Part shown: in pieces, positions 1-64,000 of the stretch | Numbering within the stretch: the stretch's first letter is position 1 | Layout: the number at the start of each line of letters is the position of its first letter | Source of the DNA: Cryptosporangium phraense | GTDB taxonomy: Bacteria > Actinomycetota > Actinomycetes > Mycobacteriales > Cryptosporangiaceae | Reading direction: 5' to 3' | Assembly (NCBI RefSeq): GCF_006912135.1 | Contig: NZ_VIRS01000036.1 | Location: 1 to 64,000 of the forward strand | DNA length: 64,000 nt | Notes under the pieces: generated by a model | Told to the model about the DNA's origin: nothing | The model's database searches: none | The model's input: only the letters and a program-made list of their open reading frames with translations | Translations under genes and position numbers: made by a program

Positions 1-319
1 GCGGCCCGGCGGCGGCCTCGATCGGGACAGTCCAGCGGTCGGGCCGGGCCGGGCCGCGGCGCCGGATCGGGAACATCGCGACGCGGTCGGCGGAGGCCGC
101 GGGGGTCCGGGGCGCCGGATCCGCGCTCGTGCTGCACGCGGCGAGCGGGCCCGGGGGTGCTGGTCGATGGGCGCGGGGTGGTGCGGAAGCGCGGGCCGGC
201 CGACGAGTGCGGCCACGTCCACTGGCGTGCAGGTTCCGCCGCCGCGTCCGATTCCACCGCAGCCGCGTCCTCGTCCGCATCGGCCGCACCCGCCATCACC
301 GCAGCCTCCGCCGCGCGGG

Positions 320-412
320 CGGCCTCCGCCTCAGGGCTGCCTCCGCCTCAGGGCTGCCTCCGCCTCGGGGCGGCCTTCGCCTCGGGGCGGCATCTGCCTC
401 GGAGGCGGCTCG
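320..412. repeat. 18-bp tandem repeat, about five degenerate copies
   Basis: A unit close to GGGCTGCCTCCGCCTCAG is repeated head to tail, first nearly perfectly and then with drift (CTCAG to CTCGG to CTTCGCCTC). The unit is a multiple of three and so keeps neighbouring frames open, but none of those frames looks coding. Confidence 0.6.
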
Positions 413-450
413 CCTCTCGAAGGTCTCAGCCGCCGTCGAGGGCACGGGGC

Positions 451-767
451 GGCACGCCGGTTTGGGAGGGCGATCGCGGTCCACGATGCCGACCCGATCC
501 TGGAAGCGGCCGGGCCACCTACCTCCGCGCCGCATTCCCGGACGGAGTCCGCCGGGGCTCCGGCGCGCGCCTCCGGGCGGCCTTCGCCTCGGAGGCGGCT
601 CGCGGCTCGGGGGCGGCGGTCTCGGGCGCCGCGGACGGCCCGGGCGGCGCGCCGGCTTGGGAGGGCGATCTCGGTCCATGATGCCGACCCGATCCTGGGA
701 AGCGGCCGGGTCACCTACCTCCGCGCCGCATTCCCCCGACGGAGTCGGCCGAAGCTCCGGCGCGCGC
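451..767. repeat. Imperfect direct duplication of a ~120-bp block
   Basis: The block at 451-570 recurs at 645-767 with scattered substitutions and one- or two-base indels. Shared landmarks in order are TTGGGAGGGCGAT, GATGCCGACCCGATCCTGG, GAAGCGGCCGGG, CACCTACCTCCGCGCCGCAT and CGGCGCGCGCC. The indels shift the frame between copies, which argues against a duplicated protein domain. It may be a small dispersed repeat or decayed duplicate. Confidence 0.65.
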
Positions 768-1359
768 CACGGCGGGCGCCCGCCACGGCGCGCCCGGCGC
801 GGCGGCCGGGGCCGGTCCGATCGGCGAGGGCGGGCACAGGCACGGGCGCGGGCGCGGGCGCGAAAATCTTCGGGGCGCGTCTGCGGTCGGCGGCACGACG
901 GCCGGCCCCGATCGGAAAACGGCCGTGAGACGGATGACCAATCGCGCCGGGGCGACCCGCGACGTGATGACGGATGCCCGGGCGCGCCGCCGTTGCGACC
1001 CTCACATCCAGGTGGGAAAAAGCGACCCACGCCGGCCGACACCCCGCCGACCACCTCGGCGCGCTGCCGCCTGCTCGACGAGGTCTCCGGCCCGGACGAG
1101 GCCGCGGTGGCCCGGGCCGCGTCCGCCTCCCGCGCCAAAGGCTGATTGTGGTGCCAGCCGAACAAGACGTCGCGGACCTACCGGCAGGGTGGCGCGCTGG
1201 TGCCGCTGGAGGCGGCGATCATCGGGGACTGGTGCTACCGCTGGTACCGGGGCCTGATGGGCGACGAGGCCCCGGTCCAGCGGTGGACCGGGTGGGCGGG
1301 CGGGGCGGGTTGCTGCCGTAGGCTGCGGGAATGTCCGCGCCGCCCGCCTCGATCGCCTC

Positions 1360-2613
1360 ATGAGGCCCGTTCTCCGCCGCCGGACCCTGGTCCTCCTCGT
1401 CGCCGCCGTGGTCGTCGTCCTGCTCGGGGCGGTCGCCGCGGTGGTCGCGCTGAACCGCTCCCCCGAGCTGGCGTTCCCGAGCGCGCCGGACCGGGCGGCG
1501 ACCGCGCACGCCGTGATCCGTCCGTCGGCGTCGCAGGACGATCTGGACGGCGCGCTCCTGGACTTCTACCGGTCCTGGAAGGACGAGTACGTCGTCGACG
1601 ACTGCGGCGACGGCACGCTGCAGGTCCACTCGCCCGACGCCAAGTACCCGTACGTCGCCGAGGCCCAGGGGTACGGCCTGGTCATCACCGCGATGATGTC
1701 CCCGGCCGACCTGGACGCCAAGGACACGTTCGACGGTCTGCTCGCCTACGTCCTCGCGCACCCGTCCACCCGGACGCCCGACCTGATGGCGGCCGAGCAG
1801 AACAAGGACTGCGAGGACCGCGCGGGCGGTGACTCGGCCACCGACGGCGACCTGGACATCGCCTACGGCCTGCTGCTGGCCGACAAGCTCTGGGGCAGCG
1901 ACGGCGACCAGGACTACCGCGGGCTGGCGCTGAAGCGGATCCGGGCGATCAAGAACAAGACCGTCAGTCCGGCGACCGACCTGATGCTGCTCGGCGACTG
2001 GAGCACCCCGGCGAATCCGACGCTCTACGCGACGACCCGGACGTCGGACTGGATGCCGTACTACTTCCGGGTCTTCGCCGAGGTCACCGGCGATCGGTCG
2101 TGGACGAGCATCCGCGAGGCCCACCAGCGCGCGGTCGCTGACCTGCAGGGCGATGATGACACCGGTCTGCTGCCCGACTTCGCCCACACCACCGGCGACG
2201 GGCTCGAGCCGGTCACCGGCAAGGTGCTGGAGACCGCCAACGACGGCGACTACTCGTTCAACGCCTGCCGCACGCCGTGGCGCCTCGGTACCGACGCGAT
2301 CCTCACCGGCGACGCCGGGTCGGTGGCCGCCGCGCGCACCGTGGACGCCTGGTTCCGGACGTCGACCGGCGGCGATCCGGGGAAGGTGGGGTCGGGTTAC
2401 CGGCTGGACGGCACCCGGGAGAACGCGGGCCCGGAGAACGCGTTCTGGGCCCCGCTGGCGGTGAGCGCGATGGCCGACCCGGGCGCGCAGCAGTGGCTCG
2501 ATCGGCTCTGGACGAAGCTCGCCGACAACGACGTCGAGAGCGGCAACTACTTCGGCGACACGATCCAGCTCCAGGTCATGACCCTGGTAGCCGGCCGCTA
2601 CCTCCCCCTCTGA
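1360..2613 (+). CDS. Membrane-anchored or secreted glycosyl hydrolase family 8 (cellulase/chitosanase type)
   Basis: The 417-residue product has an N-terminal signal or anchor (residues 8-31, after RRR) followed by a GH8 (alpha/alpha)6-barrel domain. The catalytic-acid motif is VAEAQGYG with Glu101, and the second catalytic carboxylate lies in SATDGDLDIAYG (Asp162). The C-terminal half keeps aromatic-rich barrel segments (DWMPYYFRVF, RTPWRLGTDA). GH8 enzymes cut beta-1,4 glucans, chitosan or xylan, and the substrate cannot be told from sequence. It acts outside the membrane. The ATG at 1360 has only a weak ribosome-binding site. It is convergent with the next operon, with two bases between the stops. 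Confidence 0.88.
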   Translation: MRPVLRRRTLVLLVAAVVVVLLGAVAAVVALNRSPELAFPSAPDRAATAHAVIRPSASQDDLDGALLDFYRSWKDEYVVDDCGDGTLQVHSPDAKYPYVAEAQGYGLVITAMMSPADLDAKDTFDGLLAYVLAHPSTRTPDLMAAEQNKDCEDRAGGDSATDGDLDIAYGLLLADKLWGSDGDQDYRGLALKRIRAIKNKTVSPATDLMLLGDWSTPANPTLYATTRTSDWMPYYFRVFAEVTGDRSWTSIREAHQRAVADLQGDDDTGLLPDFAHTTGDGLEPVTGKVLETANDGDYSFNACRTPWRLGTDAILTGDAGSVAAARTVDAWFRTSTGGDPGKVGSGYRLDGTRENAGPENAFWAPLAVSAMADPGAQQWLDRLWTKLADNDVESGNYFGDTIQLQVMTLVAGRYLPL

Positions 2614-2615
2614 CC

Positions 2616-3203
2616 TCACCGGGCCCAGGGGCTGACGGCCATGGTGCCGGTATTGCCCGGGTCGACGTGGAGGGTGAGGCGGTGGGCGGGCGCCCCGGGG
2701 GCCGGGGCCACCCGGAGGTACTCACCGACCACCACGGTCTCGGCGGCCGTCGTGAGGTTGCGCCAGATCAGGGCCGCTCGGGCGCGCTCGCCCGGGGCGA
2801 GCGTGACCCGCCTCGGCGGCGGGTCGGGGCGTCCCAGGGTGTAGACGTGCTGGGTACCGTGGAACGTGCGGACGTCCGTGGCGCGGCCGTCGGCGTCGAG
2901 GACCGTGACGACCGGGTAGCCCTGGACGGTGTACGGCCGGGTGCCGCAGTTGCGGAGCTGGAGCGTGACCAGACGCAGGCCGGCCGCGCCCTCGGTCTCG
3001 CCGACCGAGATCTCGACGCCCGGGTCGAGGCACCGGGGTCCGGAGCTCGGCGCCGGCACCGGCGTGGTGGCGACCGGCGCGGCCGGTGCCGGCCGCGCCG
3101 CCGGCCCCGCTTCCGGCCCCGCGGCCGGGCGGAGCGTGTCCGGCGTCTCCGTACAGCCCGCGAGCAGCAGCAACGCCGCGACGAGGACGAGACGAACCCT
3201 CAC
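2616..3203 (-). CDS. DUF4232-type lipoprotein
   Basis: Starting at a GTG that overlaps the FHA gene stop (GTGA), the 195-residue product begins with a clean lipoprotein signal ending in LLAGC, so Cys17 would be lipidated and the protein exported. A Pro/Ala-rich tether (residues 25-55) leads to a single beta-sandwich domain with the DUF4232 pattern: AAGLRLVTLQLRNCG, VQGYPVVTVLDADG, and a late WRN segment. An in-frame opening runs upstream into the FHA gene, but the GTG gives a perfect signal peptide and fits the operon. It is the last gene of the kinase/phosphatase/FHA operon. Its function is unknown; it may sense or scaffold at the outer membrane face. Confidence 0.8.
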   Translation of the reverse strand: MRVRLVLVAALLLLAGCTETPDTLRPAAGPEAGPAARPAPAAPVATTPVPAPSSGPRCLDPGVEISVGETEGAAGLRLVTLQLRNCGTRPYTVQGYPVVTVLDADGRATDVRTFHGTQHVYTLGRPDPPPRRVTLAPGERARAALIWRNLTTAAETVVVGEYLRVAPAPGAPAHRLTLHVDPGNTGTMAVSPWAR

Positions 3204-3949
3204 GGCTCCCCGAGGTGCAGCGTGAGGCGGGTCCAGGCGCCGACGTTCACATACGTGCCGTCGGCGAGCGGTACCGGCCGTTCGGCGTCGATCGGGTCGG
3301 GGCTGCCGTCGAGGTACGTGTGGTTGGTCGAGCGGAGGTCGATGACCGCCCAGCGGCCGTCGGGCTGAGGCACGAGCAGGGCGTGGGTGTGGGAGACCGC
3401 GGCGTCCTCCGGCGGGCCGATGAGGTCGATGTCCGGGTAGATGCCCCGGGCCCGGCTCCGGCGTCCGATGAGGAGCTGCCCGCCGGTGAGCGGGAAGCGC
3501 CGGTCCGGGCAGTAGACCGGGTAGTCGACCTCGCCCGCGTCCGGTCCGTCCAGCGCCCGCATCCGGTCGTAGAACCCCCGATCCGCGCTCACCACGATCC
3601 ACCACTCATCGTCAACCGCGACTGGCGCGGCCACCTCAGCCGATCCGCCCGGCCCAGCCGATCCGCCCGGCCCAGCCGATCCGCCCGGCCCAGCCGGCCC
3701 GCCCGGCCCAGCCGGCCCAGCCGGCCCAGCCGGCCCAGCCGGCCCAGCCGGCCCAGCCGGCCCAGCCGGCCGAGCCAGTAGATCGGCTCCGCACTCCTCG
3801 CAGAACCGCCCCCCGGCCTCGGCCCCGCACTCCCGGCAAACCGCCGCAGGAACGGCCGGCGGCACCGCCTCACCGATCCGGAGCCCGCACTCGTCGCAGT
3901 AGTCCTCGGCCTCCGACTCGTGCCCGTTCGGACAGACGACCCCGCTCAC
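3200..3949 (-). CDS. Double zinc-ribbon FHA-domain protein with collagen-like linker
   Basis: 249 residues in three parts. Two zinc ribbons (CPNG..YCDECG and CRECG..FCEECG) fill residues 1-58. A Pro-Ala-Gly / Pro-Gly-Gly-Ser triplet repeat spans about 60-105. A C-terminal FHA domain follows, with GGQLLIGRRSRARG, the SHTHA loop and DLRSTNHTYLDG (the Ser and Asn that grip phosphothreonine are present). FHA domains bind phosphothreonine, so this is the likely reader for the kinase encoded upstream. Unlike GarA/OdhI it lacks the N-terminal ETTS phospho-acceptor motif and is longer, so it should not be called GarA. GTG start overlapping the VWA stop. Confidence 0.87.
   Translation of the reverse strand: MSGVVCPNGHESEAEDYCDECGLRIGEAVPPAVPAAVCRECGAEAGGRFCEECGADLLARPAGPAGPAGPAGPAGPAGPAGPGGPAGPGGSAGPGGSAGPGGSAEVAAPVAVDDEWWIVVSADRGFYDRMRALDGPDAGEVDYPVYCPDRRFPLTGGQLLIGRRSRARGIYPDIDLIGPPEDAAVSHTHALLVPQPDGRWAVIDLRSTNHTYLDGSPDPIDAERPVPLADGTYVNVGAWTRLTLHLGEP
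3640..3780. repeat. 9-bp/15-bp tandem repeats encoding Gly-Pro-Ala triplets
   Basis: The unit CCGGCCCAG is repeated head to tail across about 3700-3775, and a longer unit with GATCCGCC recurs three times at about 3650-3695. Read in the FHA gene they encode collagen-like triplets. The perfect copies suggest that copy number can change by slippage without breaking the frame. Confidence 0.8.
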
Positions 3950-5232
3950 GGCCGCGCCGGACGAATCTGCTGCGTCTTCCGCGACGTCACCTCCAGCAAC
4001 TCCGACGCGCTGCTCGCCCCCCGCCGCCGCAACCGCACCGTCCCGGACGGCGCATCCACCACCTCGACGACCTCGGCCAGCATCTTCGCCGTCCCCTCCT
4101 GCCCGGACGCGGTCGCGAGCTGCACCGCCCGCCCGAGCTTGGCCGTGGCCCGCTCCAGGTCGCCGGCCTTCTGCGCCTCGGTGCCCTCCCGGATCGCGTC
4201 GGCCAGCTCGGTCGCGTCGGTGTAGTGCGCGACCCGCCCGTTGATCGTCGTCGTCGACGACAGGTCGTCGGTCCAGATCGCCCGCACCAGGCTCTGGCCG
4301 AGCACGTCGTCCCCGTGCACCACGCTGACCCGCGCCGCCAGGATCTCCTCGCCGAGCTCACCCGGCTCCACGTCGACCCGCAGGTGGTAGTCCCGGCTCT
4401 CCGCGCCCCACGACCCGATCGGGTACGCCCCGACCCGCTTCGTGAGGTCGGTCCGCCGCCCGGTCAGGTCGACGATCTCCGGGAACACCTGCTTGAGGAA
4501 CCGGACGCCCGCCCCGGCCGGCGTCCAGACCCGCAGGACGACGTCGGCCATCGTCTTGCCCATCGCCGCCTCGGTCATCGCCAGGAAGTCGGCGGTCAGC
4601 GCGTCCGGGTCGACGATCCCGGACGCGGTCCCGAGCAGCCTCTCGGCGACCTTGATCAGGTCACGCGCCACCCACCCGTCGCCGATCCCGCGGCTGTCGC
4701 AGACGAACAGGCCCTCGCACCGGTCGAGCGCCCGGTCGAACGTCGGGCCGTCCTCGCCGTTGGCCCCGTCGGTGAGCAGGATCGCGTGGTTGAGCGCGGC
4801 TCCGCGCTGGCCGAACATCTCGGCCGCGAGCGTGAGCCAGGCCCCGATCGCCGTCCCGCCCTTCGTCCGCAGGCGGGACACCGCGTCGCGGGCCTCGGCC
4901 CGGTTGGCCGCCGACGACGTCGCCAGCCGGTTCCGGCTCGGGTAGACCGGCCAGGCGCCGGTGTCCCCGGCGACGATCCCGAACGCGACCCCGTCGGGCA
5001 GCGTGTCGATCGCCGCCGCCGCGGCCTGCTTCGCGGCCTGCAGTTTCGCCCCGCTCATCGACGCGGACACGTCGATGAGGATCATCTCCGCGGTCGAACT
5101 CCGGGACACGGCCCGCGGCTGCGCCGCGCTCTCCGATCCGGTCACCGTCACCACCGCGTCGACGGTCCGCCCGCCGGCCGGGAGGTACTCGTTCTGGTGT
5201 GTCTCGATGCTGACCTGCGACGGGCTGGTCAT
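3946..5232 (-). CDS. von Willebrand factor A domain protein
   Basis: The chosen ATG at 5232 overlaps the phosphatase stop (ATGA) and gives 428 residues starting MTSPSQVSIE. A short beta-rich N-terminus is followed by a VWA domain whose metal-ion-dependent adhesion site DVSASMSG (DxSxS) lies near residue 55; later metal-site residues include TKGGTAIGAWL and LLTDGAN. The C-terminal ~180 residues form beta-rich and then helical segments (GDLERATAKLGRAVQLA) without recognised domains. No signal peptide, so cytoplasmic. VWA proteins next to PP2C, FHA and Ser/Thr kinases commonly act as phosphorylation-controlled scaffolds; that role here is inferred from context. Confidence 0.85.
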   Translation of the reverse strand: MTSPSQVSIETHQNEYLPAGGRTVDAVVTVTGSESAAQPRAVSRSSTAEMILIDVSASMSGAKLQAAKQAAAAAIDTLPDGVAFGIVAGDTGAWPVYPSRNRLATSSAANRAEARDAVSRLRTKGGTAIGAWLTLAAEMFGQRGAALNHAILLTDGANGEDGPTFDRALDRCEGLFVCDSRGIGDGWVARDLIKVAERLLGTASGIVDPDALTADFLAMTEAAMGKTMADVVLRVWTPAGAGVRFLKQVFPEIVDLTGRRTDLTKRVGAYPIGSWGAESRDYHLRVDVEPGELGEEILAARVSVVHGDDVLGQSLVRAIWTDDLSSTTTINGRVAHYTDATELADAIREGTEAQKAGDLERATAKLGRAVQLATASGQEGTAKMLAEVVEVVDAPSGTVRLRRRGASSASELLEVTSRKTQQIRPARP

Positions 5233-6170
5233 GCGGTCTCTCCCTCCGGTCGGGCGACGACGAGGACGGCGACCGCGACGTTGTCGGCCCCGCCCCTCTC
5301 CAGAGCAAGGTCGACGAGAAGCCGCGCGCCGTCCGCGGGCGGCCGCACGGCGATCGGCGCCAGATCCGACGGGCCGGCGAGGTAGCGCCACAGCCCGTCC
5401 GAGCACAGCACGACGACGCCAGGCCCGTCGGGCTGCTCGGTGACCACGTGGATCTCGTCGTCGGGGGCGTCGGCGCCGACCCAGTGCGTCAGCGCTCCCC
5501 CGTCGCTCTCCGGCAGCGCGTCGTCGACCGTCAGCAGGCGCGGGTCACCGTCGGCGGGCACCCAGTACGCCCGGCTGTCGCCGAGCCAGCCGACCGCGAA
5601 GCCGTCGGCGGTGACGATCGCGGTGACGTACGTGCAGCTCGGGATGCCGACCGGGGCCGGATCGGACGGAGACGGGTGGGTCAGCGCGTCGACGGCGGTG
5701 AACGCGCGGGCGAACCCGGCGCGCACCGCGCCGGCCGGCGGCATGCCACCGGTGACCGCCCGGAGCGCGGCCGGCAGCCCGGCCTCGACCGCGGCCACCG
5801 CGGCGACGTCGGCCCGCGGCGACGTCGAGATCCCGTCGCAGACGATCGCCGCCGCCACCCCGTCGTCGGCGCCGACCGCGATCGCGTCCTCGTTGGCGGA
5901 GCGCCGGTGGCCGCGGTCGGTCACCGCGCCGACGCCCGGCAGCGCGAGCTCGGACCGGTCCCGCCCGGCGCCCGTCCGGCGGCCGCACTCCGGGCAGAAC
6001 TCGCTCGCCGGCGCGGCTCCGCAGTGCCCGCACTCGCCGGCCGCGACCGCCGAGCTCGCCCACACCCGCGCCTCGGACCGCGGGGGCGGCGCCAGCTCGG
6101 TGCCGCAGGCCTCGCAGAAGACGTCGGCGTCGTCGGCGACGTGAGCGCACTCCGGGCAGGCAACGGTCAT
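5229..6170 (-). CDS. Zinc-ribbon PP2C-type Ser/Thr phosphatase
   Basis: 313 residues from ATG 6170. Two zinc ribbons (CPEC..FCEACG and CGHCG..FCPECG) occupy residues 1-75, then a complete PP2C core: TDRGHRRSANEDA, VCDGISTS (metal Asp-Gly), GWLGDSRAYWV, THWVG, VLCSDGLWRYL and GGADNVAVAVLV. PP2C enzymes remove phosphate from Ser/Thr with two Mn/Mg ions, so this is the natural antagonist of the PknG-type kinase whose gene ends two bases upstream. The zinc ribbons match those on the kinase and the FHA protein, suggesting a shared docking mode. Cytoplasmic. Confidence 0.92.
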   Translation of the reverse strand: MTVACPECAHVADDADVFCEACGTELAPPPRSEARVWASSAVAAGECGHCGAAPASEFCPECGRRTGAGRDRSELALPGVGAVTDRGHRRSANEDAIAVGADDGVAAAIVCDGISTSPRADVAAVAAVEAGLPAALRAVTGGMPPAGAVRAGFARAFTAVDALTHPSPSDPAPVGIPSCTYVTAIVTADGFAVGWLGDSRAYWVPADGDPRLLTVDDALPESDGGALTHWVGADAPDDEIHVVTEQPDGPGVVVLCSDGLWRYLAGPSDLAPIAVRPPADGARLLVDLALERGGADNVAVAVLVVARPEGETA

Positions 6171-6172
6171 CG

Positions 6173-8350
6173 CTACACCAGCGTCCTCGGGCGGACCGCG
6201 TTCGCGCGGTCGACCAGCGTGATCCGTTCGTCCACGGTCGGCGCGGCCTTGGCCAGCGCCCGGTAGACCTGCTCCAGCCCGAGGCGCAGCCCCCGCTCGG
6301 TCAGCGGGTGCCCGAGCACGTGCTCGGTCCCGTGGCCGGCGCCGTTGCCGCTCACCCAACCCAGCGCCGCGTCGAGGATCTCCACCGACAGCCGCGCCCG
6401 CGGCCCGTCGTCGAGCGGCAGGCCCTGCACACGGTCGGAGACATCCCGGAACATCTGCGCCGACCCCGGCCCGGCCAGCCGGGCCCGCAAGGCCGCGACC
6501 TGCGCGGCCGAGTGCTGCGCGGACGACGACGGCACCGACTCCAGCACCCCGATCGCGCCCCCGGGGTTCCGGCCGGCGAGCAGGAGCCGGGCCAGCCCGA
6601 ACGCCGCTCCGACGTAGGCGTGATCGCAATTCCACACCCGCTGGTACCGGCCGAGGGCGGCTTCGGTCTCCCCGGCCCACTCCGCCGCCACGGCCATCGC
6701 CAGCTGCGGCGCCAGCTCTCCCGGCAGGGCGCCGTAGACGTCGTCGAACGCGGCCAGGGCCTCGCCCGGCCGCTCGTCGATCAGCGCGGCCAGGCCCCGG
6801 TACCAGGGGATCCGCCAGTCCAGCGGGGCCACCGCGGCCAGCGCGTCCAGGACGGCGCGGGCCGCGGCCGGATCGCCCTCGCGCAGGTGGGCCCGGGCCA
6901 GCGCGATCGGCACCTCGACGCTGTCGGCCGGTGCGCTCCTCACCGCCTCGGTCAGCTCGGCCGCGCCGCGCTCACGCGTCGCGAGCAGGAACGTCGTGCC
7001 CGGGTCGGCCGGGTCGACCTGGGGCACCGGCAGCGCGGCCGCGATCGATGGTCCGTCGAGCACCCCCCGGCCGGTCGACGGTGCGAACGCCGCCCCCTCC
7101 CCGGCGAACCGGGTCGACGCGGCCGGCCGGGGCGTCCCGTCGGCCGCCGACAGCACCTGCCGGAGGACGCCGACGAGTTGGTCGGCCAGGTCCGCGGCCG
7201 ACTCGAACCGCCGGGCGACGTCGGTGTGGGTGGCCCGCAGCAGCAGCCGGTGGTACGACTCGTTGTCCGCCAGCACCGGGTGCTGGGCCGGGCTCGGCAG
7301 CCGGTAGCGGTACGTCGTGGAGAATTCGGCGAACTCGAGGCTGAGCACGGCCATCGTCCGGGCCACCGTGTACAGGTCGGACGTGACCGACGCCCCGGCG
7401 GTCCCCACCTCCGGCGCCGAGTAGCCGGGCGTTTCCCAACCGGCGCTGACGTGGTCGTCGATCCGGCGCACCGCGCCCAGGTCCACGATGGTGAGCCTGT
7501 CGTCGGTGTGGATGACGTTGTCCGGCTTGAAGTCGCAGTACAGCAGCCCGCGGTCGTGCAGGTAGCCGAACGCGGGCAGCACCGCCAGCCCGTACGCGAG
7601 CACCTGGGCCAGCGGCAGCGGCCGCGGAGGGTCGACCCGCAGGTCACGCAGCGACCGGCCGCCGACGTACTCCATCACGATGTACCCGACGTCGGCGCCG
7701 AGCTTCCGGTCCCGGCGCTTCGCGAAGTCGTGGATCTTCACGATCGACGGGTGGTCCACGGTCACCAGGTACCGGCGCTCGGACACCGCGGCCTCCATCG
7801 CGTCCGGGTCGCCGGAGTTGATCAGACCCTTGAGCACCACCCAGCGGTCGCTGACGTCGTCGCCCACGTTCTTGTCCCGGGCCAGGTAGATCCAGCCGAG
7901 TCCGCCGTAGGCCAGACACCCCAGCACCTCGTAGCGCCCACTGACCAGCGTTCCGGGGGTCAGCGAGGGCACGAACGAGAACGGCGTCCGGCACTTCGGA
8001 CAGAAACCCTCCACCCGGCCGGGCTTCCCGTTGCGGCTCCGGCCGACCTCCGCGCCGCACTTCCCGCAGTGCCGGCTGTTCTCCGGCACCTGCGGGTCCG
8101 CGAGCACGGCCCCGGCCGGGTCCGGCGGTGGGACCCGCGGGAGATCGACCATCCCGCCGCCGAGACGGCCGGGCCCGGTTCCCCGGGTCGACCGGTCCCC
8201 CGTTTCGATCGACGACGTACCGCTGGACGACGGTCCGTCGTCGTTCGTCGGGCTCGGCGGGCTGGCCGGGGCTTTGCGTCCGCAGTCGTCGCAGTAGCCG
8301 TCGGGGTCGTAGCTGCCGGTGCAGCCGGGCCGGATGCAGGAGCCGCTCAT
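6173..8350 (-). CDS. pknG: PknG-family serine/threonine protein kinase
   Basis: 725 residues from ATG 8350. An N-terminal zinc ribbon (Cys5, Cys10, Cys20, Cys23) and a Pro/Ser-rich linker are followed by the rubredoxin-like module typical of PknG (RHCGKCG..FCPKCRTPF, about 95-125). The kinase domain (about 138-380) has GCLAYGGLGWIYLA, the ATP lysine in VVLKGL, the catalytic loop YCDFKPDNVI and DLG in place of DFG. The C-terminal ~300 residues are TPR-like helices (LREGDPAAARAVLDALAAV). Mycobacterial and corynebacterial PknG phosphorylate the FHA protein GarA/OdhI and so control 2-oxoglutarate dehydrogenase in response to amino acids. Neighbouring GlnH and GlnX supply the same inputs here. Confidence 0.95.
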   Translation of the reverse strand: MSGSCIRPGCTGSYDPDGYCDDCGRKAPASPPSPTNDDGPSSSGTSSIETGDRSTRGTGPGRLGGGMVDLPRVPPPDPAGAVLADPQVPENSRHCGKCGAEVGRSRNGKPGRVEGFCPKCRTPFSFVPSLTPGTLVSGRYEVLGCLAYGGLGWIYLARDKNVGDDVSDRWVVLKGLINSGDPDAMEAAVSERRYLVTVDHPSIVKIHDFAKRRDRKLGADVGYIVMEYVGGRSLRDLRVDPPRPLPLAQVLAYGLAVLPAFGYLHDRGLLYCDFKPDNVIHTDDRLTIVDLGAVRRIDDHVSAGWETPGYSAPEVGTAGASVTSDLYTVARTMAVLSLEFAEFSTTYRYRLPSPAQHPVLADNESYHRLLLRATHTDVARRFESAADLADQLVGVLRQVLSAADGTPRPAASTRFAGEGAAFAPSTGRGVLDGPSIAAALPVPQVDPADPGTTFLLATRERGAAELTEAVRSAPADSVEVPIALARAHLREGDPAAARAVLDALAAVAPLDWRIPWYRGLAALIDERPGEALAAFDDVYGALPGELAPQLAMAVAAEWAGETEAALGRYQRVWNCDHAYVGAAFGLARLLLAGRNPGGAIGVLESVPSSSAQHSAAQVAALRARLAGPGSAQMFRDVSDRVQGLPLDDGPRARLSVEILDAALGWVSGNGAGHGTEHVLGHPLTERGLRLGLEQVYRALAKAAPTVDERITLVDRANAVRPRTLV

Positions 8351-9474
8351 GCCGTACCGCCTCCTGAGCTCGGTCGCAGGGACCGTTGGTAGGCCACCAC
8401 CGCCCGGGTCGCGGCGGCCAGGTCGCAGGGCGCGGTCCAGAGCAGGGCGTGGGCGTCGTCGTACGCGGAGAGCACGTCGGCGCGCTCGCCGAGCCCGGAC
8501 CGGACCGCCTTCATCCGGTAGGCCTCGAGCCGGCCCCGGAGTTCCTCGCGCCGCTCGATCAGCCCGTCGGCGAACGCGCGCCGGTCGCGGGCCGCGTCGT
8601 GGGCGGCGGCGACCGCCTGCTCCAGGTCCGGGAGCGCCTGGTCGAGCGCGGTGCCGCGAATCCGGTCGAGGGCTCCGAGCCGGGCGCTGAGCCGCCCGGT
8701 CAACGCGTCGCCGGCCGGCAGCCGGGGATCGCGGATCTTGGCCGTGGCCCGGGCGTTGGCCGCGGTCACCGCCTCCTCGGCCGCGGCCAGCCGCTCCAGC
8801 GCCTCGCCGAGCGCCGCGATGCGCCCGGGGTACCCGGCCCGGGCGGCGGCGAGCCGGGTCAGCTCGTCGAGCCGGTCGGTGGCGGCCGCGACGACGGCGG
8901 CCGCCCCGGGGTCCGTGAGATCGGTGCCGATCGGATCCGCCTCCGCCCGCCGGGCCAACCGGCGCAGCGCCGCCGTGCTGTCCCCGGCGCCGACGGCGCG
9001 CTGGGCGGCGTCCAGACGGGTCTGTAAGGACGTGAGGGCGGTGACCTCGGTCAGCCGGGTGGCGACCTCGGCCACGACGGCGGTGACCTGGCGGCACTCC
9101 TCGGTGAGCCAGGGGCCGACGTCGACCAGGTCGGTCGAGCGCAGGCCGGCCGGGACGTCCTCGTCGGCGATCGGGGCGAAGAGCAGCGCGGAGACCGCCG
9201 TGAGAGGGGACCGGCCCGGGCGGGCCGCGTCCGGCGGACCGGCCGCGTCGAGTGCACCGCAAAACGCGCGGAAGGCGCCCCAGAGCGCGTCGAGCCGCGG
9301 CGCGAGCCGCTCCCACAGCTCGCGGGTCGCCCCGGCGAGCTCGGCGGTCCGCAGGTAGGCCAGGCCGTTGTCGGCGGTGTCCAGCGCGAACAGCGCGTCC
9401 GCCACCCGGTGCCGGTCACCGGCCAGCTGGGTGAGCGTCCGGGCGATCCAGGCCCGGTCGACGATCGCCGGCAC
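8347..9474 (-). CDS. Helical protein of unknown function in the pknG operon
   Basis: 375 residues from a GTG five bases after the glnH stop; the stop overlaps the pknG start (ATGA), so the genes are translationally coupled. I recognise no family. The sequence is almost entirely amphipathic helix rich in Ala, Leu, Arg and Glu, with no signal peptide, membrane segment or cysteine pairs. Heptad-like runs occur near the middle and end (LDELTRLAAARAGY, IAALGEALERLAAAEEA, ADGLIERREELRGRLEAYR), ending in ADVLSAYDDAHALLW and a disordered tail SSGGGTA. Its place between sensor and kinase genes suggests a cytoplasmic coiled-coil adaptor linking GlnX to PknG. That is inference only. Confidence 0.8.
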   Translation of the reverse strand: MPAIVDRAWIARTLTQLAGDRHRVADALFALDTADNGLAYLRTAELAGATRELWERLAPRLDALWGAFRAFCGALDAAGPPDAARPGRSPLTAVSALLFAPIADEDVPAGLRSTDLVDVGPWLTEECRQVTAVVAEVATRLTEVTALTSLQTRLDAAQRAVGAGDSTAALRRLARRAEADPIGTDLTDPGAAAVVAAATDRLDELTRLAAARAGYPGRIAALGEALERLAAAEEAVTAANARATAKIRDPRLPAGDALTGRLSARLGALDRIRGTALDQALPDLEQAVAAAHDAARDRRAFADGLIERREELRGRLEAYRMKAVRSGLGERADVLSAYDDAHALLWTAPCDLAAATRAVVAYQRSLRPSSGGGTA

Positions 9475-9479
9475 GGCCG

Positions 9480-10475
9480 TCAGTCCCGGTACACGGCGAC
9501 GGGCGTCGGCGCGGGGCCGAGCCGGCCGAGCCAGCGGTCGTAGCTGCGGGCCAGCGCTCCGCTCGACCGCATCCGGGCGAGGACGCCGTTGACGAACCGG
9601 ACCAGGTCGCGGTCGTCCCGCGGGATCGCGACGCCGGACGGCTCGCTGCTCATCGGGGGCCCGACGAGCTCGGTGCCGGGATCCTGGGCCGCGATGCCGA
9701 GCAGGATCGTGTCGTTGGTGGACACCGCGTCGACCTGGCCCTGCTGGAGCAGCACCAGGCAGTCGAGCGTGATGTCGGTGGACACCGGCACGACGCCGGG
9801 GACCGCGGCGACCTTGGCGATGCTCGTGCTGCCCTTGGTCGCGCAGACCTTGCCGTGCCGGGCGGCGATGTCCTGGATGGACGTGATGCCGGAGCCCTTG
9901 TTCACGAGGATGCGCTGCCGGGCCCGCAGGTACTCGGTGGAGAAGTTGACCTGCTGCCAGCGCTCGCAGTTCATCGTCACGGTGCGGATCACCATGTCGA
10001 CCTCGCGGCGCTGGAGGACCGGAATGCGGTCGACGGTGGTGATGTGGCGGTACTGGACGCGGTCCGGGGTTCCGAACAGCGCGCGCGAGATCGCCTCGGC
10101 CAGGTCGATCTCGAAGCCGGCCAGGGCGCCGGTGGTGGGGTCGCGGTAGCTGAGCAGGTAGGCGTTCTGGTCGATGCCGACGATGACGCGGCCGCGGCGC
10201 ACGATCCGCGCCATCGTGCTGCCGGCGGGCATCCTGTTCGGGGCCGGGAGCGACGCCGGCGGCCGGAAGCTGGCGACCGGGTTGCACGTCGGCTGGGGCG
10301 ACGGGCTGGGGACGACGGCCGGGTCGGCGACGTTGAGCGGCTCCGGGACGACCGGGGCCGGGGCCGGCGTACCGGTCTCGCCGGGCGCGGCCCCGCAGGC
10401 GGCGAGCAGCGCGACGACGACCCCGGCGGCACCGAGCCGCACCGCCGCGCGGGAAAGCACGGCGGCCCGGGTCAT
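9480..10475 (-). CDS. glnH: GlnH-type amino-acid-binding lipoprotein
   Basis: 331 residues. The lipoprotein signal ends LLAAC (Cys27), followed by a Pro-rich tether and a family-3 solute-binding domain from about residue 85: GRVIVGIDQNAYLLSYRDPTTGALAGFEIDLAEAI, and TVTMNCERWQQVNFSTEYL. Close relatives bind glutamate, glutamine or aspartate. No ABC permease or ATPase is adjacent, whereas glnX overlaps upstream (ATGA) and pknG lies downstream. This matches the actinobacterial arrangement in which GlnH serves as a sensor for kinase control rather than as a transporter subunit. Confidence 0.92.
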   Translation of the reverse strand: MTRAAVLSRAAVRLGAAGVVVALLAACGAAPGETGTPAPAPVVPEPLNVADPAVVPSPSPQPTCNPVASFRPPASLPAPNRMPAGSTMARIVRRGRVIVGIDQNAYLLSYRDPTTGALAGFEIDLAEAISRALFGTPDRVQYRHITTVDRIPVLQRREVDMVIRTVTMNCERWQQVNFSTEYLRARQRILVNKGSGITSIQDIAARHGKVCATKGSTSIAKVAAVPGVVPVSTDITLDCLVLLQQGQVDAVSTNDTILLGIAAQDPGTELVGPPMSSEPSGVAIPRDDRDLVRFVNGVLARMRSSGALARSYDRWLGRLGPAPTPVAVYRD

Positions 10476-11824
10476 CGGTATTCTCCGATGCGCTTGCGGG
10501 TGCCGAGGACGACCGCGACGACGGCCAGCAGGCCGAGGGCGACGATCGCGACCCGGGCCGAGGCCAGGTCACCGGCCGCGCCGTCGGCGCGGTCGTCGAA
10601 GTAGTCACCGGTGAGCTCGACGTACTCGGCCAGCCGCTGGTCGAGCCGCTCGAACGCCACCGACGTGGTCTCCCCCGGGCCCGACACCAGCGCGACGGCG
10701 CCGCGATAGTCGCCGCGGTCGTCGAGGGCCCGGACCTTCTTGTGCAGCCCCCACCAGTACCGGGTCAGCCCGGCGACGCGGTCGAACAGGTCCCGGTCGG
10801 ACGAGGCCCGGTCGGCGGCGTCGCCCAGGAGTCCGGACCGGCCGTCGGCGCCGACCAGCCGGGTGAGCACCTGGACGTAGTGCCTCTCGTCGGCCGCGCC
10901 GTCACCCCGGGAGATCAGCGTCAGCGACTCGTCGGCCCGGGCCTGCAGGACGAGGACCCGCGCCTCGGCCAGCCGGATGAACTGCTCCGACCCGAGCTTC
11001 CGTCCGTCGTCGAGGTACCCGACCGCGGAGCCGATCGCGACCGTCGACCAGACCAGGCCGACGACCGTCACCGCGGTCGCGACCGCGAGACCGGGGTTGA
11101 GCACGCGGTTCGTCCGCCGGAGGAGGAAGACCTGGGCCGCGGCCAGCGCGCCGAGCAGGAGCAGCCCGAGGACCGGAACGCTCACCGGGAAGTCGGCGCC
11201 GGCCCGCTGGGAGGCGGCCAGGCGGTCGGTCTCCCGCGTGAACAGGTCCTGGGCGGCGGGCAGCAGCGTGCCGCGCATCAGCCCGGACGCCTCCCGCAGG
11301 TAGGCCGCGCCGAGCGGGAGCTGCTGACGGTCGTAGGACCGGGCGGTCTCGACGAGTCCGGTGTAGACCGGCAGGCCGATCGCGAGCGAGCGGAGCTTCT
11401 CCTCGCTGCGCCGGTCGGGCTCGTTCGTGGCCCGGAGCGCCTGGGCCAGGGCCGAGCCGGCCCGCGCGATGTCGTCCTGATAGCGCTGACGCAGGGCGGG
11501 CGTCCCGTCGCCGCCGGCCAGGAACGCGGTGGCGGCCGAGGCGTCGGCGTCGGAGAGCGAGCGGTAGATGTCGAGCGCGTGGACGCTGAGCGGGCCGCTG
11601 ACCGTCCGGACGTCCCGGACCTGGTCCTCGCGGGCACGGGTGCCGCTGTTGGCCATCGCCACCCAGAGCAGCCCGAGCACGACGAGCCCGGCGGTGACGG
11701 CGAGGAGCAGCCCGGGGGTGGTTCGGACCCGCCGGAGCGTGGGCGCGGTTCTCGTCCGGAGCGTGGGTGGGGCAGGAGGAGTTGTCGTCAGGACCACGGA
11801 CCGCCCCCGATCTTCCGACTGCAT
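10472..11824 (-). CDS. glnX: GlnX-type membrane sensor protein
   Basis: 450 residues with four predicted membrane helices: about 37-59, 212-233, 242-263 and 424-443. A long extracytoplasmic helical region separates the first two (about 60-210) and another separates the last two (about 264-423). Both ends lie on the same side and the tail after helix four is only RKRIGEYR. This is the topology of corynebacterial GlnX, which passes the GlnH ligand state to PknG. The long helical loops resemble chemoreceptor sensor bundles. First gene of the eight-gene operon. The ATG at 11824 has no good ribosome-binding site; a GTG 11 codons later, behind a G-rich stretch, is an alternative start. Confidence 0.88.
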   Translation of the reverse strand: MQSEDRGRSVVLTTTPPAPPTLRTRTAPTLRRVRTTPGLLLAVTAGLVVLGLLWVAMANSGTRAREDQVRDVRTVSGPLSVHALDIYRSLSDADASAATAFLAGGDGTPALRQRYQDDIARAGSALAQALRATNEPDRRSEEKLRSLAIGLPVYTGLVETARSYDRQQLPLGAAYLREASGLMRGTLLPAAQDLFTRETDRLAASQRAGADFPVSVPVLGLLLLGALAAAQVFLLRRTNRVLNPGLAVATAVTVVGLVWSTVAIGSAVGYLDDGRKLGSEQFIRLAEARVLVLQARADESLTLISRGDGAADERHYVQVLTRLVGADGRSGLLGDAADRASSDRDLFDRVAGLTRYWWGLHKKVRALDDRGDYRGAVALVSGPGETTSVAFERLDQRLAEYVELTGDYFDDRADGAAGDLASARVAIVALGLLAVVAVVLGTRKRIGEYR

Positions 11825-11873
11825 TTCAGGCTAGGACGGGGCCGCAAGATGCGAAGCGAGAAATGCGGGTCGG

Positions 11874-13067
11874 TCAGACCACGGTGAGGCGGACCGGGCC
11901 TCCGCGGGGGTCGGCGTGACGCAGGATCGAGTACGGGACCCGGAAGACGCGGCCCGGGGCCGCCGGCCACGGTGGACGGACGACGCCGATCGGCAGGCCG
12001 TCCTGGAGCGCGGTGACGACCGGGAACCGGTGGAAGACGTCGCACCGGAGCAGCAGGCGGCCGCGGGCGGGCGCGGCGCCCCCGGGCTCGAAGATCTGCG
12101 GGGCGATCCAGCGCAGCGGTGGGTCGACCGAGAGCCCGAGCCCAGCGGAGGGTTCCGTCCGACCGTCCAGATGGGCGCGTACCGCCCGAGCCACGTGCCG
12201 GCCGTCGAGCGCGGCCACGTCCGCGGTGTCGACCGGGTGGAGAAGGTTCCCGGCCGCGAAGACCCCCGGGGTGCTGGTGCGCAGCGCCGTGTCGACCCGC
12301 GGGCCGCGGGTGCCGCGGTCCATGTCCAGGCCTCCGGTGCGGGCCAGTTCGTGGTCGGGGATCCAGTCGCCGGTGGTGATCACCGTGTCGCAGGGCACCC
12401 TGCGGCGCTCCCCGGTGCGCCGGTCCTCGACGTCGACCGCGGTCACCCGGCGCTTGCCGTGGATCGCGACGACCCGGGAGGCCGGCCGCACCGGCACGCC
12501 GAACGTGACCGCCTTCTCGTGCTCGGTGGTCATCAGTACCGTCCGGCAGCCGGCCTCGCGCAGCGTCAGGACCGCGGACCAGCTGACCAGCTCGGCGCCG
12601 ATCACGACCGCCCTCGTGCCGACCTCCCGGTGGTGGAGATGGACGAGGTTCTGGAGCTGGCCGGTCGTGTAGACGCCGTCCGGGCGGTCGCCGGGGATCA
12701 GCCGGGCCGCCCTCGGGCGTTCGCGGGCTCCAGTGGCCAGCACGATCGCGTCCGCGGTCACGACCCGTCGGCCCCGGGGCGAGGTGACCTCGAGGGCCTG
12801 GGCCCCGGCCCAGCCGGTCACCATGGCCTCGGTCTCCAGCTCGGCGCCCGCGTCGCGGGCCGTCCGCGTCAGCCGGCGGGCGTACTCCGGTCCGGAGAGG
12901 AACCGGTGCAGGTCGCGCAGCCCGAATCCCGGGTGGTCGCTGTGCCGCGGGATCCCGCCGGTCTCGGCCTCCCGCTCGAGGACGAGCACCTCCGCCGACG
13001 ACGCCAGCGCGGCCGCCGCGGTCAGCCCGGCCGGCCCCCCGCCGACGATCACGACGCGCCCGCTCAT
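11874..13067 (-). CDS. FAD/NAD(P)-dependent oxidoreductase of the glycerol-3-phosphate operon
   Basis: 397 residues from the ATG at 13067, which overlaps the upstream gene stop (ATGA). Starts with a dinucleotide-binding fold (VVIVGGGPAGLTAAAALA), has the ATG motif of pyridine-nucleotide disulfide oxidoreductases (DAIVLATGARERPR) and a second, degenerate nucleotide site (AVVIGAELVSWSA). A late VFAAGNLLHPVDTADVAALDG segment matches the second FAD contact. It probably passes electrons from the partner dehydrogenase to NAD or another acceptor, as in bacterial operons pairing a BFD-domain glycerol-3-phosphate dehydrogenase with such a flavoprotein. Last gene of the operon. Confidence 0.82.
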   Translation of the reverse strand: MSGRVVIVGGGPAGLTAAAALASSAEVLVLEREAETGGIPRHSDHPGFGLRDLHRFLSGPEYARRLTRTARDAGAELETEAMVTGWAGAQALEVTSPRGRRVVTADAIVLATGARERPRAARLIPGDRPDGVYTTGQLQNLVHLHHREVGTRAVVIGAELVSWSAVLTLREAGCRTVLMTTEHEKAVTFGVPVRPASRVVAIHGKRRVTAVDVEDRRTGERRRVPCDTVITTGDWIPDHELARTGGLDMDRGTRGPRVDTALRTSTPGVFAAGNLLHPVDTADVAALDGRHVARAVRAHLDGRTEPSAGLGLSVDPPLRWIAPQIFEPGGAAPARGRLLLRCDVFHRFPVVTALQDGLPIGVVRPPWPAAPGRVFRVPYSILRHADPRGGPVRLTVV

Positions 13068-14437
13068 CGGGCGGCGCCCTGGGCCTCGACCAGTTCGGCG
13101 ACGTGCGCGCCGCAGTAGAAACCCTGGCAGCGGCCGTTCATCACCCGAGTCCGGCGGCGCAGGCCGTCCAGATCCGACGGCGGAATCACCGACGCGTACG
13201 CGTCCCGGATCTCCCCGCTGGTCACCCGCTCGCAGAAACACACGATCCGCCCGTACTCCGGGTCGGCCTCGATCGCGGCCGCGTCCTGGTACGGACGCAT
13301 GCCGGCCTCGCCGAGGTTCGGCATCCGCGGCGGCGCCGGCAGGTTCTCCCGCGGGGCCAGGTCGAGAAACCCGCTCAGCAACCCGGACACGTGCTCGGCG
13401 ATCGCCATCCCGGCCGTCAGCCCGGTCGACCGGATCCCGCCGACCAGCACGTACCGCTGGTCGGCGTCCACGTCGATCAGGTAGTCACCGCGGTCGATCG
13501 CGGCCCGCAGGCCCGCGTACGTCGCGGTCACCTCCTCCTCGAGCAGCCGCGGCATCAGCTCCGCGCCCTTCTCCCGCAGGAACGCGAACCCGTCCGCCGA
13601 CGTCCCGGTCGCGGTCCGGTCGGACAGGTCCTCGGCCGTCGGGCCGAGCATCACGTTGCCGTAGATCGTCGGCGAGACCAGCACGCCCTTGCCGACCTTC
13701 GACGGCACCGGCAGCACGATCACCGGCACCAGCGGCCGGGCCAGCTTGTCGAACACCAGCAGCTCGCCGCGCCGGGGCGTCACCGTGAACCGGTCGTACC
13801 CGAACAGCCGGTCGAGCACGTCCGCGCCGAGCCCGGCCGCGTTGATCACCCACCGGGCCGAGACGCGGCCCGCCGTCGTCGAGATCCCGGTCGTCGACGG
13901 CCCGACCGCCACCGACGTGACCCGGTGCCCGCGCAGCAACGTCACCCCGCGGTTCACCGCGTCCGTCGCCAGCGCCAGGTTCGTCGTCCAGGTGCAGATG
14001 ATCGACTCCCCCGGCACGCTCAGCCCGCCGAGCGCGCCCGGCCCGAGGTCCGGCACCTGCCGGTACACCTCGTCCGCGGACACGATCCCGCACGCGGTGT
14101 ACCCGTTCTGCTCGGCCTTCCGACGCAGGCCCGGCAGCGCGTCCCGTTGCTCGGACGTCCAGGCGACGAGCAGCGCACCGGTCCGTTCCACGGGGACGCC
14201 GGTCTCCGCCGCGTACGCTCCGAGCAGCGCGTATCCCCGGGCGACCAGCCTCGACTCGAGGGTGCCGGGGGTCGCGTCGAACCCGGTGTGCAGAATCGCG
14301 GTGTTGGCCTTGCTGGTGCCGTCGCCGACGTCGTCGCGTGCCTCGAGCAGCGCCACCGAGCGGGACGTGCCGCCCAGCGTCCGGGCGAGCGCGGCCCCGA
14401 CGAGTCCGCCGCCGATCACCGCGATGTCGAACGTCAC
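13064..14437 (-). CDS. FAD-dependent glycerol-3-phosphate dehydrogenase with C-terminal BFD [2Fe-2S] domain
   Basis: 457 residues from GTG 14437, overlapping the kinase stop (GTGA). An N-terminal DAO-type flavin fold (IAVIGGGLVGAALARTLGG) is followed by a substrate domain (NTAILHTGFDATPGTLESRLV, NAAGLGADVLDRL, GVLVSPTIYGNVMLGPTAED) and the signature VGGIRSTGLTAGMAIAEHV. Cysteines 400, 402, 437 and 442 (CFC..GRCQGFYC) fit a bacterioferritin-associated-ferredoxin-like Fe-S domain. This architecture converts glycerol-3-phosphate to dihydroxyacetone phosphate and passes electrons to a partner flavoprotein, here encoded next. A related 2-hydroxyacid or other polyol phosphate substrate is possible. 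Confidence 0.85.
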   Translation of the reverse strand: MTFDIAVIGGGLVGAALARTLGGTSRSVALLEARDDVGDGTSKANTAILHTGFDATPGTLESRLVARGYALLGAYAAETGVPVERTGALLVAWTSEQRDALPGLRRKAEQNGYTACGIVSADEVYRQVPDLGPGALGGLSVPGESIICTWTTNLALATDAVNRGVTLLRGHRVTSVAVGPSTTGISTTAGRVSARWVINAAGLGADVLDRLFGYDRFTVTPRRGELLVFDKLARPLVPVIVLPVPSKVGKGVLVSPTIYGNVMLGPTAEDLSDRTATGTSADGFAFLREKGAELMPRLLEEEVTATYAGLRAAIDRGDYLIDVDADQRYVLVGGIRSTGLTAGMAIAEHVSGLLSGFLDLAPRENLPAPPRMPNLGEAGMRPYQDAAAIEADPEYGRIVCFCERVTSGEIRDAYASVIPPSDLDGLRRRTRVMNGRCQGFYCGAHVAELVEAQGAAR

Positions 14438-15858
14438 GAGGTTCCCTTCGAGGAGAAGGCGGCCGCTTCGCGCCACCGTGCGAGGTGCGAGGCCGCGCGG
14501 TCGGGCGTCCAGAGGGGTTCGAAGACCGACGAGGGCCGCCAGCCGCCGACGACGTCGGCCACGACGGCGGTGGGGTCGAGCGCGAGGCGCGCGCAGGCGG
14601 CGGCGCCGAGCGGCGTGGCGTGCGGCGAGGGGTAGACCTCGACGGGCAGCTGGGCCAGGTCGGCCTGGGCCTGCAGCAGCACGCGGGAGCGGGTCAGGCC
14701 GCCGTCGACCCGCAGGCGGGTGAGCGCGGCGCCGAGGTCGTCGCCGACCAGCACGGCCAGCGCGGCGACCTGCGCGGCCATCCCTTCGAGCACGGCCCGG
14801 ACCAGGTGACCGCGGTCGGTGGAGAGCGTCATCCCGGAGAACGTCGCCGTCGCGCCCGGGTCCCACCAGGGCGCGGCCAGGCCGGCCAGCGCGGGCACGC
14901 AGAGCACCCCGTCGGAGGCGGCGGCCGACGCGTTGTCGAGCTGGTCGGCGCCGGTGATCAGCCCGAGCGAGATCAGCCACCGGACCGCCGACGCGGCCGT
15001 GTAGACCTGCCCGTCGACGCAGTACGCGGTGCCGTCGCGCAGGGTCCAGGCCACCGAGGTGGCCAGCCCGGCCCTCGACCGGGCCGCGGTGCCGCCGAGC
15101 TGCGCGAGCAGGAACGCCCCGGTGCCATAGGTGCACTTCGCCTCGCCGGGCGAGAGGCACGACTCGGCCAGCAGCGCGGCCTGCTGGTCGACGATCAGCC
15201 CGGTCACCGGCAGCTCGCCGCCGAACGCCGTGGTCGTGCCCACGACGTCGTCCGAGGCGACGAGTTCCGGCAGCTGCTCGTCGCCCAGCCCGAACACGTC
15301 GAGCAGGTCGTCGTTCCAGGCGACCGCGTCGACGTCGAGCAGGAGCGACCGCGACGCGGTCGACGTGTCGGTGACGAACGCGCCGCAGAGGTGGTGCACC
15401 AGCCAGGTGTCGGTCGTGGTGACCACGCCGTCGCGGGTCAGCGAGTCGCGGATCCAGCGCATCTTCGGCGCGGAGAAGTAGCAGTCGAGGACCAGGCCGG
15501 TCCGCTCGGCGACCGCCGGGGCGTGCGCGGCGAGGCCGGCGCAGATCGCTTCGGCCCGCCGGTCCTGCCAGACGATCGCCGGGGTCAGCGGCTCGCCGGT
15601 CGCGCGGTCCCAGGCCAGGACGGTCTCGCCCTGGTTGGCCAGCGCGACCGCGCTCAGCGGCCGGCCGGCCTCGGCCGCGGCCCGGCGCCCGGCGGTCAGC
15701 ACCGAGTCGAGCAGGGCGCGCGGGTCCTGCTCGACGCCCCCGCCGTCGAGGTACCGCGGGTGCAGCGTCTCCTCGGCGATCGCCAGGACCCGCCCGGTTT
15801 CGTCGACGACGATCGCCTTGGTGCCGGACGTCCCCTGATCGATGGCGAGGATGTTCAC
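14434..15858 (-). CDS. glpK: FGGY-family sugar/polyol kinase, probably glycerol kinase
   Basis: 474 residues starting VNILAIDQGTSGTKAIVVDE, the phosphate-1 loop of FGGY kinases. The GTG at 15858 was chosen because the upstream frame has no homologous residues and crosses the promoter. Other family marks are WQDRRAEAICAGL, TGLVLDCYFSAPKMRWI (glycerol-kinase-like), TDTWLVHHLCG, the adenosine segment TYGTGAFLLAQLG and DGGLTRSRVLLQ. It would phosphorylate glycerol or a related polyol, feeding the dehydrogenase that overlaps downstream. At 474 residues it is slightly shorter than usual glycerol kinases (about 500), so another three-carbon or larger polyol cannot be excluded. Confidence 0.83.
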   Translation of the reverse strand: MNILAIDQGTSGTKAIVVDETGRVLAIAEETLHPRYLDGGGVEQDPRALLDSVLTAGRRAAAEAGRPLSAVALANQGETVLAWDRATGEPLTPAIVWQDRRAEAICAGLAAHAPAVAERTGLVLDCYFSAPKMRWIRDSLTRDGVVTTTDTWLVHHLCGAFVTDTSTASRSLLLDVDAVAWNDDLLDVFGLGDEQLPELVASDDVVGTTTAFGGELPVTGLIVDQQAALLAESCLSPGEAKCTYGTGAFLLAQLGGTAARSRAGLATSVAWTLRDGTAYCVDGQVYTAASAVRWLISLGLITGADQLDNASAAASDGVLCVPALAGLAAPWWDPGATATFSGMTLSTDRGHLVRAVLEGMAAQVAALAVLVGDDLGAALTRLRVDGGLTRSRVLLQAQADLAQLPVEVYPSPHATPLGAAACARLALDPTAVVADVVGGWRPSSVFEPLWTPDRAASHLARWREAAAFSSKGTS

Positions 15859-15864
15859 GGCTTT

Positions 15865-15878
15865 ACTGTATAGACCAT
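15865..15878. promoter_or_regulatory. Probable GntR (HutC-type) operator upstream of the kinase operon
   Basis: Read on the minus strand the sequence is ATGGTCTATACAGT, an imperfect palindrome around GTCTATAC. It resembles the TGGTCTAGACCA-type sites bound by HutC/DasR-family regulators. It lies 7 bp upstream of the kinase start and 30 bp before the divergent GntR gene, so bound regulator could control both. Confidence 0.6.
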
Positions 15879-15907
15879 GCGGTGTGGACCGGAAGGTACC
15901 GTCGGTC

Positions 15908-16663
15908 ATGGTTAGGCTGTCGGGCGTGGCGGCGAAGAATACCAAGGGTGCGTCCGCGCCTCGTTATCTCACGATCGCCGGCGAACTGCGCGACCGGATC
16001 ACCACCGAGAAGCTCGCGCCGCACACGCTGATCCCGTCCGAGCGAGAGCTCTCCGACCAGTACGGGGTCAGCCGGATGACCGCGCGCCATGCGCTGTCGC
16101 TGCTGGAGAACGAGGGCTACGTCTACCGGCGCCCGCCGCGGGGCACGTTCGTGGCCGAGCCGCGCGTCCGGTTCCACATCGGAAGCTTCTCCGACGAGAT
16201 CACCCGGGTCGGGCGACGGCCGTCCGCGCAGGTCGTGTGGGCCGAGGAGCGGGAGCCGAGCCCGTCGGCCCGCGAGGCGCTCGACCTCGCGCCCGGCGTC
16301 ACCGTGCACGCGCTGCACCGTCTGCGTTTCGCCGACGACGAGCCGATCGCGCTGGAGACGACGTATTTTCCGAGCGGGTTGACGCCGGGTCTGCTGGAGC
16401 AGGGGTTGACCGGGTCGCTGTGGGAAGTGCTGCGTCGGCAGTACGGGATCGTCCCGACGCACGCCCGGGCGACGATCCAGTCGATCGTCATCGACGACGC
16501 GTCGTGTGCGAGGTTGAAGGTGCGGAGCGCGTCGCCCGGGGTGCTGTTGACGCGGTGGACGTATGACGGGGGCGGGCGGTGTATCGAGTTCGCGCGGGAC
16601 GTGTACCGGGCGGACAGGGCGTCGTTCGAGGTGGAGGCGACGATTCCGGTGCCGGTGGAGTGA
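15908..16663 (+). CDS. GntR-family regulator, HutC/UTRA type
   Basis: 251 residues from the ATG at 15908, which follows a GGAAGG element by 11 bases; a GTG six codons later is an alternative. The winged-helix domain contains LTIAGELRDRI, IPSERELSDQYGVSRMTARHALSLLENEGYVYRRPPRGTFV. The UTRA ligand-binding domain (about 95-245) includes HALHRLRFADDEPIALETTYFP and ends CIEFARDVYRADRASFEVE. It is divergent from the glycerol kinase operon with a matching operator between them, so it most likely represses that operon and is relieved by a phosphorylated sugar or polyol. Confidence 0.9.
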   Translation: MVRLSGVAAKNTKGASAPRYLTIAGELRDRITTEKLAPHTLIPSERELSDQYGVSRMTARHALSLLENEGYVYRRPPRGTFVAEPRVRFHIGSFSDEITRVGRRPSAQVVWAEEREPSPSAREALDLAPGVTVHALHRLRFADDEPIALETTYFPSGLTPGLLEQGLTGSLWEVLRRQYGIVPTHARATIQSIVIDDASCARLKVRSASPGVLLTRWTYDGGGRCIEFARDVYRADRASFEVEATIPVPVE

Positions 16664-17370
16664 GAGTCGTTCGGACTCGGGTCAAGTTGTGTGACCGGTA
16701 GCCGACCGAGCCGGGAAGCGCCGACGCGCCGCAGGCGGACCCCGGGCCCGGCCTCGCCGCCCAAGCCACCATCGCGGTACCGCCACCGGCCGGGCCGGCC
16801 GCCGGCCGGGTCGGATCGGCCGGATCGGCCGGGTCGAAGCGGCCGGGTCAGATCGGCCGGGTCAGATCAGCCGGGTCAGATCAGCCGGGTCGAAGCGGCC
16901 GGGTCGGCTGGACGGGCCGGAAGGCTCTCCGCGGTCGACGCGCCGGGCGTCGGCCGCACGCCAGCAGCGCACCGCAGCCAGGCCGCCCCAGCGAACTCCG
17001 GGCAACAGACCGCCGCGCGCCGGGCCACGCGCCACGCGCTCGCCGTCGGCCGCACCCGCGACATATCGCGAACAGCCTGCGCCAGCCGTCTCCGGGCGCC
17101 AAACGCCAGGCGGATCTGACCCCAGCGGCCGGTCAGCCCGGTCTGGCCTGGCGGCCCCGGTCCGGAGGCCTCGCGACGATCGTCGCCACCGCCCGGCGCG
17201 GCCGCTCTCGCATCAAATCCGCGGATCACCACCGCCGACGCTCAGGCGCGATCCACGAGCCACCACCCCCGCCGCGACGCCCCGTCCCGGTGTTCGGGGC
17301 TGATCGCGGCGGTCAGGTTCGTCCAGCCTGGTGGGGGTGCCCGAGGCCGGGTGGTGGGCTGTCACCAGAT
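16664..17370. other. Intergenic stretch without a convincing gene
   Basis: Frames on both strands give Arg/Ala/Pro-rich text with no domain or ribosome-binding site. The only structure is a tandem repeat at 16796-16915 (listed separately). The right half leads into a decayed IS630 transposase. Confidence 0.6.
16796..16915. repeat. Tandem repeat of GGTCAGATCAGCCGG-like units
   Basis: Units of about 9-15 bp (CCGGGTCAGATCAG, GGATCGGCC, GGTCGAAGCGGCCG) are repeated with drift across 120 bp in noncoding DNA. Confidence 0.6.
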
Positions 17371-17376
17371 CCGGTG

Positions 17377-17983
17377 AAAGCTCGCAGGTTGACCGATGAG
17401 GCTGGTCCGCCGGGTCGGAACCTGATCCGGGTGCGGCGGGCGACGATGATCTTGGCGTCGTCGTCGGGGACGCCGGTCAGCGTGATCGCCTCGCAGGTGG
17501 CCGCGGATGAGGGCACCGTGCGGAAGGTGATCCACCGGTTCAGCGAGGGCGGGCTCAAAGCTCTGGACCCTCGTTGGGCGGGAGGCCGTCCCCGCCGTTC
17601 ACGCGGTGGAGCCTGCGGAAACTCGCCGCACCGCCGTTTCGCGTTCGGCCAGTTCGGGCCCCTGGCCATCCGCCCTCACCACGGTGCCGGATGGGCGCCC
17701 CGGACCCGTCCGGATCGTCGGCCGGCCACGTACCGGCGGGTGCAGGGGGATCCGGTATATCCACGGCTGCTAGTCCCTCGCCGAGGACCGCCTCTGCGGC
17801 GTGCTGCGCCGCCGCAAAGGCGGCGATCACACCCTCGCAGCCCTGAAGTCGATCCGGGCCGCCCGGCCAGACGGTGATTCCAACCACATCGCGCTGCCCC
17901 GGGACCTGCACCGATACCTTCGATGGCGCAACACCAACGTCCGGCATCCCGATCTCCTGGCAGCACGACGCCGCGAACCTTGA
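17377..17983 (+). pseudogene. Decayed IS630-family transposase
   Basis: Pieces of one IS630 transposase appear in order but in different frames. The N-terminal helix-turn-helix reads IASQVAADEGTVRKVIHRF then LKALDPRWAGGRPR. After an internal loss come a short PFTRWSLRKLA piece (another frame, about 17600) and QFGPLAIRPHHGAGWA (about 17650). A further piece reads HGC-stop-SLAEDRL, with TAG at 17771 where the family has Tyr, then LRRRKGGDHTLAALKSIRAARPDG. The end RYLRWRNTNVRHPDLLAARRRE (17915-17980) joins directly after a deletion that removed the DDE glutamate region. Frameshifts, a nonsense codon and deletions make it inactive. I could not find terminal inverted repeats. Confidence 0.85.
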
Positions 17984-17995
17984 ATGGTCAACGCG

Positions 17996-18940
17996 CTAGG
18001 CGACCGTCACGTCCACTCCCGTGCTGGAGAACGACTCGTGGAGCTGCAGCCGCGCGATCGTCTGGCCCTTCGGGAGATCGAACACCCAGTTCACCGCGGT
18101 GCTGTTCCCCGGGTTCAAGTCGCTGATGAACAGCGACGAATCGTCGTTGGCGGAGATCGTCGCGCCGATGTCGGCGCGGAACTCCTGCCCGCTCGCGTTG
18201 TACGCGGTATTCGTGCTCACCGAGAGCGACAACGGCGCATTGCCGACGTTCTTCACCGACGAACTCACGACGCAGAACTGACCCTGCGGCGTCTTCCGCG
18301 TGTACTTGCCGCCGACCGACGTGACCTCGCACTTCACCGACTTCACGGTGAACTCGGCGTTCCCGTCGCGGACGGCCTGATTGATCTTGCTCTGGTCGGC
18401 GACCTCGCGGCCGCCCTGGGAGACCGGGTCACTGCTCGACCCGGAAGACGAGCCCGAGTCGAGGTTCGAGATGAAGATCGCGCCGATGATGCCGAAGACC
18501 AGGCATAACGCGACGATGCCCCCGACGATGGCCAGCGCGATCTTGCCACCCGAGGACTTCTTCGGCGGCGGCACCTGCCCGTACGGCGGCGCCCCGAACC
18601 CCGCCCCGTGGCCCGGCGCCCCGTACGGAGCCTGCCCCACCCCGGGCGGCCCGACCGGCGGCTGCCCGTACGGCTGCTGCCCGTACGCCGGCTGCCCGTA
18701 CGACGGATCCCCGTAGGAAGGCTGCCCATAGGACGGCTGCCCGTACGACGGCTGCCCGTACGACGGGCCTCCGGACGCCGGCCCTCCGGACGCCGGCTGC
18801 CCGTACGGACCCCCCGACCCCGGCTCCCCGTACGAAGGTTGCTGACCGTAACCGGATGACTGACCGTACGAGGGCGATGACCCGGGCGGCGGCGGAAGCG
18901 GCTCACCGTACGGCTGCTGCGGGTCGTGAGGGAACGTCAT
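17996..18940 (-). CDS. DUF4352-type membrane protein with YGQP repeats
   Basis: 314 residues. The first ~130 are a low-complexity Pro/Gly/Tyr/Gln/Ser region with repeated SYGQP units. One membrane helix follows a lysine pair ([31 protein letters not shown], about 132-160), and then an extracytoplasmic beta-sandwich domain resembling DUF4352 (about 195-314: [47 protein letters not shown]). Two cysteines may pair. Such proteins are common and uncharacterised in actinomycetes; the cytoplasmic Tyr/Pro-rich tail may bind partners. It stands alone between the IS remnant and the GntR gene. Confidence 0.85.
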
Positions 18941-18989
18941 GTGCAGCGACGCTACCGGTGCCGGGCCGACCCCCTCTCCCGGATTCGTG

Positions 18990-19712
18990 TCAATGGCCGT
19001 GACGGACGAGCAGGAAGTCGAAGCCGTCGTCGAGGAAGTAGATCCGCGACCAGGACAGCGGCCGCCCGCCCGGCAGGTACTGCACCTGGTCCAGCAGCAG
19101 GTACAACCCGGAGCCGCTCCGACCGGCGCCCCACCCGGCGTCCGGATCGAGAACGGCGCGGACCTGGCAGACGGCGCGCTCGGGCAGCGCGTTCACCGAC
19201 GCGAAGCGTTCGAAGATCGACCCGGACAGGTCGGAGACCTCCAGGTCGACGACGTCGGCGGCGATCACCGAGTAGTCGAACGCGACCGTCCGGTCGTCGG
19301 ACGTGATCTCCCGCTCGATCTCGAAGACGTCGGCCCCCGGCTCCCGTTCCAGACGTCCGGCCTCGTCGGCCGAGGCCGGACGCCGCTGCCGTAACCGGTA
19401 GGACGACCCGGGCCGGTGACCCTGCGACGCGATGACGTCGTGCAGCGACCGCAGCTCCTGCAGCCCGGCCCGGATCGACGAGTTGTACCTGGTCACGTAC
19501 GTGCCCGACCCGTGCCGGGTCTCGACCAGCCCGGCCCGCGCCAGCTGCAGCAGCGACGAGCGCATCGTGTGCCGCGACACCCCGTACTCGGCCGCCAGCT
19601 CGGCCTCGGTCGGTAACTGGTCTCCGGTGGACCATTCGGCTCCGATGCGTTCCCGGAGCGAGGCGGCGATCGCCTCCGGCAGTGCGGTAGCGCGGACCGG
19701 GCGTCGAGGCAC
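18990..19712 (-). CDS. GntR-family regulator (UTRA type) of the nucleoside uptake operon
   Basis: 240 residues from GTG 19712; an earlier in-frame GTG at 19748 lies inside the palindromic operator and is less likely. The DNA-binding domain reads [41 protein letters not shown]. The ligand-binding domain includes [28 protein letters not shown] and ends [18 protein letters not shown]. It is divergent from the BMP/ABC importer operon with a perfect palindrome between them, so it probably represses that operon and responds to a nucleoside or its breakdown product. Confidence 0.9.
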
Positions 19713-19739
19713 AGGCGAACCCCCAGAAGGCCGAAGTTG

Positions 19740-19756
19740 TTGAATCACTGATTCAA
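19740..19756. promoter_or_regulatory. Perfect 17-bp palindrome, probable GntR operator
   Basis: TTGAATCA-C-TGATTCAA, with fully complementary 8-bp arms around one central base, stands 28 bp upstream of the GntR GTG and 52 bp upstream of the importer operon ATG. AT-rich in a GC-rich setting, it is the obvious binding site for the divergent GntR protein. Confidence 0.75.
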
Positions 19757-19807
19757 TCCCTTAAGCTGCTCGGAACGTAACCCAGTTAGCCGGTAGGAGA
19801 AGTGAAG

Positions 19808-20836
19808 ATGAGACGGTTATTGGCCATCGGCCTCGGAGCCGCGCTGACCGTGATGGCCGTCACCGGCTGCAGTGCCGACAGCGGTTCGGGCTCGTCCGGC
19901 GGCGGCTCGTCGCAGATCGTCGTGATCACGCCGAACCCGGTCGGCGTCGACGCGTTCCTCAAGCTCAGCGTCGACGGCTCGAAGGCCGCCGCGAAGGCGC
20001 AGAACGCCGACGTCAAGGTGTACGAGAGCACCGACCCGACGAGCATCTCGCAGAACCTGCAGGCCGCGATCGACGCGAAGCCCAAGCTGATCATCGCGAT
20101 CGGCTTCAACTTCGACGACCTCATGAAGACCGCGCCGGTCGACAACCCCGACCAGCAGTTCCTCCAGGTCGACTCGTGCCCGGAGAACCCGGCGAAGAAC
20201 CTCACCTGCGCCCGGTTCAAGGAGTACGAGGCGGTCTACCTGGCCGGCGTCGAGGCCGGTCTGCTGACCAAGAAGAACGCGATCGGCGCGGTCGCCGCGC
20301 TCGACTCGCCGTTCATCCACCGCTGGACCGACCCGTTCGGCGAGGGCGCGAAGTCGGTCAACCCGAAGACCGCGTTCACCCCGCTCTTCGTCGGCGGCAA
20401 CAACCCGTTCAGCGACCCGGCGCGGGCGAACGCCCAGGCCACGACGCTCGGCCAGAAGGGCGTCGACTACGTCATGGCGGCCTCGTCGGCCGGCAACACG
20501 GGGGTCTTCCAGGCCGCGAAGGCCGGCGGCTTCAACGCGTTCGGCGTCGACGTCAACGAGTGCGGCAAGCAGCCCGGCGTCGTCGTCGACAACGCCATCA
20601 AGCGGGTGGACGTCGCGATCGAGAACGCGGTGAAGGCGATTTACGGCGGGAAGCCCGGCGGGGTGACCGAGTACGGCCTCAAGGAGGACGGGGTCGGTCT
20701 GACCGGCCTGGAGGACGACGTGGCGTCGTCCGGTTGCCTCATCGCGCAGCACCCCGACGTGCTCGCGAAGGTGAAGGAGGCGCGTGACCAGATCGTCGCC
20801 GGCACGCTGACGATCAAGGACCCCGCGGCCGCATGA
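19808..20836 (+). CDS. BMP/PnrA-family nucleoside-binding lipoprotein
   Basis: 342 residues from the ATG at 19808, eight bases after a GGAG element; an in-frame GTG at 19802 is too close to that element. The signal peptide ends VTGC (Cys21), followed by a Ser/Gly-rich tether. The mature domain has the BMP-family fold: FLKLSVDGSKAAAKAQ, IIAIGFNFDDLM, EAVYLAGVEAGLLTKKNAIGAVAALDSPF, DYVMAASSAGNTGVFQAA, FGVDVNECGKQPGVVVDNAIKRVD. BMP proteins deliver purine or pyrimidine nucleosides to an RbsA-like ABC transporter, which follows with ATGA overlap. Confidence 0.93.
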   Translation: MRRLLAIGLGAALTVMAVTGCSADSGSGSSGGGSSQIVVITPNPVGVDAFLKLSVDGSKAAAKAQNADVKVYESTDPTSISQNLQAAIDAKPKLIIAIGFNFDDLMKTAPVDNPDQQFLQVDSCPENPAKNLTCARFKEYEAVYLAGVEAGLLTKKNAIGAVAALDSPFIHRWTDPFGEGAKSVNPKTAFTPLFVGGNNPFSDPARANAQATTLGQKGVDYVMAASSAGNTGVFQAAKAGGFNAFGVDVNECGKQPGVVVDNAIKRVDVAIENAVKAIYGGKPGGVTEYGLKEDGVGLTGLEDDVASSGCLIAQHPDVLAKVKEARDQIVAGTLTIKDPAAA

Positions 20837-22356
20837 CCTCCCGGGTCCGGCTCACCGGCATCACCAAGCGTTTCGGGCCGGTCCTGGCCAACGACGACGT
20901 GGATCTCGACCTGCTCTCGGGCGAGGTCCACGCCGTCGTCGGCGAAAACGGCGCCGGTAAGTCGACATTGATGTCTGTTCTGTATGGAAGTGTCCATCCA
21001 GACGCCGGCCAGATCGCAGCGAACGGCGTCCCGGTCCGGTTCACGTCGCCGGGCGACGCGATCGCCGCCGGTATCGGCATGGTCCACCAGCACTTCCAGC
21101 TGTTCGAGAGCTTCAGCGTCACCGACAACGTCATCTACGGCGCCGAGCCGTCCCGGCGCGGGGTGATCGACCGGGCCTCCGCCCGCGACCGCGTCGCCGC
21201 GCTGATCGAGGAGTACGGCTCGACGCTGGATCCGTCCGCGGCCGTCCGGACGCTGCCGATGGGGCTGCGGCAGCAGGTCGAGATCCTCAAGGCGCTCTAC
21301 CGCCACGCCGACGTGCTGATCCTCGACGAGCCGACCGCGGTGCTCACCCCGGCCGAGACCGGGCTGCTGTTCACGTCGCTGCGCCGGCTGGCCGAGCGGG
21401 GCGTCGCGATCGTCCTCGTCACCCACAAGCTCGACGAGGTGATGCAGGTCAGCGACCGGGTGACGGTTCTGCGGCAGGGCCGCGTCGTCGAGACGGTCCC
21501 GACCGCCGACACCACCCCGGCGGCGCTGGCCCACGCGATGACCGGGCGGGACATCGAGACCGCGGTCAACGACGCCCCGGCGTCTCCCGGAGCGGCCGTG
21601 CTCACGGTCACCGACCTGCGGATTCCGGCCGAGGGGACCCGGGCGGCGATCGCCTGCGACCACCTGCGGGTCCGCGCCGGGGAGATCGTCGGGATCGCCG
21701 GCGTCGCCGGCAACGGCCAGGCCGAGTTCGTCCAGGCCGTCGTCGGCCTCCGGCCAGCGTCGGGCTCGGTCACGATCAACGACGTGGACGTCAGCCGGGC
21801 GGACGTCCGGCGGCGGCGCCGGGCCGGGATGGCGTACGTGCCGGAAGACCGCGCTGCCGTCGGGTCGGCCCGGGCTCTGAGCATCTCCGATAACCTGGCG
21901 GTGGGGCGGTTCCGAGGCTGGCTCAAGCCCTCCGCGCTGCGCAGACATGCCGCCGACCTGATGGAACGGAACGACGTCCGGGGGGCCGGCCCGGAGGCCC
22001 GGATGTCGTCGTTGTCCGGCGGGAACGCGCAGAAGGTCGTGCTGGCGCGCGAGCTCTCGCAGCGGGCGCCGCTGCTGGTGGCCGAGAACCCGACCCAGGG
22101 CGTCGACGTGGGTGCGATCGAGTACATCCACCGCGAGCTGCTGGCGTACCGGGCGGCCGGCAACGGGGTGCTGCTGGTGTCGAACGAACTGAGCGAGCTG
22201 ATCGCGCTGGCCGATCGGGTACACGTGCTGGTCGGCGGCCGGTTCGTGGCGTCGTTCGAGCGGGCTCAGCTCTCCGAGGGCCGCCTCGGCGAGGCGATGA
22301 CGAATGCCGGAGCCGGCGCCGGGACCGCGGCCCTGACCCCGCCGGAAGGAGACTGA
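20833..22356 (+). CDS. Nucleoside ABC importer, duplicated ATPase
   Basis: 507 residues with two ABC ATPase halves. The first has a full Walker A (GENGAGKST, 37-45), signature-like LPMGLRQQVEILKAL, Walker B VLILDEPTAVL and the His switch VTHKLDEV. The second has a degenerate P-loop (GVAGNGQAEF), LSGGNAQKVVLARELS and LLVAENPTQGVDVGAIEYIH, as usual for carbohydrate/nucleoside (CUT2-like) ATPases. Powers uptake of the BMP-bound substrate through the two permeases that follow. Start overlaps the BMP stop; the stop overlaps the next start by one base. Confidence 0.95.
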   Translation: MTSRVRLTGITKRFGPVLANDDVDLDLLSGEVHAVVGENGAGKSTLMSVLYGSVHPDAGQIAANGVPVRFTSPGDAIAAGIGMVHQHFQLFESFSVTDNVIYGAEPSRRGVIDRASARDRVAALIEEYGSTLDPSAAVRTLPMGLRQQVEILKALYRHADVLILDEPTAVLTPAETGLLFTSLRRLAERGVAIVLVTHKLDEVMQVSDRVTVLRQGRVVETVPTADTTPAALAHAMTGRDIETAVNDAPASPGAAVLTVTDLRIPAEGTRAAIACDHLRVRAGEIVGIAGVAGNGQAEFVQAVVGLRPASGSVTINDVDVSRADVRRRRRAGMAYVPEDRAAVGSARALSISDNLAVGRFRGWLKPSALRRHAADLMERNDVRGAGPEARMSSLSGGNAQKVVLARELSQRAPLLVAENPTQGVDVGAIEYIHRELLAYRAAGNGVLLVSNELSELIALADRVHVLVGGRFVASFERAQLSEGRLGEAMTNAGAGAGTAALTPPEGD

Positions 22357-23387
22357 TGGCGATCCTGCGGCGGGTACTCACCGGGGCCGCACTTCCCGCG
22401 CTCGTCGCCAGCTTCCTGGTCGGGGCGCTCGTGCTGCTCAGCGCCGGAACCAACCCGCTCACCGGCTACCAGGCCCTGGTGCGGGGCGTGCTGCTCGACA
22501 CCAACCTGCCCTACCTGGCCGCCGCCTTCGCGCCGATCCTGGGCATGGCGGTGAGCTTCGCGGTCCCGCTGCGGATGGGCGAGTTCAACCTCGGCGGCGA
22601 CGGCCAGCTGGTGCTCGGGGGCATCACCGCGGCGGCGGTCGCATCGGCCGTCCCGGACGCCGGGCTGCCGGGCTTCGCGCTGGCCGCGCTGGCCGGGGCC
22701 GCGGCGGCCGCCGTCTGGGCGGCGCTCTCGGTGCCGCTGGCCCGCTGGGGGCGGGTCCCGATCATCATCTCGACGCTGCTCCTCGGGTTCCCCGCGGTGT
22801 CGTTCGCGTCCTATCTGGCGCGCTACCCGCTCACCGACAAGGGCACCGGCATCCCGCAGACCCCGCGCCTCCCGGACGCGATGCACCTGCCGTCGCTCCC
22901 GGCCAGCGCGTACGTCAACGTCGGCCTGGTCGTCGCGATCGTGCTGTTCGCCGCGTACTGGGTCGTGGACGCCCGAACCGGCACCGGCCTGGAGCTCCGG
23001 ACGCTCGGCGCGAATCTCCGCTTCGGGCAGTACGTCGGCATCGACGTCGAACGGCGGACGCTCGGCGCGCTGGCCGTCAGCGGGGCGATCGCCGGCCTGA
23101 CCGGCGCGTTGATCGTCGCCGGGCCGCCGTACCGGTTCATCGACGGCGCGCTGGTGGCGCCGGGCTACACGTTCACCGGCGTCACGGTCGCACTGATCGC
23201 GTCGGCCCGTCCGGCCGGGCTGCTCGCCGGGGCGTTGCTGTTCACCGCGCTCCAGGTCGGCGGCACCGGGATGGAGCGGGACGTCGGCATCCCCCGCCAG
23301 CTCACCGCGATCATCCAGGCCGCCGTCGTCATCACGTTCGTGCTGATCGTCGCCGTGCGGGCCCGCCGGAAGGTGGTCGCCCGATGA
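22356..23387 (+). CDS. Nucleoside ABC importer, permease 1
   Basis: 343 residues with about nine hydrophobic segments, belonging to the branched-chain-type permease family used by BMP systems. The conserved core is VPLRMGEFNLGGDGQLVLGGI and LRTLGANLRFGQYVGIDVERRTLGALAVSGAIAGLTGALIV. It forms the channel with the next permease, whose start overlaps the stop by 4 nt. Equivalent to the NupB/YufP-type subunit. Confidence 0.92.
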   Translation: MAILRRVLTGAALPALVASFLVGALVLLSAGTNPLTGYQALVRGVLLDTNLPYLAAAFAPILGMAVSFAVPLRMGEFNLGGDGQLVLGGITAAAVASAVPDAGLPGFALAALAGAAAAAVWAALSVPLARWGRVPIIISTLLLGFPAVSFASYLARYPLTDKGTGIPQTPRLPDAMHLPSLPASAYVNVGLVVAIVLFAAYWVVDARTGTGLELRTLGANLRFGQYVGIDVERRTLGALAVSGAIAGLTGALIVAGPPYRFIDGALVAPGYTFTGVTVALIASARPAGLLAGALLFTALQVGGTGMERDVGIPRQLTAIIQAAVVITFVLIVAVRARRKVVAR

Positions 23388-24298
23388 ACGTCTTCACGCT
23401 CGGATTCGTCGCCGCGGTCCTGATCGCGCTGGCACCGGTGCTGCTCGCCGCGCTCGGCGGTGCGCTCTGCGCCCGCGTCGGGGTGTTCAACATCGGCCTG
23501 GAAGGGCAGATGCTGCTGGGCTGCTTCACCGCGGTCGCGGTGAGCGCTCGCACCGGCAGCGCGGAGCTCGGGGTGGCCGCCGCCGCCGGGGCCGGGGTGC
23601 TGACCGCGCTCGTGCTCGCGATCGGGTCGGTACGGCTCAACGCCGACCCGATCGTGCTGGCGATCGGCACGAACCTGCTCGCGGTCGGGCTCACCGGCTT
23701 CCTGCTGCGCTCGGTGCTGGGCACCAGCGGCACGTACAGCAGCCCCGACCTGGCCGGTCTGACGCCGCTCGGGTCGACCTGGGTCGGTTCGATCCCGGTG
23801 CTGGGGACGGTGCTGGCCGGCAGCAGCTGGCTCGTCGTGCTCAGCCTGGTGCTCGTCGTCGTACTGGCGGTCTTCCTGTCGCGCACCCCGGCCGGCCTGC
23901 GGCTGCGCGGGATCGGCGAGAACCCGGACGCGGCCCGCAGCCTCGGGGTCGACGTGTCGCGCTATCAGCAGGCCGCCGTTCTGGTCGCCGGTGCGCTCTG
24001 CGGGCTGGCCGGTGCGCAGCTCGCGCTCGGCAACGTCCAGCTGTTCAGCGAGCAGATGACCGCCGGTCGGGGCTGGGTCGCGGTCGTCGCGGTCATGCTC
24101 GGCCGCGGCCGGCCCGGCTGGGTGCTCGGCGCGTCGGTCGTGTTCGGCGCGGCCGAGGCGTTCGGCTTCCGCCTGCAGGGGCTGGGACTCCCCCAGCAGG
24201 CCACCGACGCTGCGCCCTACGTCATCACGCTGCTCGCCCTGATCTTGACCTCGGTCCGCTGGCGCCGGACCGTGCAACCCACCGGAGGAACCCCATGA
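23384..24298 (+). CDS. Nucleoside ABC importer, permease 2
   Basis: 304 residues, about eight membrane helices. Family marks are ARVGVFNIGLEGQMLLGCFTAVAVSA, LRGIGENPDAARSLGVDVSRYQ and GLAGAQLALGNVQLFSEQMTAGRGWVAVVAVMLGRGRP. It is the partner of the preceding permease (NupC/YufQ-type). The gene overlaps the nucleoside hydrolase start by 4 nt, tying uptake to immediate cleavage of the substrate. Confidence 0.92.
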   Translation: MNVFTLGFVAAVLIALAPVLLAALGGALCARVGVFNIGLEGQMLLGCFTAVAVSARTGSAELGVAAAAGAGVLTALVLAIGSVRLNADPIVLAIGTNLLAVGLTGFLLRSVLGTSGTYSSPDLAGLTPLGSTWVGSIPVLGTVLAGSSWLVVLSLVLVVVLAVFLSRTPAGLRLRGIGENPDAARSLGVDVSRYQQAAVLVAGALCGLAGAQLALGNVQLFSEQMTAGRGWVAVVAVMLGRGRPGWVLGASVVFGAAEAFGFRLQGLGLPQQATDAAPYVITLLALILTSVRWRRTVQPTGGTP

Positions 24299-25287
24299 CC
24301 GCGGTAGTGATCGACACCGACACCGGCATCGACGACGCTCTCACGCTCGTCTATCTGGCCGCGGTCGGCGGCGTCGAGATCGTCGCCGCCACCGCGACCC
24401 ACGGGAACTGCTCGACGGCCGACTCGGCGCTCAACGTCGGGCACGTGCTCGCGCTGTGCGGGCTTCCGGACGTGCCGATCCACCTCGGGCGCCCCGGCCC
24501 GATCAGCGGCAAGGACCCGCGGTACTCGTTCCACGTCCACGGGCACGACGGCCTCGGTGACCTCGGGATCGATCGCCTGCCCGGCCACCAGTCGGCCGAG
24601 CCGGCGGCCGAGGCGCTGGTCCGGATCAGCCGGGAACGGCCGGGCGAGGTGGACCTGCTCGTCCTCGGCGCGATGTCCAATATCGCCGACGCGATCGCGA
24701 TCGACCCGCTGGTCCTCACCCGGTACCGGTCGGTCGTCGTGATGGGCGGCTCCGGGCCCTACCAGCCCGCGGGCACGATCCTCGAGGTCGACGCGAACGT
24801 CGACGCCGACCCGCAGGCGGCCGAAGTGGTGTACGGCGCGGAGCACGGGAATCTGGTGATGGTGGGCGTGAACGTGACGACGCCGGCGATCCTCGACGAG
24901 CAGTTCATGGCCGCGCTGGCGGCGAAGGCCGGCCCGGTGACCTCGTTCTGTTCGGCGATCCTCGGGTACTACCTGGACTTCTACCAGGAGAAGTGGGGCC
25001 GCCGGATCTGCTCGGCGCACGACCCGCTGGCCGCCGGGATCCTGCTGCACCCGTCGTGGATCACCCGGTCGGCCGACGGCCCGGTCAACGTCCGCGACGA
25101 CGGCTACGCCGTCCGGGCCCGCCTGATGCGCACGGCCGACCTGGAGCTGCCGGCCTTCCCGCTCGTCGAAACGCCGGACACGCACGTCGTGCTCGACGTC
25201 GATCAGCGGGCTTTCCTCGCCGAGTTCACCGACGTCCTGGCCAATGCGGACGCTCGCCTGGCGGGCGAGGGGCCAGGAAGGTCCTAG
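24295..25287 (+). CDS. Inosine-uridine-preferring nucleoside hydrolase
   Basis: 330 residues. Starts with the calcium-binding Asp cluster DTDTGIDDA (residues 7-15), the hallmark of this family (usually DTDPGxDDA). Other marks are ATHGNCSTADSALNVGHVLALCG, VLGAMSNIADAI, VVMGGSGPYQPAG, LEVDANVDADPQAAEVV and SAHDPLAAGILLHP with the late Asp ligand. It splits nucleosides into base and ribose in the cytoplasm. As last gene of the importer operon it defines the pathway: capture, import, hydrolysis. Its 3' end overlaps the convergent epimerase-like gene by 62 bp. Confidence 0.94.
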   Translation: MTAVVIDTDTGIDDALTLVYLAAVGGVEIVAATATHGNCSTADSALNVGHVLALCGLPDVPIHLGRPGPISGKDPRYSFHVHGHDGLGDLGIDRLPGHQSAEPAAEALVRISRERPGEVDLLVLGAMSNIADAIAIDPLVLTRYRSVVVMGGSGPYQPAGTILEVDANVDADPQAAEVVYGAEHGNLVMVGVNVTTPAILDEQFMAALAAKAGPVTSFCSAILGYYLDFYQEKWGRRICSAHDPLAAGILLHPSWITRSADGPVNVRDDGYAVRARLMRTADLELPAFPLVETPDTHVVLDVDQRAFLAEFTDVLANADARLAGEGPGRS

Positions 25288-26197
25288 CACCGCGGAGCCG
25301 GGTGGTGAGCTTCGCCTGAGTGGCGGTGCAGTCGAGGCGGACGTCGAGCGGGGCGGGCGGGCCCAGCTCGGCTCGCCGCCCGGTCGGGAGGTGATCGGTC
25401 GGGACGCCGTCGCGGCGCCCGATCAGCACCCCGAGCTCGTGCCGACTGACCGCGTCGGGACCGGCGACGTGGTGGACGCCGGGGTGCGCGGCCAGTTCGA
25501 GCAGCGCCGACGCCAGGTCGGTGACGTGCACCGGGCAGCGGATGTCGTCGGTGAACAGGACCCCGCGGCTGGGATCGGCGGCCAGCCGGTGCAGGAACCG
25601 CTCGTGCTGCGACTCCCCTTCCCCGACGACCCCGGGCCCGACGAGCCCGGGCCCGACGAGCCCGGGCCCGACGATCAGCGACGTTCGCACGATCGCCGCG
25701 TCGGGCGCCATCGCGGCGATCGCGGTCTCGGCGGCTGCCTTGGCCGCGCCGTACGGGGTGATCGGATCCGGCAACGCGGTCTCGTCGTAGCTCGGCGCCG
25801 CCCCGGAGAACACGACGTCGCTGGAGACGTGCACGAGCCGCGCCCCGGCCGCGGCCGCCGCGAGCCCCACGTGTGCCCCGCCGGCAGCGGTGGTGGCCCA
25901 GTCCGACTGCCGGTACGCCGCGTTGACGATCACGTCGGGCCGGACGGCGGTGCCCAGCGCAACCGTGCCCTCCCGACTCCGAACGTCGACCCGCCGCCAC
26001 TCGACCCCAACCGCCCCCGCGCCGCCCCCTGGTGCGCCACCCCCGACCGCGCCACCCCCGACCGCGCCGCCCCCGACCGCGCCGCCGCGGACGGGGTTGC
26101 CGTAGTACGTGGCCACGACGTCGTGCCCGGCCGCCAGCCCCACCCGGACGACCTCCCACCCGAGAAACCCGCTACCCCCGACGACCAGGATCTTCAC
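25226..26197 (-). CDS. RmlD-like NAD(P)-dependent sugar-nucleotide reductase/epimerase
   Basis: 323 residues, extended SDR fold: ILVVGGSGFLGWEVV at the start, RPDVIVNAAYRQSDWATT, HVSSDVVFSG and the YGAAK active-site motif. This order and the HVSSDVVF segment resemble dTDP-4-dehydrorhamnose reductase. Oddly, residues ~36-60 carry a Gly-rich repeat (GGGAVGGGAVGG) in a surface loop after the second strand, and PGLVGPGLVGPG is repeated near residue 180, both from short tandem DNA repeats. No other sugar-nucleotide genes are adjacent, so the real substrate is unknown. It overlaps the end of the nucleoside hydrolase gene, unusual but plausible for convergent genes. Confidence 0.75.
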   Translation of the reverse strand: MKILVVGGSGFLGWEVVRVGLAAGHDVVATYYGNPVRGGAVGGGAVGGGAVGGGAPGGGAGAVGVEWRRVDVRSREGTVALGTAVRPDVIVNAAYRQSDWATTAAGGAHVGLAAAAAGARLVHVSSDVVFSGAAPSYDETALPDPITPYGAAKAAAETAIAAMAPDAAIVRTSLIVGPGLVGPGLVGPGVVGEGESQHERFLHRLAADPSRGVLFTDDIRCPVHVTDLASALLELAAHPGVHHVAGPDAVSRHELGVLIGRRDGVPTDHLPTGRRAELGPPAPLDVRLDCTATQAKLTTRLRGARTFLAPRPPGERPHWPGRR

Positions 26198-26206
26198 CCG
26201 CTCACG

Positions 26207-27493
26207 CTATCCGGCCCGGAGCCCCTCGGCCGCGGACCGGCGGCCGCCCAGCACCGCCCGGCCCCGCGGTGAGCCCGGCGATCACCCCACCCGCGGCAAC
26301 GACCAGCACCGCGAGCCCGACACTCGCCTGCCCCGGCGACGCCCCCAGCGCCTGCGCCAGCGCCGACGACCGCCGGTTGTCGAGCACGGTCACCCAGGCG
26401 AGCACGATCGCGCTCACCGCCGCCAGCACCGCCCGGCGCGGTCGCCGCCCGGCCACCCGGAGAGCCAGCAGCAACGCCACCGGCAGCCGGGACGACACCC
26501 CGATCAGCCACCCGACCCGCCGCGACGCGCCCGCCGGACCCCGGGCGGCGTCCGCCAGCGCGACCGCGGTGCTGGTCCGGGCCGCGCGCCGAGCCGGAAC
26601 CGCGGTCGCGACGCCGACGACCAGCAGGGCCGCGCCGAGCACGGTCCCCATCGTCGCCGGGGTGAGCGCCGGCGTGCCCGCGCGGCCCAGCAGGCCCGCC
26701 ACCGAGCCGGTCAGCAGCGGTGCGGCGCAGGACGGCCCGGTGGCCGGACGCGTCCCGCTCCACCACCACGGCGCCGAGCGTCAGCCCGGCCGCCGCCGCG
26801 ACGACGGCCACCAGCAGGTACTCGGCCAGCAGCACGGCCGCGGCCAGCCCGGCCGTACCGCCGGCCGCCTCGAGCAGCCCGACCCGCCGGGACTGATCCG
26901 CCATCCGTCCGCCGACCAGCACCGACAGCCCGGCCACGGCGAGCAGGCCGAGCAGCCAGTCCCCGATCAGCAGCAGGATCTGCGTGTCTGCGGCGAGCTC
27001 GGTCGCGGCGCCGCGTCCGGATGGCCAGCCGAAGGTAGTCGACGTAGACGTCCGCACCGAGGCTCTGCAGGTCGGACCGGGTCAGCCAGATCAGCCCGGG
27101 ATTGCGCAGCACGTCGGCCGGGAGGTCGTCGGCCGCGCCGTGCCCGCAGTGCACCAGACAGTAGGCCGCCGGATAGGGCGGCAGCGCCGCACTGACCGCG
27201 ACGCCCACCACGGGGAACGACCGCCCGTCCACGGTGCCCGGATCGCCGACCCGCACGCCGAAGGCGTCCGCAAGAGCACCTTCGACCACGACGCCGCCGG
27301 AGCGGACCCAACTGCCGTACAGCACCTCGGGCCGGTCGACGGAGCCGGTGACGCCGTCGGCGCCGGCGAGCCCGGCCAGATCGGTCGCCCGTCCCACGGC
27401 GACGACGTCGGGCCCGGCGGTCGCGGCCCGGGTGTCGGCGTACGGGTCGGCGGCCGCGTCGCGCAGGGTGAGCCGGGCGATCAGGCGGATCAT
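26207..27493 (-). pseudogene. Frameshifted FtsX/MacB-type ABC permease
   Basis: The start (ATG 27493, overlapping the ATPase stop) reads MIRLIARLTLRDAA and a soluble loop domain up to about 27010 (DVYVDYLRLAIR). The sequence then continues only in another frame as AATELAADTQILLLIGDWLLGLLAVAGLSVLVGGRMAD, shifts again near 26715 to TGSVAGLLG and GAALLVVGVATAVPARRAAR, and a third shift near 26250 gives a natural end. The expected first membrane helix after RLTLRD is missing. Together this is a broken permease, unless several indels are assembly errors in GC-rich runs. The intact product would be an FtsX-like exporter or lipoprotein-release permease partnering the adjacent ATPase. Confidence 0.75.
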
Positions 27494-28221
27494 TGCTCGT
27501 CGAACCCGATCAGTGCCGAGAGCTGCCCGGTCGCGCCGCCGGAGAGCCAGGTCTCGTCGACGAACACGCCGTCGCGCATCGTGATCAGGCGGTCGGCGGT
27601 GGCTGCGATCCGCGAATCGTGGGTGACGATGACCAGCGTCTGCCCGGCCGCGTGCAATTGGTCGAAGAGCTGGAGGACGTCCATCGTGGCGGCGCTGTCG
27701 AGGTTGCCGGTCGGCTCGTCGGCGAAGACGACCAGCGGCTCGTTGGAGAGCGCGCGGGCGATCGCGACCCGCTGCCGCTGCCCGCCGGAGAGCGCGGACG
27801 GCAGGAACCGGGCCCGGTCGGCCAGCCCGACCTGCTCGAGCAGTTCCAGCGCCCGGCGCCGGGCCGTCCGCGGTGACCGGCCGGCGAGCAGGGCCGAGAG
27901 TTCGACGTTCTCGACCGCGGTGAGCTCCTCCATCAGGTGGAACGTCTGAAAGACGAACCCGACGTCGCTCCGCCGGATCCGGGCCACGCCGGTCTCGCTG
28001 ACGTCGTCGATCCGGCGGCCGTTGAGCTCGATCTCGCCTCGGGACGGGCGGTCGAGGCCGCCGAGCAGGTGCAGCAGCGTCGACTTCCCGCAGCCGCTCG
28101 GCCCCATCACCGCGACGGTCTCCCCCGCGCGTACCTCCAGGTCGACGCCGTCCACGGCGCGGACCAACCCCTCGCCCCGGCCGTACCACTTGTGCAGGCC
28201 ACGGGCGGACAGCACGGTCAC
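27490..28221 (-). CDS. MacB/LolD-type ABC transporter ATPase
   Basis: 243 residues with an intact ATPase core: Walker A GPSGCGKST, Q-loop VFQTFHLMEELTAVENV, signature LSGGQRQRVAIARAL, Walker B LVVFADEPTGNLD and His switch VTHDSR. This group powers FtsX-like permeases in export or membrane-component release. GTG start overlapping the PadR stop. Its only adjacent permease is frameshifted, so the ATPase may be an orphan. Confidence 0.93.
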   Translation of the reverse strand: MTVLSARGLHKWYGRGEGLVRAVDGVDLEVRAGETVAVMGPSGCGKSTLLHLLGGLDRPSRGEIELNGRRIDDVSETGVARIRRSDVGFVFQTFHLMEELTAVENVELSALLAGRSPRTARRRALELLEQVGLADRARFLPSALSGGQRQRVAIARALSNEPLVVFADEPTGNLDSAATMDVLQLFDQLHAAGQTLVIVTHDSRIAATADRLITMRDGVFVDETWLSGGATGQLSALIGFDEQ

Positions 28222-28733
28222 GATCCACTCCTTCGCTGGGTCCAGCTCTGTTCACAGGCCTCGAGCCACCGCAGATCCGCCTGGAGGCGGAGCACGATGC
28301 CTTCGAGCAGCAGTCGGGCGTTCGATCCGTCCGGTTCGGACATCGCCGCCCGCTGCGCCTCGCGCAACCGGCGCAGCAGCTCGCGGCGTTGGGTGTCGAC
28401 GATCGTGATCGGGTCGGCGAGACCGGCCTGGGCGGCGGCGATCAGCTTGAGGTGGAACTCCGCGAGGTCGGGCTTCGGCCAGCTGACCTCGGCGATCCAT
28501 TCGGCGACACGATGCTGGCCCGCTGCGGTGAGAGCGTAGACCTTCCGGTCGGACCGCTCGGCGTTGTCCACCGTCAGCAGGCCGGCTCTCTCCAGCCGGG
28601 TCAGCGTGACGTAGATCTGGCCCGCGTTCAGGGCCTCGCCGAGCGGACCGAGGGCGTCACGGAGGCGGGCGCGGAGCTGATATCCGTGCGAGGGCTCCTT
28701 GGCCAGCATCGCGAGCACGACCTCCTGCTGCAC
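28218..28733 (-). CDS. PadR-family transcriptional regulator
   Basis: 171 residues. The N-terminal winged helix has the PadR pattern VVLAMLAKEPSHGYQLRARL, LNAGQIYVTLTRLERAGLLTV and DRKVYALTAAG; the helical C-terminal part contains AEFHLKLIAAAQAGL. PadR proteins commonly repress the exporter genes they precede. Here the gene heads the exporter operon (overlap with the ATPase gene) and is preceded by two palindromic repeats, its probable operator. Confidence 0.92.
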   Translation of the reverse strand: MQQEVVLAMLAKEPSHGYQLRARLRDALGPLGEALNAGQIYVTLTRLERAGLLTVDNAERSDRKVYALTAAGQHRVAEWIAEVSWPKPDLAEFHLKLIAAAQAGLADPITIVDTQRRELLRRLREAQRAAMSEPDGSNARLLLEGIVLRLQADLRWLEACEQSWTQRRSGS

Positions 28734-28744
28734 GGCCCCTCCTA

Positions 28745-28775
28745 GCTAACGGTTAGCCGTCACTCTAACGGTTGG
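28745..28775. promoter_or_regulatory. Probable PadR operator, two AACGGTT sites
   Basis: A perfect 13-bp palindrome GCTAAC-G-GTTAGC at 28745-28757 is followed by a half-matching copy TAACGGTTGG at 28766-28775, centres 19 bp apart. It sits 12 bp upstream of the padR start. Two spaced sites are typical for autoregulating PadR dimers. Confidence 0.65.
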
Positions 28776-28791
28776 CCCCAGCCGTGAGCCA

Positions 28792-28842
28792 CTACTTGCC
28801 CGAACGGAAAACAGTGACTACTTTCTAGATAGGCAAGTAGTC
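28792..28842. promoter_or_regulatory. Nested inverted repeats upstream of the membrane protein/ArsR-like pair
   Basis: GACTACTT (28816-28823) pairs with AAGTAGTC (28835-28842), and CTACTTGCC (28792-28800) pairs with GGCAAGTAG (28832-28840). The three ACTACTT-type half-sites share one core. The arrangement looks like a regulator dimer-binding region overlapping the promoter; a GAGGGAGG ribosome-binding site follows at 28843-28850. Confidence 0.6.
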
Positions 28843-28854
28843 GAGGGAGGCGTC

Positions 28855-29343
28855 ATGGACGACGAACAGCGCACTGCGGCCGAAGCGCTCGCGGCCGTGC
28901 AGTCCCATCAGGACCGGGCCCGGCGGGCGGCCCGCCTGCCGTGGTGGTTCTACGCCGCGGCGTTCGTACTGATCGCGGCCGGCGTCGCGAGCAACGACTT
29001 CGTCAGCCTCAGCGGGGCGAAAGTGCTCGCCGGGGTGATCGTCGTCGTGCTGGCGGTCGTGATGATCGCGCGGTACGCGAGCGGAACCGCGCTGCTCAGC
29101 CAGCTCCGCGGGGTGCAGCCGCGGTCGTACGACGCGCGTGCGGTGATGGTCGTCGTGATCGCCGGAGCGGTCGGCGGGTGGCTGGCCGCGCGCTTCGGTA
29201 GCGGGGCCGCCGAGCGGCTGGCCGACGACCTCGGCCTGCACCGGTTCCCGTACACGGTGGACGGCGTCCTGGCCGGCGCGTTCATCGTCGGGGTGCTCGC
29301 GCTGGCTCAGCTGGTCGGCGCGCCCCACCGTCCGGCTCGATGA
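28855..29343 (+). CDS. Small membrane protein of unknown function paired with a regulator
   Basis: 162 residues. A charged N-terminal helix (residues 1-27) is followed by four hydrophobic segments at about 28-45, 52-69, 93-112 and 135-153. I recognise no named family; pairs of such a membrane protein with an ArsR/MarR-like regulator are frequent in actinomycetes. A strong ribosome-binding site (GGGAGG) lies five bases before the ATG. The stop overlaps the downstream regulator start (ATGA), so both are made together. Confidence 0.82.
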   Translation: MDDEQRTAAEALAAVQSHQDRARRAARLPWWFYAAAFVLIAAGVASNDFVSLSGAKVLAGVIVVVLAVVMIARYASGTALLSQLRGVQPRSYDARAVMVVVIAGAVGGWLAARFGSGAAERLADDLGLHRFPYTVDGVLAGAFIVGVLALAQLVGAPHRPAR

Positions 29344-29675
29344 CCGAATCCCCGGCCTGGAGCCGGACGCCGGGCCTGGACCGACTCCTGTCGGACCCGA
29401 CCCGGCTGGCCCTCATGTCGGTCCTCTGCTCGGTCGACTGGTGCGACTTCGCCTTCCTGCGCGACCAGGTCGCGCTCTCGGACTCCGCGCTCTCCAAGCA
29501 ACTGGCGACGCTCAAGACCAATGGCGACGTCGAGCAGCGGCGCACCTATCTGGGTCGGGTACCCAAGACCACCGTGCGGGCGACCGACCAGGGGCGGGCC
29601 CGGTTCCTGGCGCACGTCGAGGCGCTACGCGCGATCGTCGAGCGCACGCCCCGCCCGCCGGACGGTCAGGGCTGA
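29340..29675 (+). CDS. ArsR/MarR-like winged-helix regulator
   Basis: 111 residues with one winged-helix domain: LDRLLSDPTRLALMSVLCSVDWCDFAFLRDQVALSDSALSKQLATLKTNGDVEQRR, then wing residues VPKTTVRATDQGRARFLAHV. It matches the small DUF-type transcriptional regulators that follow a membrane-protein gene. It most likely binds the inverted repeats at 28792-28842 and autoregulates the pair. Its end overlaps the convergent kinase gene by 10 bp. Confidence 0.87.
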   Translation: MTESPAWSRTPGLDRLLSDPTRLALMSVLCSVDWCDFAFLRDQVALSDSALSKQLATLKTNGDVEQRRTYLGRVPKTTVRATDQGRARFLAHVEALRAIVERTPRPPDGQG

Positions 29676-31639
29676 GCGAGCCGCCAGAGGTGGGTGGCGA
29701 CGGAGCCGTTGCCCGGGTTGGCGGTGAAGACCTGGTAGCCGCCGCCGGCGAGCGGGCTCGACGACGTGGTGCTCAGTTCCCAGGTGGCGCCGTCGACCGG
29801 GACGTTGCTGCCGATCTTCCAGGTGTCCCCGGCGCCGGCGCGGAGCTGCCAGTACTGGCCGGCGGTGTTCGCGTTGCACTGGGACGTGTAGGCGCCGTGG
29901 GTGCCGGAGAAGCCGTTCGGTGGGGTCGTGAGGTTGCCGGACAGGCACCAGCTGGTGCCTCCGTCGCCGGCCAGCCGGTTCTTCAGCTGGCCGGACGACT
30001 GCACCGACCACCATTGGCCGTCGGCGCCCGGGTTGCATGTGACGAGGTAGATCGAGTGGGTGCCGGCGCCGCTGGAGGATTGGCCGAGGTTGGCGGACAG
30101 GCAGTAGCCGTCGTAGTTGGCGTTCTCGAGCTGGTAGAAGCCGGTGGGCGCTGACCGGACCGGGTCCTCGGCGGACTGCCCGGTGGTCTTCCCGGGCCGC
30201 GGCGACGGGGTCACCGTGGTGCTGGTCGTCGGCGACGGTGGGGCCGACGGGGTGGAGCCGCCGCCGGACGGGACGCTCGGGTTCTCGCCGACGCCCGCGC
30301 CCTGGGGTGCGCCCAGCGATTGTTGGGCCGTGGCCTGCAGGTTCTCGTCGCCGCCGGACCGGAGCACGATCACTCCCCCGATCGCGATCAGCCCGAGCGC
30401 AACCGCCGCCGCAACCCCACCAATCGCGTACTTCCGCCCCCGATGCCCGCCGGCGACCGGCCCGCCTCCGCCCGGATTCACCGGCCCGCGCTGCCCACCC
30501 GCGAGCGGCACCGCCGGTCCGCCGGGACCGCCGGCGACTGGCGTCGGCGGGCCGTCGGGCGTCCGCCGGAGTGCGGCACTCCGGACGGCAGGGGCGGCCG
30601 ACGACGGAGGCGTCGGCATCGTCGGGAGGGACGCGCCGGGCGGGACCGGGCCGGAGGGGAACAGCGGCGGCCACGGCAGCGCCGGGCCGGCCGGCACCGG
30701 CGGTGGCGCCGGATAGCCGCCCGGGTCAGGACCATCGACGTAGCCGGCGCCCGAGTCGAAGGCCGGCCAGGCACCGGGACCGGCCCCCGAGGCCGGTGAC
30801 GCCACCGCGGCGATCGGATCCGTAGTCGACGCCGCGCGGGCCGCGGCCGCGAACGCCGCCGCGCTCGGCGGCCGCTGCGACGGCTCCTTCGCCAACGCCC
30901 GGAACACCAGGTCCGCGACCGGCCCGGGCACGTCCGCGGGCAACGGAGCCGGCGACCCGTGCATCAGCGCGGCGATCACCTGCACCGGATCGTCCCCGGG
31001 AAACGGTGGCTTCCCGCTCAGACAGCAGTACGCCACCGCCCCCAGCGCGAACACGTCGATGGCCGGCGTCACCGGACCGCGCGCGGCCTGCTCCGGCGCC
31101 ATGAACTGCGGCGACGCGATGATGACCGACGTGCCGTTCCCGGCCCCCGACCGCGCGATCCCGAAGTCGACCAGCACGATCGCGCCGTCCGCGCGCACCA
31201 TCAGGTTGCTCGGCTTCACGTCCCGGTGCACGATTCCGGAGTCGTGCGCGACCTGTAACGCCTCCGCGGCCTGGGCGACGATCGACAGCGTCTCGGCGAC
31301 CCCGAGCCGCCGCGCCGACTCGATCCGCTGCGCCAGCGGCGCACCCTCGATGTACTCCATCACCAGGTAGTCGATCCGCACGTCCCCGACCTCGACGTTC
31401 TCGCCGTAGTCGTAGATCTGGACGATTCCCGGATGGCGCAGCGCCGCCATCATCCGCGCCTCGGCCCGGAACCGGGTGATGAACTGCTCGTCGTCGATCA
31501 GCGCGGGTAACAGCGCCTTCACCGCGACCGTGCGGTGTAACAGCGTGTCGGTGCACTCCCAGACCTCGCCCATGCCCCCCTTGGCGATACGACGGGTGAG
31601 CAGATACCGATTCCCGAGCCGGAGTCCCTGGGCGAGCAC
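29666..31639 (-). CDS. Membrane Ser/Thr kinase with extracellular ricin-type lectin domain
   Basis: 657 residues from GTG 31639. A complete Hanks-type kinase occupies about 12-270: IAKGGMGEVWECTD, VAVKALLPAL, HRDVKPSNLM, DFGIARSG, APEQAARGPV. A Pro/Gly-rich juxtamembrane stretch leads to one membrane helix (about 405-427). The extracellular part has a Ser/Pro tether and a C-terminal domain (about 505-657) with repeated Trp and CLSANLG..GQWWSVQS / CLSGNL..GQYWQLRAG units resembling a ricin-B/RICIN-like carbohydrate-binding trefoil. It may sense cell-wall or other glycans, replacing the PASTA repeats of PknB. It lies 34 bp downstream of the Hsp70 fusion gene in the same direction. Confidence 0.88.
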   Translation of the reverse strand: MLAQGLRLGNRYLLTRRIAKGGMGEVWECTDTLLHRTVAVKALLPALIDDEQFITRFRAEARMMAALRHPGIVQIYDYGENVEVGDVRIDYLVMEYIEGAPLAQRIESARRLGVAETLSIVAQAAEALQVAHDSGIVHRDVKPSNLMVRADGAIVLVDFGIARSGAGNGTSVIIASPQFMAPEQAARGPVTPAIDVFALGAVAYCCLSGKPPFPGDDPVQVIAALMHGSPAPLPADVPGPVADLVFRALAKEPSQRPPSAAAFAAAARAASTTDPIAAVASPASGAGPGAWPAFDSGAGYVDGPDPGGYPAPPPVPAGPALPWPPLFPSGPVPPGASLPTMPTPPSSAAPAVRSAALRRTPDGPPTPVAGGPGGPAVPLAGGQRGPVNPGGGGPVAGGHRGRKYAIGGVAAAVALGLIAIGGVIVLRSGGDENLQATAQQSLGAPQGAGVGENPSVPSGGGSTPSAPPSPTTSTTVTPSPRPGKTTGQSAEDPVRSAPTGFYQLENANYDGYCLSANLGQSSSGAGTHSIYLVTCNPGADGQWWSVQSSGQLKNRLAGDGGTSWCLSGNLTTPPNGFSGTHGAYTSQCNANTAGQYWQLRAGAGDTWKIGSNVPVDGATWELSTTSSSPLAGGGYQVFTANPGNGSVATHLWRLAQP

Positions 31640-31673
31640 CCGGCCACCCTACCGTTACACCGGAGGTCCCAAA

Positions 31674-34331
31674 TCAGGACGTTGAGAGCTTGCCCGCGCT
31701 GACGAAATGGCCACTCTTGGCCTCGTAGAGCCACATCACCGGGCTGGCCAGGTCGCCCAGATCGTTGAACCGGAGGTGCTTGGTCAGGCCGTCGGCGTCG
31801 TAGTTGTTCACGAACGTCGCCATCGTCGCGCGGTCCGCGGTGCCGGCCTCGATGCCGTCGAGGAAGATCTTCGCGGAGTCGAAGCCCTCGGCCGAGTAGC
31901 GGCCCGGCTGCTCGCCGTACGCGGCCCGGTAGGCGTCGCGGAACGTCGGCGGGGCGTCGGCCTCGGGGAAGAACGGGCCGAACAGCGCGGTGCCCTCGGC
32001 GGCGTCGCCGGCCTGGTCGAAGAACGCCGGGGCGTCGAGGTCGGACGAACCGAACAGCTTCACGTCCCGGCCGCCGTTGTCGGTGAGCGCCTTGCGGAGC
32101 CGACCACCGACGGCCGGGTCACCGGCGTAGAACACCGCGGTCGCGCCGGCCGCCTGGATCCGCGCGGCCAGGCCGGAGTAGACGGTGGGGTCGGCGACGT
32201 CGGGCTTGATCGTGTCGCGACCGGCGGCGATGTCGTCGAGGCTGTCGCTGAGGTAGCCGGCCAGCTTGGTGCCGTGGGTGGATCCGTCGTCGACCAGGTA
32301 CACCTTCTGGGCCTTGAGGATCTTGGTCAGGTAGTTCGGCGCGACCAGGTTCGAGGAGTCCTCGTCGCCGATCACCTGGTGGTACAGGTTCCAGGTGGCG
32401 AGGGCGGTCGCGTCCCCGACCGGGGAGACGAACGGTAACCCGCCGTTGTCGAACGGTTCCCCGGCCGACGCCGTGTCGGCCGGCGTGACCGGGCCGACGA
32501 CGCCGAGCACGCTGGTGTCGTCGGCGAGCTGTTTCGCGAGGCGGCCGGCCTTGGCCGGGTCGCTGCCGGTGTCGTGCGTGGTGAGCGCGACGTCGCAGCC
32601 GTCGTGGGAGGCGTTGTACTGCGCCACCGCGAGCCGGACGCCGTAGTCGACGCGGACGCCGAGGTCTCGGTCGGGGCCGGTCTGCGGGCCGAGGAAGGCC
32701 AGGTGCTGGTCGCAGGGGGGTGCGGACGGGGCCGCGGCGGCGGACTCGGTGGCGTCGGGGTCGGTGACGGTGGTGTTGCGGGCGATCTCGCGGACGCACG
32801 AGCCGCAGCAGGCGAGCAGCGTCAGCGACACGACGCCGACCACCGCCCAGATGATCCACGCCCTCGACCGAGCCCGGCCGACCACCCCGAGCGAAGGCCC
32901 ACCCGGCCCCGCCGGGAGGCCACCCCCGCCGGGCGGCGCACCACCCCCGCCGGGCGGCGCACCGCCCGCGCCGGGGACGCCGGGGGCCGCGTGCGCGCCG
33001 CCCCCGGATACGGACCCCGGCCCGCCTCCCACGTACGCGCCACCAACGGACACCGACCCACCGGGCCCGTACGCTCCCCCGCCCGACACGGACCCGGCTC
33101 CGCCGGGCCCGTACCCTCCGGCACCGGGCAGCGGGCTCGACGCCGGTAACGGACTCGCCCCGGACGGCGACTCACCCGGGCCCGGCGCGCGTGGCGGGCC
33201 GCCGGCGGCCGGCCCGGTCGGCGGCGCGCCCGGCGGGATGTACGCGCCCCGGGCGAATGCCTCCCCCACCGCGATCGCTCCCTGAGCCACGACCAGCTCC
33301 GGGTTCTCCACGACCGTCGGCGCCACCCCGAGCTGCTGGTGCAGCAGCGTCGCGGCCAGCGGAATCCGGCTCGACCCACCCACCAGCAGCACGGTCGCGA
33401 CGCTCCCGGCCGGCACGGCCGCCGTCCGGAGAACGTCCCGCGTCACGGTCACGGTCCGGGCCAGCAACGGCCGGGCCAGCTCCTCGAGCTGCTCCCGCCC
33501 CAGCGGCACCTCGTCGTCCAGCAGCGGTACGTGAATGTGGACGGTCGACGTCCGCGACAGCGTCTCCTTGGCCTGCCGCGCGTCCTCCCACAGCAACCGC
33601 GACGCCCGCCGGTCCGTCCCCGAGGACGGCGCGGTCAGCCGCTCCCACACCTCCGGCGACCGGTGCCCGAGCGCGTTCCCGAGATACCCGACGACCGCCG
33701 CGTCGATGTCCAGCCCGCCGACGTCGTCGAGCCCCTGGTAGGCGGCGACGTCGAATCCGGACGCGTTCCGGCGCACGACCGTCGCGTCGAACGTCCCGCC
33801 CCCGAAGTCGTAGACGACGACGCTCTGCCCGGGCGCCAGGTTCATCCGCGGTAACGTCAGCGAGCTGAACGCCGCCGCGATCGGTTCCGGCACCATCAGC
33901 GGCAGCGAGATCCCGGCCACCCGGGCGGCCTGGTCCAGCACGTCGAGGCGCCGCGGGCCCCAGGCGACCGGGTGCGTCAGCACGACCCGCTCCGGCGCCC
34001 GGCCCGTCGCCCGCGCGGCCTCGGCCATCACCCGCGACAGCACCGCGCCCAGCAGCTCGGTGACCCGGACGTCCCGGCCGCCGAGCAGCACGGTGCCGTC
34101 GTCGATGCGGCGCTTGGGGTTCGGCTCGTAGGCGTCCGGCCGCGTCCGGGCGACGTGCGTCGCGTCGCGTCCGGTCAGGAATCGGCCGTCCTCGTCGAGG
34201 CAGACCGCCGACGGGAGCACCGGCGACCCGTCGAACAGCAACGACTCGCTCCGGCCGTCCGGGTACCGGAGAACACCGACGGTGTTCGACGTTCCGAAAT
34301 CGATCCCGATCAGATACCCGGCCGACGGCAT
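31674..34331 (-). CDS. Hsp70-type ATPase fused via a membrane helix to a periplasmic amino-acid-type binding domain
   Basis: 885 residues from ATG 34331 (GGATAGG nine bases upstream; GTG 34337 is an alternative). Residues 1-350 form an actin/Hsp70 nucleotide-binding domain: LIGIDFGTSNTVGVLRYPDG, VVYDFGGGTFDATVVRR, LLVGGSSRIPLA. There is no substrate-binding domain. A Gly/Pro/Ser-rich linker (about 355-490) leads to one membrane helix (AWIIWAVVGVVSLTLLACCG, about 495-515), and an extracellular family-6 binding protein fold (about 535-885: HLAFLGPQTGPDRDLGVRVDYGVRLAV, LGVVGPVTPADT, FVSPVGDATALA, YSAEGFDSAKIFLDGI). The layout suggests an outside ligand sensor coupled to a cytoplasmic ATPase switch. 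The function is not established. Confidence 0.87.
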   Translation of the reverse strand: MPSAGYLIGIDFGTSNTVGVLRYPDGRSESLLFDGSPVLPSAVCLDEDGRFLTGRDATHVARTRPDAYEPNPKRRIDDGTVLLGGRDVRVTELLGAVLSRVMAEAARATGRAPERVVLTHPVAWGPRRLDVLDQAARVAGISLPLMVPEPIAAAFSSLTLPRMNLAPGQSVVVYDFGGGTFDATVVRRNASGFDVAAYQGLDDVGGLDIDAAVVGYLGNALGHRSPEVWERLTAPSSGTDRRASRLLWEDARQAKETLSRTSTVHIHVPLLDDEVPLGREQLEELARPLLARTVTVTRDVLRTAAVPAGSVATVLLVGGSSRIPLAATLLHQQLGVAPTVVENPELVVAQGAIAVGEAFARGAYIPPGAPPTGPAAGGPPRAPGPGESPSGASPLPASSPLPGAGGYGPGGAGSVSGGGAYGPGGSVSVGGAYVGGGPGSVSGGGAHAAPGVPGAGGAPPGGGGAPPGGGGLPAGPGGPSLGVVGRARSRAWIIWAVVGVVSLTLLACCGSCVREIARNTTVTDPDATESAAAAPSAPPCDQHLAFLGPQTGPDRDLGVRVDYGVRLAVAQYNASHDGCDVALTTHDTGSDPAKAGRLAKQLADDTSVLGVVGPVTPADTASAGEPFDNGGLPFVSPVGDATALATWNLYHQVIGDEDSSNLVAPNYLTKILKAQKVYLVDDGSTHGTKLAGYLSDSLDDIAAGRDTIKPDVADPTVYSGLAARIQAAGATAVFYAGDPAVGGRLRKALTDNGGRDVKLFGSSDLDAPAFFDQAGDAAEGTALFGPFFPEADAPPTFRDAYRAAYGEQPGRYSAEGFDSAKIFLDGIEAGTADRATMATFVNNYDADGLTKHLRFNDLGDLASPVMWLYEAKSGHFVSAGKLSTS

Positions 34332-34367
34332 GCGCACTAGCCTATCCAGGCCCCACCGGCCCCGTGC

Positions 34368-35531
34368 TCACGATCCGTCACCAGCGGTCCAGCGCACGAC
34401 GTCGGCGACCACGGCTGCGTCCAGGTGTTGCGCGGGGAGGTATCCGGCCGGCGTCGAAGGACCGGAACCCGGGAAGAACAGGTGGTCGTCCGCGTCGTAC
34501 ACCCGGACCGCGGCCCGGGGAAGCCCGGCCCGCCAGCGCGCCAGGTCCCCGTCGACCGTGACCTGGTAGTCGCGCCCTCCCTGCAGGAGCAGCACCGGCA
34601 CGTCCACCGCCGCAGCGGTCGCGACCGGATCGTCGTCGCGGAGGTCCAGCCAGTACGACCCGGGCCAGCCGAACGGAAGGTCCGCGGCCGGGGTCGCCGC
34701 GGTCAGCGACGGCGAGTCGATGAGCGCGGCCTGCCGCTCCAGAGTGGACGTATCCCAGCCGAGGTGGCGCGCGACCCGGAGGGCCGCGTGGTGCAGCGGC
34801 TCCGCGTCCGCGGCCAGCAGGATCAACCCCGCTATCGACGGGAGGGCAGCCGCGACCCGGGGTGCGACCCGCCCGCCCATGCTGTGTCCGAGCAGGTAGA
34901 TCCGGTCGGTGGACAGCGTCTCGGCTGCCGCCAGCGCGCGCGGCAGGTACTCGTCGGACATCGTCCAGCCGGGCTCGACCGCGGGCTTGTCGAATCGGGC
35001 GACCGCGATCCCTTGCGACGCGAGGCCCCAGGCCAGGTCCTTGAGCGGCTTGTTCACCCCGCTGGTCTCGTCCCGGTCGAACGGTCCTCCACCGCTGAGC
35101 AGCACGACGCCCACCCGCGACCGTCGCCGGATCCCGCGCCGGCGCGGCACGGTCAGCGTCCCGGCCCCGTCCAGGATCTCCCGCTCGACGAACCGCGTCG
35201 GCCGCGCGTAGGGCGGCGGCGCCCAGCCCGCCGAGGTCGGTCCGGACGGGGCCAGCCGCAACCCGTGGATCACCTCGTCGGCGTCGACAGACATCACCAC
35301 GGTGAACCCGCCCCGCTCGCCGGTCACCGGCGTACTCACCCGGGTGAGGCCCTCCACCCCCGGCTCCTCCGCCGCCTCCCCGACCGACACCACCGCACCC
35401 ACCCGGGCGATCTCCCCGTCCCACGCGGCGGCCAGCGCCGACGCCGAGACCACCGCCCGTAACCGCGGCGAGAACATCGACGAGACCTCGTCGAACCGGC
35501 CCGCCACCAACGCCTCCACTACCCTTCTCAT
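34368..35531 (-). CDS. Alpha/beta hydrolase with N-terminal DUF3887-like domain
   Basis: 387 residues from ATG 35531. Residues 1-95 resemble DUF3887, a cystatin-like fold (MRRVVEALVAGRFDEVSSMFSPRLRAVVS). The rest is an alpha/beta hydrolase with nucleophile motif LLGHSMGG, acid LLLQGGRDYQVT and late histidine YDADDHLFFPG; GVVLLSGGGPFDRDETSG supplies the oxyanion region. The same two-domain layout occurs in esterases that turn over acylated metabolites. No signal peptide, so cytoplasmic. Divergent from an ArsR-like regulator with a palindrome between them. Confidence 0.87.
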   Translation of the reverse strand: MRRVVEALVAGRFDEVSSMFSPRLRAVVSASALAAAWDGEIARVGAVVSVGEAAEEPGVEGLTRVSTPVTGERGGFTVVMSVDADEVIHGLRLAPSGPTSAGWAPPPYARPTRFVEREILDGAGTLTVPRRRGIRRRSRVGVVLLSGGGPFDRDETSGVNKPLKDLAWGLASQGIAVARFDKPAVEPGWTMSDEYLPRALAAAETLSTDRIYLLGHSMGGRVAPRVAAALPSIAGLILLAADAEPLHHAALRVARHLGWDTSTLERQAALIDSPSLTAATPAADLPFGWPGSYWLDLRDDDPVATAAAVDVPVLLLQGGRDYQVTVDGDLARWRAGLPRAAVRVYDADDHLFFPGSGPSTPAGYLPAQHLDAAVVADVVRWTAGDGS

Positions 35532-35532
35532 A

Positions 35533-35542
35533 GTTTGCAAAC
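35533..35542. promoter_or_regulatory. Palindrome GTTTGCAAAC between esterase and ArsR-like gene
   Basis: A perfect 10-bp AT-rich palindrome begins directly before the esterase ATG, 28 bp upstream of the divergent regulator. It probably represents the regulator binding site covering the esterase ribosome-binding region. Confidence 0.5.
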
Positions 35543-35569
35543 GGTAGCAGGAAATGAGATTGTTCGGCC

Positions 35570-36124
35570 ATGGACGTCTTCGAACTGCTCGGGCATCCGG
35601 CCCGGCTCCGCATCGTGCACGCGCTGCGCGGCGACCGGACCTTGACCACGGCCGAGCTCGCGGAGAAGCTCCCCGACGTCTCCAAGGCGACCGTCTACCG
35701 GCACGTCGACGCGCTGGCGGCCGGCGGCGTCCTCGAGATCGCCGCCGAGCGACGGGTCCGTGGCGCGGTCGAACGCCACTACCGCCTGAACCGCACCGCG
35801 GCCGGCATCGACCCGGACACCGCCGCCGCCCTCACCCCCGACGACCACCGCCGGGCGTTCGCGACCGCGATGGCCACGCTCGCCGCCGAGTTCGACGCCT
35901 ACCTCGACCGCACGTCCTCCGATCTGTCGAAGGACGCGGTCGGCTACCGGCAGCACGCGCTCTGGCTCACGCCGGACGAACTGACCGCGCTGATCGACGG
36001 TCTCCGCGCCGCGATCCGACCGGCTCTCGACCACCCGTACTCGGCGACCCGCTCCCGCTACCTGCTCAGCCCGATCCTCTTCCCCGCCGAGACGGACGAG
36101 ACGCCTCGAACGTCGCGCCGATGA
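35570..36124 (+). CDS. ArsR-like helix-turn-helix regulator
   Basis: 184 residues. The N-terminal winged helix reads FELLGHPARLRIVHALRGDRTLTTAELAEKLPDVSKATVYRHVDALAAGGVLEI with wing RHYRLNR. A helical C-terminal half (FATAMATLAAEFDAYLD, WLTPDELTALIDGL) probably binds a ligand or forms the dimer. It is the likely controller of the divergent esterase gene. Confidence 0.88.
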   Translation: MDVFELLGHPARLRIVHALRGDRTLTTAELAEKLPDVSKATVYRHVDALAAGGVLEIAAERRVRGAVERHYRLNRTAAGIDPDTAAALTPDDHRRAFATAMATLAAEFDAYLDRTSSDLSKDAVGYRQHALWLTPDELTALIDGLRAAIRPALDHPYSATRSRYLLSPILFPAETDETPRTSRR

Positions 36125-36224
36125 CGTCCGCGCGCTCACGCGTCCGCAGTAGCCGAAATCGCGAGCAACCGATCCGTCGGACGTCCGCATCAAGAAGGGT
36201 GGAACCGGCGAACGGAGGGACGCG

Positions 36225-36740
36225 ATGGCCGAGGCAGGCCGGAGCGATGACGCATACCGGGAGTACGTCGACGGTCTGATCCCCGGGCTGAGACGGGTGG
36301 CCTACCTGCTGTGCCAGGACTGGCACCGGGCCGACGACCTGGTGCAGAGCACGCTCGAGAGGCTGTACCGGCACTGGTCGAAGGCCTCCAAGGCCGACGC
36401 GCCGGCCGCGTACGCGCGGACCGTGCTGGTCCGGGTCTTCCTCGGCGAGCAGCGGATGGCCTGGGCCCGCCGGGTCGTGCTCCTGGACCGGCTGCCGGAG
36501 GACGCGGCCGCGGCCGCTCCCGACCTGGCCGACCGCCTCGCGCTCGAGGCCGCGATGCGCGAGCTGCCGCCCCGGCAGCGGGCGGTGCTCGTGCTGCGGT
36601 TCTTCTGCGACCTGTCGGTCGAGGAGACCGCGGACGCCCTGCAGTGCGCGACCGGGACCGTGAAGAGCCAGGCCGCGCGGGGTCTGGACAAGCTGCGCGA
36701 GGCACTCACCGACAGTGCCGTCGTCGAGACGAGGAGGTGA
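36225..36740 (+). CDS. SigE-family RNA polymerase sigma-70 factor
   Basis: 171 residues. Region 2 is YVDGLIPGLRRVAYLLCQDWHRADDLVQSTLERLYRHWSK, followed by region 4 (LPPRQRAVLVLRFFCDLSVEETADALQCATGTVKSQAARGLDKLREAL). It matches the SigE-family small ECF-type factors abundant in actinomycetes. A GGAGGG ribosome-binding site precedes the ATG. The gene is followed after four bases by a membrane protein likely to restrain it, making a sigma/anti-sigma pair. Confidence 0.93.
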   Translation: MAEAGRSDDAYREYVDGLIPGLRRVAYLLCQDWHRADDLVQSTLERLYRHWSKASKADAPAAYARTVLVRVFLGEQRMAWARRVVLLDRLPEDAAAAAPDLADRLALEAAMRELPPRQRAVLVLRFFCDLSVEETADALQCATGTVKSQAARGLDKLREALTDSAVVETRR

Positions 36741-36744
36741 CGAC

Positions 36745-37785
36745 ATGGACGATCGAACTGCCGGCACGCTGCTGCGCGAACTGCTGGCGGACGAGCCGCC
36801 GGCCAGCCGGATCGACGTCGAGAAGGCGATTCTGGCCGCGAAGCGGCGCCGGAGGAGACGAGCCGGAGCGATGCTGGTCGCCGCCGCGGTGGTGGCGCTC
36901 GTGGTCGGGGCCGCCGTCCTGCCCGGACTGCGGACGTCCGACGCCCCGGTGGCGAAGCAACCGCCGCCGCAGAACCTGTCGCCGGCGTTCCGTTTCAACC
37001 CGGCGCACCTGAACATCAGCCTGGACTGGCAGCCGGACGGGGTGACCCGGGTCGAGACCGAGACCAACGGCTGGGGCCAGCGCCTCACGCTGCTGCGCGG
37101 TCGCGGGCCGGCGTTCACCAAGGTCGCGACCGTCGAGGTGTGGGGCAAGGGCCAGGTGCTGGCCGGGGAACACCCGAACGCGCAGGTCGCCGACGACATC
37201 TACGGCAACGGGATCCCGAGCCACTGGGTCCCGAGCGCGGCCGGCGGCACGCTGTACTGGTTCTGGGGGCCGGGCGCGTGGGCGTTCCTGACCGTGTACG
37301 ACGCCGACCGGCCGCTCGAGCTGGCGGTCAAGCTGGCCCGGGCCGTGCGGACGGAGTCCGAGACCATGGTCCGGGTGCCGTTCACGGTGTCCCGACCGGC
37401 CGGACTGCAACTCGTCGACGTACTGACGGTGACCGGGCCCAACGGTCAGTACGCGGCCGAGCTGCTGTTCGCGAAGCCGTCGGGCTGGGCGTTCTCGGAG
37501 TGGGCGAGCGTCAACGTGACCAACGACCCGGCGTCACTCGCGGCGAACAAGCCGTACCGGCGGGCCGTCAACGGGTCGATTCTGGCCCCCGCGCGCGAGC
37601 TGAACCGGTTCGGGGTGCGCTTGGCGCACGACTTCGTGCTGGCGGCGTCGATGTCCACGGCGCGGCCGACGGACCAGCCCGTGCCCACCCTCGACCAGGC
37701 CGGGATCACCCGGCTCGGCTCGTCGGTGAGGCTGGTGTCGAATCCCGGAGACCAGGCGAACTGGACCGCGTCCTACCTGCGGTGA
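36745..37785 (+). CDS. Single-pass membrane protein, probable anti-sigma partner of the SigE-type factor
   Basis: 346 residues from ATG 36745, behind the strong site GAGGAGGTGA that overlaps the sigma gene stop. A short cytoplasmic N-terminus (DDRTAGTLLRELLADEPPASRIDVEKAILAAKRRRRRR) is followed by one membrane helix (about 40-61) and a ~280-residue extracytoplasmic domain with no recognised family (NISLDWQPDGVTRVETETNG, LYWFWGPGAWAFLTVYDA). Position and topology fit an anti-sigma factor sensing the envelope. It lacks the HxxxCxxC zinc motif of ZAS anti-sigmas. Confidence 0.82.
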   Translation: MDDRTAGTLLRELLADEPPASRIDVEKAILAAKRRRRRRAGAMLVAAAVVALVVGAAVLPGLRTSDAPVAKQPPPQNLSPAFRFNPAHLNISLDWQPDGVTRVETETNGWGQRLTLLRGRGPAFTKVATVEVWGKGQVLAGEHPNAQVADDIYGNGIPSHWVPSAAGGTLYWFWGPGAWAFLTVYDADRPLELAVKLARAVRTESETMVRVPFTVSRPAGLQLVDVLTVTGPNGQYAAELLFAKPSGWAFSEWASVNVTNDPASLAANKPYRRAVNGSILAPARELNRFGVRLAHDFVLAASMSTARPTDQPVPTLDQAGITRLGSSVRLVSNPGDQANWTASYLR

Positions 37786-37825
37786 CGCCGACGCCCCGGG
37801 GAGCTCCTCCCCGGGGGGGTCGGCG
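37786..37825. terminator. Bidirectional hairpin between convergent genes
   Basis: A nested hairpin has outer arms CGCCGAC/GTCGGCG and a perfect inner 10-bp stem CCCCGGGGAG/CTCCCCGGGG around a CTC loop. It lies exactly between two convergent stops. There is no T-run, as usual for high-GC actinomycete terminators. Confidence 0.75.
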
Positions 37826-37832
37826 CGGTCGG

Positions 37833-39230
37833 TCAGGCGGCGGGCTGGACGGCCACCCGGCCCACCACCGGACCCCGGCCGGGCGCCGAGGACGGGCCGG
37901 GCGCCGGGGACGGGGCCGGGACCGGCGGGCGCCAGGTGCCGGACCACTCGGCCGACGGCCCGGCCGGATACCGCACGACGGCCCGCCCGACCGCCGGACC
38001 CGGACCCGCAACCGGGACCGGAGCCGCCACCGGCCGCGCGGCCGGCCGGGTCGCCACCACCCCGAGCAGCAACGCGTACCCACCGATCAGCACCGCGGGC
38101 ACCGCCAACGCCCCGGCCAGCCCGAACGCCCCGGCCAGCGGCGCGGCCACCAGCGACCCGGCCACGATCCCGGCGATCGCCGCCGGGTACGAGAACCCGT
38201 ACGCCCGGGCCAGCACGGCCTCGTCCAGGGTCCGGGCCAGCACCGTGTCCACCACGATCTCCACCACCATCGACCCGGCACTGACCGCCGCCGCCAGCAC
38301 GACCGCCACCACCATCACCGGCGCCACGGCCAGCCCGGCGGCCGCCACCGCGACCAGCATCAGCACGACCGCGATCGCGCCCCGGGTCTGCCGATCGACG
38401 CCCAGCCGGGCGACGATCACCGCGCCGAGCAGCCCGCCGACGCCCACCCCGGCCAGCAGCACCCCGTACCCGGCGTCGCCCCAGCCGAGCTGACGCCCCA
38501 GCAGCAGGAACAGCACGGTCTGGCCGCCGTAGAGCAGGCTGCACAGCACGTCCGCGCCGATCAGCCACACCGCGGCCCGGTTGGCCCGCAGCGCGCCGAG
38601 CCCCTCGCGCATCTCGGTGACGAGACCACCGGCGCCCGCGGAACCGGGCGACGACCCCAGCCGCAACCCCACCAGCAACAACGCCGACAGACCGAACGTC
38701 GCCGCGTTGATCAGGAACGCGACCGCGGGCGAACCGGCCAGCAGCAACACCGCCCCACCGGCCGGCCCGATCAGCACCGACGCCGAGGCGATCGCGCTGC
38801 GGGCGGCGTTGGCCGGGGCCAGGTCGGCCTCGTCGACCATCCGCGGCACCGACGCCGCCACCGCCGGCGGGTACACCGTGGACGCCACGGTCGCCAGCGC
38901 CGCCAGCACCGGCGCCAGCACCACCGGCAGCCCGGCCAGCGCGACGACGGCCAGCAGCCCCATCGTCGCCATCCGCACGACGTCGGACGCGATCATCAGC
39001 CCTCGCCGGTCGTAGCGGTCGGCCAGCGCCCCGCCCAGCGGGGTCAGCAGCACGATCGGGATCACCCGAGCGGCCGTCGTCGCCGCGGTCCAGCCGACCG
39101 AGTGGGTCCGGTCGTACACGAACGCCAGCAGCGCGAGGTTGTAGAGCCAGTCACCGACCTGGGACACCGCCAGCGCGGCCAGCAGCCGGCGCAGCGTCCG
39201 ATTCTTCCGCACGAGCGTGAGCATCTCCAT
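37833..39230 (-). CDS. MFS transporter, drug-exporter-like
   Basis: 465 residues with about twelve hydrophobic helices through residue ~390, then a cytoplasmic Pro/Ala/Gly-rich tail of ~75 residues from GC-rich repetitive DNA. The family A-motif is GGALADRYDRRGLMIASDVVRM after helix 2; the N-terminus VRKNRTLRRLLAALAVSQVGDWLYNLALLAFVYDRT is typical of MFS exporters related to macrolide and enterobactin efflux pumps. The substrate cannot be predicted. ATG at 39230, or ATG 39224 two codons later. Confidence 0.88.
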   Translation of the reverse strand: MEMLTLVRKNRTLRRLLAALAVSQVGDWLYNLALLAFVYDRTHSVGWTAATTAARVIPIVLLTPLGGALADRYDRRGLMIASDVVRMATMGLLAVVALAGLPVVLAPVLAALATVASTVYPPAVAASVPRMVDEADLAPANAARSAIASASVLIGPAGGAVLLLAGSPAVAFLINAATFGLSALLLVGLRLGSSPGSAGAGGLVTEMREGLGALRANRAAVWLIGADVLCSLLYGGQTVLFLLLGRQLGWGDAGYGVLLAGVGVGGLLGAVIVARLGVDRQTRGAIAVVLMLVAVAAAGLAVAPVMVVAVVLAAAVSAGSMVVEIVVDTVLARTLDEAVLARAYGFSYPAAIAGIVAGSLVAAPLAGAFGLAGALAVPAVLIGGYALLLGVVATRPAARPVAAPVPVAGPGPAVGRAVVRYPAGPSAEWSGTWRPPVPAPSPAPGPSSAPGRGPVVGRVAVQPAA

Positions 39231-39555
39231 GGGATCGAGAGTCGGGCTAAGGCGTTCCCGGGCGCATCGGGCAACCTCCCTAGCGGTACCTCAGGTTCGC
39301 TGATTGCGCTGTTGGGACCGTCTAGGACCCCGGATTCGACCGGCTCGGACGCGTCGCCAACGCGACAGCGGTCCCGGTTGCGCGTCGACCGCGAACCTGC
39401 AGGTCAACCGAGCCGGCACCGGCCGCCGCGGCTTAGCCGGGAGGCGTCCGAACGAGATACGGCACGCGCCATATGGGAACGCCTGCCTGCTTAGACCTAG
39501 CGTTTTCCTCAGCACGCCGAGCACCTCGCCGGCCCCGCCCGAAAGGAGACCGACC

Positions 39556-39579
39556 ATGCGTCGCAAGCGTCTTGCCTGA
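39556..39579 (+). CDS. Seven-codon Arg/Lys-rich leader ORF (MRRKRLA)
   Basis: ATG with an excellent ribosome-binding site (AAAGGAG, 7 bases upstream) encodes only MRRKRLA before TGA. Fifteen bases later comes a strong intrinsic terminator. A well-initiated basic mini-ORF placed directly before a terminator is the arrangement of ribosome-mediated attenuators. The next gene, 64 bp past the terminator, is a large LuxR regulator. The 325 bp before it (39231-39555) hold no gene that I can support; the leader promoter is probably within them. Translation of the peptide is inferred from the ribosome-binding site alone. Confidence 0.55.
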   Translation: MRRKRLA

Positions 39580-39594
39580 GGAACTTCCCGATAG

Positions 39595-39630
39595 GCGAGG
39601 GCCGTGCGTTGCACGGCCCTCGCTCTTTTG
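39595..39630 (+). terminator. Strong intrinsic terminator or attenuator
   Basis: A perfect 13-bp stem GCGAGGGCCGTGC/GCACGGCCCTCGC with a GTT loop is followed by TCTTTTG, a real T-run rare in this GC-rich DNA. It ends the mini-ORF transcript before the LuxR gene at 39694. Confidence 0.88.
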
Positions 39631-39693
39631 TTGGCCCGCACATCGGTCGTTAGGCCCCTGCCCTAACCCCCGGCCGACGTCCACCCTGGAGCG

Positions 39694-42624
39694 ATGGAGC
39701 GAGGGCTGGTGAGCTCGGTGCTCGTGGGCCGGCGCGCGGAGCTGGCGCGGCTGCGGGCACTTCTCGAGCGGGTGACCGCCGGGCAGCCCGCGGTCGCGGT
39801 GCTCTCCGGTGAGGCCGGGGTCGGCAAGTCCCGGCTCGTCGCCGAGGTCGCCCGCGAAGCCGCCGACGATTTCGGCGTCCGGGTGCTGCGCGGCCGCTGC
39901 GTCGACCTGGGTGGCGCCGGCCTGGCCCTGGCCCCGCTGGTGGACGTCCTCCGGACCCTGTCCCGGACCAGCACGCCCGACGAGCTCGACCGCCTGCTCG
40001 GCCCGGCCCGCCGGGAGCTCGCCCGGCTGCTGCCGGAGCTGGGCCCGACCGCGGGCACCAGCGCCGAGGATCCGACCAGCCGGCTTCTCGAGCAGGTCCT
40101 CGGCCTGATCACCCGGCTCGCCGCCGACCAGCCCCTGCTGCTGGTCGTCGAAGATCTGCACTGGGCCGACCGCTCCACCCGCGATCTCGTCTCGTTCCTG
40201 GCCCAGACGCTGCAGGAACTCGGGGTCATGCTGCTGATGACCTACCGCTCCGACGAGCTGCACCGCCGCCATCCGCTGCGTCCGCTGGTGACCGGCTGGG
40301 AGCGCATGCGGTCGGTGGAACGGCTCGAGGTCGGCCGGTTCACCCGCCGCGAGGTCGACGAACAGCTCCGGGCGATCCGCGGCCGACGCTCGAACGCCGC
40401 GTTCCTCGACGTCGTCTTCGAACGGTCGCAGGGCAACGCGTTCCTGGTCGAGGAGATCCTGGCCGCGGTCGAGGGCGGCGCCGATCCGTCCGCGCTGCCG
40501 CCCTCGCTGCGTGACGTGCTGCTGGCCCGCACCGAGACCGTGTCCGAGGCCGCGCAGTCGGTGCTACGGGTCGCCGCCGCGGCCGGTCCGCGGATCTCCG
40601 AGCGGCTGCTGGCCGCCGTGTCCGGCACCGGCCCGGCCGAGCTGCACCCGGCGCTGCGCGAAGCCGTCGAGCACCACCTGCTGGTGATCGACTCGAGTGG
40701 CCACGGCTACGAGTTCCGCCACGAGCTCACCCGCGACGCACTCTACGACGACATGCTGCCCGGCGAACGCGTCCGGCTGCACGCCGCCTACGGGGAGGCC
40801 CTGAGCGGCGACGCCACGCTGCTCGGCGAGGACAGCGGCTCGATCGCGGCCACGCTGGCCCACCACTGGTACGCCGCGCTCGACCTGCCCCGGGCGCTCT
40901 CGGCGTCGGTCCGGGCCGGCCAGCACGCGGCCGCCCGGTACGCGCCCGCCGAAGCGTTGCACCACTTCGAGCGCGTGCTGCAGCTCTGGCCCCGGGTCGG
41001 CGACGCCGTCGAACGGGCCGGCATCGACTGGACCGACGCCAACCTCGCGGCGATCGACGCCGCGTTCTACGCGGGCGAGCTCCAGCGCGGCCTGTCGCTG
41101 GTGGACGAGGTGCTCGCCGACCCCGCGTCGGTCGCCGACCCGGTCCGCCGCGCGCGGGTCGCCGAACGCCGGGCGCATCTGCTCGGCCACGGCGGACGCA
41201 CCGAGGAGGCCGCCGCGCAACTGCGGGAGGCTCTCGCGCTGCTGCCCGAGCGGCCGGTCACCGTGACCCACGCCGCGGTGCTGGCCTCGCTGGCCACGAT
41301 GGTCCGGCGCAGCGGTGACGAGGAGGGGGCGCAGGCGATCGCCCGGCGCGCCGCCGCGGCCGCGGCCGAGTCCGGCGCGACCGCCTACGAGGCCGAGTCG
41401 CTGATCACGCTGGGGTCGGCGACCGGCTATCTCGACGACGTCCCGGCCGGCCTGGCCACGCTGCACCAGGGCATCGACCTGGCCCGGGCGCACCAGTACG
41501 ACAACACCGCGCTGCGCGGCTACATCAACCTCTCCGACCTGCTCGAGATGATCGGCCGGCACGCCGAGGCCACCCAGGCGGCCCGGGACGGCCTCGCGCT
41601 GAGCGGCCGGGTGGGCTCGGCCCGGTCCTGGGGCGCGATGCTGGCCGGCAACATCGTCGAGCCGCTGCTGCGGCTCGGGCGCTGGCGCGAGGCCCAGGAC
41701 CTGATCACCGAGACCCTCGCCGACGACCCGGTCAGCATGTTCGCCGCGTCGCTCTTCCTGCTCCGCGCCGAGCTGCACCTCTGGCAGGGCGACCGCGCCG
41801 CCGCGGCCGCCGACCGGCAGGAGGCCGGCCGCCACCTCGGCGGCAACGAAGAGGTCCAGTACTCGGTCCCGCTCGCCTATCTCGACGGTGAGCTGGCCCG
41901 CTCCGCCGGCGACCTCGAGGCCGCCTGGGACCACGTTCGTCCGGCGCTACGGCCGCCGATCGTCCCGATGGCGGTCCGCTACTGCTGGCCCCTGGCCTGG
42001 CTGGGCGCCCGTGTTCACGCCGACGCCCGGCCGGGCGCGGTCGGTGACCCGGGTGACGTCGACGCCCTGCGGACGCTGATCGAGACGTTGCCCGCGACGA
42101 CGCCACCGGCCCGGGCCGCGGCGGCCATGGCCCGGGCCGAGCTGGCCCGCGCCGGCGGCCGGGGCGAGGTGGGGGCCTGGCAGGCGGCGGTGACCGCGTG
42201 CCGGGAGGCGTCCGAGCTGTTCCCGCTGTGCTACGGCCTGTTCCGGCTGGCCGAGGCCCGGGCGGCGACCGCGCTCGACACCGGGGCCGCCGCCGACGCC
42301 CAGGAATGTCTCCGCTACGCCGACGACCTGGCCGCGGCCACCGCCCAGGACGTCCGCGCGCTGGTGCGACGCGCGCGGATCCGCCTGGAGCAGCCCGACG
42401 GTCCGGTCCCCGACGTCGAGAACGAGTTCAAGCTGACCGACCGGGAGCGGGAGGTGCTGGGCCTGGTGGCCGAGGGCCGGTCCAACGGCCAGATCGCCGG
42501 CGTGCTCTACATCAGCCCGAAGACGGCCAGCGTGCACGTGTCGAACATCCTGGCCAAGCTCGGCGTCGGCAGCCGCACCGAGGCGACGACGATGGCCCAC
42601 CGCCACGGCCTGCTGCCGGCCTGA
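39694..42624 (+). CDS. LAL-type LuxR regulator with AAA ATPase and TPR-like domain
   Basis: 976 residues. An N-terminal P-loop ATPase (LVGRRAELARLRALLERV; Walker A GEAGVGKSR at 39-47; Walker B LLLVVEDLHWADRST) is followed by a long helical TPR-like middle (about 350-880) and a C-terminal LuxR helix-turn-helix: LTDREREVLGLVAEGRSNGQIAGVLYISPKTASVHVSNILAKLGVGSRTEA. These large ATP-dependent activators (MalT-like) often govern secondary metabolism or catabolic genes. The target is not evident. A GTG 15 bases after the ATG has a better-placed G-rich site and may be the true start. Confidence 0.93.
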   Translation: MERGLVSSVLVGRRAELARLRALLERVTAGQPAVAVLSGEAGVGKSRLVAEVAREAADDFGVRVLRGRCVDLGGAGLALAPLVDVLRTLSRTSTPDELDRLLGPARRELARLLPELGPTAGTSAEDPTSRLLEQVLGLITRLAADQPLLLVVEDLHWADRSTRDLVSFLAQTLQELGVMLLMTYRSDELHRRHPLRPLVTGWERMRSVERLEVGRFTRREVDEQLRAIRGRRSNAAFLDVVFERSQGNAFLVEEILAAVEGGADPSALPPSLRDVLLARTETVSEAAQSVLRVAAAAGPRISERLLAAVSGTGPAELHPALREAVEHHLLVIDSSGHGYEFRHELTRDALYDDMLPGERVRLHAAYGEALSGDATLLGEDSGSIAATLAHHWYAALDLPRALSASVRAGQHAAARYAPAEALHHFERVLQLWPRVGDAVERAGIDWTDANLAAIDAAFYAGELQRGLSLVDEVLADPASVADPVRRARVAERRAHLLGHGGRTEEAAAQLREALALLPERPVTVTHAAVLASLATMVRRSGDEEGAQAIARRAAAAAAESGATAYEAESLITLGSATGYLDDVPAGLATLHQGIDLARAHQYDNTALRGYINLSDLLEMIGRHAEATQAARDGLALSGRVGSARSWGAMLAGNIVEPLLRLGRWREAQDLITETLADDPVSMFAASLFLLRAELHLWQGDRAAAAADRQEAGRHLGGNEEVQYSVPLAYLDGELARSAGDLEAAWDHVRPALRPPIVPMAVRYCWPLAWLGARVHADARPGAVGDPGDVDALRTLIETLPATTPPARAAAAMARAELARAGGRGEVGAWQAAVTACREASELFPLCYGLFRLAEARAATALDTGAAADAQECLRYADDLAAATAQDVRALVRRARIRLEQPDGPVPDVENEFKLTDREREVLGLVAEGRSNGQIAGVLYISPKTASVHVSNILAKLGVGSRTEATTMAHRHGLLPA

Positions 42625-42630
42625 CCGGGG

Positions 42631-44142
42631 TCAGGCGCAGCGGGTGTCGCGGGCCGGGAGCGTCCCGGACAGGAGGAACGCGTCGGCGGCCGCCGTCGCG
42701 CACGACCCCGGCACCCCGTAGACGCCGTGTCCCCCGCCGTCGACGGTCACCAGCACCGACCGGCGGCCCAGCGCTCGGTGCATGCCCCGGCCGGCCTCCA
42801 GCGCGGCCAGCGGGTCGCGCTCGTGGTGCAGCATCAGGATGTTCCGCGGCCCGCTCGCGGTGACCCGCACCGGCGGCTCGACCGGCGCGGTCGGCCAGAA
42901 CGCGCACGGCCAGATGTTCGACAGCGCGCCGGCCGAGAGCGGGTGCGCGGCCCGGTCCGCGGCCACGTTCCGCGCGTAGACCCGGACGTCGGAGGGCCAG
43001 CGGACGTCGTCGCAGGCCACCGCGTAGGCAGCGGAGAGCGTGTTGTCGGCGGGCACGCCGGGTGACACCGCGCTCGCCGGGTCGGCCAGCGCGAACAGCT
43101 GCTGCAGGGCCTGCACGTCGGCGTCGGTCGCGGAGCCGGCCGCGAGCGAGGCGGCCGCCTGCCAGGCCCCGACCAGCAGCGGTAGGGCCTGGTCGGAGGT
43201 CAGCAGCATCGTCGTCAGCCCGCGCAGCACGTTGCCCGACAACGCGACCGGGGCGCCCGCCACGGTCACCGGCTTCCGGTCGAGCTTCTTCGTCAGCGCG
43301 ACCCACGACGCGGTCACTGCTTCCGGCGTCGCCCCCAGGTGCAGTGACGCGTCGCGAGCGGCCGCGTAGGAGGCCGCGTCCGGGAAGCGGGCCGCGAAGC
43401 CCGTGCTCTCCAGCCGGAAGTTGCCGTAGTAGACCTTGGCCGGGTCGATCGAGCTGTCCAGCAGCGCCCGGTCCAGCCGCGCGGAGAACAGCGTCGCGTA
43501 CACCGCGCCGAGGTAGGTGCCGTACGACGTCCCGACGTAGGAGATCGTCTTCTCGCCGAGCGCGGCCCGGATCCGGTCGAGGTCGCGGGCGGTGTTCGCG
43601 GTGGTCAGGAACGGCAGCACGCCGCCCGACCGGGCCGCGCACCGCGCGGCCGCCGACTTCGCGAACGCCACGTTGGCCGCGATCGACCCGTCGGGCGCCG
43701 GATACGGGTACGGGGGCGTCATCTCGGCCGCGGTGAAACCGCACGATACCGGGTTGCTGTGCCCGACGCCCCGCGGGTCGAACCCGATCCGGTCGTAGAC
43801 CGCCGCCACCGACGGCGACGCGGGGAACGTGCTGGGCAGGTTCAGCCCCTCGCCGCCGGGCCCGCCCGGGTTCATCAGCAGCACACCGCGACGCTTCGCC
43901 GGATTTGTCGCCGGAACTTTGGACACCGCGATCGAGATCGTCTTACCGTCGGGATGCCGGTAGTCCAGCGGGACCGTTACCGTCCCGCACTGCTGCGTCG
44001 GGTCGACGGTGACGCCGACTGGCGGCGCCGGGCATTTCCCCCACGCGATGCCCGGTGCGTCCGACGCCTGCGCCACGACGGACAGTGATCCGGCGGCGAG
44101 GACGGCGGCCACCGCCGTCATCGACCAGAACAGCCTCTTCAC
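42631..44142 (-). CDS. Secreted alpha/beta hydrolase, tripeptidyl aminopeptidase-like
   Basis: 503 residues from the GTG at 44142, five bases after GAGGAG. A signal peptide (KRLFWSMTAVAAVLAAGSLSVVAQA) precedes an alpha/beta hydrolase with VLLMNPGGPGGEGLNLP (oxyanion region), DRIGFDPRGVGHSNPVSC, nucleophile YVGTSYGTYLG, and the TAP-like C-terminal domain carrying Asp and His (HHERDPLAALEAGRGM, VTVDGGGHGVYG). Conserved cysteines fit disulfides. Relatives release tripeptides or hydrolyse esters outside the cell. It is convergent with the LuxR gene, with six bases between the stops. Confidence 0.92.
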   Translation of the reverse strand: MKRLFWSMTAVAAVLAAGSLSVVAQASDAPGIAWGKCPAPPVGVTVDPTQQCGTVTVPLDYRHPDGKTISIAVSKVPATNPAKRRGVLLMNPGGPGGEGLNLPSTFPASPSVAAVYDRIGFDPRGVGHSNPVSCGFTAAEMTPPYPYPAPDGSIAANVAFAKSAAARCAARSGGVLPFLTTANTARDLDRIRAALGEKTISYVGTSYGTYLGAVYATLFSARLDRALLDSSIDPAKVYYGNFRLESTGFAARFPDAASYAAARDASLHLGATPEAVTASWVALTKKLDRKPVTVAGAPVALSGNVLRGLTTMLLTSDQALPLLVGAWQAAASLAAGSATDADVQALQQLFALADPASAVSPGVPADNTLSAAYAVACDDVRWPSDVRVYARNVAADRAAHPLSAGALSNIWPCAFWPTAPVEPPVRVTASGPRNILMLHHERDPLAALEAGRGMHRALGRRSVLVTVDGGGHGVYGVPGSCATAAADAFLLSGTLPARDTRCA

Positions 44143-44306
44143 GTTCACTCCTCGCTCGGTGACGATGTCCCGCCACACGCTAGGGAGCGAAGACCGGCAA
44201 ATCGTCACCCATCGGAGCGCACCTGCCCGTCCCCCGAGCGAGCTACGCGAAGGTGTCCCCCACGCGGTGACGACTGTGGACGGAGCGCTCCGTACCGTGA
44301 GTGGCC

Positions 44307-45539
44307 ATGGAACGGTGGTCACGGGCGGACGTCATGGTTCGGGACCTCCCGCTCGCGCTGGTCCTCTTCGGAGCCGCGCTGCTACCCGGTCTGCACGGTC
44401 ACGGCACCCAGATCGGCCCCGGCCCCGACCGTGCGTTCGACGCCGTCGGGGTTCTCGTCGTGGCCGGCGAGACGCTGCCGCTGGCGATCCGGCGGCGGTT
44501 CCCGGTCACGTCGCTGGGGCTGGTCGCGGCCGGGTTCGTCGCCGACCAGCTCCTCGGGTACCACACGGTCGCCGGGTCCGCGGTGCTGCTCGCGCTGCTC
44601 AGCGCGGGCGTCCACGTGGAGCGTCACCGCCGGGCGACGGTCGTGGCCGCGACCGTCGTCTTCGTCGCTCTGGGTCTGCCGCTGCACGTGGGCGCGGCCG
44701 AGGCGGTGATCCTGTACGTCTTCATGGCCGGCGCGTGGCGCGTCGGCGGCGGGTTACGGGCCGGCCGGGCGGCCGAGGCCGAGCACCGGCTGCGGCTGGC
44801 CGAGGCGGCCCGGGTCGCCGAGCGCACCCGGATCGCCCGCGAGCTCCACGACGTGGTGACCCATCACGTGACCGCGATGGTCGTCCAGGCCGAGGCCGCG
44901 CGGTACCTCACCGCCGCGCCCGACCGTCTGGACCGGACGCTCGCCGCCGTCTCCGACACCGGACGGCGGGCGATCTCCGACCTGCGTCACCTGCTGGACC
45001 TGCTCGACCCGGACCACGGTGGGGACGCCCGGGAGCCCGCGGCCGGCGACCTGCACGCGCTCGTCGAGCAGACGCGCCAGGCCGGGCAGCCGGTCGAGTT
45101 CACCGCCGAGGGCCGACCGGCCGAGACCAGCGGGAGCGCCGAGCTGGTGACGTACCGGGTCGTGCAGGAGGCGCTGACCAACGCCCTGAAACACGACCAC
45201 GGCGGCCGGACGGTCGTCGGGGTGCGGTACGGCGGGAGGGAGATCATCGTGCGGGTTCGCACCGACGGCTCGGGCTCGGCCGGAAGCTCGGCCGGGACCT
45301 CGACCGGGCAGGCCGGAAGCTCGGCGGGGCAGGCTGGCAGCTGGGCCGGGAGCTCGGCCGGCGGCTGGGCCGGGAGCTCGGCCGGCGGCTGGGCCGGGAG
45401 CTCGGCCGGCGGGGGTGGCCGAGGGCTGTCGGGCCTGCGGGAGCGGGTCGCGGTGGTGGGCGGCGAGTTCCGCGCGGGACCGGGCGACGACGGCGGCTTC
45501 CTGGTCGAAGCCCGGATCCCGGCCGGGACGCGCCCGTGA
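44307..45539 (+). CDS. NarL-type sensor histidine kinase with repeat insert in its ATP lid
   Basis: 410 residues. Four or five membrane helices in residues 10-145, then a HisKA_3 dimerisation domain with the phospho-acceptor His181 in RIARELHDVVTHHVTAMVVQ, and an HATPase domain with N-box VVQEALTNALKHDHGG. Between the N-box and the G-box (GGGGRGLSGLRERV), where the ATP lid belongs, sits a ~50-residue Gly/Ser/Ala/Trp tract (GSSAGGWAGSSAGG). It comes from a tandem DNA repeat. ATG 44307 is chosen; GTG 44301 is possible. Coupled to its response regulator by GTGA overlap. Confidence 0.9.
   Translation: MERWSRADVMVRDLPLALVLFGAALLPGLHGHGTQIGPGPDRAFDAVGVLVVAGETLPLAIRRRFPVTSLGLVAAGFVADQLLGYHTVAGSAVLLALLSAGVHVERHRRATVVAATVVFVALGLPLHVGAAEAVILYVFMAGAWRVGGGLRAGRAAEAEHRLRLAEAARVAERTRIARELHDVVTHHVTAMVVQAEAARYLTAAPDRLDRTLAAVSDTGRRAISDLRHLLDLLDPDHGGDAREPAAGDLHALVEQTRQAGQPVEFTAEGRPAETSGSAELVTYRVVQEALTNALKHDHGGRTVVGVRYGGREIIVRVRTDGSGSAGSSAGTSTGQAGSSAGQAGSWAGSSAGGWAGSSAGGWAGSSAGGGGRGLSGLRERVAVVGGEFRAGPGDDGGFLVEARIPAGTRP
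45341..45412. repeat. Three perfect 24-bp tandem repeats inside the histidine kinase gene
   Basis: The unit starts CTGGGCCGGGAGCTCGGCCG and ends GCGG; it occurs three times without change at 45341, 45365 and 45389, with degenerate relatives from 45272. It encodes Gly/Ser/Ala/Trp units in the ATP-lid region and is in frame, so copy-number change alters lid length without a frameshift. Confidence 0.9.
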
Positions 45540-46189
45540 CGATCTCGGTTCTCGTCTGCGACGACCAGGCCCTCATCCGGACCGGTTTCGCCACGATCAT
45601 CGACGCCCAGCCCGACCTGGAGATCGTCGGCGAGTGCGGCGACGGCCGCGCCGCGGTCGACCTGGCCCACCGGCTCCGCCCGGACGTCGTCGTCATGGAC
45701 GTCCGGATGCCCGGCGGCGACGGCATCGAGGCCACCCGTCGCCTGGCCGGGGCCGGTGTTGCCGACCCGGTCACCGTGCTGGTCGTCACCACGTTCAATC
45801 TGGACGAGTACGTCTACGAGGCGTTGCGGGCCGGCGCCAGCGGTTTCTTGCTCAAGGACGCCCCGCCGGCCCACCTGCTCAACGGCATCCGGACGGTCGC
45901 GTCGGGCGGGGCGCTGCTCGACCCGGAGGTGACCCGCCGGCTCGTCGGCCGGTACGCGGCCCGGATCCGCCCGCCCGAGGGCCGCGGGCCCACCGACGTC
46001 CTCACCCCGCGGGAGCTGGAGGTGCTGCGCCTGATCGCCGACGGTCTCTCCAACCGCGAGATCGCGGTCGCGCTGCAGGTCAGCCCGGAGACCGTCAAGA
46101 CGTTCGTGTCCCGGATCCTCACCAAGCTCGGCCTCCGCGACCGCGTCCAGGCGGTCGTCTACGCCTACCGCACCGGCCTGGTCACCTAG
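45536..46189 (+). CDS. NarL/FixJ-family response regulator
   Basis: 217 residues from a GTG overlapping the kinase stop. The receiver domain has Asp9/Asp10 (VLVCDDQALIRTGF), the phospho-acceptor Asp55 (VVVMDVRMPGGDG) and Lys in GFLLKDAPP. The LuxR-type output domain reads LTPRELEVLRLIADGLSNREIAVALQVSPETVKTFVSRILTKLGLRDR. It is the partner of the preceding kinase; the targets are unknown. Confidence 0.95.
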   Translation: MTISVLVCDDQALIRTGFATIIDAQPDLEIVGECGDGRAAVDLAHRLRPDVVVMDVRMPGGDGIEATRRLAGAGVADPVTVLVVTTFNLDEYVYEALRAGASGFLLKDAPPAHLLNGIRTVASGGALLDPEVTRRLVGRYAARIRPPEGRGPTDVLTPRELEVLRLIADGLSNREIAVALQVSPETVKTFVSRILTKLGLRDRVQAVVYAYRTGLVT

Positions 46190-46204
46190 CCTTACGGTGG
46201 GCCG

Positions 46205-46678
46205 GTGATCACCTATCTGGAGCGCTGCGTCGAACTCGCCGAAGAGGCGCTGGCCCGGGGCGACGGACCGTTCGGGTCCGTCCTCGTCGACGCCGACGGG
46301 CGCGTGCTGCACGAGGACTCGAACCGCGAAGCGAGCACGAACGACCCGACCGCTCACCCGGAGTTCGCGCTGGCCCGGTGGGCGGCCGCGAACCTGCCCG
46401 AGGCCGACCGGGCCACCGCGACCGTCTACACCTCCGGGGAGCACTGCCCGATGTGCGCGGCCGCGCACGGGTGGGCCGGGCTCGGCCGGATCGTGTACGC
46501 GGCGTCCGGCGCGCAGCTGGCGTCCTGGCGCGAGTCCTGGGGCCTCCCGGCGTCGCCGGTCCGCCCGCTTGCGATCACCGACGTCGCCCCGGGCATCCCG
46601 GTCGTCGGCCCAGTCCCCCCGTTCGACGACCGGATGCGAGCCATTCACCGTTCCGCCCTCCCGGAACGTCAGCCGTAG
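46205..46678 (+). CDS. Cytidine/deoxycytidylate-type nucleoside deaminase
   Basis: 157 residues with the zinc site of the CDA superfamily: His51 and Glu53 (HPEFALARW) and Cys81/Cys84 (HCPMCAAAH). The fold and length resemble guanine deaminase and tRNA-type deaminases. It converts an amino-purine or -pyrimidine to the oxo form in the cytoplasm. GTG start with GGTGGG 6 bases upstream. Its end overlaps the convergent amidohydrolase by 10 bp; both act on nitrogenous ring compounds and may be functionally linked. Confidence 0.88.
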   Translation: MITYLERCVELAEEALARGDGPFGSVLVDADGRVLHEDSNREASTNDPTAHPEFALARWAAANLPEADRATATVYTSGEHCPMCAAAHGWAGLGRIVYAASGAQLASWRESWGLPASPVRPLAITDVAPGIPVVGPVPPFDDRMRAIHRSALPERQP

Positions 46679-48300
46679 ACCCGCAACCCGTCGACGAACG
46701 TCTCGGCCACTCGGACGGCCCCGATCTCCTCCGCCGGCCCCTCGAACGGGTCGCGATCCAGCACCACCAGATCCGCCCGGCCCCCGACCCGCAACGACCC
46801 CGAGTCGTCCCGATGGTTCACGTACGCCGACCCGGCCGTATAGGCCGCCAACGCCGTCCCGAGATCCAACCGCTGCTCCGGCAGAAACGCCGCACCCGAC
46901 ACCCCGAACAACCGCCGGTTCACGGCCACGTGAATCGCCGCCAGCGGATCCGGACTGCTCACCGGCCAGTCGCTCCCGGCCGCCAGCGTCGCCCCGGCCC
47001 GCAGCAAATCACCGAACGGATACTGCCACCCGGCCAGCTCCCCACCCAGGAACGGGATCGTCAGCTCGTCCATCTGCGGCTCGTGCACCGCCCACAGCGC
47101 CTGCAGGTTCGCCGTCGCCCCGAGCCGCCGGAACCTCGGCACGTCGGTCGGGTGCACGACCTGCAGGTGGGCCAGGTGGGGACGGGTGTCCCGGAACCCG
47201 TTCGCGGCCCGCGCCGCCTCCACCGCGTCCAGCGCCTCGCGCACCGCGCGGTCGCCCAGCGCGTGGAAGTGCACCTGGAACCCGAGCGCGTCCAGCGACG
47301 TCACGTACTCCCGCAGCGCCACCGGGTCGACGAAACTCAGCCCGGCGTTCGTCGTCGCGCACCCGCACGCGTCGCGGTAAGGCGTCGTCATGCCCGCGGT
47401 GAAGTTCTCGGCCACCCCGTCCTGCATGATCTTCACGGTCGAGCACCGCAGCCGGCCGAGCGTCAGCCCTTCCCGCCGTTCCAGCAGGTCGGGGATCTGC
47501 TCGGCGCCCCGCGCCCGGTCCCACCACAGCGCCCCGACCACGCTCGCGGTCAGCAGCCCGTCCCGGGCCGCGGTCAGGTACGCGTCCGAGACGTCCGGAT
47601 ACCCATTCGACGCGCACACCATCGCGTCCTGCCAGGCCGTGATGCCCAGCGAGTGCAGCAGGGTCTGCGCCCGCAGCAGCCCGGCCAGCCGGTCGGCCGG
47701 GGTCACCGGCGGGAGGATGGCCGCCACCAGCGACATCGCGCCCTCCTGCAGCGCCCCGACCGGCCGGCCCCGGTCGTCCCGGTTGATCACCCCGTCGACC
47801 GGGTCGGGCGTGTCCGCGGTGATGCCGGCCAGCTCGAGCGCCCGCGTGTTGGCCCAGGCCCCGTGGTGGTCGCGGTTGGAGAGGAACACCGGCCGGTCGG
47901 GCACGACCGCGTCCAGCACGTCCGCGGTCGGCACCCCACCGGCGAAGCTCTCCATCGACCAGCCCCCGCCGAGGATCCACGGCGCCTCCGGGTGCTCGGA
48001 CGCGTACGCCCGGATCCGCCGGAGGTACTCGTCCACCTCGACCGTGCCGGTCAGATCGCACTGGCCCAGTTCCAGCCCGCCCATGACCGCGTGCACGTGG
48101 GCGTCCTGGAAACCGGGCAGGAGCAAGCGACCGGCGAGGTCGACGGTCTCGGTCTTCGGACCGACCAGGTCGGAGACGTCGTGGCCGACGGCCACGATCC
48201 GGCCGTCGCGCACGGCGAGCGCGCGCGCCCGCGTGCGCGCGCCGTCGGTGCAGAGCACCGGTCCTCCGGCGAAGACGATGTCCGCGTGGTGGTTGCTCAT
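46669..48300 (-). CDS. YtcJ-like metal-dependent amidohydrolase
   Basis: 543 residues, amidohydrolase family 3. A composite beta-sandwich N-terminus (ADIVFAGGPVLCTDGARTRARALAVRDGRIVAVG) leads to the metal motif GFQDAHVH (His68, His70), with further ligands around VQFHALGDRAVREALDAVEAA, RPHLAHLQVVHP and AAGSDWPVSSPDPLAAIH. YtcJ-type enzymes cleave N-acyl or cyclic amide bonds; the substrate is unknown. The promoter region (48301-48382) carries a motif recurring at 52247, upstream of the FAD oxidoreductase. Confidence 0.9.
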   Translation of the reverse strand: MSNHHADIVFAGGPVLCTDGARTRARALAVRDGRIVAVGHDVSDLVGPKTETVDLAGRLLLPGFQDAHVHAVMGGLELGQCDLTGTVEVDEYLRRIRAYASEHPEAPWILGGGWSMESFAGGVPTADVLDAVVPDRPVFLSNRDHHGAWANTRALELAGITADTPDPVDGVINRDDRGRPVGALQEGAMSLVAAILPPVTPADRLAGLLRAQTLLHSLGITAWQDAMVCASNGYPDVSDAYLTAARDGLLTASVVGALWWDRARGAEQIPDLLERREGLTLGRLRCSTVKIMQDGVAENFTAGMTTPYRDACGCATTNAGLSFVDPVALREYVTSLDALGFQVHFHALGDRAVREALDAVEAARAANGFRDTRPHLAHLQVVHPTDVPRFRRLGATANLQALWAVHEPQMDELTIPFLGGELAGWQYPFGDLLRAGATLAAGSDWPVSSPDPLAAIHVAVNRRLFGVSGAAFLPEQRLDLGTALAAYTAGSAYVNHRDDSGSLRVGGRADLVVLDRDPFEGPAEEIGAVRVAETFVDGLRVYG

Positions 48301-48357
48301 CGGGTCAGGGTTCCGTTCGTCGGGGCCGCCCCCGAGAGAACTACCGGTGGCGCCGGT

Positions 48358-48382
48358 GGGTCAAGAGTGTTGTCATAACGGC
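48358..48382. promoter_or_regulatory. Conserved motif TCAAGAGTGTTGTCATAA, copy 1
   Basis: This 25-bp element lies just before the TetR gene and 58 bp upstream of the divergent amidohydrolase. It matches 22 of 25 bases with 52247-52271, another divergent promoter region. Read on the minus strand it ends in CTTGACC, a possible -35 for the amidohydrolase. The core TTGTCATAA is a partial palindrome. It is a candidate TetR operator. Confidence 0.6.
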
Positions 48383-49069
48383 ATGGCCCGAGTGACGACC
48401 ACCCGCCGGCGGAACCGGCCGACCAAGACCGGTGTCGTGCTCAGCCACGAGCTGATCGTGCGCACCGCGATCCGGCTGATCCACGAGCACGGCTCCGAGG
48501 GGCTGAGCGTCCGGCGGCTCGGCCTGGCGCTCGGCGCCGATCCGTCGTCGGTCTACCGGTATTTCCGCAACACCGACGACCTGATCCGCGCCGTCGCCGA
48601 CGACCTGATCGGCCAGTACCTGGCCGACTTCCGGCCCGGCCCCGACCTCCGCCGCACGCTCCGCGACCTGGGCCTGCGCATCCACTCGGCGCTCGTCGCC
48701 GAGCCACGGATCTCCGCGCTGACCGCGTCCCGGGTCACCGGGCGTCCGCACGAGATCAGCACGATCGAGGTCGGTCTGGGGATCCTGCGCGCCGCCGGCT
48801 TCACCCCGGCCGAGGCGGCCCGGCACTACCACGCGTTCATCGACCTGACGCTCGGCTTCGCCGCGCTCGACGCGTCGGCCGCGGCCCTTCCGCACGACAC
48901 CGACACGGCCGACGACGCGGCCTGGACCACGGTGTACGCGCGGCTCGGCGCGGATACCCACCCGAACATCGCGGCCTGCTCGGACGCGCTGGCCGCAACG
49001 ATGCGGACCAGCGCCTACCCGGCCGCGCTGGACCTGTTCCTGGACGGCCTGATCGGAAGGACCCCATGA
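48383..49069 (+). CDS. TetR-family transcriptional regulator
   Basis: 228 residues from ATG 48383. The DNA-binding domain has SHELIVRTAIRLIHEHGSEGLSVRRLGLALGADPSSVYRYFRNTDDLIRAVADDL; the C-terminal TetR_C domain contains LGLRIHSALVAEPRISALTASRVTG and HYHAFIDLTLGFAALDASAAAL. It is divergent from the amidohydrolase, coupled to an SDR gene (ATGA overlap), and preceded immediately by the shared 25-bp motif. It probably regulates itself, the amidohydrolase and the FAD oxidoreductase region. Confidence 0.9.
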   Translation: MARVTTTRRRNRPTKTGVVLSHELIVRTAIRLIHEHGSEGLSVRRLGLALGADPSSVYRYFRNTDDLIRAVADDLIGQYLADFRPGPDLRRTLRDLGLRIHSALVAEPRISALTASRVTGRPHEISTIEVGLGILRAAGFTPAEAARHYHAFIDLTLGFAALDASAAALPHDTDTADDAAWTTVYARLGADTHPNIAACSDALAATMRTSAYPAALDLFLDGLIGRTP

Positions 49070-49722
49070 CCACTCTCGCCATCGTCGGAGCCGGCCGCGG
49101 ACTCGGGGCCGCGGTCGCCCGGCGCTTCGCCGCCGAGGGGTTCTCGGTCGCGCTGATCTCCCGGTCGCAGGAGCACGTGGACGAGCTCGCCAAGGAGGTG
49201 GGTGGTGCCGACTGTGCCGGCTATGCCGCCGACGTCCGCGACCCGACCGCACTGACCGGCGCGCTCGACGCGGCCGCCCGCGACCTCGGCCCGATCGAGG
49301 TTCTCCAGTACAGCCCGCTGCCGCACCGCGACTTCCTCCGTCCGCTGCTCGACACGACCGTCGCCGACCTGACCGGCGCGGTCGAGTTCTCCATCTACGG
49401 ACCGGTCACCGCCGTGCGTCAGGTGCTCCCCGGCATGCGGACGCTCGGCCGCGGCACGATCCTGTTCGCCAACGGGGGCAGTGGCGCCCGGCCCAACCCG
49501 CGCGTGGCCGGCACGTCGATCGCCTTCGCGGGCGAGGGCGCGTACGCGTCGATGCTGCACACCGAGCTGGCACCGGAGAACATCCACGTCGGGCAGCTGA
49601 TCATCCCGGGCGCGATCACCGCGGGAGACCCGCACACCGACCCGGACACCCTGGCCGCCACCCTCTGGCACCTGCACACCGACCGAACCGGTTTCCGCGT
49701 CTTCGCCCGAGACCTGGACTAG
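49066..49722 (+). CDS. SDR-family oxidoreductase-like protein, active-site Lys missing
   Basis: 218 residues with a classical Rossmann start (TLAIVGAGRGLGAAVARRFAAEGFSVALISRS) and an SDR core (VLQYSPLPHRDFL, GRGTILFANGGSGARPN). Where SDR enzymes have YxxxK the sequence reads YASML, so the catalytic lysine is absent. The C-terminus reads NIHVGQLIIPGAITAGDPHTDPDTLAATLW. It binds NAD(P) by homology but may not be a normal dehydrogenase. Translationally coupled to the TetR gene. Confidence 0.87.
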   Translation: MTTLAIVGAGRGLGAAVARRFAAEGFSVALISRSQEHVDELAKEVGGADCAGYAADVRDPTALTGALDAAARDLGPIEVLQYSPLPHRDFLRPLLDTTVADLTGAVEFSIYGPVTAVRQVLPGMRTLGRGTILFANGGSGARPNPRVAGTSIAFAGEGAYASMLHTELAPENIHVGQLIIPGAITAGDPHTDPDTLAATLWHLHTDRTGFRVFARDLD

Positions 49723-49784
49723 CCCCGAGCGGCCGCGGCGCGTGCGGTGGCTGGTGGGCCCGTCACGAAGAACGAGGGACCGGG

Positions 49785-50087
49785 CTAACGCACCGGGGCG
49801 GACTCGGCGGGGAACAGGGTGTGCCAGAGGTAGCGCTGAGCGGCGGCGGTGCCGAGACGGGCCGGCGCCGGGCTGCTCTCGGCGGCCGCGCCGACCGACT
49901 CGAGCCACCACGCCCCGTCCGGCGACGACGTCGTCAGCGCCGCGGTGAGCTCGTCGTGCAGCCACGGATATTTCCCCGCGGCCAGGCTCGCCCGCAGATC
50001 GGCGACCCCGAGCGGATCGAGCTGATGACAGTACGTGCGCAGGATCTGCCGCAGCCGAAGACTGGGAACGCCATTCTCGCCGAGCAC
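49785..50087 (-). CDS. Small hypothetical protein
   Basis: 100 residues, no recognised family: VPSLRLRQILRTYCHQLDPLGVADLRASLAAGKYPWLHDELTAAL, then DGAWWLESVGAAAE and a C-terminal helix LGTAAAQRYLWHTLFPAE. The composition is balanced for this genome, no larger frame competes on the other strand, and codon positions look coding. It stands alone between the SDR and HD genes. Confidence 0.6.
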   Translation of the reverse strand: MLGENGVPSLRLRQILRTYCHQLDPLGVADLRASLAAGKYPWLHDELTAALTTSSPDGAWWLESVGAAAESSPAPARLGTAAAQRYLWHTLFPAESAPVR

Positions 50088-50248
50088 AGTCGCCTCCCGG
50101 ATACCCCACGTTCATCCGGCGCACAGACTAGAACGATCGACACCCTTCGTGGGCCACCGTTCGTCACCGTTTGATTACGGACGTGCACGCGGTATGAACG
50201 TCCTCCCCCAGCGGTCCGGTCGTCCGGTTCGCGGCTTACGGTCGGTAC

Positions 50249-50827
50249 ATGCAGACCGCGGCAGACGCCCTCACCGCAGCGCAGGCCCTGGCCCGCGACC
50301 TGCTCGGCGCGAACGACGACCGGTGGCGGCACACGGTCGGCGTCGCCGAGTGCGCCGCCGCTCTCGCGGTCACGGTGCCGGTCGAGGACGCCGAGACGCT
50401 CGTCGTCGCGGCCTGGCTGCACGACATCGGCTACAGCCCGACGCTCTCCGACACCGGCCTGCACCCGCTCGACGGTGCCGCCTACCTGGAACGACACGGC
50501 TGGCCGGCCCGGATCTGCGGCCTGGTCGCCCACCACTCCGGCACCCGCTTCCTCGCGGCCGCAGCCGCCGACACCGACGACTGGGCCCGAGCCCTGGCCC
50601 GCTACCCCGACGAGCGGTCGGTCGTCTCCGAGGCCCTCACCTACGCCGATCAGCGCGTCGGCACCTTCGGCCAGCGGATGAGCGTCCAGGCCCGGCTGGA
50701 CGACAAGGCGGCGCGGCACGGCGAGGACTCGGTGCAGGGTCGCGCCCGCGCGCAGCGCGACCCGTACCTGCTCGGCGTCGCCGAGCGCGTCGAGAAACGC
50801 CTCGAAGAGGCGGGCGGCCTCGCCTAA
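50249..50827 (+). CDS. HD-domain phosphohydrolase
   Basis: 192 residues with metal ligands of an HD hydrolase: RWRHTVGVAECAAALA (first His), AAWLHDIGYSPTL (HD pair), LVAHHSGTRF and the later Asp in ALTYADQRVG. HD enzymes remove phosphate from nucleotides or related compounds; the substrate is unknown. The stop overlaps the convergent FAD oxidoreductase by 4 bp. Confidence 0.9.
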   Translation: MQTAADALTAAQALARDLLGANDDRWRHTVGVAECAAALAVTVPVEDAETLVVAAWLHDIGYSPTLSDTGLHPLDGAAYLERHGWPARICGLVAHHSGTRFLAAAAADTDDWARALARYPDERSVVSEALTYADQRVGTFGQRMSVQARLDDKAARHGEDSVQGRARAQRDPYLLGVAERVEKRLEEAGGLA

Positions 50828-52218
50828 CTGTCGAAACCGAAGCCGACCGCGTCCATCGCCCGGAGCCAGAGGTTCCGGCGGCCGCCGCGCCGGTCGGCCG
50901 CGATCAGCGATCGACGGGTGAGCTCGACCCCGGCGTACCGCAGCGGTTCGGGCGGGAACGGCAGCGGGGTCGAGCGGACCATCCGCGTCCTGGTCCGTTC
51001 GGTCGACTCCCCGGCCAGCAGGTCGAGCATCACCTCGGCCCCGAACCGCGTCGCTCCGACGCCGAGGCCGGTGTAGCCGGCCGCGTAGGCGACCCGGCCC
51101 CGGTACGCAGTGCCGAAGAACGCCGAGAAGCGCGTGCAGGTGTCGATCGCACCGCCCCACGCGTGCGTGAAACGCAAGCCCTCCAGCTGCGGAAACGTGG
51201 TGAAGAAGTGCTCGGCGAGGGTCGCGAACGTCTCCGGCCGGTACTCGTAGCGGGACCGGACCCGGCCGCCGAAGTGGTAGATCGCGTCGTAGCCGCCCCA
51301 GAGGATCCGGTCGTCGGCGGTGAGCCGGTAGTAGTGGAACTGGTTGGCCGAGTCGCCCAGCCCCGGCCGATTGCGCCAGCCGATCGCGTCCCGCTGGGAC
51401 GGCGTCAGCGGTTCGGTCGTCAGCGCGTAGTCGTAGACCGGGATCGTGTACGGCCGGACCCGCTGCACCAGCGACGGGAACACGTTCGTGCCCAGCGCGA
51501 CCTGCCGTGCGGTCACGGTCGCCTGCGGCGTCCGGATCGCCAGACCCGCTCCGGCCGAGGTCAGCCCCAACGCGGGCGTCACTTCGAAGATGCGGACGCC
51601 GAGCCGGCGGCAGGCGTCGGCCAGGCCCCAGGCGAGCTTGGCCGGGTGCACCAGCGCCGTGCCGGTGCGGTCCCAGGTTCCGGCCAGGTAGGTGGGCGAG
51701 TCGACCTCGGCGCGGACCGCGTCGGCGTCCAGATAGTCGAGCGTGACGCCATGGTCGGCGGCTTGCGCGGCTTCGGCGCGTAGGTCGTCCACCTGGTACG
51801 GCTCGGTCGCGACGTTCAGCGCGCCGGTGCGTTCCCACTCGGCGTCGATGTCGTGGCGGGTCAGCGTGTCCTCGATCGCCTGCAGATTCACCGCGCCGAG
51901 CCGTTCCAGCTCGGCCAGCTCCGACGGCCACCGGGCCAGGCCGTTGCGCAGGCCGTGGGTGAGGCTGGCCGCGCAGAACCCGCCGTTGCGGCCCGAGGCC
52001 GCGTGCCCGATCCGGGCCCCTTCGAGCAGGACGACGTCCAGCGACGGGTCGCGCTCTTTGGCGATCAACGCGGTCCACAACCCGGAGTAGCCGCCCCCGA
52101 CGACCGCGAGGTCGCAGGTCGTGTCGGAGGTCAGCGCCGGGGTCACGGCCGGCCGGCCCGGGTCCTCGAGCCAGTACACACCGTGACGGACGTCGGCGAG
52201 GGCCTTCCGGGGGTCCAT
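50824..52218 (-). CDS. FAD-dependent amine/amino-acid oxidoreductase (DAO family)
   Basis: 464 residues from ATG 52218; the open frame extends further upstream through the regulatory motif and is not used. Begins VYWLEDPGRPAVTPALTSDTTCDLAVVGGGYSGLWTALIAKERDPSLDVVLLEG, the FAD-binding fold, then ASGRNGGFCAASLTHGL, HPAKLAWGLADACRRLGVRI and GYTGLGVGATRFGAEVMLDLL. It resembles gamma-glutamylputrescine oxidoreductase and other DAO-type amine oxidases. Likely oxidises a secondary amine or amino acid. The shared motif lies 29 bp upstream. Confidence 0.87.
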   Translation of the reverse strand: MDPRKALADVRHGVYWLEDPGRPAVTPALTSDTTCDLAVVGGGYSGLWTALIAKERDPSLDVVLLEGARIGHAASGRNGGFCAASLTHGLRNGLARWPSELAELERLGAVNLQAIEDTLTRHDIDAEWERTGALNVATEPYQVDDLRAEAAQAADHGVTLDYLDADAVRAEVDSPTYLAGTWDRTGTALVHPAKLAWGLADACRRLGVRIFEVTPALGLTSAGAGLAIRTPQATVTARQVALGTNVFPSLVQRVRPYTIPVYDYALTTEPLTPSQRDAIGWRNRPGLGDSANQFHYYRLTADDRILWGGYDAIYHFGGRVRSRYEYRPETFATLAEHFFTTFPQLEGLRFTHAWGGAIDTCTRFSAFFGTAYRGRVAYAAGYTGLGVGATRFGAEVMLDLLAGESTERTRTRMVRSTPLPFPPEPLRYAGVELTRRSLIAADRRGGRRNLWLRAMDAVGFGFDS

Positions 52219-52246
52219 GACCTGAGCGAATCCGGTCCGGCAGCCG

Positions 52247-52271
52247 GGGTCAAGGGTGTTGTCATAAGCGC
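52247..52271. promoter_or_regulatory. Conserved motif TCAAGGGTGTTGTCATAA, copy 2
   Basis: Near-identical (22/25) to 48358-48382. It lies 28 bp upstream of the FAD oxidoreductase start and about 55 bp upstream of the divergent hydroxylase start. Orientation relative to the minus-strand gene is the same as in copy 1. The minus strand again reads CTTGACC at its downstream end. Confidence 0.6.
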
Positions 52272-52325
52272 CGGAAAAGACGACTGAAATCAACATTCTT
52301 GCCATCAACCGCCTCAGCGGACGCC

Positions 52326-54588
52326 ATGATGGCCCGCGTGACGATGGGACGACGACGTTTCCTCGGGTATGTCCTGGCCGCGCCGACCCTGGTGGCCGCG
52401 GCCGACCTGCTCGGCTCCGGTCCGGCCGCGGCCGACCTCACCGAGATCGTCGATCTCAACGACCTGATGACGCTGGCCGCGGCGCCGACGTCGAACTTGA
52501 TCTCGGTGGTGGTCAACGCGGACGGGACGGTCTCGTTCGCGCTGCCCCGGGCCGAAGTGGGGCAGGGCATCACGACCTCGTCGGCGATGCTCATCGCCGA
52601 GGAGCTGTCGGTGCCGCTCGAGCGGGTCCGGGTCACGCTCGCCGACGCCCGTCCGGAGCTGGTGTTCAACCAGCTCACCGGCGGGTCGAACACCACGTTC
52701 TCGACGTACACGCCGATCCGGGTCGCCGCCGCGGTGGCCCCGGGGGCGACTGCTCGAGGCGGCGGCGGCCCAGCTCGGTTCGCCGGTAGGCGTCCTCGTT
52801 CTGAAGGCGGGCGTGATCAGCGACGCGGCCGGGCGGAGCGTCGGCATCGGGGACCTGGCGGCGAAAGCCGCGAGCGGACGCACGACGACGGTCGCGGTGG
52901 AGCTGCGGCCGCGGGAACAGTTCGACGTCATCGGGACGCCCCGCAACCGGGTCGACGCGCTGGCCGCGGTCACCGGACGCAAGACGTTCGCGATGGACCT
53001 GAAGGTCGCGGACGCGAAGCCGGCGATGGTGTGCCGCGCGCCGACGATCAACGGGAAGCCGGGCGCGGTCGCGAACCTCGACGCGGTGCGGTCGATGCCC
53101 GGGGTGACCGACGTCGTGCCGATCTCGACCGGGATAGCCGTGCGGGCGAACACGTTCGGGCAGTGCATCGACGCGGTCCGCGCGCTGCGGGTGTCGTGGG
53201 GGCCGGGCACGGCCGAGGGGAAGTCCGATCAGGACGTCGAGCAGGAGCTGGCCCGGGCCGAGGTACCGCTCGGCCCGAAGCCGCTGACGCCGACGATCGA
53301 GGGCGTGTTCACGTTCGCGTTCCGCGGGAACAGCGAGCTGGAGCCGAACTGCGCGGTCGCCGACGTCCGGAACGGGCGGGCCGAGATCTGGGCCGGGCTG
53401 AAGTCGCCGATCGTCGCCCAGCAGACGATCGCCGCCCGGCTGGGCCTGCCGGTGGGCGCGGTGACCGTGCACGTCGTCGAGGGCGGCGGGTCGTTCGGCC
53501 GCAAGCTGTTCTTCGACGCGGCGCTGGAGGCGGCCGAGGTGTCGAAGGCGGTCGGGAAGCCGGTGCGGCTGATGTGGCACCGCGCCGACGACGCCCGGCA
53601 GGGACGGGCCCACCCGATGGCGCGCTCGCGGGTGCGGATGACGTACGTCGGCGATCGGGTGCTCGGGTTCAGCCAGCGGCACACCAGCGTCTCGACGGAC
53701 CTCGGGCACGGGATCGGCGAGATCATCACCGCGACGGTCGCGAAGCTGCCGGTCGGCGACGCCGGCTTCTCCGAGACGTTCTTCCAGCTCAGCCAGTCGA
53801 CGCCGTACCGGTTCGGCGCGGTCAGCCGGCTGCTCGCCGAGACCGACGAGGGCTTCAACACCGGGAGCATGCGCAACGTCTACTCCCCCGACGTCACCTG
53901 CGCGCGGGAGCTGATGCTCGACCAGCTGGCCGCGAAGCTCGGGAAGGACCCGTACGACCTGCGGCTCGGCCTGCTGCGGGATCCGCGGGCGCGGACCGCG
54001 CTGGAGACGGTCGCGTCGGCCGGTGACTGGGGCCGTGCGATGCCGGCGGGCACCGCCCAGGGCCTGGCGATCCACACCGAGTACAAGTCGGTGAGCGCCG
54101 TGCTGGTGGAGATCGACGCCCGGCCGGAGACCGTCGGCCGGTCGGTACGGGAAGGGGTGACCGGGCCGCGGGTGACGAAGGCGGTGGTCGCCGTGGATGT
54201 CGGGCTGACCGTCAACCCGCGCGGCCTGGAGGCCCAGATGATCGGCTGCGTCTCGGACGGCATCGCGCTCGCGCTCACCTCCAGCCTGCACCTGCGCGAC
54301 GGGTATTTCCTGGAGGCCAGCTGGGACAACTACTTCTACACCCGGCAGTGGAACACGCCGGCCGACGTCCGGGTCGTCGTGCTGCCGAACACGTCCGACC
54401 ACCCGGGCGGCGCCGGGGAGCTCGGCGTCGCGACGACGTTCGCCGCCGTCGCCTGCGCCTACGGGCGCGCGACCGGCACCATGCCGACGAGTTTCCCGAT
54501 CAACCACGGGACGGTGTCGTTCCCGGTCAAGCCCACGGTTCCGCCGGTTCCGCCGTCACCGACCAATGGCCGCGCGCTGGCCGAGTAG
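52326..54588 (+). pseudogene. Molybdopterin hydroxylase large subunit (isoquinoline 1-oxidoreductase beta-like), frameshifted
   Basis: The first frame starts with a twin-arginine-like signal (MGRRRFLGYVLAAPTLVAAA) and runs VVVNADGTVSFALPRAEVGQGITTSSAMLIAEEL, FNQLTGGSNTTFS. It breaks at the GCCCCGGGGGCG run near 52740. The second frame continues RLLEAAAAQLGSPVGVLVL, PRNRVDALAAVTGRKTFAMDLKV, VVEGGGSFGRKLFFDAALEAAEVSKAVGKPVRLMW, NPRGLEAQMIGC and DHPGGAGELGVATTF, ending 54588. Removing one base from the C4G5 run would restore a ~750-residue protein. It is either a real inactivation or a one-base sequencing error. The partner is the Fe-S subunit nine bases downstream. Confidence 0.85.
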
Positions 54589-54597
54589 GAGATTGTT

Positions 54598-55065
54598 GTG
54601 CATACGTTCCGGGTCAACGGTGAGCCGGTGAGCGTCGACATCGAGGACGACGTGCGGCTGCTGTGGGTGCTGCGTGACGTCCTGGGCATCACCGGGCCGA
54701 AGTACGGGTGCGGGATCAACGTCTGCAAGGCCTGCACCAGCCACCTGAACGGAAAGGCGGTCAACCCGTGCGCGATCCCGGTCGGGGACCTGCAGCCGAC
54801 CGACGACGTCACGACGATCGAGGGCCTGGCGACCGATTCCGGCCTGCATCCGATGCAGCAGGCGTGGCTGGACCATGACGTCGCGCAGTGCGGCTACTGC
54901 CAGCCGGGGCAGATCATGGCCGCGGTCGCGCTCGTGCGGCGGGTGCGTGCTGAGGGTCGGGAGATCACGGACGCTGATCTGGACGGGATCCGGAACATCT
55001 GCCGGTGCGGGACGTATTTCCGGATCCGAGAGGCGATCCGAGATGGCGCGAGCCGCATGCCCTAG
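54598..55065 (+). CDS. [2Fe-2S] subunit of a molybdopterin hydroxylase (isoquinoline 1-oxidoreductase alpha-like)
   Basis: 155 residues from GTG 54598. A plant-type ferredoxin cluster is present (Cys38, Cys43, Cys46, Cys58: YGCGINVCKACTSHL), and a second C-terminal cluster (Cys98 and Cys101 in CGYCQPGQIM; Cys135 and Cys137 in NICRCGTY). This two-cluster small subunit passes electrons from the molybdenum site in the large subunit encoded upstream. Substrates of the family are N-heterocycles or aldehydes. The 276 bp after the stop hold no gene I can support. Confidence 0.93.
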   Translation: MHTFRVNGEPVSVDIEDDVRLLWVLRDVLGITGPKYGCGINVCKACTSHLNGKAVNPCAIPVGDLQPTDDVTTIEGLATDSGLHPMQQAWLDHDVAQCGYCQPGQIMAAVALVRRVRAEGREITDADLDGIRNICRCGTYFRIREAIRDGASRMP

Positions 55066-55341
55066 CGAGTGTCCTGTGGGTAGCTGCGGCCTCTGGGCGG
55101 CTCCCGGTTGCGATCCGGATCCCGGGGGCGCAGCCTGCGCCAAGCCGGCCGCCGGCGCCTGACGAACACCGCGGTCAAACGCGGGCCCGCATCAACGCCA
55201 GCGGGTTCCCCACCCGACCCGATCGGGTGCTCCCGCGAGCGGCGGATCCCGTTCACCTGTCCGGAACGCTCCGACCGGATCGGCCGCCGAGCCGCGCAGG
55301 GCTCCCCGGGAGCCGACCCCCGGCCTCCGGCCGGGCCCTCG

Positions 55342-55923
55342 CTAGGCGAAGGCGATCTCTTCCGAGCGGCGGACCGTGCGGCGGATCGCGGCCTGGTCGA
55401 GGCCCAGCAGCGCGGTGAGCCAGAGCCCGTTCTGCAGAACATCGATATCCGTAGCGCGCCTGGCCGCCTCGGCCTTCGGAAGGCCCGGGCGCGCGCCCCG
55501 GATCAGCGCGGCGAGCATCGTCCGGTACCGGGCCTGGGCCTCGGTGTTGAGGTGCGCGAACTCGGGGTTCGCCCGGGCCAGCGCCCAGAGCTGGAGGCGC
55601 AGCGACAGGTACTCGGTCGTCAGGAACTCCGGGTCGGCGACCCGGCGCAAGGCGGCCCGCAGCCGGTCCTCAGGAAGCTTCAGCGGATCGGGCTCGACCA
55701 GCGCCAGATCCTGCTCCTCGACCCGGCGGAGCGCGGCCCGGATCAGTCCCACCTTGTCGCCGAAGTGGTAGTTGACCAGTCCGAGGGCGACGCCGGCCTC
55801 GCGCGCGACGGCCCGGGCGCTGACTCCGGAGATGCCGTGGTGGGCCAGCAGGTGCAGCACCGCGTCGAGGATGCGCTCCTGGCGATCGGGGTTCGGTGCG
55901 GAGCTCCGGGCCGGTTCGGTCAT
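55342..55923 (-). CDS. TetR-family regulator of the carnitine/betaine operon
   Basis: 193 residues from ATG 55923, overlapping the upstream dehydrogenase stop (ATGA). The DNA-binding domain is RQERILDAVLHLLAHHGISGVSARAVAREAGVALGLVNYHFGDKVGLIRAAL; the C-terminal region (YLSLRLQLWALARANPEFAHLN, NGLWLTALLGLDQAAIRRTV) resembles BetI-type TetR proteins. As last gene of the Rieske-BKACE-dehydrogenase operon it probably represses that operon through the tandem sites at 58917-58952, closing an autoregulatory loop. Confidence 0.9.
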   Translation of the reverse strand: MTEPARSSAPNPDRQERILDAVLHLLAHHGISGVSARAVAREAGVALGLVNYHFGDKVGLIRAALRRVEEQDLALVEPDPLKLPEDRLRAALRRVADPEFLTTEYLSLRLQLWALARANPEFAHLNTEAQARYRTMLAALIRGARPGLPKAEAARRATDIDVLQNGLWLTALLGLDQAAIRRTVRRSEEIAFA

Positions 55924-56849
55924 GCCGGAAAGGATCCCGCACTCCCGCCCGAGCCGAGGCCCCGGGCGGCCAGGTAGGCGACGATCAGCGCGTCCCGGCG
56001 GGCGGCGAGGTCGTCGGCCGGGGTCAGGCCGTCGACGAGCCGCCGGACGGTGGCCTCGTCCAGTCGGGGATCGCCGAGGTCGTCCCACCAGCGGTGGAAG
56101 CTGTCGGCGTAGCGGACGCAGAACTCGGCCAGCCCGCCCTCCCCGGCCCCGAGGTGGAACAGCGTCGTCGGCCCGAACGCGGCCCACCGCAGCCCGGGCC
56201 CGGCCGACACCGCGAGGTCGACGTCCTCGACGCTCGCCACACCGGAGTTCACCAGGTGAACGGCCTCCCGCCACAGCGCAGCCTGGAGGCGGTTCGCCAC
56301 GTGCCCCGGCACCTCCCGCCGCACCTCGATCGTCACCTTCCCCACCGACTCGTAGAACGCCCGGGCCCGCCCGACGACCCCCGGCCCGGTGCGCTCGTTG
56401 CCCATGACCTCGACCAGCGGGATCAGGTGTGGCGGGTTGAACGGATGCCCGAGCACGAACCGGTCGGGCGCCGCCCAACCACCCTGCAACTCCCCCAGCG
56501 TCAGCCCCGACGCCGACGACGCCACCACGGCGTCCGCGTCCAGCGCCGGCTCGATCAGCGCGTACAGCTCGTGCTTGAGCGCGACCCGCTCGGGCACGCT
56601 CTCCTGCACGAATTCGGCGCCCTCGACGGCGTCGCGAGGATCGTCGGAAAAAGCCACGCGGTCGGGGTCGCCGGTGAAGCCGAGCGCGGTGAGCGCGGGC
56701 CAGGCGGTCTCGACCGCCGTCCGGACCTTCGGCTCGATGCCCGGATCGGGGTCGTAGACCGTCACCGAATGACCGGCGGCCAGGAACAACGCGGTCCAGG
56801 ACGCTCCGATCACGCCCCCGCCGAGCGAGGTGACCCTAGAACCGGACAC
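55920..56849 (-). CDS. L-carnitine dehydrogenase-like 3-hydroxyacyl-CoA dehydrogenase family protein
   Basis: 309 residues. The NAD-binding start is VTSLGGGVIGASWTALFLAAGHSVTVYDPDP; EFVQESVPERVALKHELYALIEPALDADAVVASSASG and FVLGHPFNPPHLIPLVEVMGNERT carry the family catalytic His/Glu region; the C-terminal helical domain begins VPGHVANRLQAALWREAVHLVNSGVASVEDVDLAVSAGPGLRW. The closest characterised group is L-carnitine dehydrogenase, oxidising carnitine to 3-dehydrocarnitine. The neighbouring BKACE gene uses exactly that product, supporting the assignment. Overlaps the BKACE gene by 14 bp. Confidence 0.88.
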   Translation of the reverse strand: MSGSRVTSLGGGVIGASWTALFLAAGHSVTVYDPDPGIEPKVRTAVETAWPALTALGFTGDPDRVAFSDDPRDAVEGAEFVQESVPERVALKHELYALIEPALDADAVVASSASGLTLGELQGGWAAPDRFVLGHPFNPPHLIPLVEVMGNERTGPGVVGRARAFYESVGKVTIEVRREVPGHVANRLQAALWREAVHLVNSGVASVEDVDLAVSAGPGLRWAAFGPTTLFHLGAGEGGLAEFCVRYADSFHRWWDDLGDPRLDEATVRRLVDGLTPADDLAARRDALIVAYLAARGLGSGGSAGSFPA

Positions 56850-57762
56850 GGTCCGCTCCCTTCAATCCGAGGCGCTCCCGCGCCTCCGCCGGGGTCGCGA
56901 TCCGGTGCCCGAGCGACTCGACGATCCCGCGGATCTTCCGCACCTGCGCCGCGTTGGACGCGGCCAACTCCCCGGGCCCGAGGTACAGGCTGTCTTCCAG
57001 CCCGACGCGAAGGTTCCCGCCGAGCATGGCCGCGCTCGTCGCGAACGGCATCTGGTGACGTCCGGCCGCCAGCACCGACCACTCGTAGTCGACGCCGAAG
57101 AGCTTGTCGGCGATCGTGTGCAGGTGCTGGAGGTTGTCGAGGTCGGCCCCGACGCCACCCAGCACGCCGAACACCAGCTGGACGAAGAACGGCGGCTCGA
57201 TCCAGCCCTGGTCGATCAGCCAGGCCAGGTTGTAGAGGTGGCCGAGGTCGTAGCACTCGAACTCGAACTTCGTGCCGTGGCCCTGGCCGAGCTCCTTCAC
57301 GACGTACTCGAGGTCGGCGAACGTGTTCCGGAAGATGAAGTCGCGGGTCATCTCCAGGAACTGTGGCTCCCAGTCGTACTTCCACGACGAGTACTTCGCG
57401 GCCATCGGGAAGATGCCGAAGTTCATCGACCCGACGTTGAGCGACGCCATCTCCGGCGAGGTGGCCACCGCGGCCCGCAGCCGCTCCTCCCGGGTCATGC
57501 CGAGCCCTCCGCCGGTGGAGACGTTGACCACCGCGTCACAGGCCGCGGCGATCCGCGGCAGGAACTGCTGGAACAGTTCGGGGCGCGGATCGGGCTGCCC
57601 GGTGGCCGGATTCCGCGCGTGCAGGTGGATGATCGCCGCTCCGGCCTCGGCCGCCTCGATCGACGCCTGCGCGATCTCGTCCGGGGTGATCGGGAGGTGC
57701 TCCGACATCGTCGGCGTGTGGATCCCGCCGGTGGGGGCGCAGGTGATGATGACCGGCCTCAC
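56836..57762 (-). CDS. BKACE-family beta-keto acid cleavage enzyme, probably dehydrocarnitine-specific
   Basis: 308 residues from GTG 57762, overlapping the Rieske stop (GTGA). DUF849/BKACE TIM barrel: VIITCAPTGGIHTPTMSEHLPITPDEIA, the zinc ligands His46/His48 in IIHLHARNP, VVNVSTGGGLGMTREER, and FGVLGGVGADLDNLQHLHTIAD. BKACE enzymes condense a beta-keto acid with acetyl-CoA and release acetoacetate plus a CoA thioester. Next to a carnitine dehydrogenase, the substrate is most likely 3-dehydrocarnitine, giving betainyl-CoA, which would then be hydrolysed to glycine betaine. Confidence 0.9.
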   Translation of the reverse strand: MRPVIITCAPTGGIHTPTMSEHLPITPDEIAQASIEAAEAGAAIIHLHARNPATGQPDPRPELFQQFLPRIAAACDAVVNVSTGGGLGMTREERLRAAVATSPEMASLNVGSMNFGIFPMAAKYSSWKYDWEPQFLEMTRDFIFRNTFADLEYVVKELGQGHGTKFEFECYDLGHLYNLAWLIDQGWIEPPFFVQLVFGVLGGVGADLDNLQHLHTIADKLFGVDYEWSVLAAGRHQMPFATSAAMLGGNLRVGLEDSLYLGPGELAASNAAQVRKIRGIVESLGHRIATPAEARERLGLKGADRVRF

Positions 57763-58895
57763 GGGGTCACCGCCGTCCGGTAGGCGTCGAGGATCAGGCC
57801 GTGGAAGTGGTGCACGCCGTGCTCCGACAAGCCCGAGCCGGCCGGGTCGACGACGATCCGTCCCTGGTCGAACGCGGGCGTGCTCATCCCGCGCTGGACG
57901 CTCTCGACGATCGCGATGTCCTGGGCCTGGAGCACCTCGTCGATGTAGCGGATGGACTCCTCCTCGGCGTCCTCCACCGAGGCGGTCTCGAAGTAGAAGT
58001 CCCAGGTCTCGCGCGTCCGGTCGGGCGCGACCGGCAGCACCTGGAACACCATGAAGTTGCCCCGGCCCGGGTAGCGCAGCAGGCAGGTGTTCGGCCACAG
58101 CCACCAGACCGCGTGCTCGTTCACGGTGGCCCCGGCGACGTCGTAGGCGGTGTTGTCACCACCGCCGCGGGCGAAGTGGCTCGACCAGATGCCGTGCGTG
58201 CGGACCTCGTAGGTGCTCATGTCGACCAGCGACACGAACTCCGGGTGCGCGATGTGGCAGTGGTAGCACTCCAGGAAGTTGTCGATGACGTTCTTCCAGT
58301 TCGATGCCACGTCGAACTCGAGGCGGCGGGCGAACGTCAGCCGCTCGACGTCGGGGGCCCAGCGGGCGATCTCCGCGGCGAGATCGGGGGCCTGCGACGC
58401 CAGCCCAGCGGCCGACGGGTCCAGGTTGACGTAGACGAAGCCGCCGAACACCTCGACCTGCACCTGGGCGAGGCAGACGTCGCGGTTGTCGAACGTCTCC
58501 ATCCGGTCGGCCCGGCGGGACGCCTTGAGCCGGCCGTCGAGCCCGTAGGTCCAGGCGTGGTACGGGCAGACGAGGTTGTGCGCGGTGCCGGCGCCGGTGA
58601 GCAGTTCGTGGGCCCGGTGCCGGCAGACGTTGTAGAACGCGCGCAGCTCACCGTCCCGGTCGCGGACGACGACGATCGGCATCTCGGCGACGGTCGCGGT
58701 CACGTAGCTACCGGTTTCGCGCAGCGCTTCGACGTGGCCGATCCACTGCCAGCTGCGACGGAAGATCGCGGCCCGGTCGACGGCGAGCCAGTGCGGGTCG
58801 ACGTAGGCCTCGGCGCGTAAGGAGAAGGAGCGTTCCGGAACCTCGGAGTAGCCCGACGAGATCCGGCGGACGTCGTCGGCGGACACGGTCGTCAT
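57759..58895 (-). CDS. Rieske-type ring-hydroxylating/N-demethylating oxygenase, alpha subunit
   Basis: 378 residues. Rieske [2Fe-2S] ligands Cys91/His93 and Cys110/His113 (CRHRAH, CPYHAW); mononuclear iron site in the second half (NWKNVIDNFLECYHCHIAHPEF). It resembles glycine-betaine monooxygenase GbcA and carnitine monooxygenase CntA/YeaW. Given the neighbouring carnitine-to-betaine and sarcosine genes, betaine demethylation to dimethylglycine is the best guess; direct carnitine cleavage to trimethylamine is the alternative. No reductase gene is visible in the window. First gene of its operon, behind tandem operators. Confidence 0.87.
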   Translation of the reverse strand: MTTVSADDVRRISSGYSEVPERSFSLRAEAYVDPHWLAVDRAAIFRRSWQWIGHVEALRETGSYVTATVAEMPIVVVRDRDGELRAFYNVCRHRAHELLTGAGTAHNLVCPYHAWTYGLDGRLKASRRADRMETFDNRDVCLAQVQVEVFGGFVYVNLDPSAAGLASQAPDLAAEIARWAPDVERLTFARRLEFDVASNWKNVIDNFLECYHCHIAHPEFVSLVDMSTYEVRTHGIWSSHFARGGGDNTAYDVAGATVNEHAVWWLWPNTCLLRYPGRGNFMVFQVLPVAPDRTRETWDFYFETASVEDAEEESIRYIDEVLQAQDIAIVESVQRGMSTPAFDQGRIVVDPAGSGLSEHGVHHFHGLILDAYRTAVTP

Positions 58896-58916
58896 GACCC
58901 CGAGAATACGGCCCGA

Positions 58917-58949
58917 CTGGACGAACGTTCAAGATCCCTGGACGATCGT

Positions 58950-58952
<3 letters not shown>
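58917..58952. promoter_or_regulatory. Tandem TetR-type operators CTGGACGAWCGTTCA
   Basis: Two 15-bp copies (58917-58931 and 58938-58952) differ at one base and start 21 bp apart, two helical turns. Each contains a 14-bp near-palindrome; copy 2 is TGGACGATCGTTCA, with mismatched arms at only one position pair. They lie 22-57 bp upstream of the Rieske gene; copy 2 touches the serine dehydratase stop. Best candidate for the TetR protein encoded at the operon end. Confidence 0.75.
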
Positions 58953-60317
<1,365 letters not shown>

Positions 60318-60331
60318 GCACGCGCTCCTGA

Positions 60332-60352
60332 TATATTAGTTGCATGTATGCA
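60332..60352. promoter_or_regulatory. Overlapping divergent promoters with TGCAT-GT-ATGCA palindrome
   Basis: TATATT (60332-60337) fits a -10 box six bases before the GntR ATG, and the minus strand has TAATAT in the same place facing sdaA. TGCATGTATGCA (60341-60352) is palindromic, overlaps the GntR start codon, and resembles sites of FCD-type GntR proteins. It predicts a leaderless GntR mRNA that is autorepressed. Confidence 0.55.
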
Positions 60353-61012
60353 GCCTCGCTCGCGCCGGACGCGGCTCCGGCCTCGATGGCCGACCGGGCC
60401 TACCTGGCGCTGCGCGACCGGCTCATCATGCTGGCGATCCGCCCCGGCGAGCCGATCGACGACGACGCGATCGCCACCTCGCTGGGGATGGGCCGCACGC
60501 CGGTACGGGAGGCGCTGAAGCGTCTGGAGGTCGACCGGCTGGTCGTGTCGTTCCCCCGCCGGGGCACGTTCGCGACCGGCCTCGACATCGCCGACCTGGC
60601 CCACCTCTCGGAGATCCGGGTCCAGCTCGAGCCGCTCGCCGCCCGCCGGGCCGCCGAACGGGCGCCCGGCCCGGCCCGGGCCGAACTCGAGGAACTGGCC
60701 GTCCGCACCGAGGGGCTCGACGTCCACCACACGAACCGCACCGACGTGATGCGCTGGGACCTCGGCGTCCACCGGGCGATCTACCGGGCCGCGGGCAACC
60801 CGCACCTCGAAGACGTGCTGATCCGCTACGACAACCTGGCGACGCGCATTCACTGCATGTTCCTCGATCGGTTGTCCACGTTCGACCTCAACGTCGTGGC
60901 CGAGCACGTCGAGCTGCTCCGGGCGATCGCCGCCGGTGACGGCGACCACGCCGACGAGCTGGCCCGCGAGCACGTCCTCGGCTTCGAGCGCGCGATCCGG
61001 GCCGTCATTTAG
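60344..61012 (+). CDS. GntR-family regulator, FadR/FCD type
   Basis: 222 residues from ATG 60344 (leaderless if the -10 is at 60332; an ATG at residue 15 is an alternative). DNA-binding domain: ADRAYLALRDRLIMLAIRPGEPIDDDAIATSLGMGRTPVREALKRLEVDRLVVSFPRRGTFA. The FCD domain carries metal-type residues (EIRVQLEPLAARRAAE, DLGVHRAIYRAAGNPHLED, EHVELLRAIAAGDGDHADELAREHV). Divergent from serine dehydratase and convergent with the sarcosine oxidase genes, so it probably governs this catabolic block. Confidence 0.9.
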   Translation: MYAASLAPDAAPASMADRAYLALRDRLIMLAIRPGEPIDDDAIATSLGMGRTPVREALKRLEVDRLVVSFPRRGTFATGLDIADLAHLSEIRVQLEPLAARRAAERAPGPARAELEELAVRTEGLDVHHTNRTDVMRWDLGVHRAIYRAAGNPHLEDVLIRYDNLATRIHCMFLDRLSTFDLNVVAEHVELLRAIAAGDGDHADELAREHVLGFERAIRAVI

Positions 61013-61491
61013 CGGTATTCCGCGGCCGCGTCCAGCAGCCAGTCGGCCAGGTACCCGGCGAACGACGACCGCACCAGCACCACGTACTCGTCCTCCTCGC
61101 GGAGCAGCACGACCGCGGCCTGGGCCAGCCGGGTCTGCACGCACTGCCCGGGCCCGAACACCCGGGGATGCAGGTCGATCGCGCACCCGCCGGCCAGCAG
61201 GTCGCGAGCCCGCGCACCGGCCAGCCGCAGCGTGATCCGCTGCGCGGACACGTCGGTGCCGCCGGTGCGCGTCTCGAGGTCCTCCGGTGCCTCGTCCGCG
61301 CTGGTCAGCAGCCACTCGTCGGGGCCGAGCCAGATCGCCCGCCCGCCGTCCACGTCGGCCCAGGTGTTCGCGGCCACCGGCGGCTCGCCCCGCACGTTCG
61401 TCATCGCCACGTACGGCTCGACCGTGATTCCGGCCGCGGCCAGGGCGTCCGCCCGGGACTCCAACGGGTGGGTACGCAGCAGCTCAGCCAT
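61009..61491 (-). CDS. soxG: Sarcosine oxidase gamma subunit
   Basis: 160 residues from ATG 61491, overlapping soxA by 8 bp. Matches the small SoxG subunit: GEPPVAANTWADVDGGRAIWLGPDEWLLTS, DVSAQRITLRLAGARARDLLAGGCAIDLHPRVFGPGQCVQTRLAQAAVVLL and SFAGYLADWLLDAAAEY. It is part of heterotetrameric sarcosine oxidase, which demethylates sarcosine to glycine with tetrahydrofolate and oxygen. The stop overlaps the convergent GntR gene end by 4 bp. Confidence 0.92.
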   Translation of the reverse strand: MAELLRTHPLESRADALAAAGITVEPYVAMTNVRGEPPVAANTWADVDGGRAIWLGPDEWLLTSADEAPEDLETRTGGTDVSAQRITLRLAGARARDLLAGGCAIDLHPRVFGPGQCVQTRLAQAAVVLLREEDEYVVLVRSSFAGYLADWLLDAAAEYR

Positions 61492-64000
61492 CGCGGCGGG
61501 CTCCTTCCGGATCGACGAGCACGGACCCGGTGACCTCCACGGGCACGAGCGTGCCCCCGACCGGCACCTGCAGGACGTCACCCACGCGACCGTGCCCGCC
61601 CTTGACCAGCGCCAGCGCGAACGGCCGCCCGAGCTCGGCGCTCCGGTAGCTGGACGTCACGTGCCCGAGCATCGGCACCGGCGGCACCAGCGACAGCGAC
61701 TCGACGATCTGCGACCCCTCCGGCAGCACGGTCTCCCGGTCGAGCGGCAGCAGCCCCACCAGCTGTTTGCGCAGCGGGTCCTGGTTGGCCGCCCGGGCGA
61801 ACGACCGCTTGCCGACGAAGTCCGGCTTCTTCTTCGACACCACCCACGACATGCCGAGGTCCTGGGGCGTCACGGTGCCGTCGGTGTCCTGGCCGATGAT
61901 CGGATAGCCCTTCTCGGCCCGCAGCACGTGCATGGTCTCGGTGCCGTACGGCGTGATGCCGTACGCCGCCCCGGCGGCCAGCAGCCGCTCCCACACCGCG
62001 ACCGCGTACCACGAGTTGACGTACACCTCGTAGGCCAGCTCGCCGGAGAAGCTGATCCGGGCCAGCCGGATCGGCACGCCGTCGAGCGTCGTCTCCCGGA
62101 TCGCCATGAACGGAAACGCCTCCTTGGACACGTCGACGTCCGGGAACACCGCGCCGATCACGTCCCGCGAGCGCGGGCCGACGACCGGGAACGTCGACCA
62201 CTGCTCGGTGACCGAGGTGCAGGTCACCCGCAGGTCGGGCCACTCGGTCTGGAGCCACTCCTCCATCCAGTCGAGGATCTTCGCCGCCCCGCCGGTGGTG
62301 GTCATGGCCAGGAAGTGGTCGTCGGCCAGCCGCATGACCGTGCCGTCGTCGATCACCATCCCGTCGACCCCGCACATCACGCCGTAGCGCACCATCCCGG
62401 GCTTCAGCGAGCTCATCAGGTTCGTGTACAGCCGGTCGAGCAGCACCCCCGCGTCCGGTCCCCGGACGTCGATCTTGCCGAGCGTCGAGCCGTCGAGGAT
62501 GCCGACGCCGGTCCGCGCGGCCGCGCATTCGCGCAGCACGGCGGCCTCCAGGTCCTCCCCCGGCCGCGGGTAGTAGCGCGGGCGCTTCCACTGGCCGACG
62601 TCCTCGAAGACCGCTCCCGCCGCCTGGTGCCACGGGTGCAGCGCCGTGTAGCGCTCCGGGTCGAACAGCCGGCCGCGGTCGCGTCCGGCCAGGGCCGCGA
62701 ACGCGACCGGCGTGTACGGCGGCCGGAACGTCGTGGTTCCCGTCTCCTCCATCCGGACGCCGAGGAGCTCGGCGACGATCCCGGAGGTGAGCACGCCGGA
62801 CGTCTTGCCCTGGTCGTGCGCCGTGCCGATCGTCGTGAAGCGCTTGACGTGCTCGATCGAGCGCAGCCCGGCGCCGACCGCGTGCCGGATGTCGGCGACG
62901 GTCGCGTCCCGCTGCAGGTCGACGAATTGCGACTCGGCCGGGCCGGGCACCCGCCAGAGCACCTGGGCCGGGTCGAGGCCCTCACCGGCCGCCGACCCGA
63001 CCACGCGGAGGCCGTCCAGCTCCTCGCCGGGCACGAACGCGCCCAGGGAATCGTCGTAGCGCAACCGGCCGCGGGCCTGGCTGAACAGGTGCACGGCCGG
63101 GTTCCACCCGCCGCTGACCAGCAGCAGGTCGCAGGCGACCGGGGCCGGGACGCTGTCGTCGCCGGACGAGACCAGCGCGTGCGTGATCCGCTCGACGCCC
63201 CGGGTGCCGGTGACGACCGAGTCGCGGGTCACCCAGATTCCGGCCCGGGCGCACTCCTCCAGCAGCCCGGCCGGCACCTCGGCCCGCGCGTCGACCACGG
63301 CACGCACCCGAACGCCGGCCCGGTGCAGGTCGAGCGCGGCCGCGTAGGCGCTGTCGTTGGTCGTGAAGACCACGGCCTCGTGGCCTGGGAGCACCCCGTA
63401 GCGGTGCAGGAACGTCCGGGCCGCGCCGGCCAGCATGATGCCGGGCCGGTCGTTGTCGGCGAACACGATCGGGCGCTCGTGGGCACCGGTGGCGACGACG
63501 ACCTCGCGGGCCCGGAGCCTCCACACCCGCTGGCGCGACACGTGCTTCGGTGCGGCCGGCCCGAGGTGGTCGGTGCGCCGTTCGAGCGCCAGCACGAACC
63601 CGTCGTCGTAGGTCCCGAACGCGGTCGTGCGCTGCAGGTGCAGGACATCGGGGTTGGCGGTGAGCTCCTCGACCGCGGCCGCGACCCACTCCGGTGGTTC
63701 CGGCTCGCTCAGCAGCGAGCCCCCGGCCTCGCTCTGCTCGTCCACCAGCGCGACGCGGACGCCGGCCCGGGAGGCGTCCAGAGCGGCCGAGAGCCCCGAC
63801 GGACCGGCGCCGACCACCAGAACGTCCACGTGGTGGTGGCGGGAGTCGTAGCGGGCCGCGTCCGGGACGTCGGCCAGACGGCCCTGACCGGGAAGGCCGG
63901 AGGCCGACAGGCCGTCGTGGAGCTCGACGGTCGTGGCCAGCAGCATCGGCTCGGGGAAGGGCTCCTCGATCTGCACCAGGCCGCCCGGGTCCTCGGCCCA
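61484..64000 (-). CDS. soxA: Sarcosine oxidase alpha subunit, N-terminus beyond the window
   Basis: About 839 codons are visible; the frame is still open at the right edge (EDPGGLVQIEEPFPEP precedes the first in-window start codon), so the gene starts outside. Visible in order: dinucleotide fold VDVLVVGAGPSGLSAALDASRAGVRVALVDEQ, EVVVATGAHERPIVFADNDRPGIMLAGAARTFLHRYGVLPG, a central linker, and a C-terminal aminomethyltransferase (GcvT-like) half with RTGVGILDGSTLGKIDVRGPDAGVLLDRLYTNLMSSL, FSGELAYEVYVNSW and GTETMHVLRAEKGYPIIGQDTDG. The folate-binding half captures the methyl group as methylene-tetrahydrofolate. The beta and delta subunit genes should lie upstream, outside. Confidence 0.95.
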   Translation of the reverse strand, partial: WAEDPGGLVQIEEPFPEPMLLATTVELHDGLSASGLPGQGRLADVPDAARYDSRHHHVDVLVVGAGPSGLSAALDASRAGVRVALVDEQSEAGGSLLSEPEPPEWVAAAVEELTANPDVLHLQRTTAFGTYDDGFVLALERRTDHLGPAAPKHVSRQRVWRLRAREVVVATGAHERPIVFADNDRPGIMLAGAARTFLHRYGVLPGHEAVVFTTNDSAYAAALDLHRAGVRVRAVVDARAEVPAGLLEECARAGIWVTRDSVVTGTRGVERITHALVSSGDDSVPAPVACDLLLVSGGWNPAVHLFSQARGRLRYDDSLGAFVPGEELDGLRVVGSAAGEGLDPAQVLWRVPGPAESQFVDLQRDATVADIRHAVGAGLRSIEHVKRFTTIGTAHDQGKTSGVLTSGIVAELLGVRMEETGTTTFRPPYTPVAFAALAGRDRGRLFDPERYTALHPWHQAAGAVFEDVGQWKRPRYYPRPGEDLEAAVLRECAAARTGVGILDGSTLGKIDVRGPDAGVLLDRLYTNLMSSLKPGMVRYGVMCGVDGMVIDDGTVMRLADDHFLAMTTTGGAAKILDWMEEWLQTEWPDLRVTCTSVTEQWSTFPVVGPRSRDVIGAVFPDVDVSKEAFPFMAIRETTLDGVPIRLARISFSGELAYEVYVNSWYAVAVWERLLAAGAAYGITPYGTETMHVLRAEKGYPIIGQDTDGTVTPQDLGMSWVVSKKKPDFVGKRSFARAANQDPLRKQLVGLLPLDRETVLPEGSQIVESLSLVPPVPMLGHVTSSYRSAELGRPFALALVKGGHGRVGDVLQVPVGGTLVPVEVTGSVLVDPEGARRDG

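Follow-up and report, generated by a model that had tools for sequence, protein, structure and literature searches.

The window, a 64,000-nucleotide stretch of Cryptosporangium phraense DNA (contig NZ_VIRS01000036.1), carries eight minus-strand genes at positions 2616–11824, all with coding-type GC3. Three of them encode GlnX, GlnH and PknG, which form an amino-acid-sensing module that phosphorylates the FHA protein GarA/OdhI. In transcription order, the GlnX and GlnH genes overlap by 4 nt, and a gap of 5 nt separates GlnH from a helical protein, here called ADP. The latter overlaps PknG by 4 nt, PknG and a PP2C phosphatase lie 2 nt apart, and 4-nt overlaps join PP2C to a VWA protein, VWA to an FHA protein and FHA to a lipoprotein. 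An earlier note on this DNA had described eight same-strand genes with mostly 4-nt overlaps, which is what we found (five of seven junctions). Scanning for promoters and terminators yielded no promoter-like site; the two terminator-like sites detected lie within 1.0–2.0 kb.

GlnX, the putative membrane relay (450 aa; 10472–11824), scored 396.7 bits against the subfamily model NF058618 (cut-off 250). Against NF041460, the curated equivalog of PknG-activating GlnX proteins, it scored 184 bits, below the cut-off of 780, and its best PDB match had an E-value of only 0.57. The protein ends in a hexapeptide, R-I-G-E-Y-R (10475–10492), that is a near-invariant motif of the family: R[LIVA]x[EDQ][YF][RLKS] forms the carboxy-terminal end of 151 of 159 GlnX proteins (R-L-x-E-Y-R type). 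The strict pattern was missed by the other eight, two of them through extra residues. Just one non-GlnX among 5139 stop-to-stop ORFs of at least 300 codons from the same loci had an ending of this type. Judged from its sequence, the carboxy terminus is a candidate docking peptide for the PknG TPR domain. In Corynebacterium glutamicum this end of GlnX is cytoplasmic, and the mode of interaction between GlnX and PknG was termed elusive (PMC9769921); binding of the GlnX termini to the TPR domain had been proposed earlier (PMC6069109). With the tail motif, the question of this interaction becomes addressable through six residues.

GlnH (331 aa; 9480–10475) is a lipoprotein of the amino-acid-binding type (SBP_bac_3, 94.4 bits; lipobox recognized by eye), and its best PDB matches were the GlnH structures 6h2t/6h1u (237 bits). 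The side chains that hold the ligand in solved GlnH are R147, T162, S164, R169, W232 and D250 (PMC6069109). The window protein keeps R147, T162 and R169 and has Thr for S164, Thr for W232 and Asn for D250, the aspartate that grips the ligand amine, so that the side-chain set specific for Asp/Glu is incomplete. With these substitutions at W232 and D250, the ligand of this GlnH is uncertain.

PknG (725 aa; 6173–8350), encoded in linkage with glnX and glnH, consists of an N-terminal zinc ribbon (C5, C10, C20 and C23; 8279–8338), a Ser/Thr-rich segment, rubredoxin (PF16919, 88.2 bits), kinase (PF00069, 73.9 bits) and TPR (PknG_TPR, PF16918, 274.1 bits) domains, the three domain scores being over their cut-offs. 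The PknG structure 2pzi matched residues 61–723 at 502 bits. The zinc-ribbon pattern was present in 109 of 129 PknG proteins encoded beside at least one of the extra genes ("extended" loci) vs 3 of 28 encoded without any; the tally leaves out 21 of 178 loci in which the pattern used for parsing was absent. The helical protein (375 aa, GTG start; 8347–9474) matched nothing in Pfam up to E = 1 or in NCBIfam up to E = 0.01. Its AF2 model is an all-helical rod (pLDDT 93.3), and the best hit of a fold search had E = 1.8, which is not proof of a new fold. The gene is closely tied to pknG: 78 of 84 ADP matches of at least 100 bits in the class draw directly precede pknG on its own strand.

The PP2C phosphatase (313 aa; 5229–6170; PP2C_2, 47.7 bits; DZR, 33.1 bits) has a double zinc ribbon at its N terminus and the metal-binding motifs of its family. 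The VWA protein (428 aa; 3946–5232; VWA_3, 53.0 bits; VWA_3_C, 48.9 bits) has a MIDAS motif, and its predicted model is built from a vWA domain with an inserted beta-sandwich and a carboxy-terminal helical bundle, as in ArnB. The top structural match of the model was 4fx5, the solved structure of caci_2163 from Catenulispora (Z 51.0, 46% identity, TM 0.90). Archaeal ArnB (8s05_A) matched with Z 31.6 over 363 residues, spanning residues 6–421 of the model at 17% identity, and 5a8j matched with Z 26.2. By its model, the VWA protein is thus a structural relative of ArnB over its whole length. 4FX5 and the ArnB paralogue vWA2 have one three-domain build (Hoffmann et al., PMC6509490).

A second near-invariant motif, S417-x-x-T420-x-x-I423 (3964–3984), lies in the tail of the VWA protein and is a candidate phospho-acceptor site. 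T420 is kept in 112 and S417 in 111 of 113 VWA proteins (2 of 115 were gapped at the tail), and the residue at +3 to the threonine is most often V, T or I (96 of the 113). In the model, mean pLDDT is 89 at residues 411–420 and 61 beyond, so that T420 edges the ordered part; the threonine may be structural rather than a phospho-acceptor. The known phosphothreonine sites of ArnB are in the helical bundle (PMC6509490, PMC12852372), not exactly at the position of the window threonine. The ArnB-like VWA protein is a probable substrate of PknG.

The FHA protein (249 aa; 3200–3949; FHA, 40.1 bits) starts with a double zinc ribbon, followed by a Gly/Pro-rich linker and an FHA domain with the phosphothreonine-pocket residues. 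Across 21 sequences, S186, H189 and N209 of this pocket do not vary and R163 is almost invariant. The sequence does not reveal the phosphothreonine specificity of the domain. The best PDB match was a plant protein (1uht, 1.9e-11), followed by ArnA (8s05_C and 5a8i; 1e-8 and 1.8e-8) and then GarA (3.6e-8). The protein has the outline of ArnA, the partner of ArnB; similarity scores place it no nearer ArnA than the others. In archaea, the zinc finger of ArnA binds unphosphorylated ArnB and its FHA domain binds phosphorylated ArnB, in a nutrient-dependent manner (PMC12852372).

The last gene encodes a DUF4232 lipoprotein (195 aa; 2616–3203; PF14016, 87.2 bits). Phmmer (E up to 1e-3) found no counterpart in 80 named neighbourhoods, the best 80 of at least 579, and a rough lipobox search of the gene after FHA in relatives revealed no lipoprotein equivalent. 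For these reasons we left the lipoprotein out of the conserved unit. An FAD oxidoreductase encoded upstream was likewise dropped as a conserved neighbour, with no match in the same best 80 of at least 579 loci.

The other seven genes recur together in relatives. Frequencies were estimated from hand-picked, not random, loci: 100 stretches were fetched and 97 counted, leaving out L185 (101 bases), L183 (PknG below 200 bits, rest of the cluster present) and L122 (another class). Nine more were cut by contig ends (including L128, a full cluster in family f2) and four had PknG scores under 600 bits, which left 84 usable loci. The 80 named loci were not used here because best-scoring rows favour the window type. 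Families were read from their place in the tree beside named loci, f2 as Mycobacteriaceae and f6 as Streptomyces. Outside f2, at least three of the genes for ADP, PP2C, VWA and FHA were present at 53 of 62 usable PknG loci and all four at 43; in f6, all four were present at 19 of 19. Within f2, the glnX–glnH–pknG trio stood alone inside the fetched flank at 16 of 22 usable loci. At L176, the VWA match of the genome lies just outside the stretch, which shows that extra genes can lie beyond the fetched flank. The VWA family (E up to 1e-40) was found in 100 of 393 class-draw genomes, and every one of these 100 belongs to the 151 genomes that gave a PknG_TPR match. Two gene orders occur, with the sensor genes either before or after an intact ADP–PknG–PP2C–VWA–FHA block.

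These results bear on several claims of the earlier note. Its proposal of a one-operon circuit of kinase, phosphatase, VWA and FHA proteins joined to GlnX–GlnH is supported by conservation as a unit, with three or four of the extra genes at 53 of the 62 loci. Co-occurrence of all eight genes was confirmed for seven; the lipoprotein, which the note had counted as a circuit component, has no counterpart in the 80 best of at least 579 loci. The VWA gene keeps its place in the circuit, with the suggested scaffold role giving way to that of an ArnB-like protein and probable substrate (Z 31.6 to 8s05_A). Relatives showing the trio without the other genes inside the fetched flank, named there as evidence against the proposal, do exist in f2, while outside that family most loci retain three or all of the extra genes. 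The description of the cluster as an extension of the trio calls for revision, as it is not special to this genome: it prevails among the PknG loci sampled beyond Mycobacteriaceae, and the trio looks reduced.

A PknG tree (109 rows, thinned by hand, quick method) placed the short-operon PknG proteins of f2 in one clade of 16 rows (SH-aLRT 100), sister to the full-cluster PknG of Nocardia/Mycobacterium. Full-cluster PknG proteins surround this clade, so that the operon of three genes described in mycobacteria and corynebacteria looks, from these sequences, like a reduced form of the full cluster. The word "reduced" rests on parsimony, because the tree is a quick one with weak deep forks and a short-operon pair (f4) branches near its base. 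The Mycobacterium/Corynebacterium GlnH–GlnX–PknG operon (PMC6069109, PMC9769921, PMC8546545) has the three families and their order in common with the window, as well as the rubredoxin–kinase–TPR core of PknG and the carboxy-terminal motif of GlnX. The window differs from it by four additional conserved genes (helical protein, PP2C, VWA and FHA), the N-terminal zinc ribbon of PknG, an FHA protein of its own besides GarA and a different GlnH side-chain pocket.

The cluster may well be the complete version of the PknG system for sensing amino acids, with the VWA/FHA pair as its main output; we put the probability of this reading at roughly 0.5. Motifs for catalysis, metal binding and the phosphothreonine pocket are all present in the encoded proteins. 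We infer the following chain of binding and phosphotransfer steps. An extracellular amino acid would be bound by the lipoprotein GlnH, which would then alter GlnX. On the cytoplasmic side, the last residues of GlnX (R-L/I-x-E-Y-R) would engage the PknG TPR domain and free the kinase, and PknG would phosphorylate itself and the near-invariant threonine of the VWA tail. The FHA protein, loosely held beforehand through its zinc ribbons, would use its FHA domain to capture the VWA protein once phosphorylated, by analogy with archaeal ArnA taking ArnB. PP2C would reset the switch, and the helical protein could act as an assembly scaffold. Common to the window and the ArnA–ArnB system with its kinase ArnC and phosphatase PP2A (PMC6509490, PMC12852372, PMC7472852) is a zinc-ribbon and FHA protein beside a three-domain vWA protein. 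The likeness extends to a Ser/Thr kinase with a TPR-like part, a phosphatase and a nutrient input. Unlike the archaeal system, the window has a bacterial PknG, a PP2C-type phosphatase and membrane sensor genes within the operon, and its candidate acceptor threonine sits at the extreme tail of a VWA protein only 17% identical to ArnB. More tentatively, an ArnA–ArnB-like switch rather than GarA control could have been the ancestral job of PknG, the mycobacterial/corynebacterial operon having lost this output and kept GarA.

GarA itself may be the true target, since a garA gene is present in the same genome. According to this classical pathway, PknG acts mainly on GarA (OdhI) and thereby on 2-oxoglutarate dehydrogenase, and the extra genes only tune or place the kinase. 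We consider this unlikely, yet it has points in its favour. The window kinase, rubredoxin and TPR are PknG-like over 660 residues, and the search for a separate garA suggested by the earlier note located an orthologue (G000:C68, 204.9–205.1 bits), so control of 2-oxoglutarate dehydrogenase may remain. Against the pathway, this garA is on another contig, and there would be no need for a phosphatase and FHA reader dedicated to the kinase. The operon FHA protein is not GarA, as the note had stated: it scored 22.3 bits against the GarA model NF041660 (cut-off 200), and its N terminus is a zinc ribbon without the T-T-S acceptor motif of GarA/OdhI. Both are small FHA proteins tied to PknG signalling, and an N-terminal zinc ribbon likewise occurs in all 29 GarA proteins read from outside the order of the window. 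GarA is independent of PknG, since GarA-type matches (E up to 1e-20) occurred in 388 of 393 class-draw genomes, 48 of them passing the curated cut-off, vs PknG_TPR in 151.

The acceptor region of GarA was read by eye, leaving out 9 of 71 stretches that did not match the pattern. The C. phraense GarA has an acceptor-like T-S-T-M motif, with Val in place of the first Thr of E-T-T-S. T-S-T is kept in 28 of 32 GarA proteins outside f2 and E-T-T-S-T-I in all seven of f6, which speaks for GarA as a target, whereas conservation of the leading Thr of E-T-T-S drops from 30 of 30 in f2 to 14 of 32 elsewhere. A tie between the type of PknG and this threonine was not established. No clean correlation emerged, because all seven f6 proteins retain the threonine although their genomes carry the full cluster or the ADP gene; it is likewise present in the f94 genomes G454 and G500, neither of which gave a PknG match, and missing from the f4 genomes G375 and G676, both with short operons.

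An improbable alternative is a stress or conflict module built on a kinase–PP2C–vWA triad and borrowing GlnX–GlnH as its sensor. The TerY-P triad consists of adjacent vWA, kinase and PP2C genes. The window has this adjacency, which by itself is no sign of common descent. Actinobacterial conflict neighbourhoods likewise combine adjacent genes for a kinase that often carries a zinc ribbon, a PP2C and a stand-alone vWA protein (PMC7159879), and zinc ribbons are common to these triads and the window. Here, however, PknG itself, with its rubredoxin and TPR domains, supplies the kinase, the vWA protein is ArnB-like over its whole length, and a solute-binding sensor, an FHA reader and a helical protein are present. 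The seven-gene unit contains no GTPase or Ter protein, and the four extras at 19 of 19 usable f6 loci are unlike a patchy conflict system. Mere co-expression, with the extra genes outside any PknG circuit, is very improbable given the block kept intact in two gene orders, the overlapping junctions, the close linkage of ADP to pknG and the co-occurrence of VWA with PknG.

PknG signalling has been studied through the mycobacterial and corynebacterial three-gene operon (PMC6069109, PMC9769921, PMC8546545). In the limited literature searched we found no link of the extra genes to PknG, though the STRING picture in Figure 2B of PMC6069109 may show some. Presence of the seven-gene set in most sampled PknG-bearing actinobacteria outside Mycobacteriaceae suggests an unstudied output. 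If the short operon is reduced, most sampled non-Mycobacteriaceae PknG lineages, including the Streptomyces type, would use an output that those studies miss. An ArnB-like VWA protein paired with a zinc-ribbon FHA protein would link nutrient signalling in bacteria to an archaeal pathway and would give context to structure 4FX5, whose title reads just 'von Willebrand factor type A'.

The GlnX–GlnH–PknG sensor operon of Cryptosporangium phraense lies on DNA of 73.6% G+C, in a genome of 8.46 Mb assembled in 87 contigs. An earlier note had seen eight same-strand genes here, and all eight are indeed on the minus strand between 2616 and 11824. In transcription order, from 11824 to 2616, they encode GlnX (450 aa), GlnH (331 aa), a protein without assigned function that we label ADP (375 aa), PknG (725 aa), a PP2C phosphatase (313 aa), a VWA protein (428 aa), an FHA protein (249 aa) and a DUF4232 lipoprotein (195 aa). 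Neighbouring genes overlap by 4 nt at five of the seven junctions and are separated by 5 and 2 nt at the other two. The catalytic and metal-binding motifs of the PknG kinase and of PP2C are intact, as is the MIDAS motif of VWA, and the pocket residues of the FHA protein are conserved. Downstream, a GH8 endoglucanase gene (1360–2613, plus strand) converges with the cluster. On the upstream side, 49 nt separate glnX from an FAD oxidoreductase gene, also on the minus strand; the minus-strand genes directly upstream of glnX (11874–15945) specify an FGGY kinase and two FAD oxidoreductases, one of them with a BFD domain, and a GntR regulator gene lies beside them (15842–16663, plus strand). The one upstream neighbour that was searched for had no match in 80 named loci.

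To see how the cluster is distributed, we used 80 named neighbourhoods, the top-ranked of at least 579 relatives and hence biased to the window type, together with a less biased sample of 393 genomes drawn evenly from the class. Among the named neighbourhoods, 52 carry all four extras (ADP, PP2C, VWA and FHA), six carry three, four carry two, 15 carry one and three carry none. The block occurs there in Micromonosporaceae, Glycomycetaceae, Pseudonocardiaceae, Streptomycetaceae, Thermomonosporaceae and Nocardiopsidaceae, in some Nocardia and in one Mycobacterium. Its order is either that of the window, GlnX-GlnH-ADP-PknG-PP2C-VWA-FHA, or ADP-PknG-PP2C-VWA-FHA-GlnX-GlnH, in many cases with a 4-nt overlap between FHA and GlnX. 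Lentzea, Umezawaea and one Saccharothrix have GlnX-GlnH-PknG-PP2C alone within the flanks, possibly an intermediate between the short and full forms. The reading of the whole as one signalling circuit holds in outline, without the lipoprotein, which has no counterpart in these 80 neighbourhoods.

In the class draw, 151 of the 393 genomes have PknG_TPR matches and 100 have the VWA family, all 100 being PknG genomes. VWA accompanies PknG in 98/113 genomes outside family f2 and in 2/38 within it; we read f2 as Mycobacteriaceae from its tree position next to named Nocardia and Mycobacterium loci. ADP gave 84 matches of at least 100 bits, 78 of them immediately preceding pknG and co-directional with it; for the other six, pknG is on a different contig (three), the genome lacks a PknG_TPR match (two) or the match is outside those listed (one). 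Of 97 loci, 9 were cut by contig ends and 4 were weak, which left 62 outside f2 and 22 in f2. Outside f2, at least three extras are present at 53/62 loci and all four at 43/62; family f6, taken as Streptomyces, has all four at 19/19. Relatives with the trio alone within the flanks, which we looked for, account for 16 of the 22 f2 loci; five more have pknG without both sensor genes, and one has at least three extras. Which form is the exception is probably the reverse of what the earlier note implied, the short operon being the exceptional one.

Family f95 genomes carry additional ADP and VWA pairs apart from PknG_TPR among the matches listed (G551:C1:6015756, G445:C119:22909 and G489:C239:21883). 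Divergent second PknG-like genes occur at six loci in f6, f94 and f4 genomes, three of them (L127, L169 and L187) with VWA and a GlnX-like gene nearby. At L183 (G295:C25), ADP, PP2C and FHA are whole and the pknG, VWA, GlnH and GlnX frames are low-scoring or fragmented, reflecting either a decayed cluster or poor assembly.

The relation between the two forms was addressed with a PknG tree (109 sequences, quick search, no bootstrap). The closest relatives of the window PknG, here and among the named neighbourhoods, are Dactylosporangium and Phytohabitans (Micromonosporaceae). The f2 short-operon sequences form a single clade (16 rows, SH-aLRT 100). Its sister group consists of Nocardia and Mycobacterium PknG from full clusters (6 rows, support 100), and the two together are placed amid full-cluster lineages. 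Both forms coexist in two f2 genomes (G595 and G669). The plain reading of this topology, whose deep forks are weak, is that the short operon arose by duplication followed by reduction. One f4 short-operon pair branches near the base of the tree, which calls for caution.

A solved structure from the VWA family, Catenulispora 4FX5 (609 bits against the profile, 357.7 bits against the window protein), is the best structural match (Z 51.0) of an AlphaFold2 model of the window VWA (pLDDT 90.0). The model aligns with Sulfolobus ArnB (8s05_A) over all three domains (Z 31.6, rmsd 3.4, 363 residues, 17% identity) and with the ArnB paralogue vWA2 (Z 26.2); a three-part build common to 4FX5 and vWA2 is described in an excerpt of Hoffmann et al. 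2019 (PMC6509490). ArnB is half of an archaeal nutrient switch. According to excerpts of PMC12852372, its partner ArnA is a zinc ribbon and FHA protein that, depending on nutrients, holds unphosphorylated ArnB through the zinc finger and binds ArnC-phosphorylated ArnB through the FHA domain, and the phosphatase of the pair is PP2A. The cluster FHA protein matches the ArnA outline of zinc ribbon plus FHA. In the PDB ranking, however, a plant protein (E 1.9e-11) precedes ArnA (8s05_C, 1e-8; 5a8i, 1.8e-8) and GarA is close behind (3.6e-8), so that ArnA does not stand out by sequence alone. Among 113 VWA proteins, the tail motif S417-x-x-T420 keeps its Ser in 111 and its Thr in 112, against a linker in which many positions are variable; the +3 residue is V in 63, T in 26, I in 7 and A in 7. 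The simplest account is that this tail is a candidate phospho-acceptor that the FHA protein would read. The window genome holds no close VWA paralogue (623.7 bits for the protein itself, 27.7 for the next).

Straight after its last membrane helix, GlnX ends in G-x-x-x-R-[LI]-x-[ED]-[YF]-[RL]. R at −6, E/D at −3 and Y/F at −2 are each present in 157/159 sequences, and the strict pattern R[LIVA]x[EDQ][YF][RLKS] ends 151/159, and among 5139 stop-to-stop ORFs of at least 300 codons from the same loci a single one apart from GlnX ends in this way. The motif is also found at 26/27 loci without extras. In Corynebacterium glutamicum GlnX, this end spans about eight residues and lies on the cytoplasmic side (PMC9769921, excerpt). 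A 2018 paper proposed that the PknG TPR domain binds GlnX termini, with no motif named in its excerpt (PMC6069109). In genomes with two GlnX systems the end residues are often unlike: in G595 and G669 the full-cluster GlnX ends E-F-L and the short-form one E-Y-R or E-Y-H, and two loci differ likewise in Nocardia niigatensis (both extended; E-F-L versus E-Y-R) and Actinomadura barringtoniae (E-Y-R versus E-F-R). Kibdelosporangium aridum is a counter-example, with E-Y-R at both ends. Such differences could help to hold pathways apart.

Of the Asp-holding residues of solved GlnH listed in the same excerpt (PMC6069109), R147 is conserved in 146/146, R169 in 141/146 and D250 in 137/146, and the residue at W232, which contacts the ligand side chain, varies by family (Trp, Tyr, Gln or another). 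Window GlnH has Asn at D250 and Thr at W232. The ligand is likely an amino acid; Asp or Glu is not assured for the window protein. ADP is confidently predicted to be an all-helical rod (pLDDT 93.3) with a conserved C-terminal part (R-x-E-L-R-G-R and P-C-D-L); its fold had no PDB match below E 1.8, and a scaffold role is our guess.

The separate garA that the earlier note proposed to look for is present on another contig of the genome (G000:C68; 205.1 bits, cut-off 200), followed by a MerR-type gene (family assigned by eye). GarA is thus a possible second target. Since GarA-type matches (E ≤ 1e-20) occur in 388/393 class-draw genomes, 48 exceeding the curated cut-off, GarA does not track PknG. 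E-T-T-S-V-F is present in 30/30 GarA read in f2; of 32 read outside f2, T-S-T is present in 28 and the first Thr of T-T-S in 14. Outside the window's order, GarA usually has T-S-T where studied GarA has T-T-S-V, and an N-terminal zinc ribbon is present in 29/29 read (L218–L256); window GarA is without one.

The kind of system is already known; the literature searched contained no link to PknG for the full-cluster variant, the ArnA/ArnB-like pair or the VWA and GlnX motifs. Elsewhere in the window, an 887-aa protein (31674–34337, minus strand) joins an Hsp70 domain to an extracellular-type Peripla_BP_6 domain, an unusual pairing of chaperone and ligand-binding folds in one chain, and a Ser/Thr kinase gene (29666–31639, minus strand) adjoins it.
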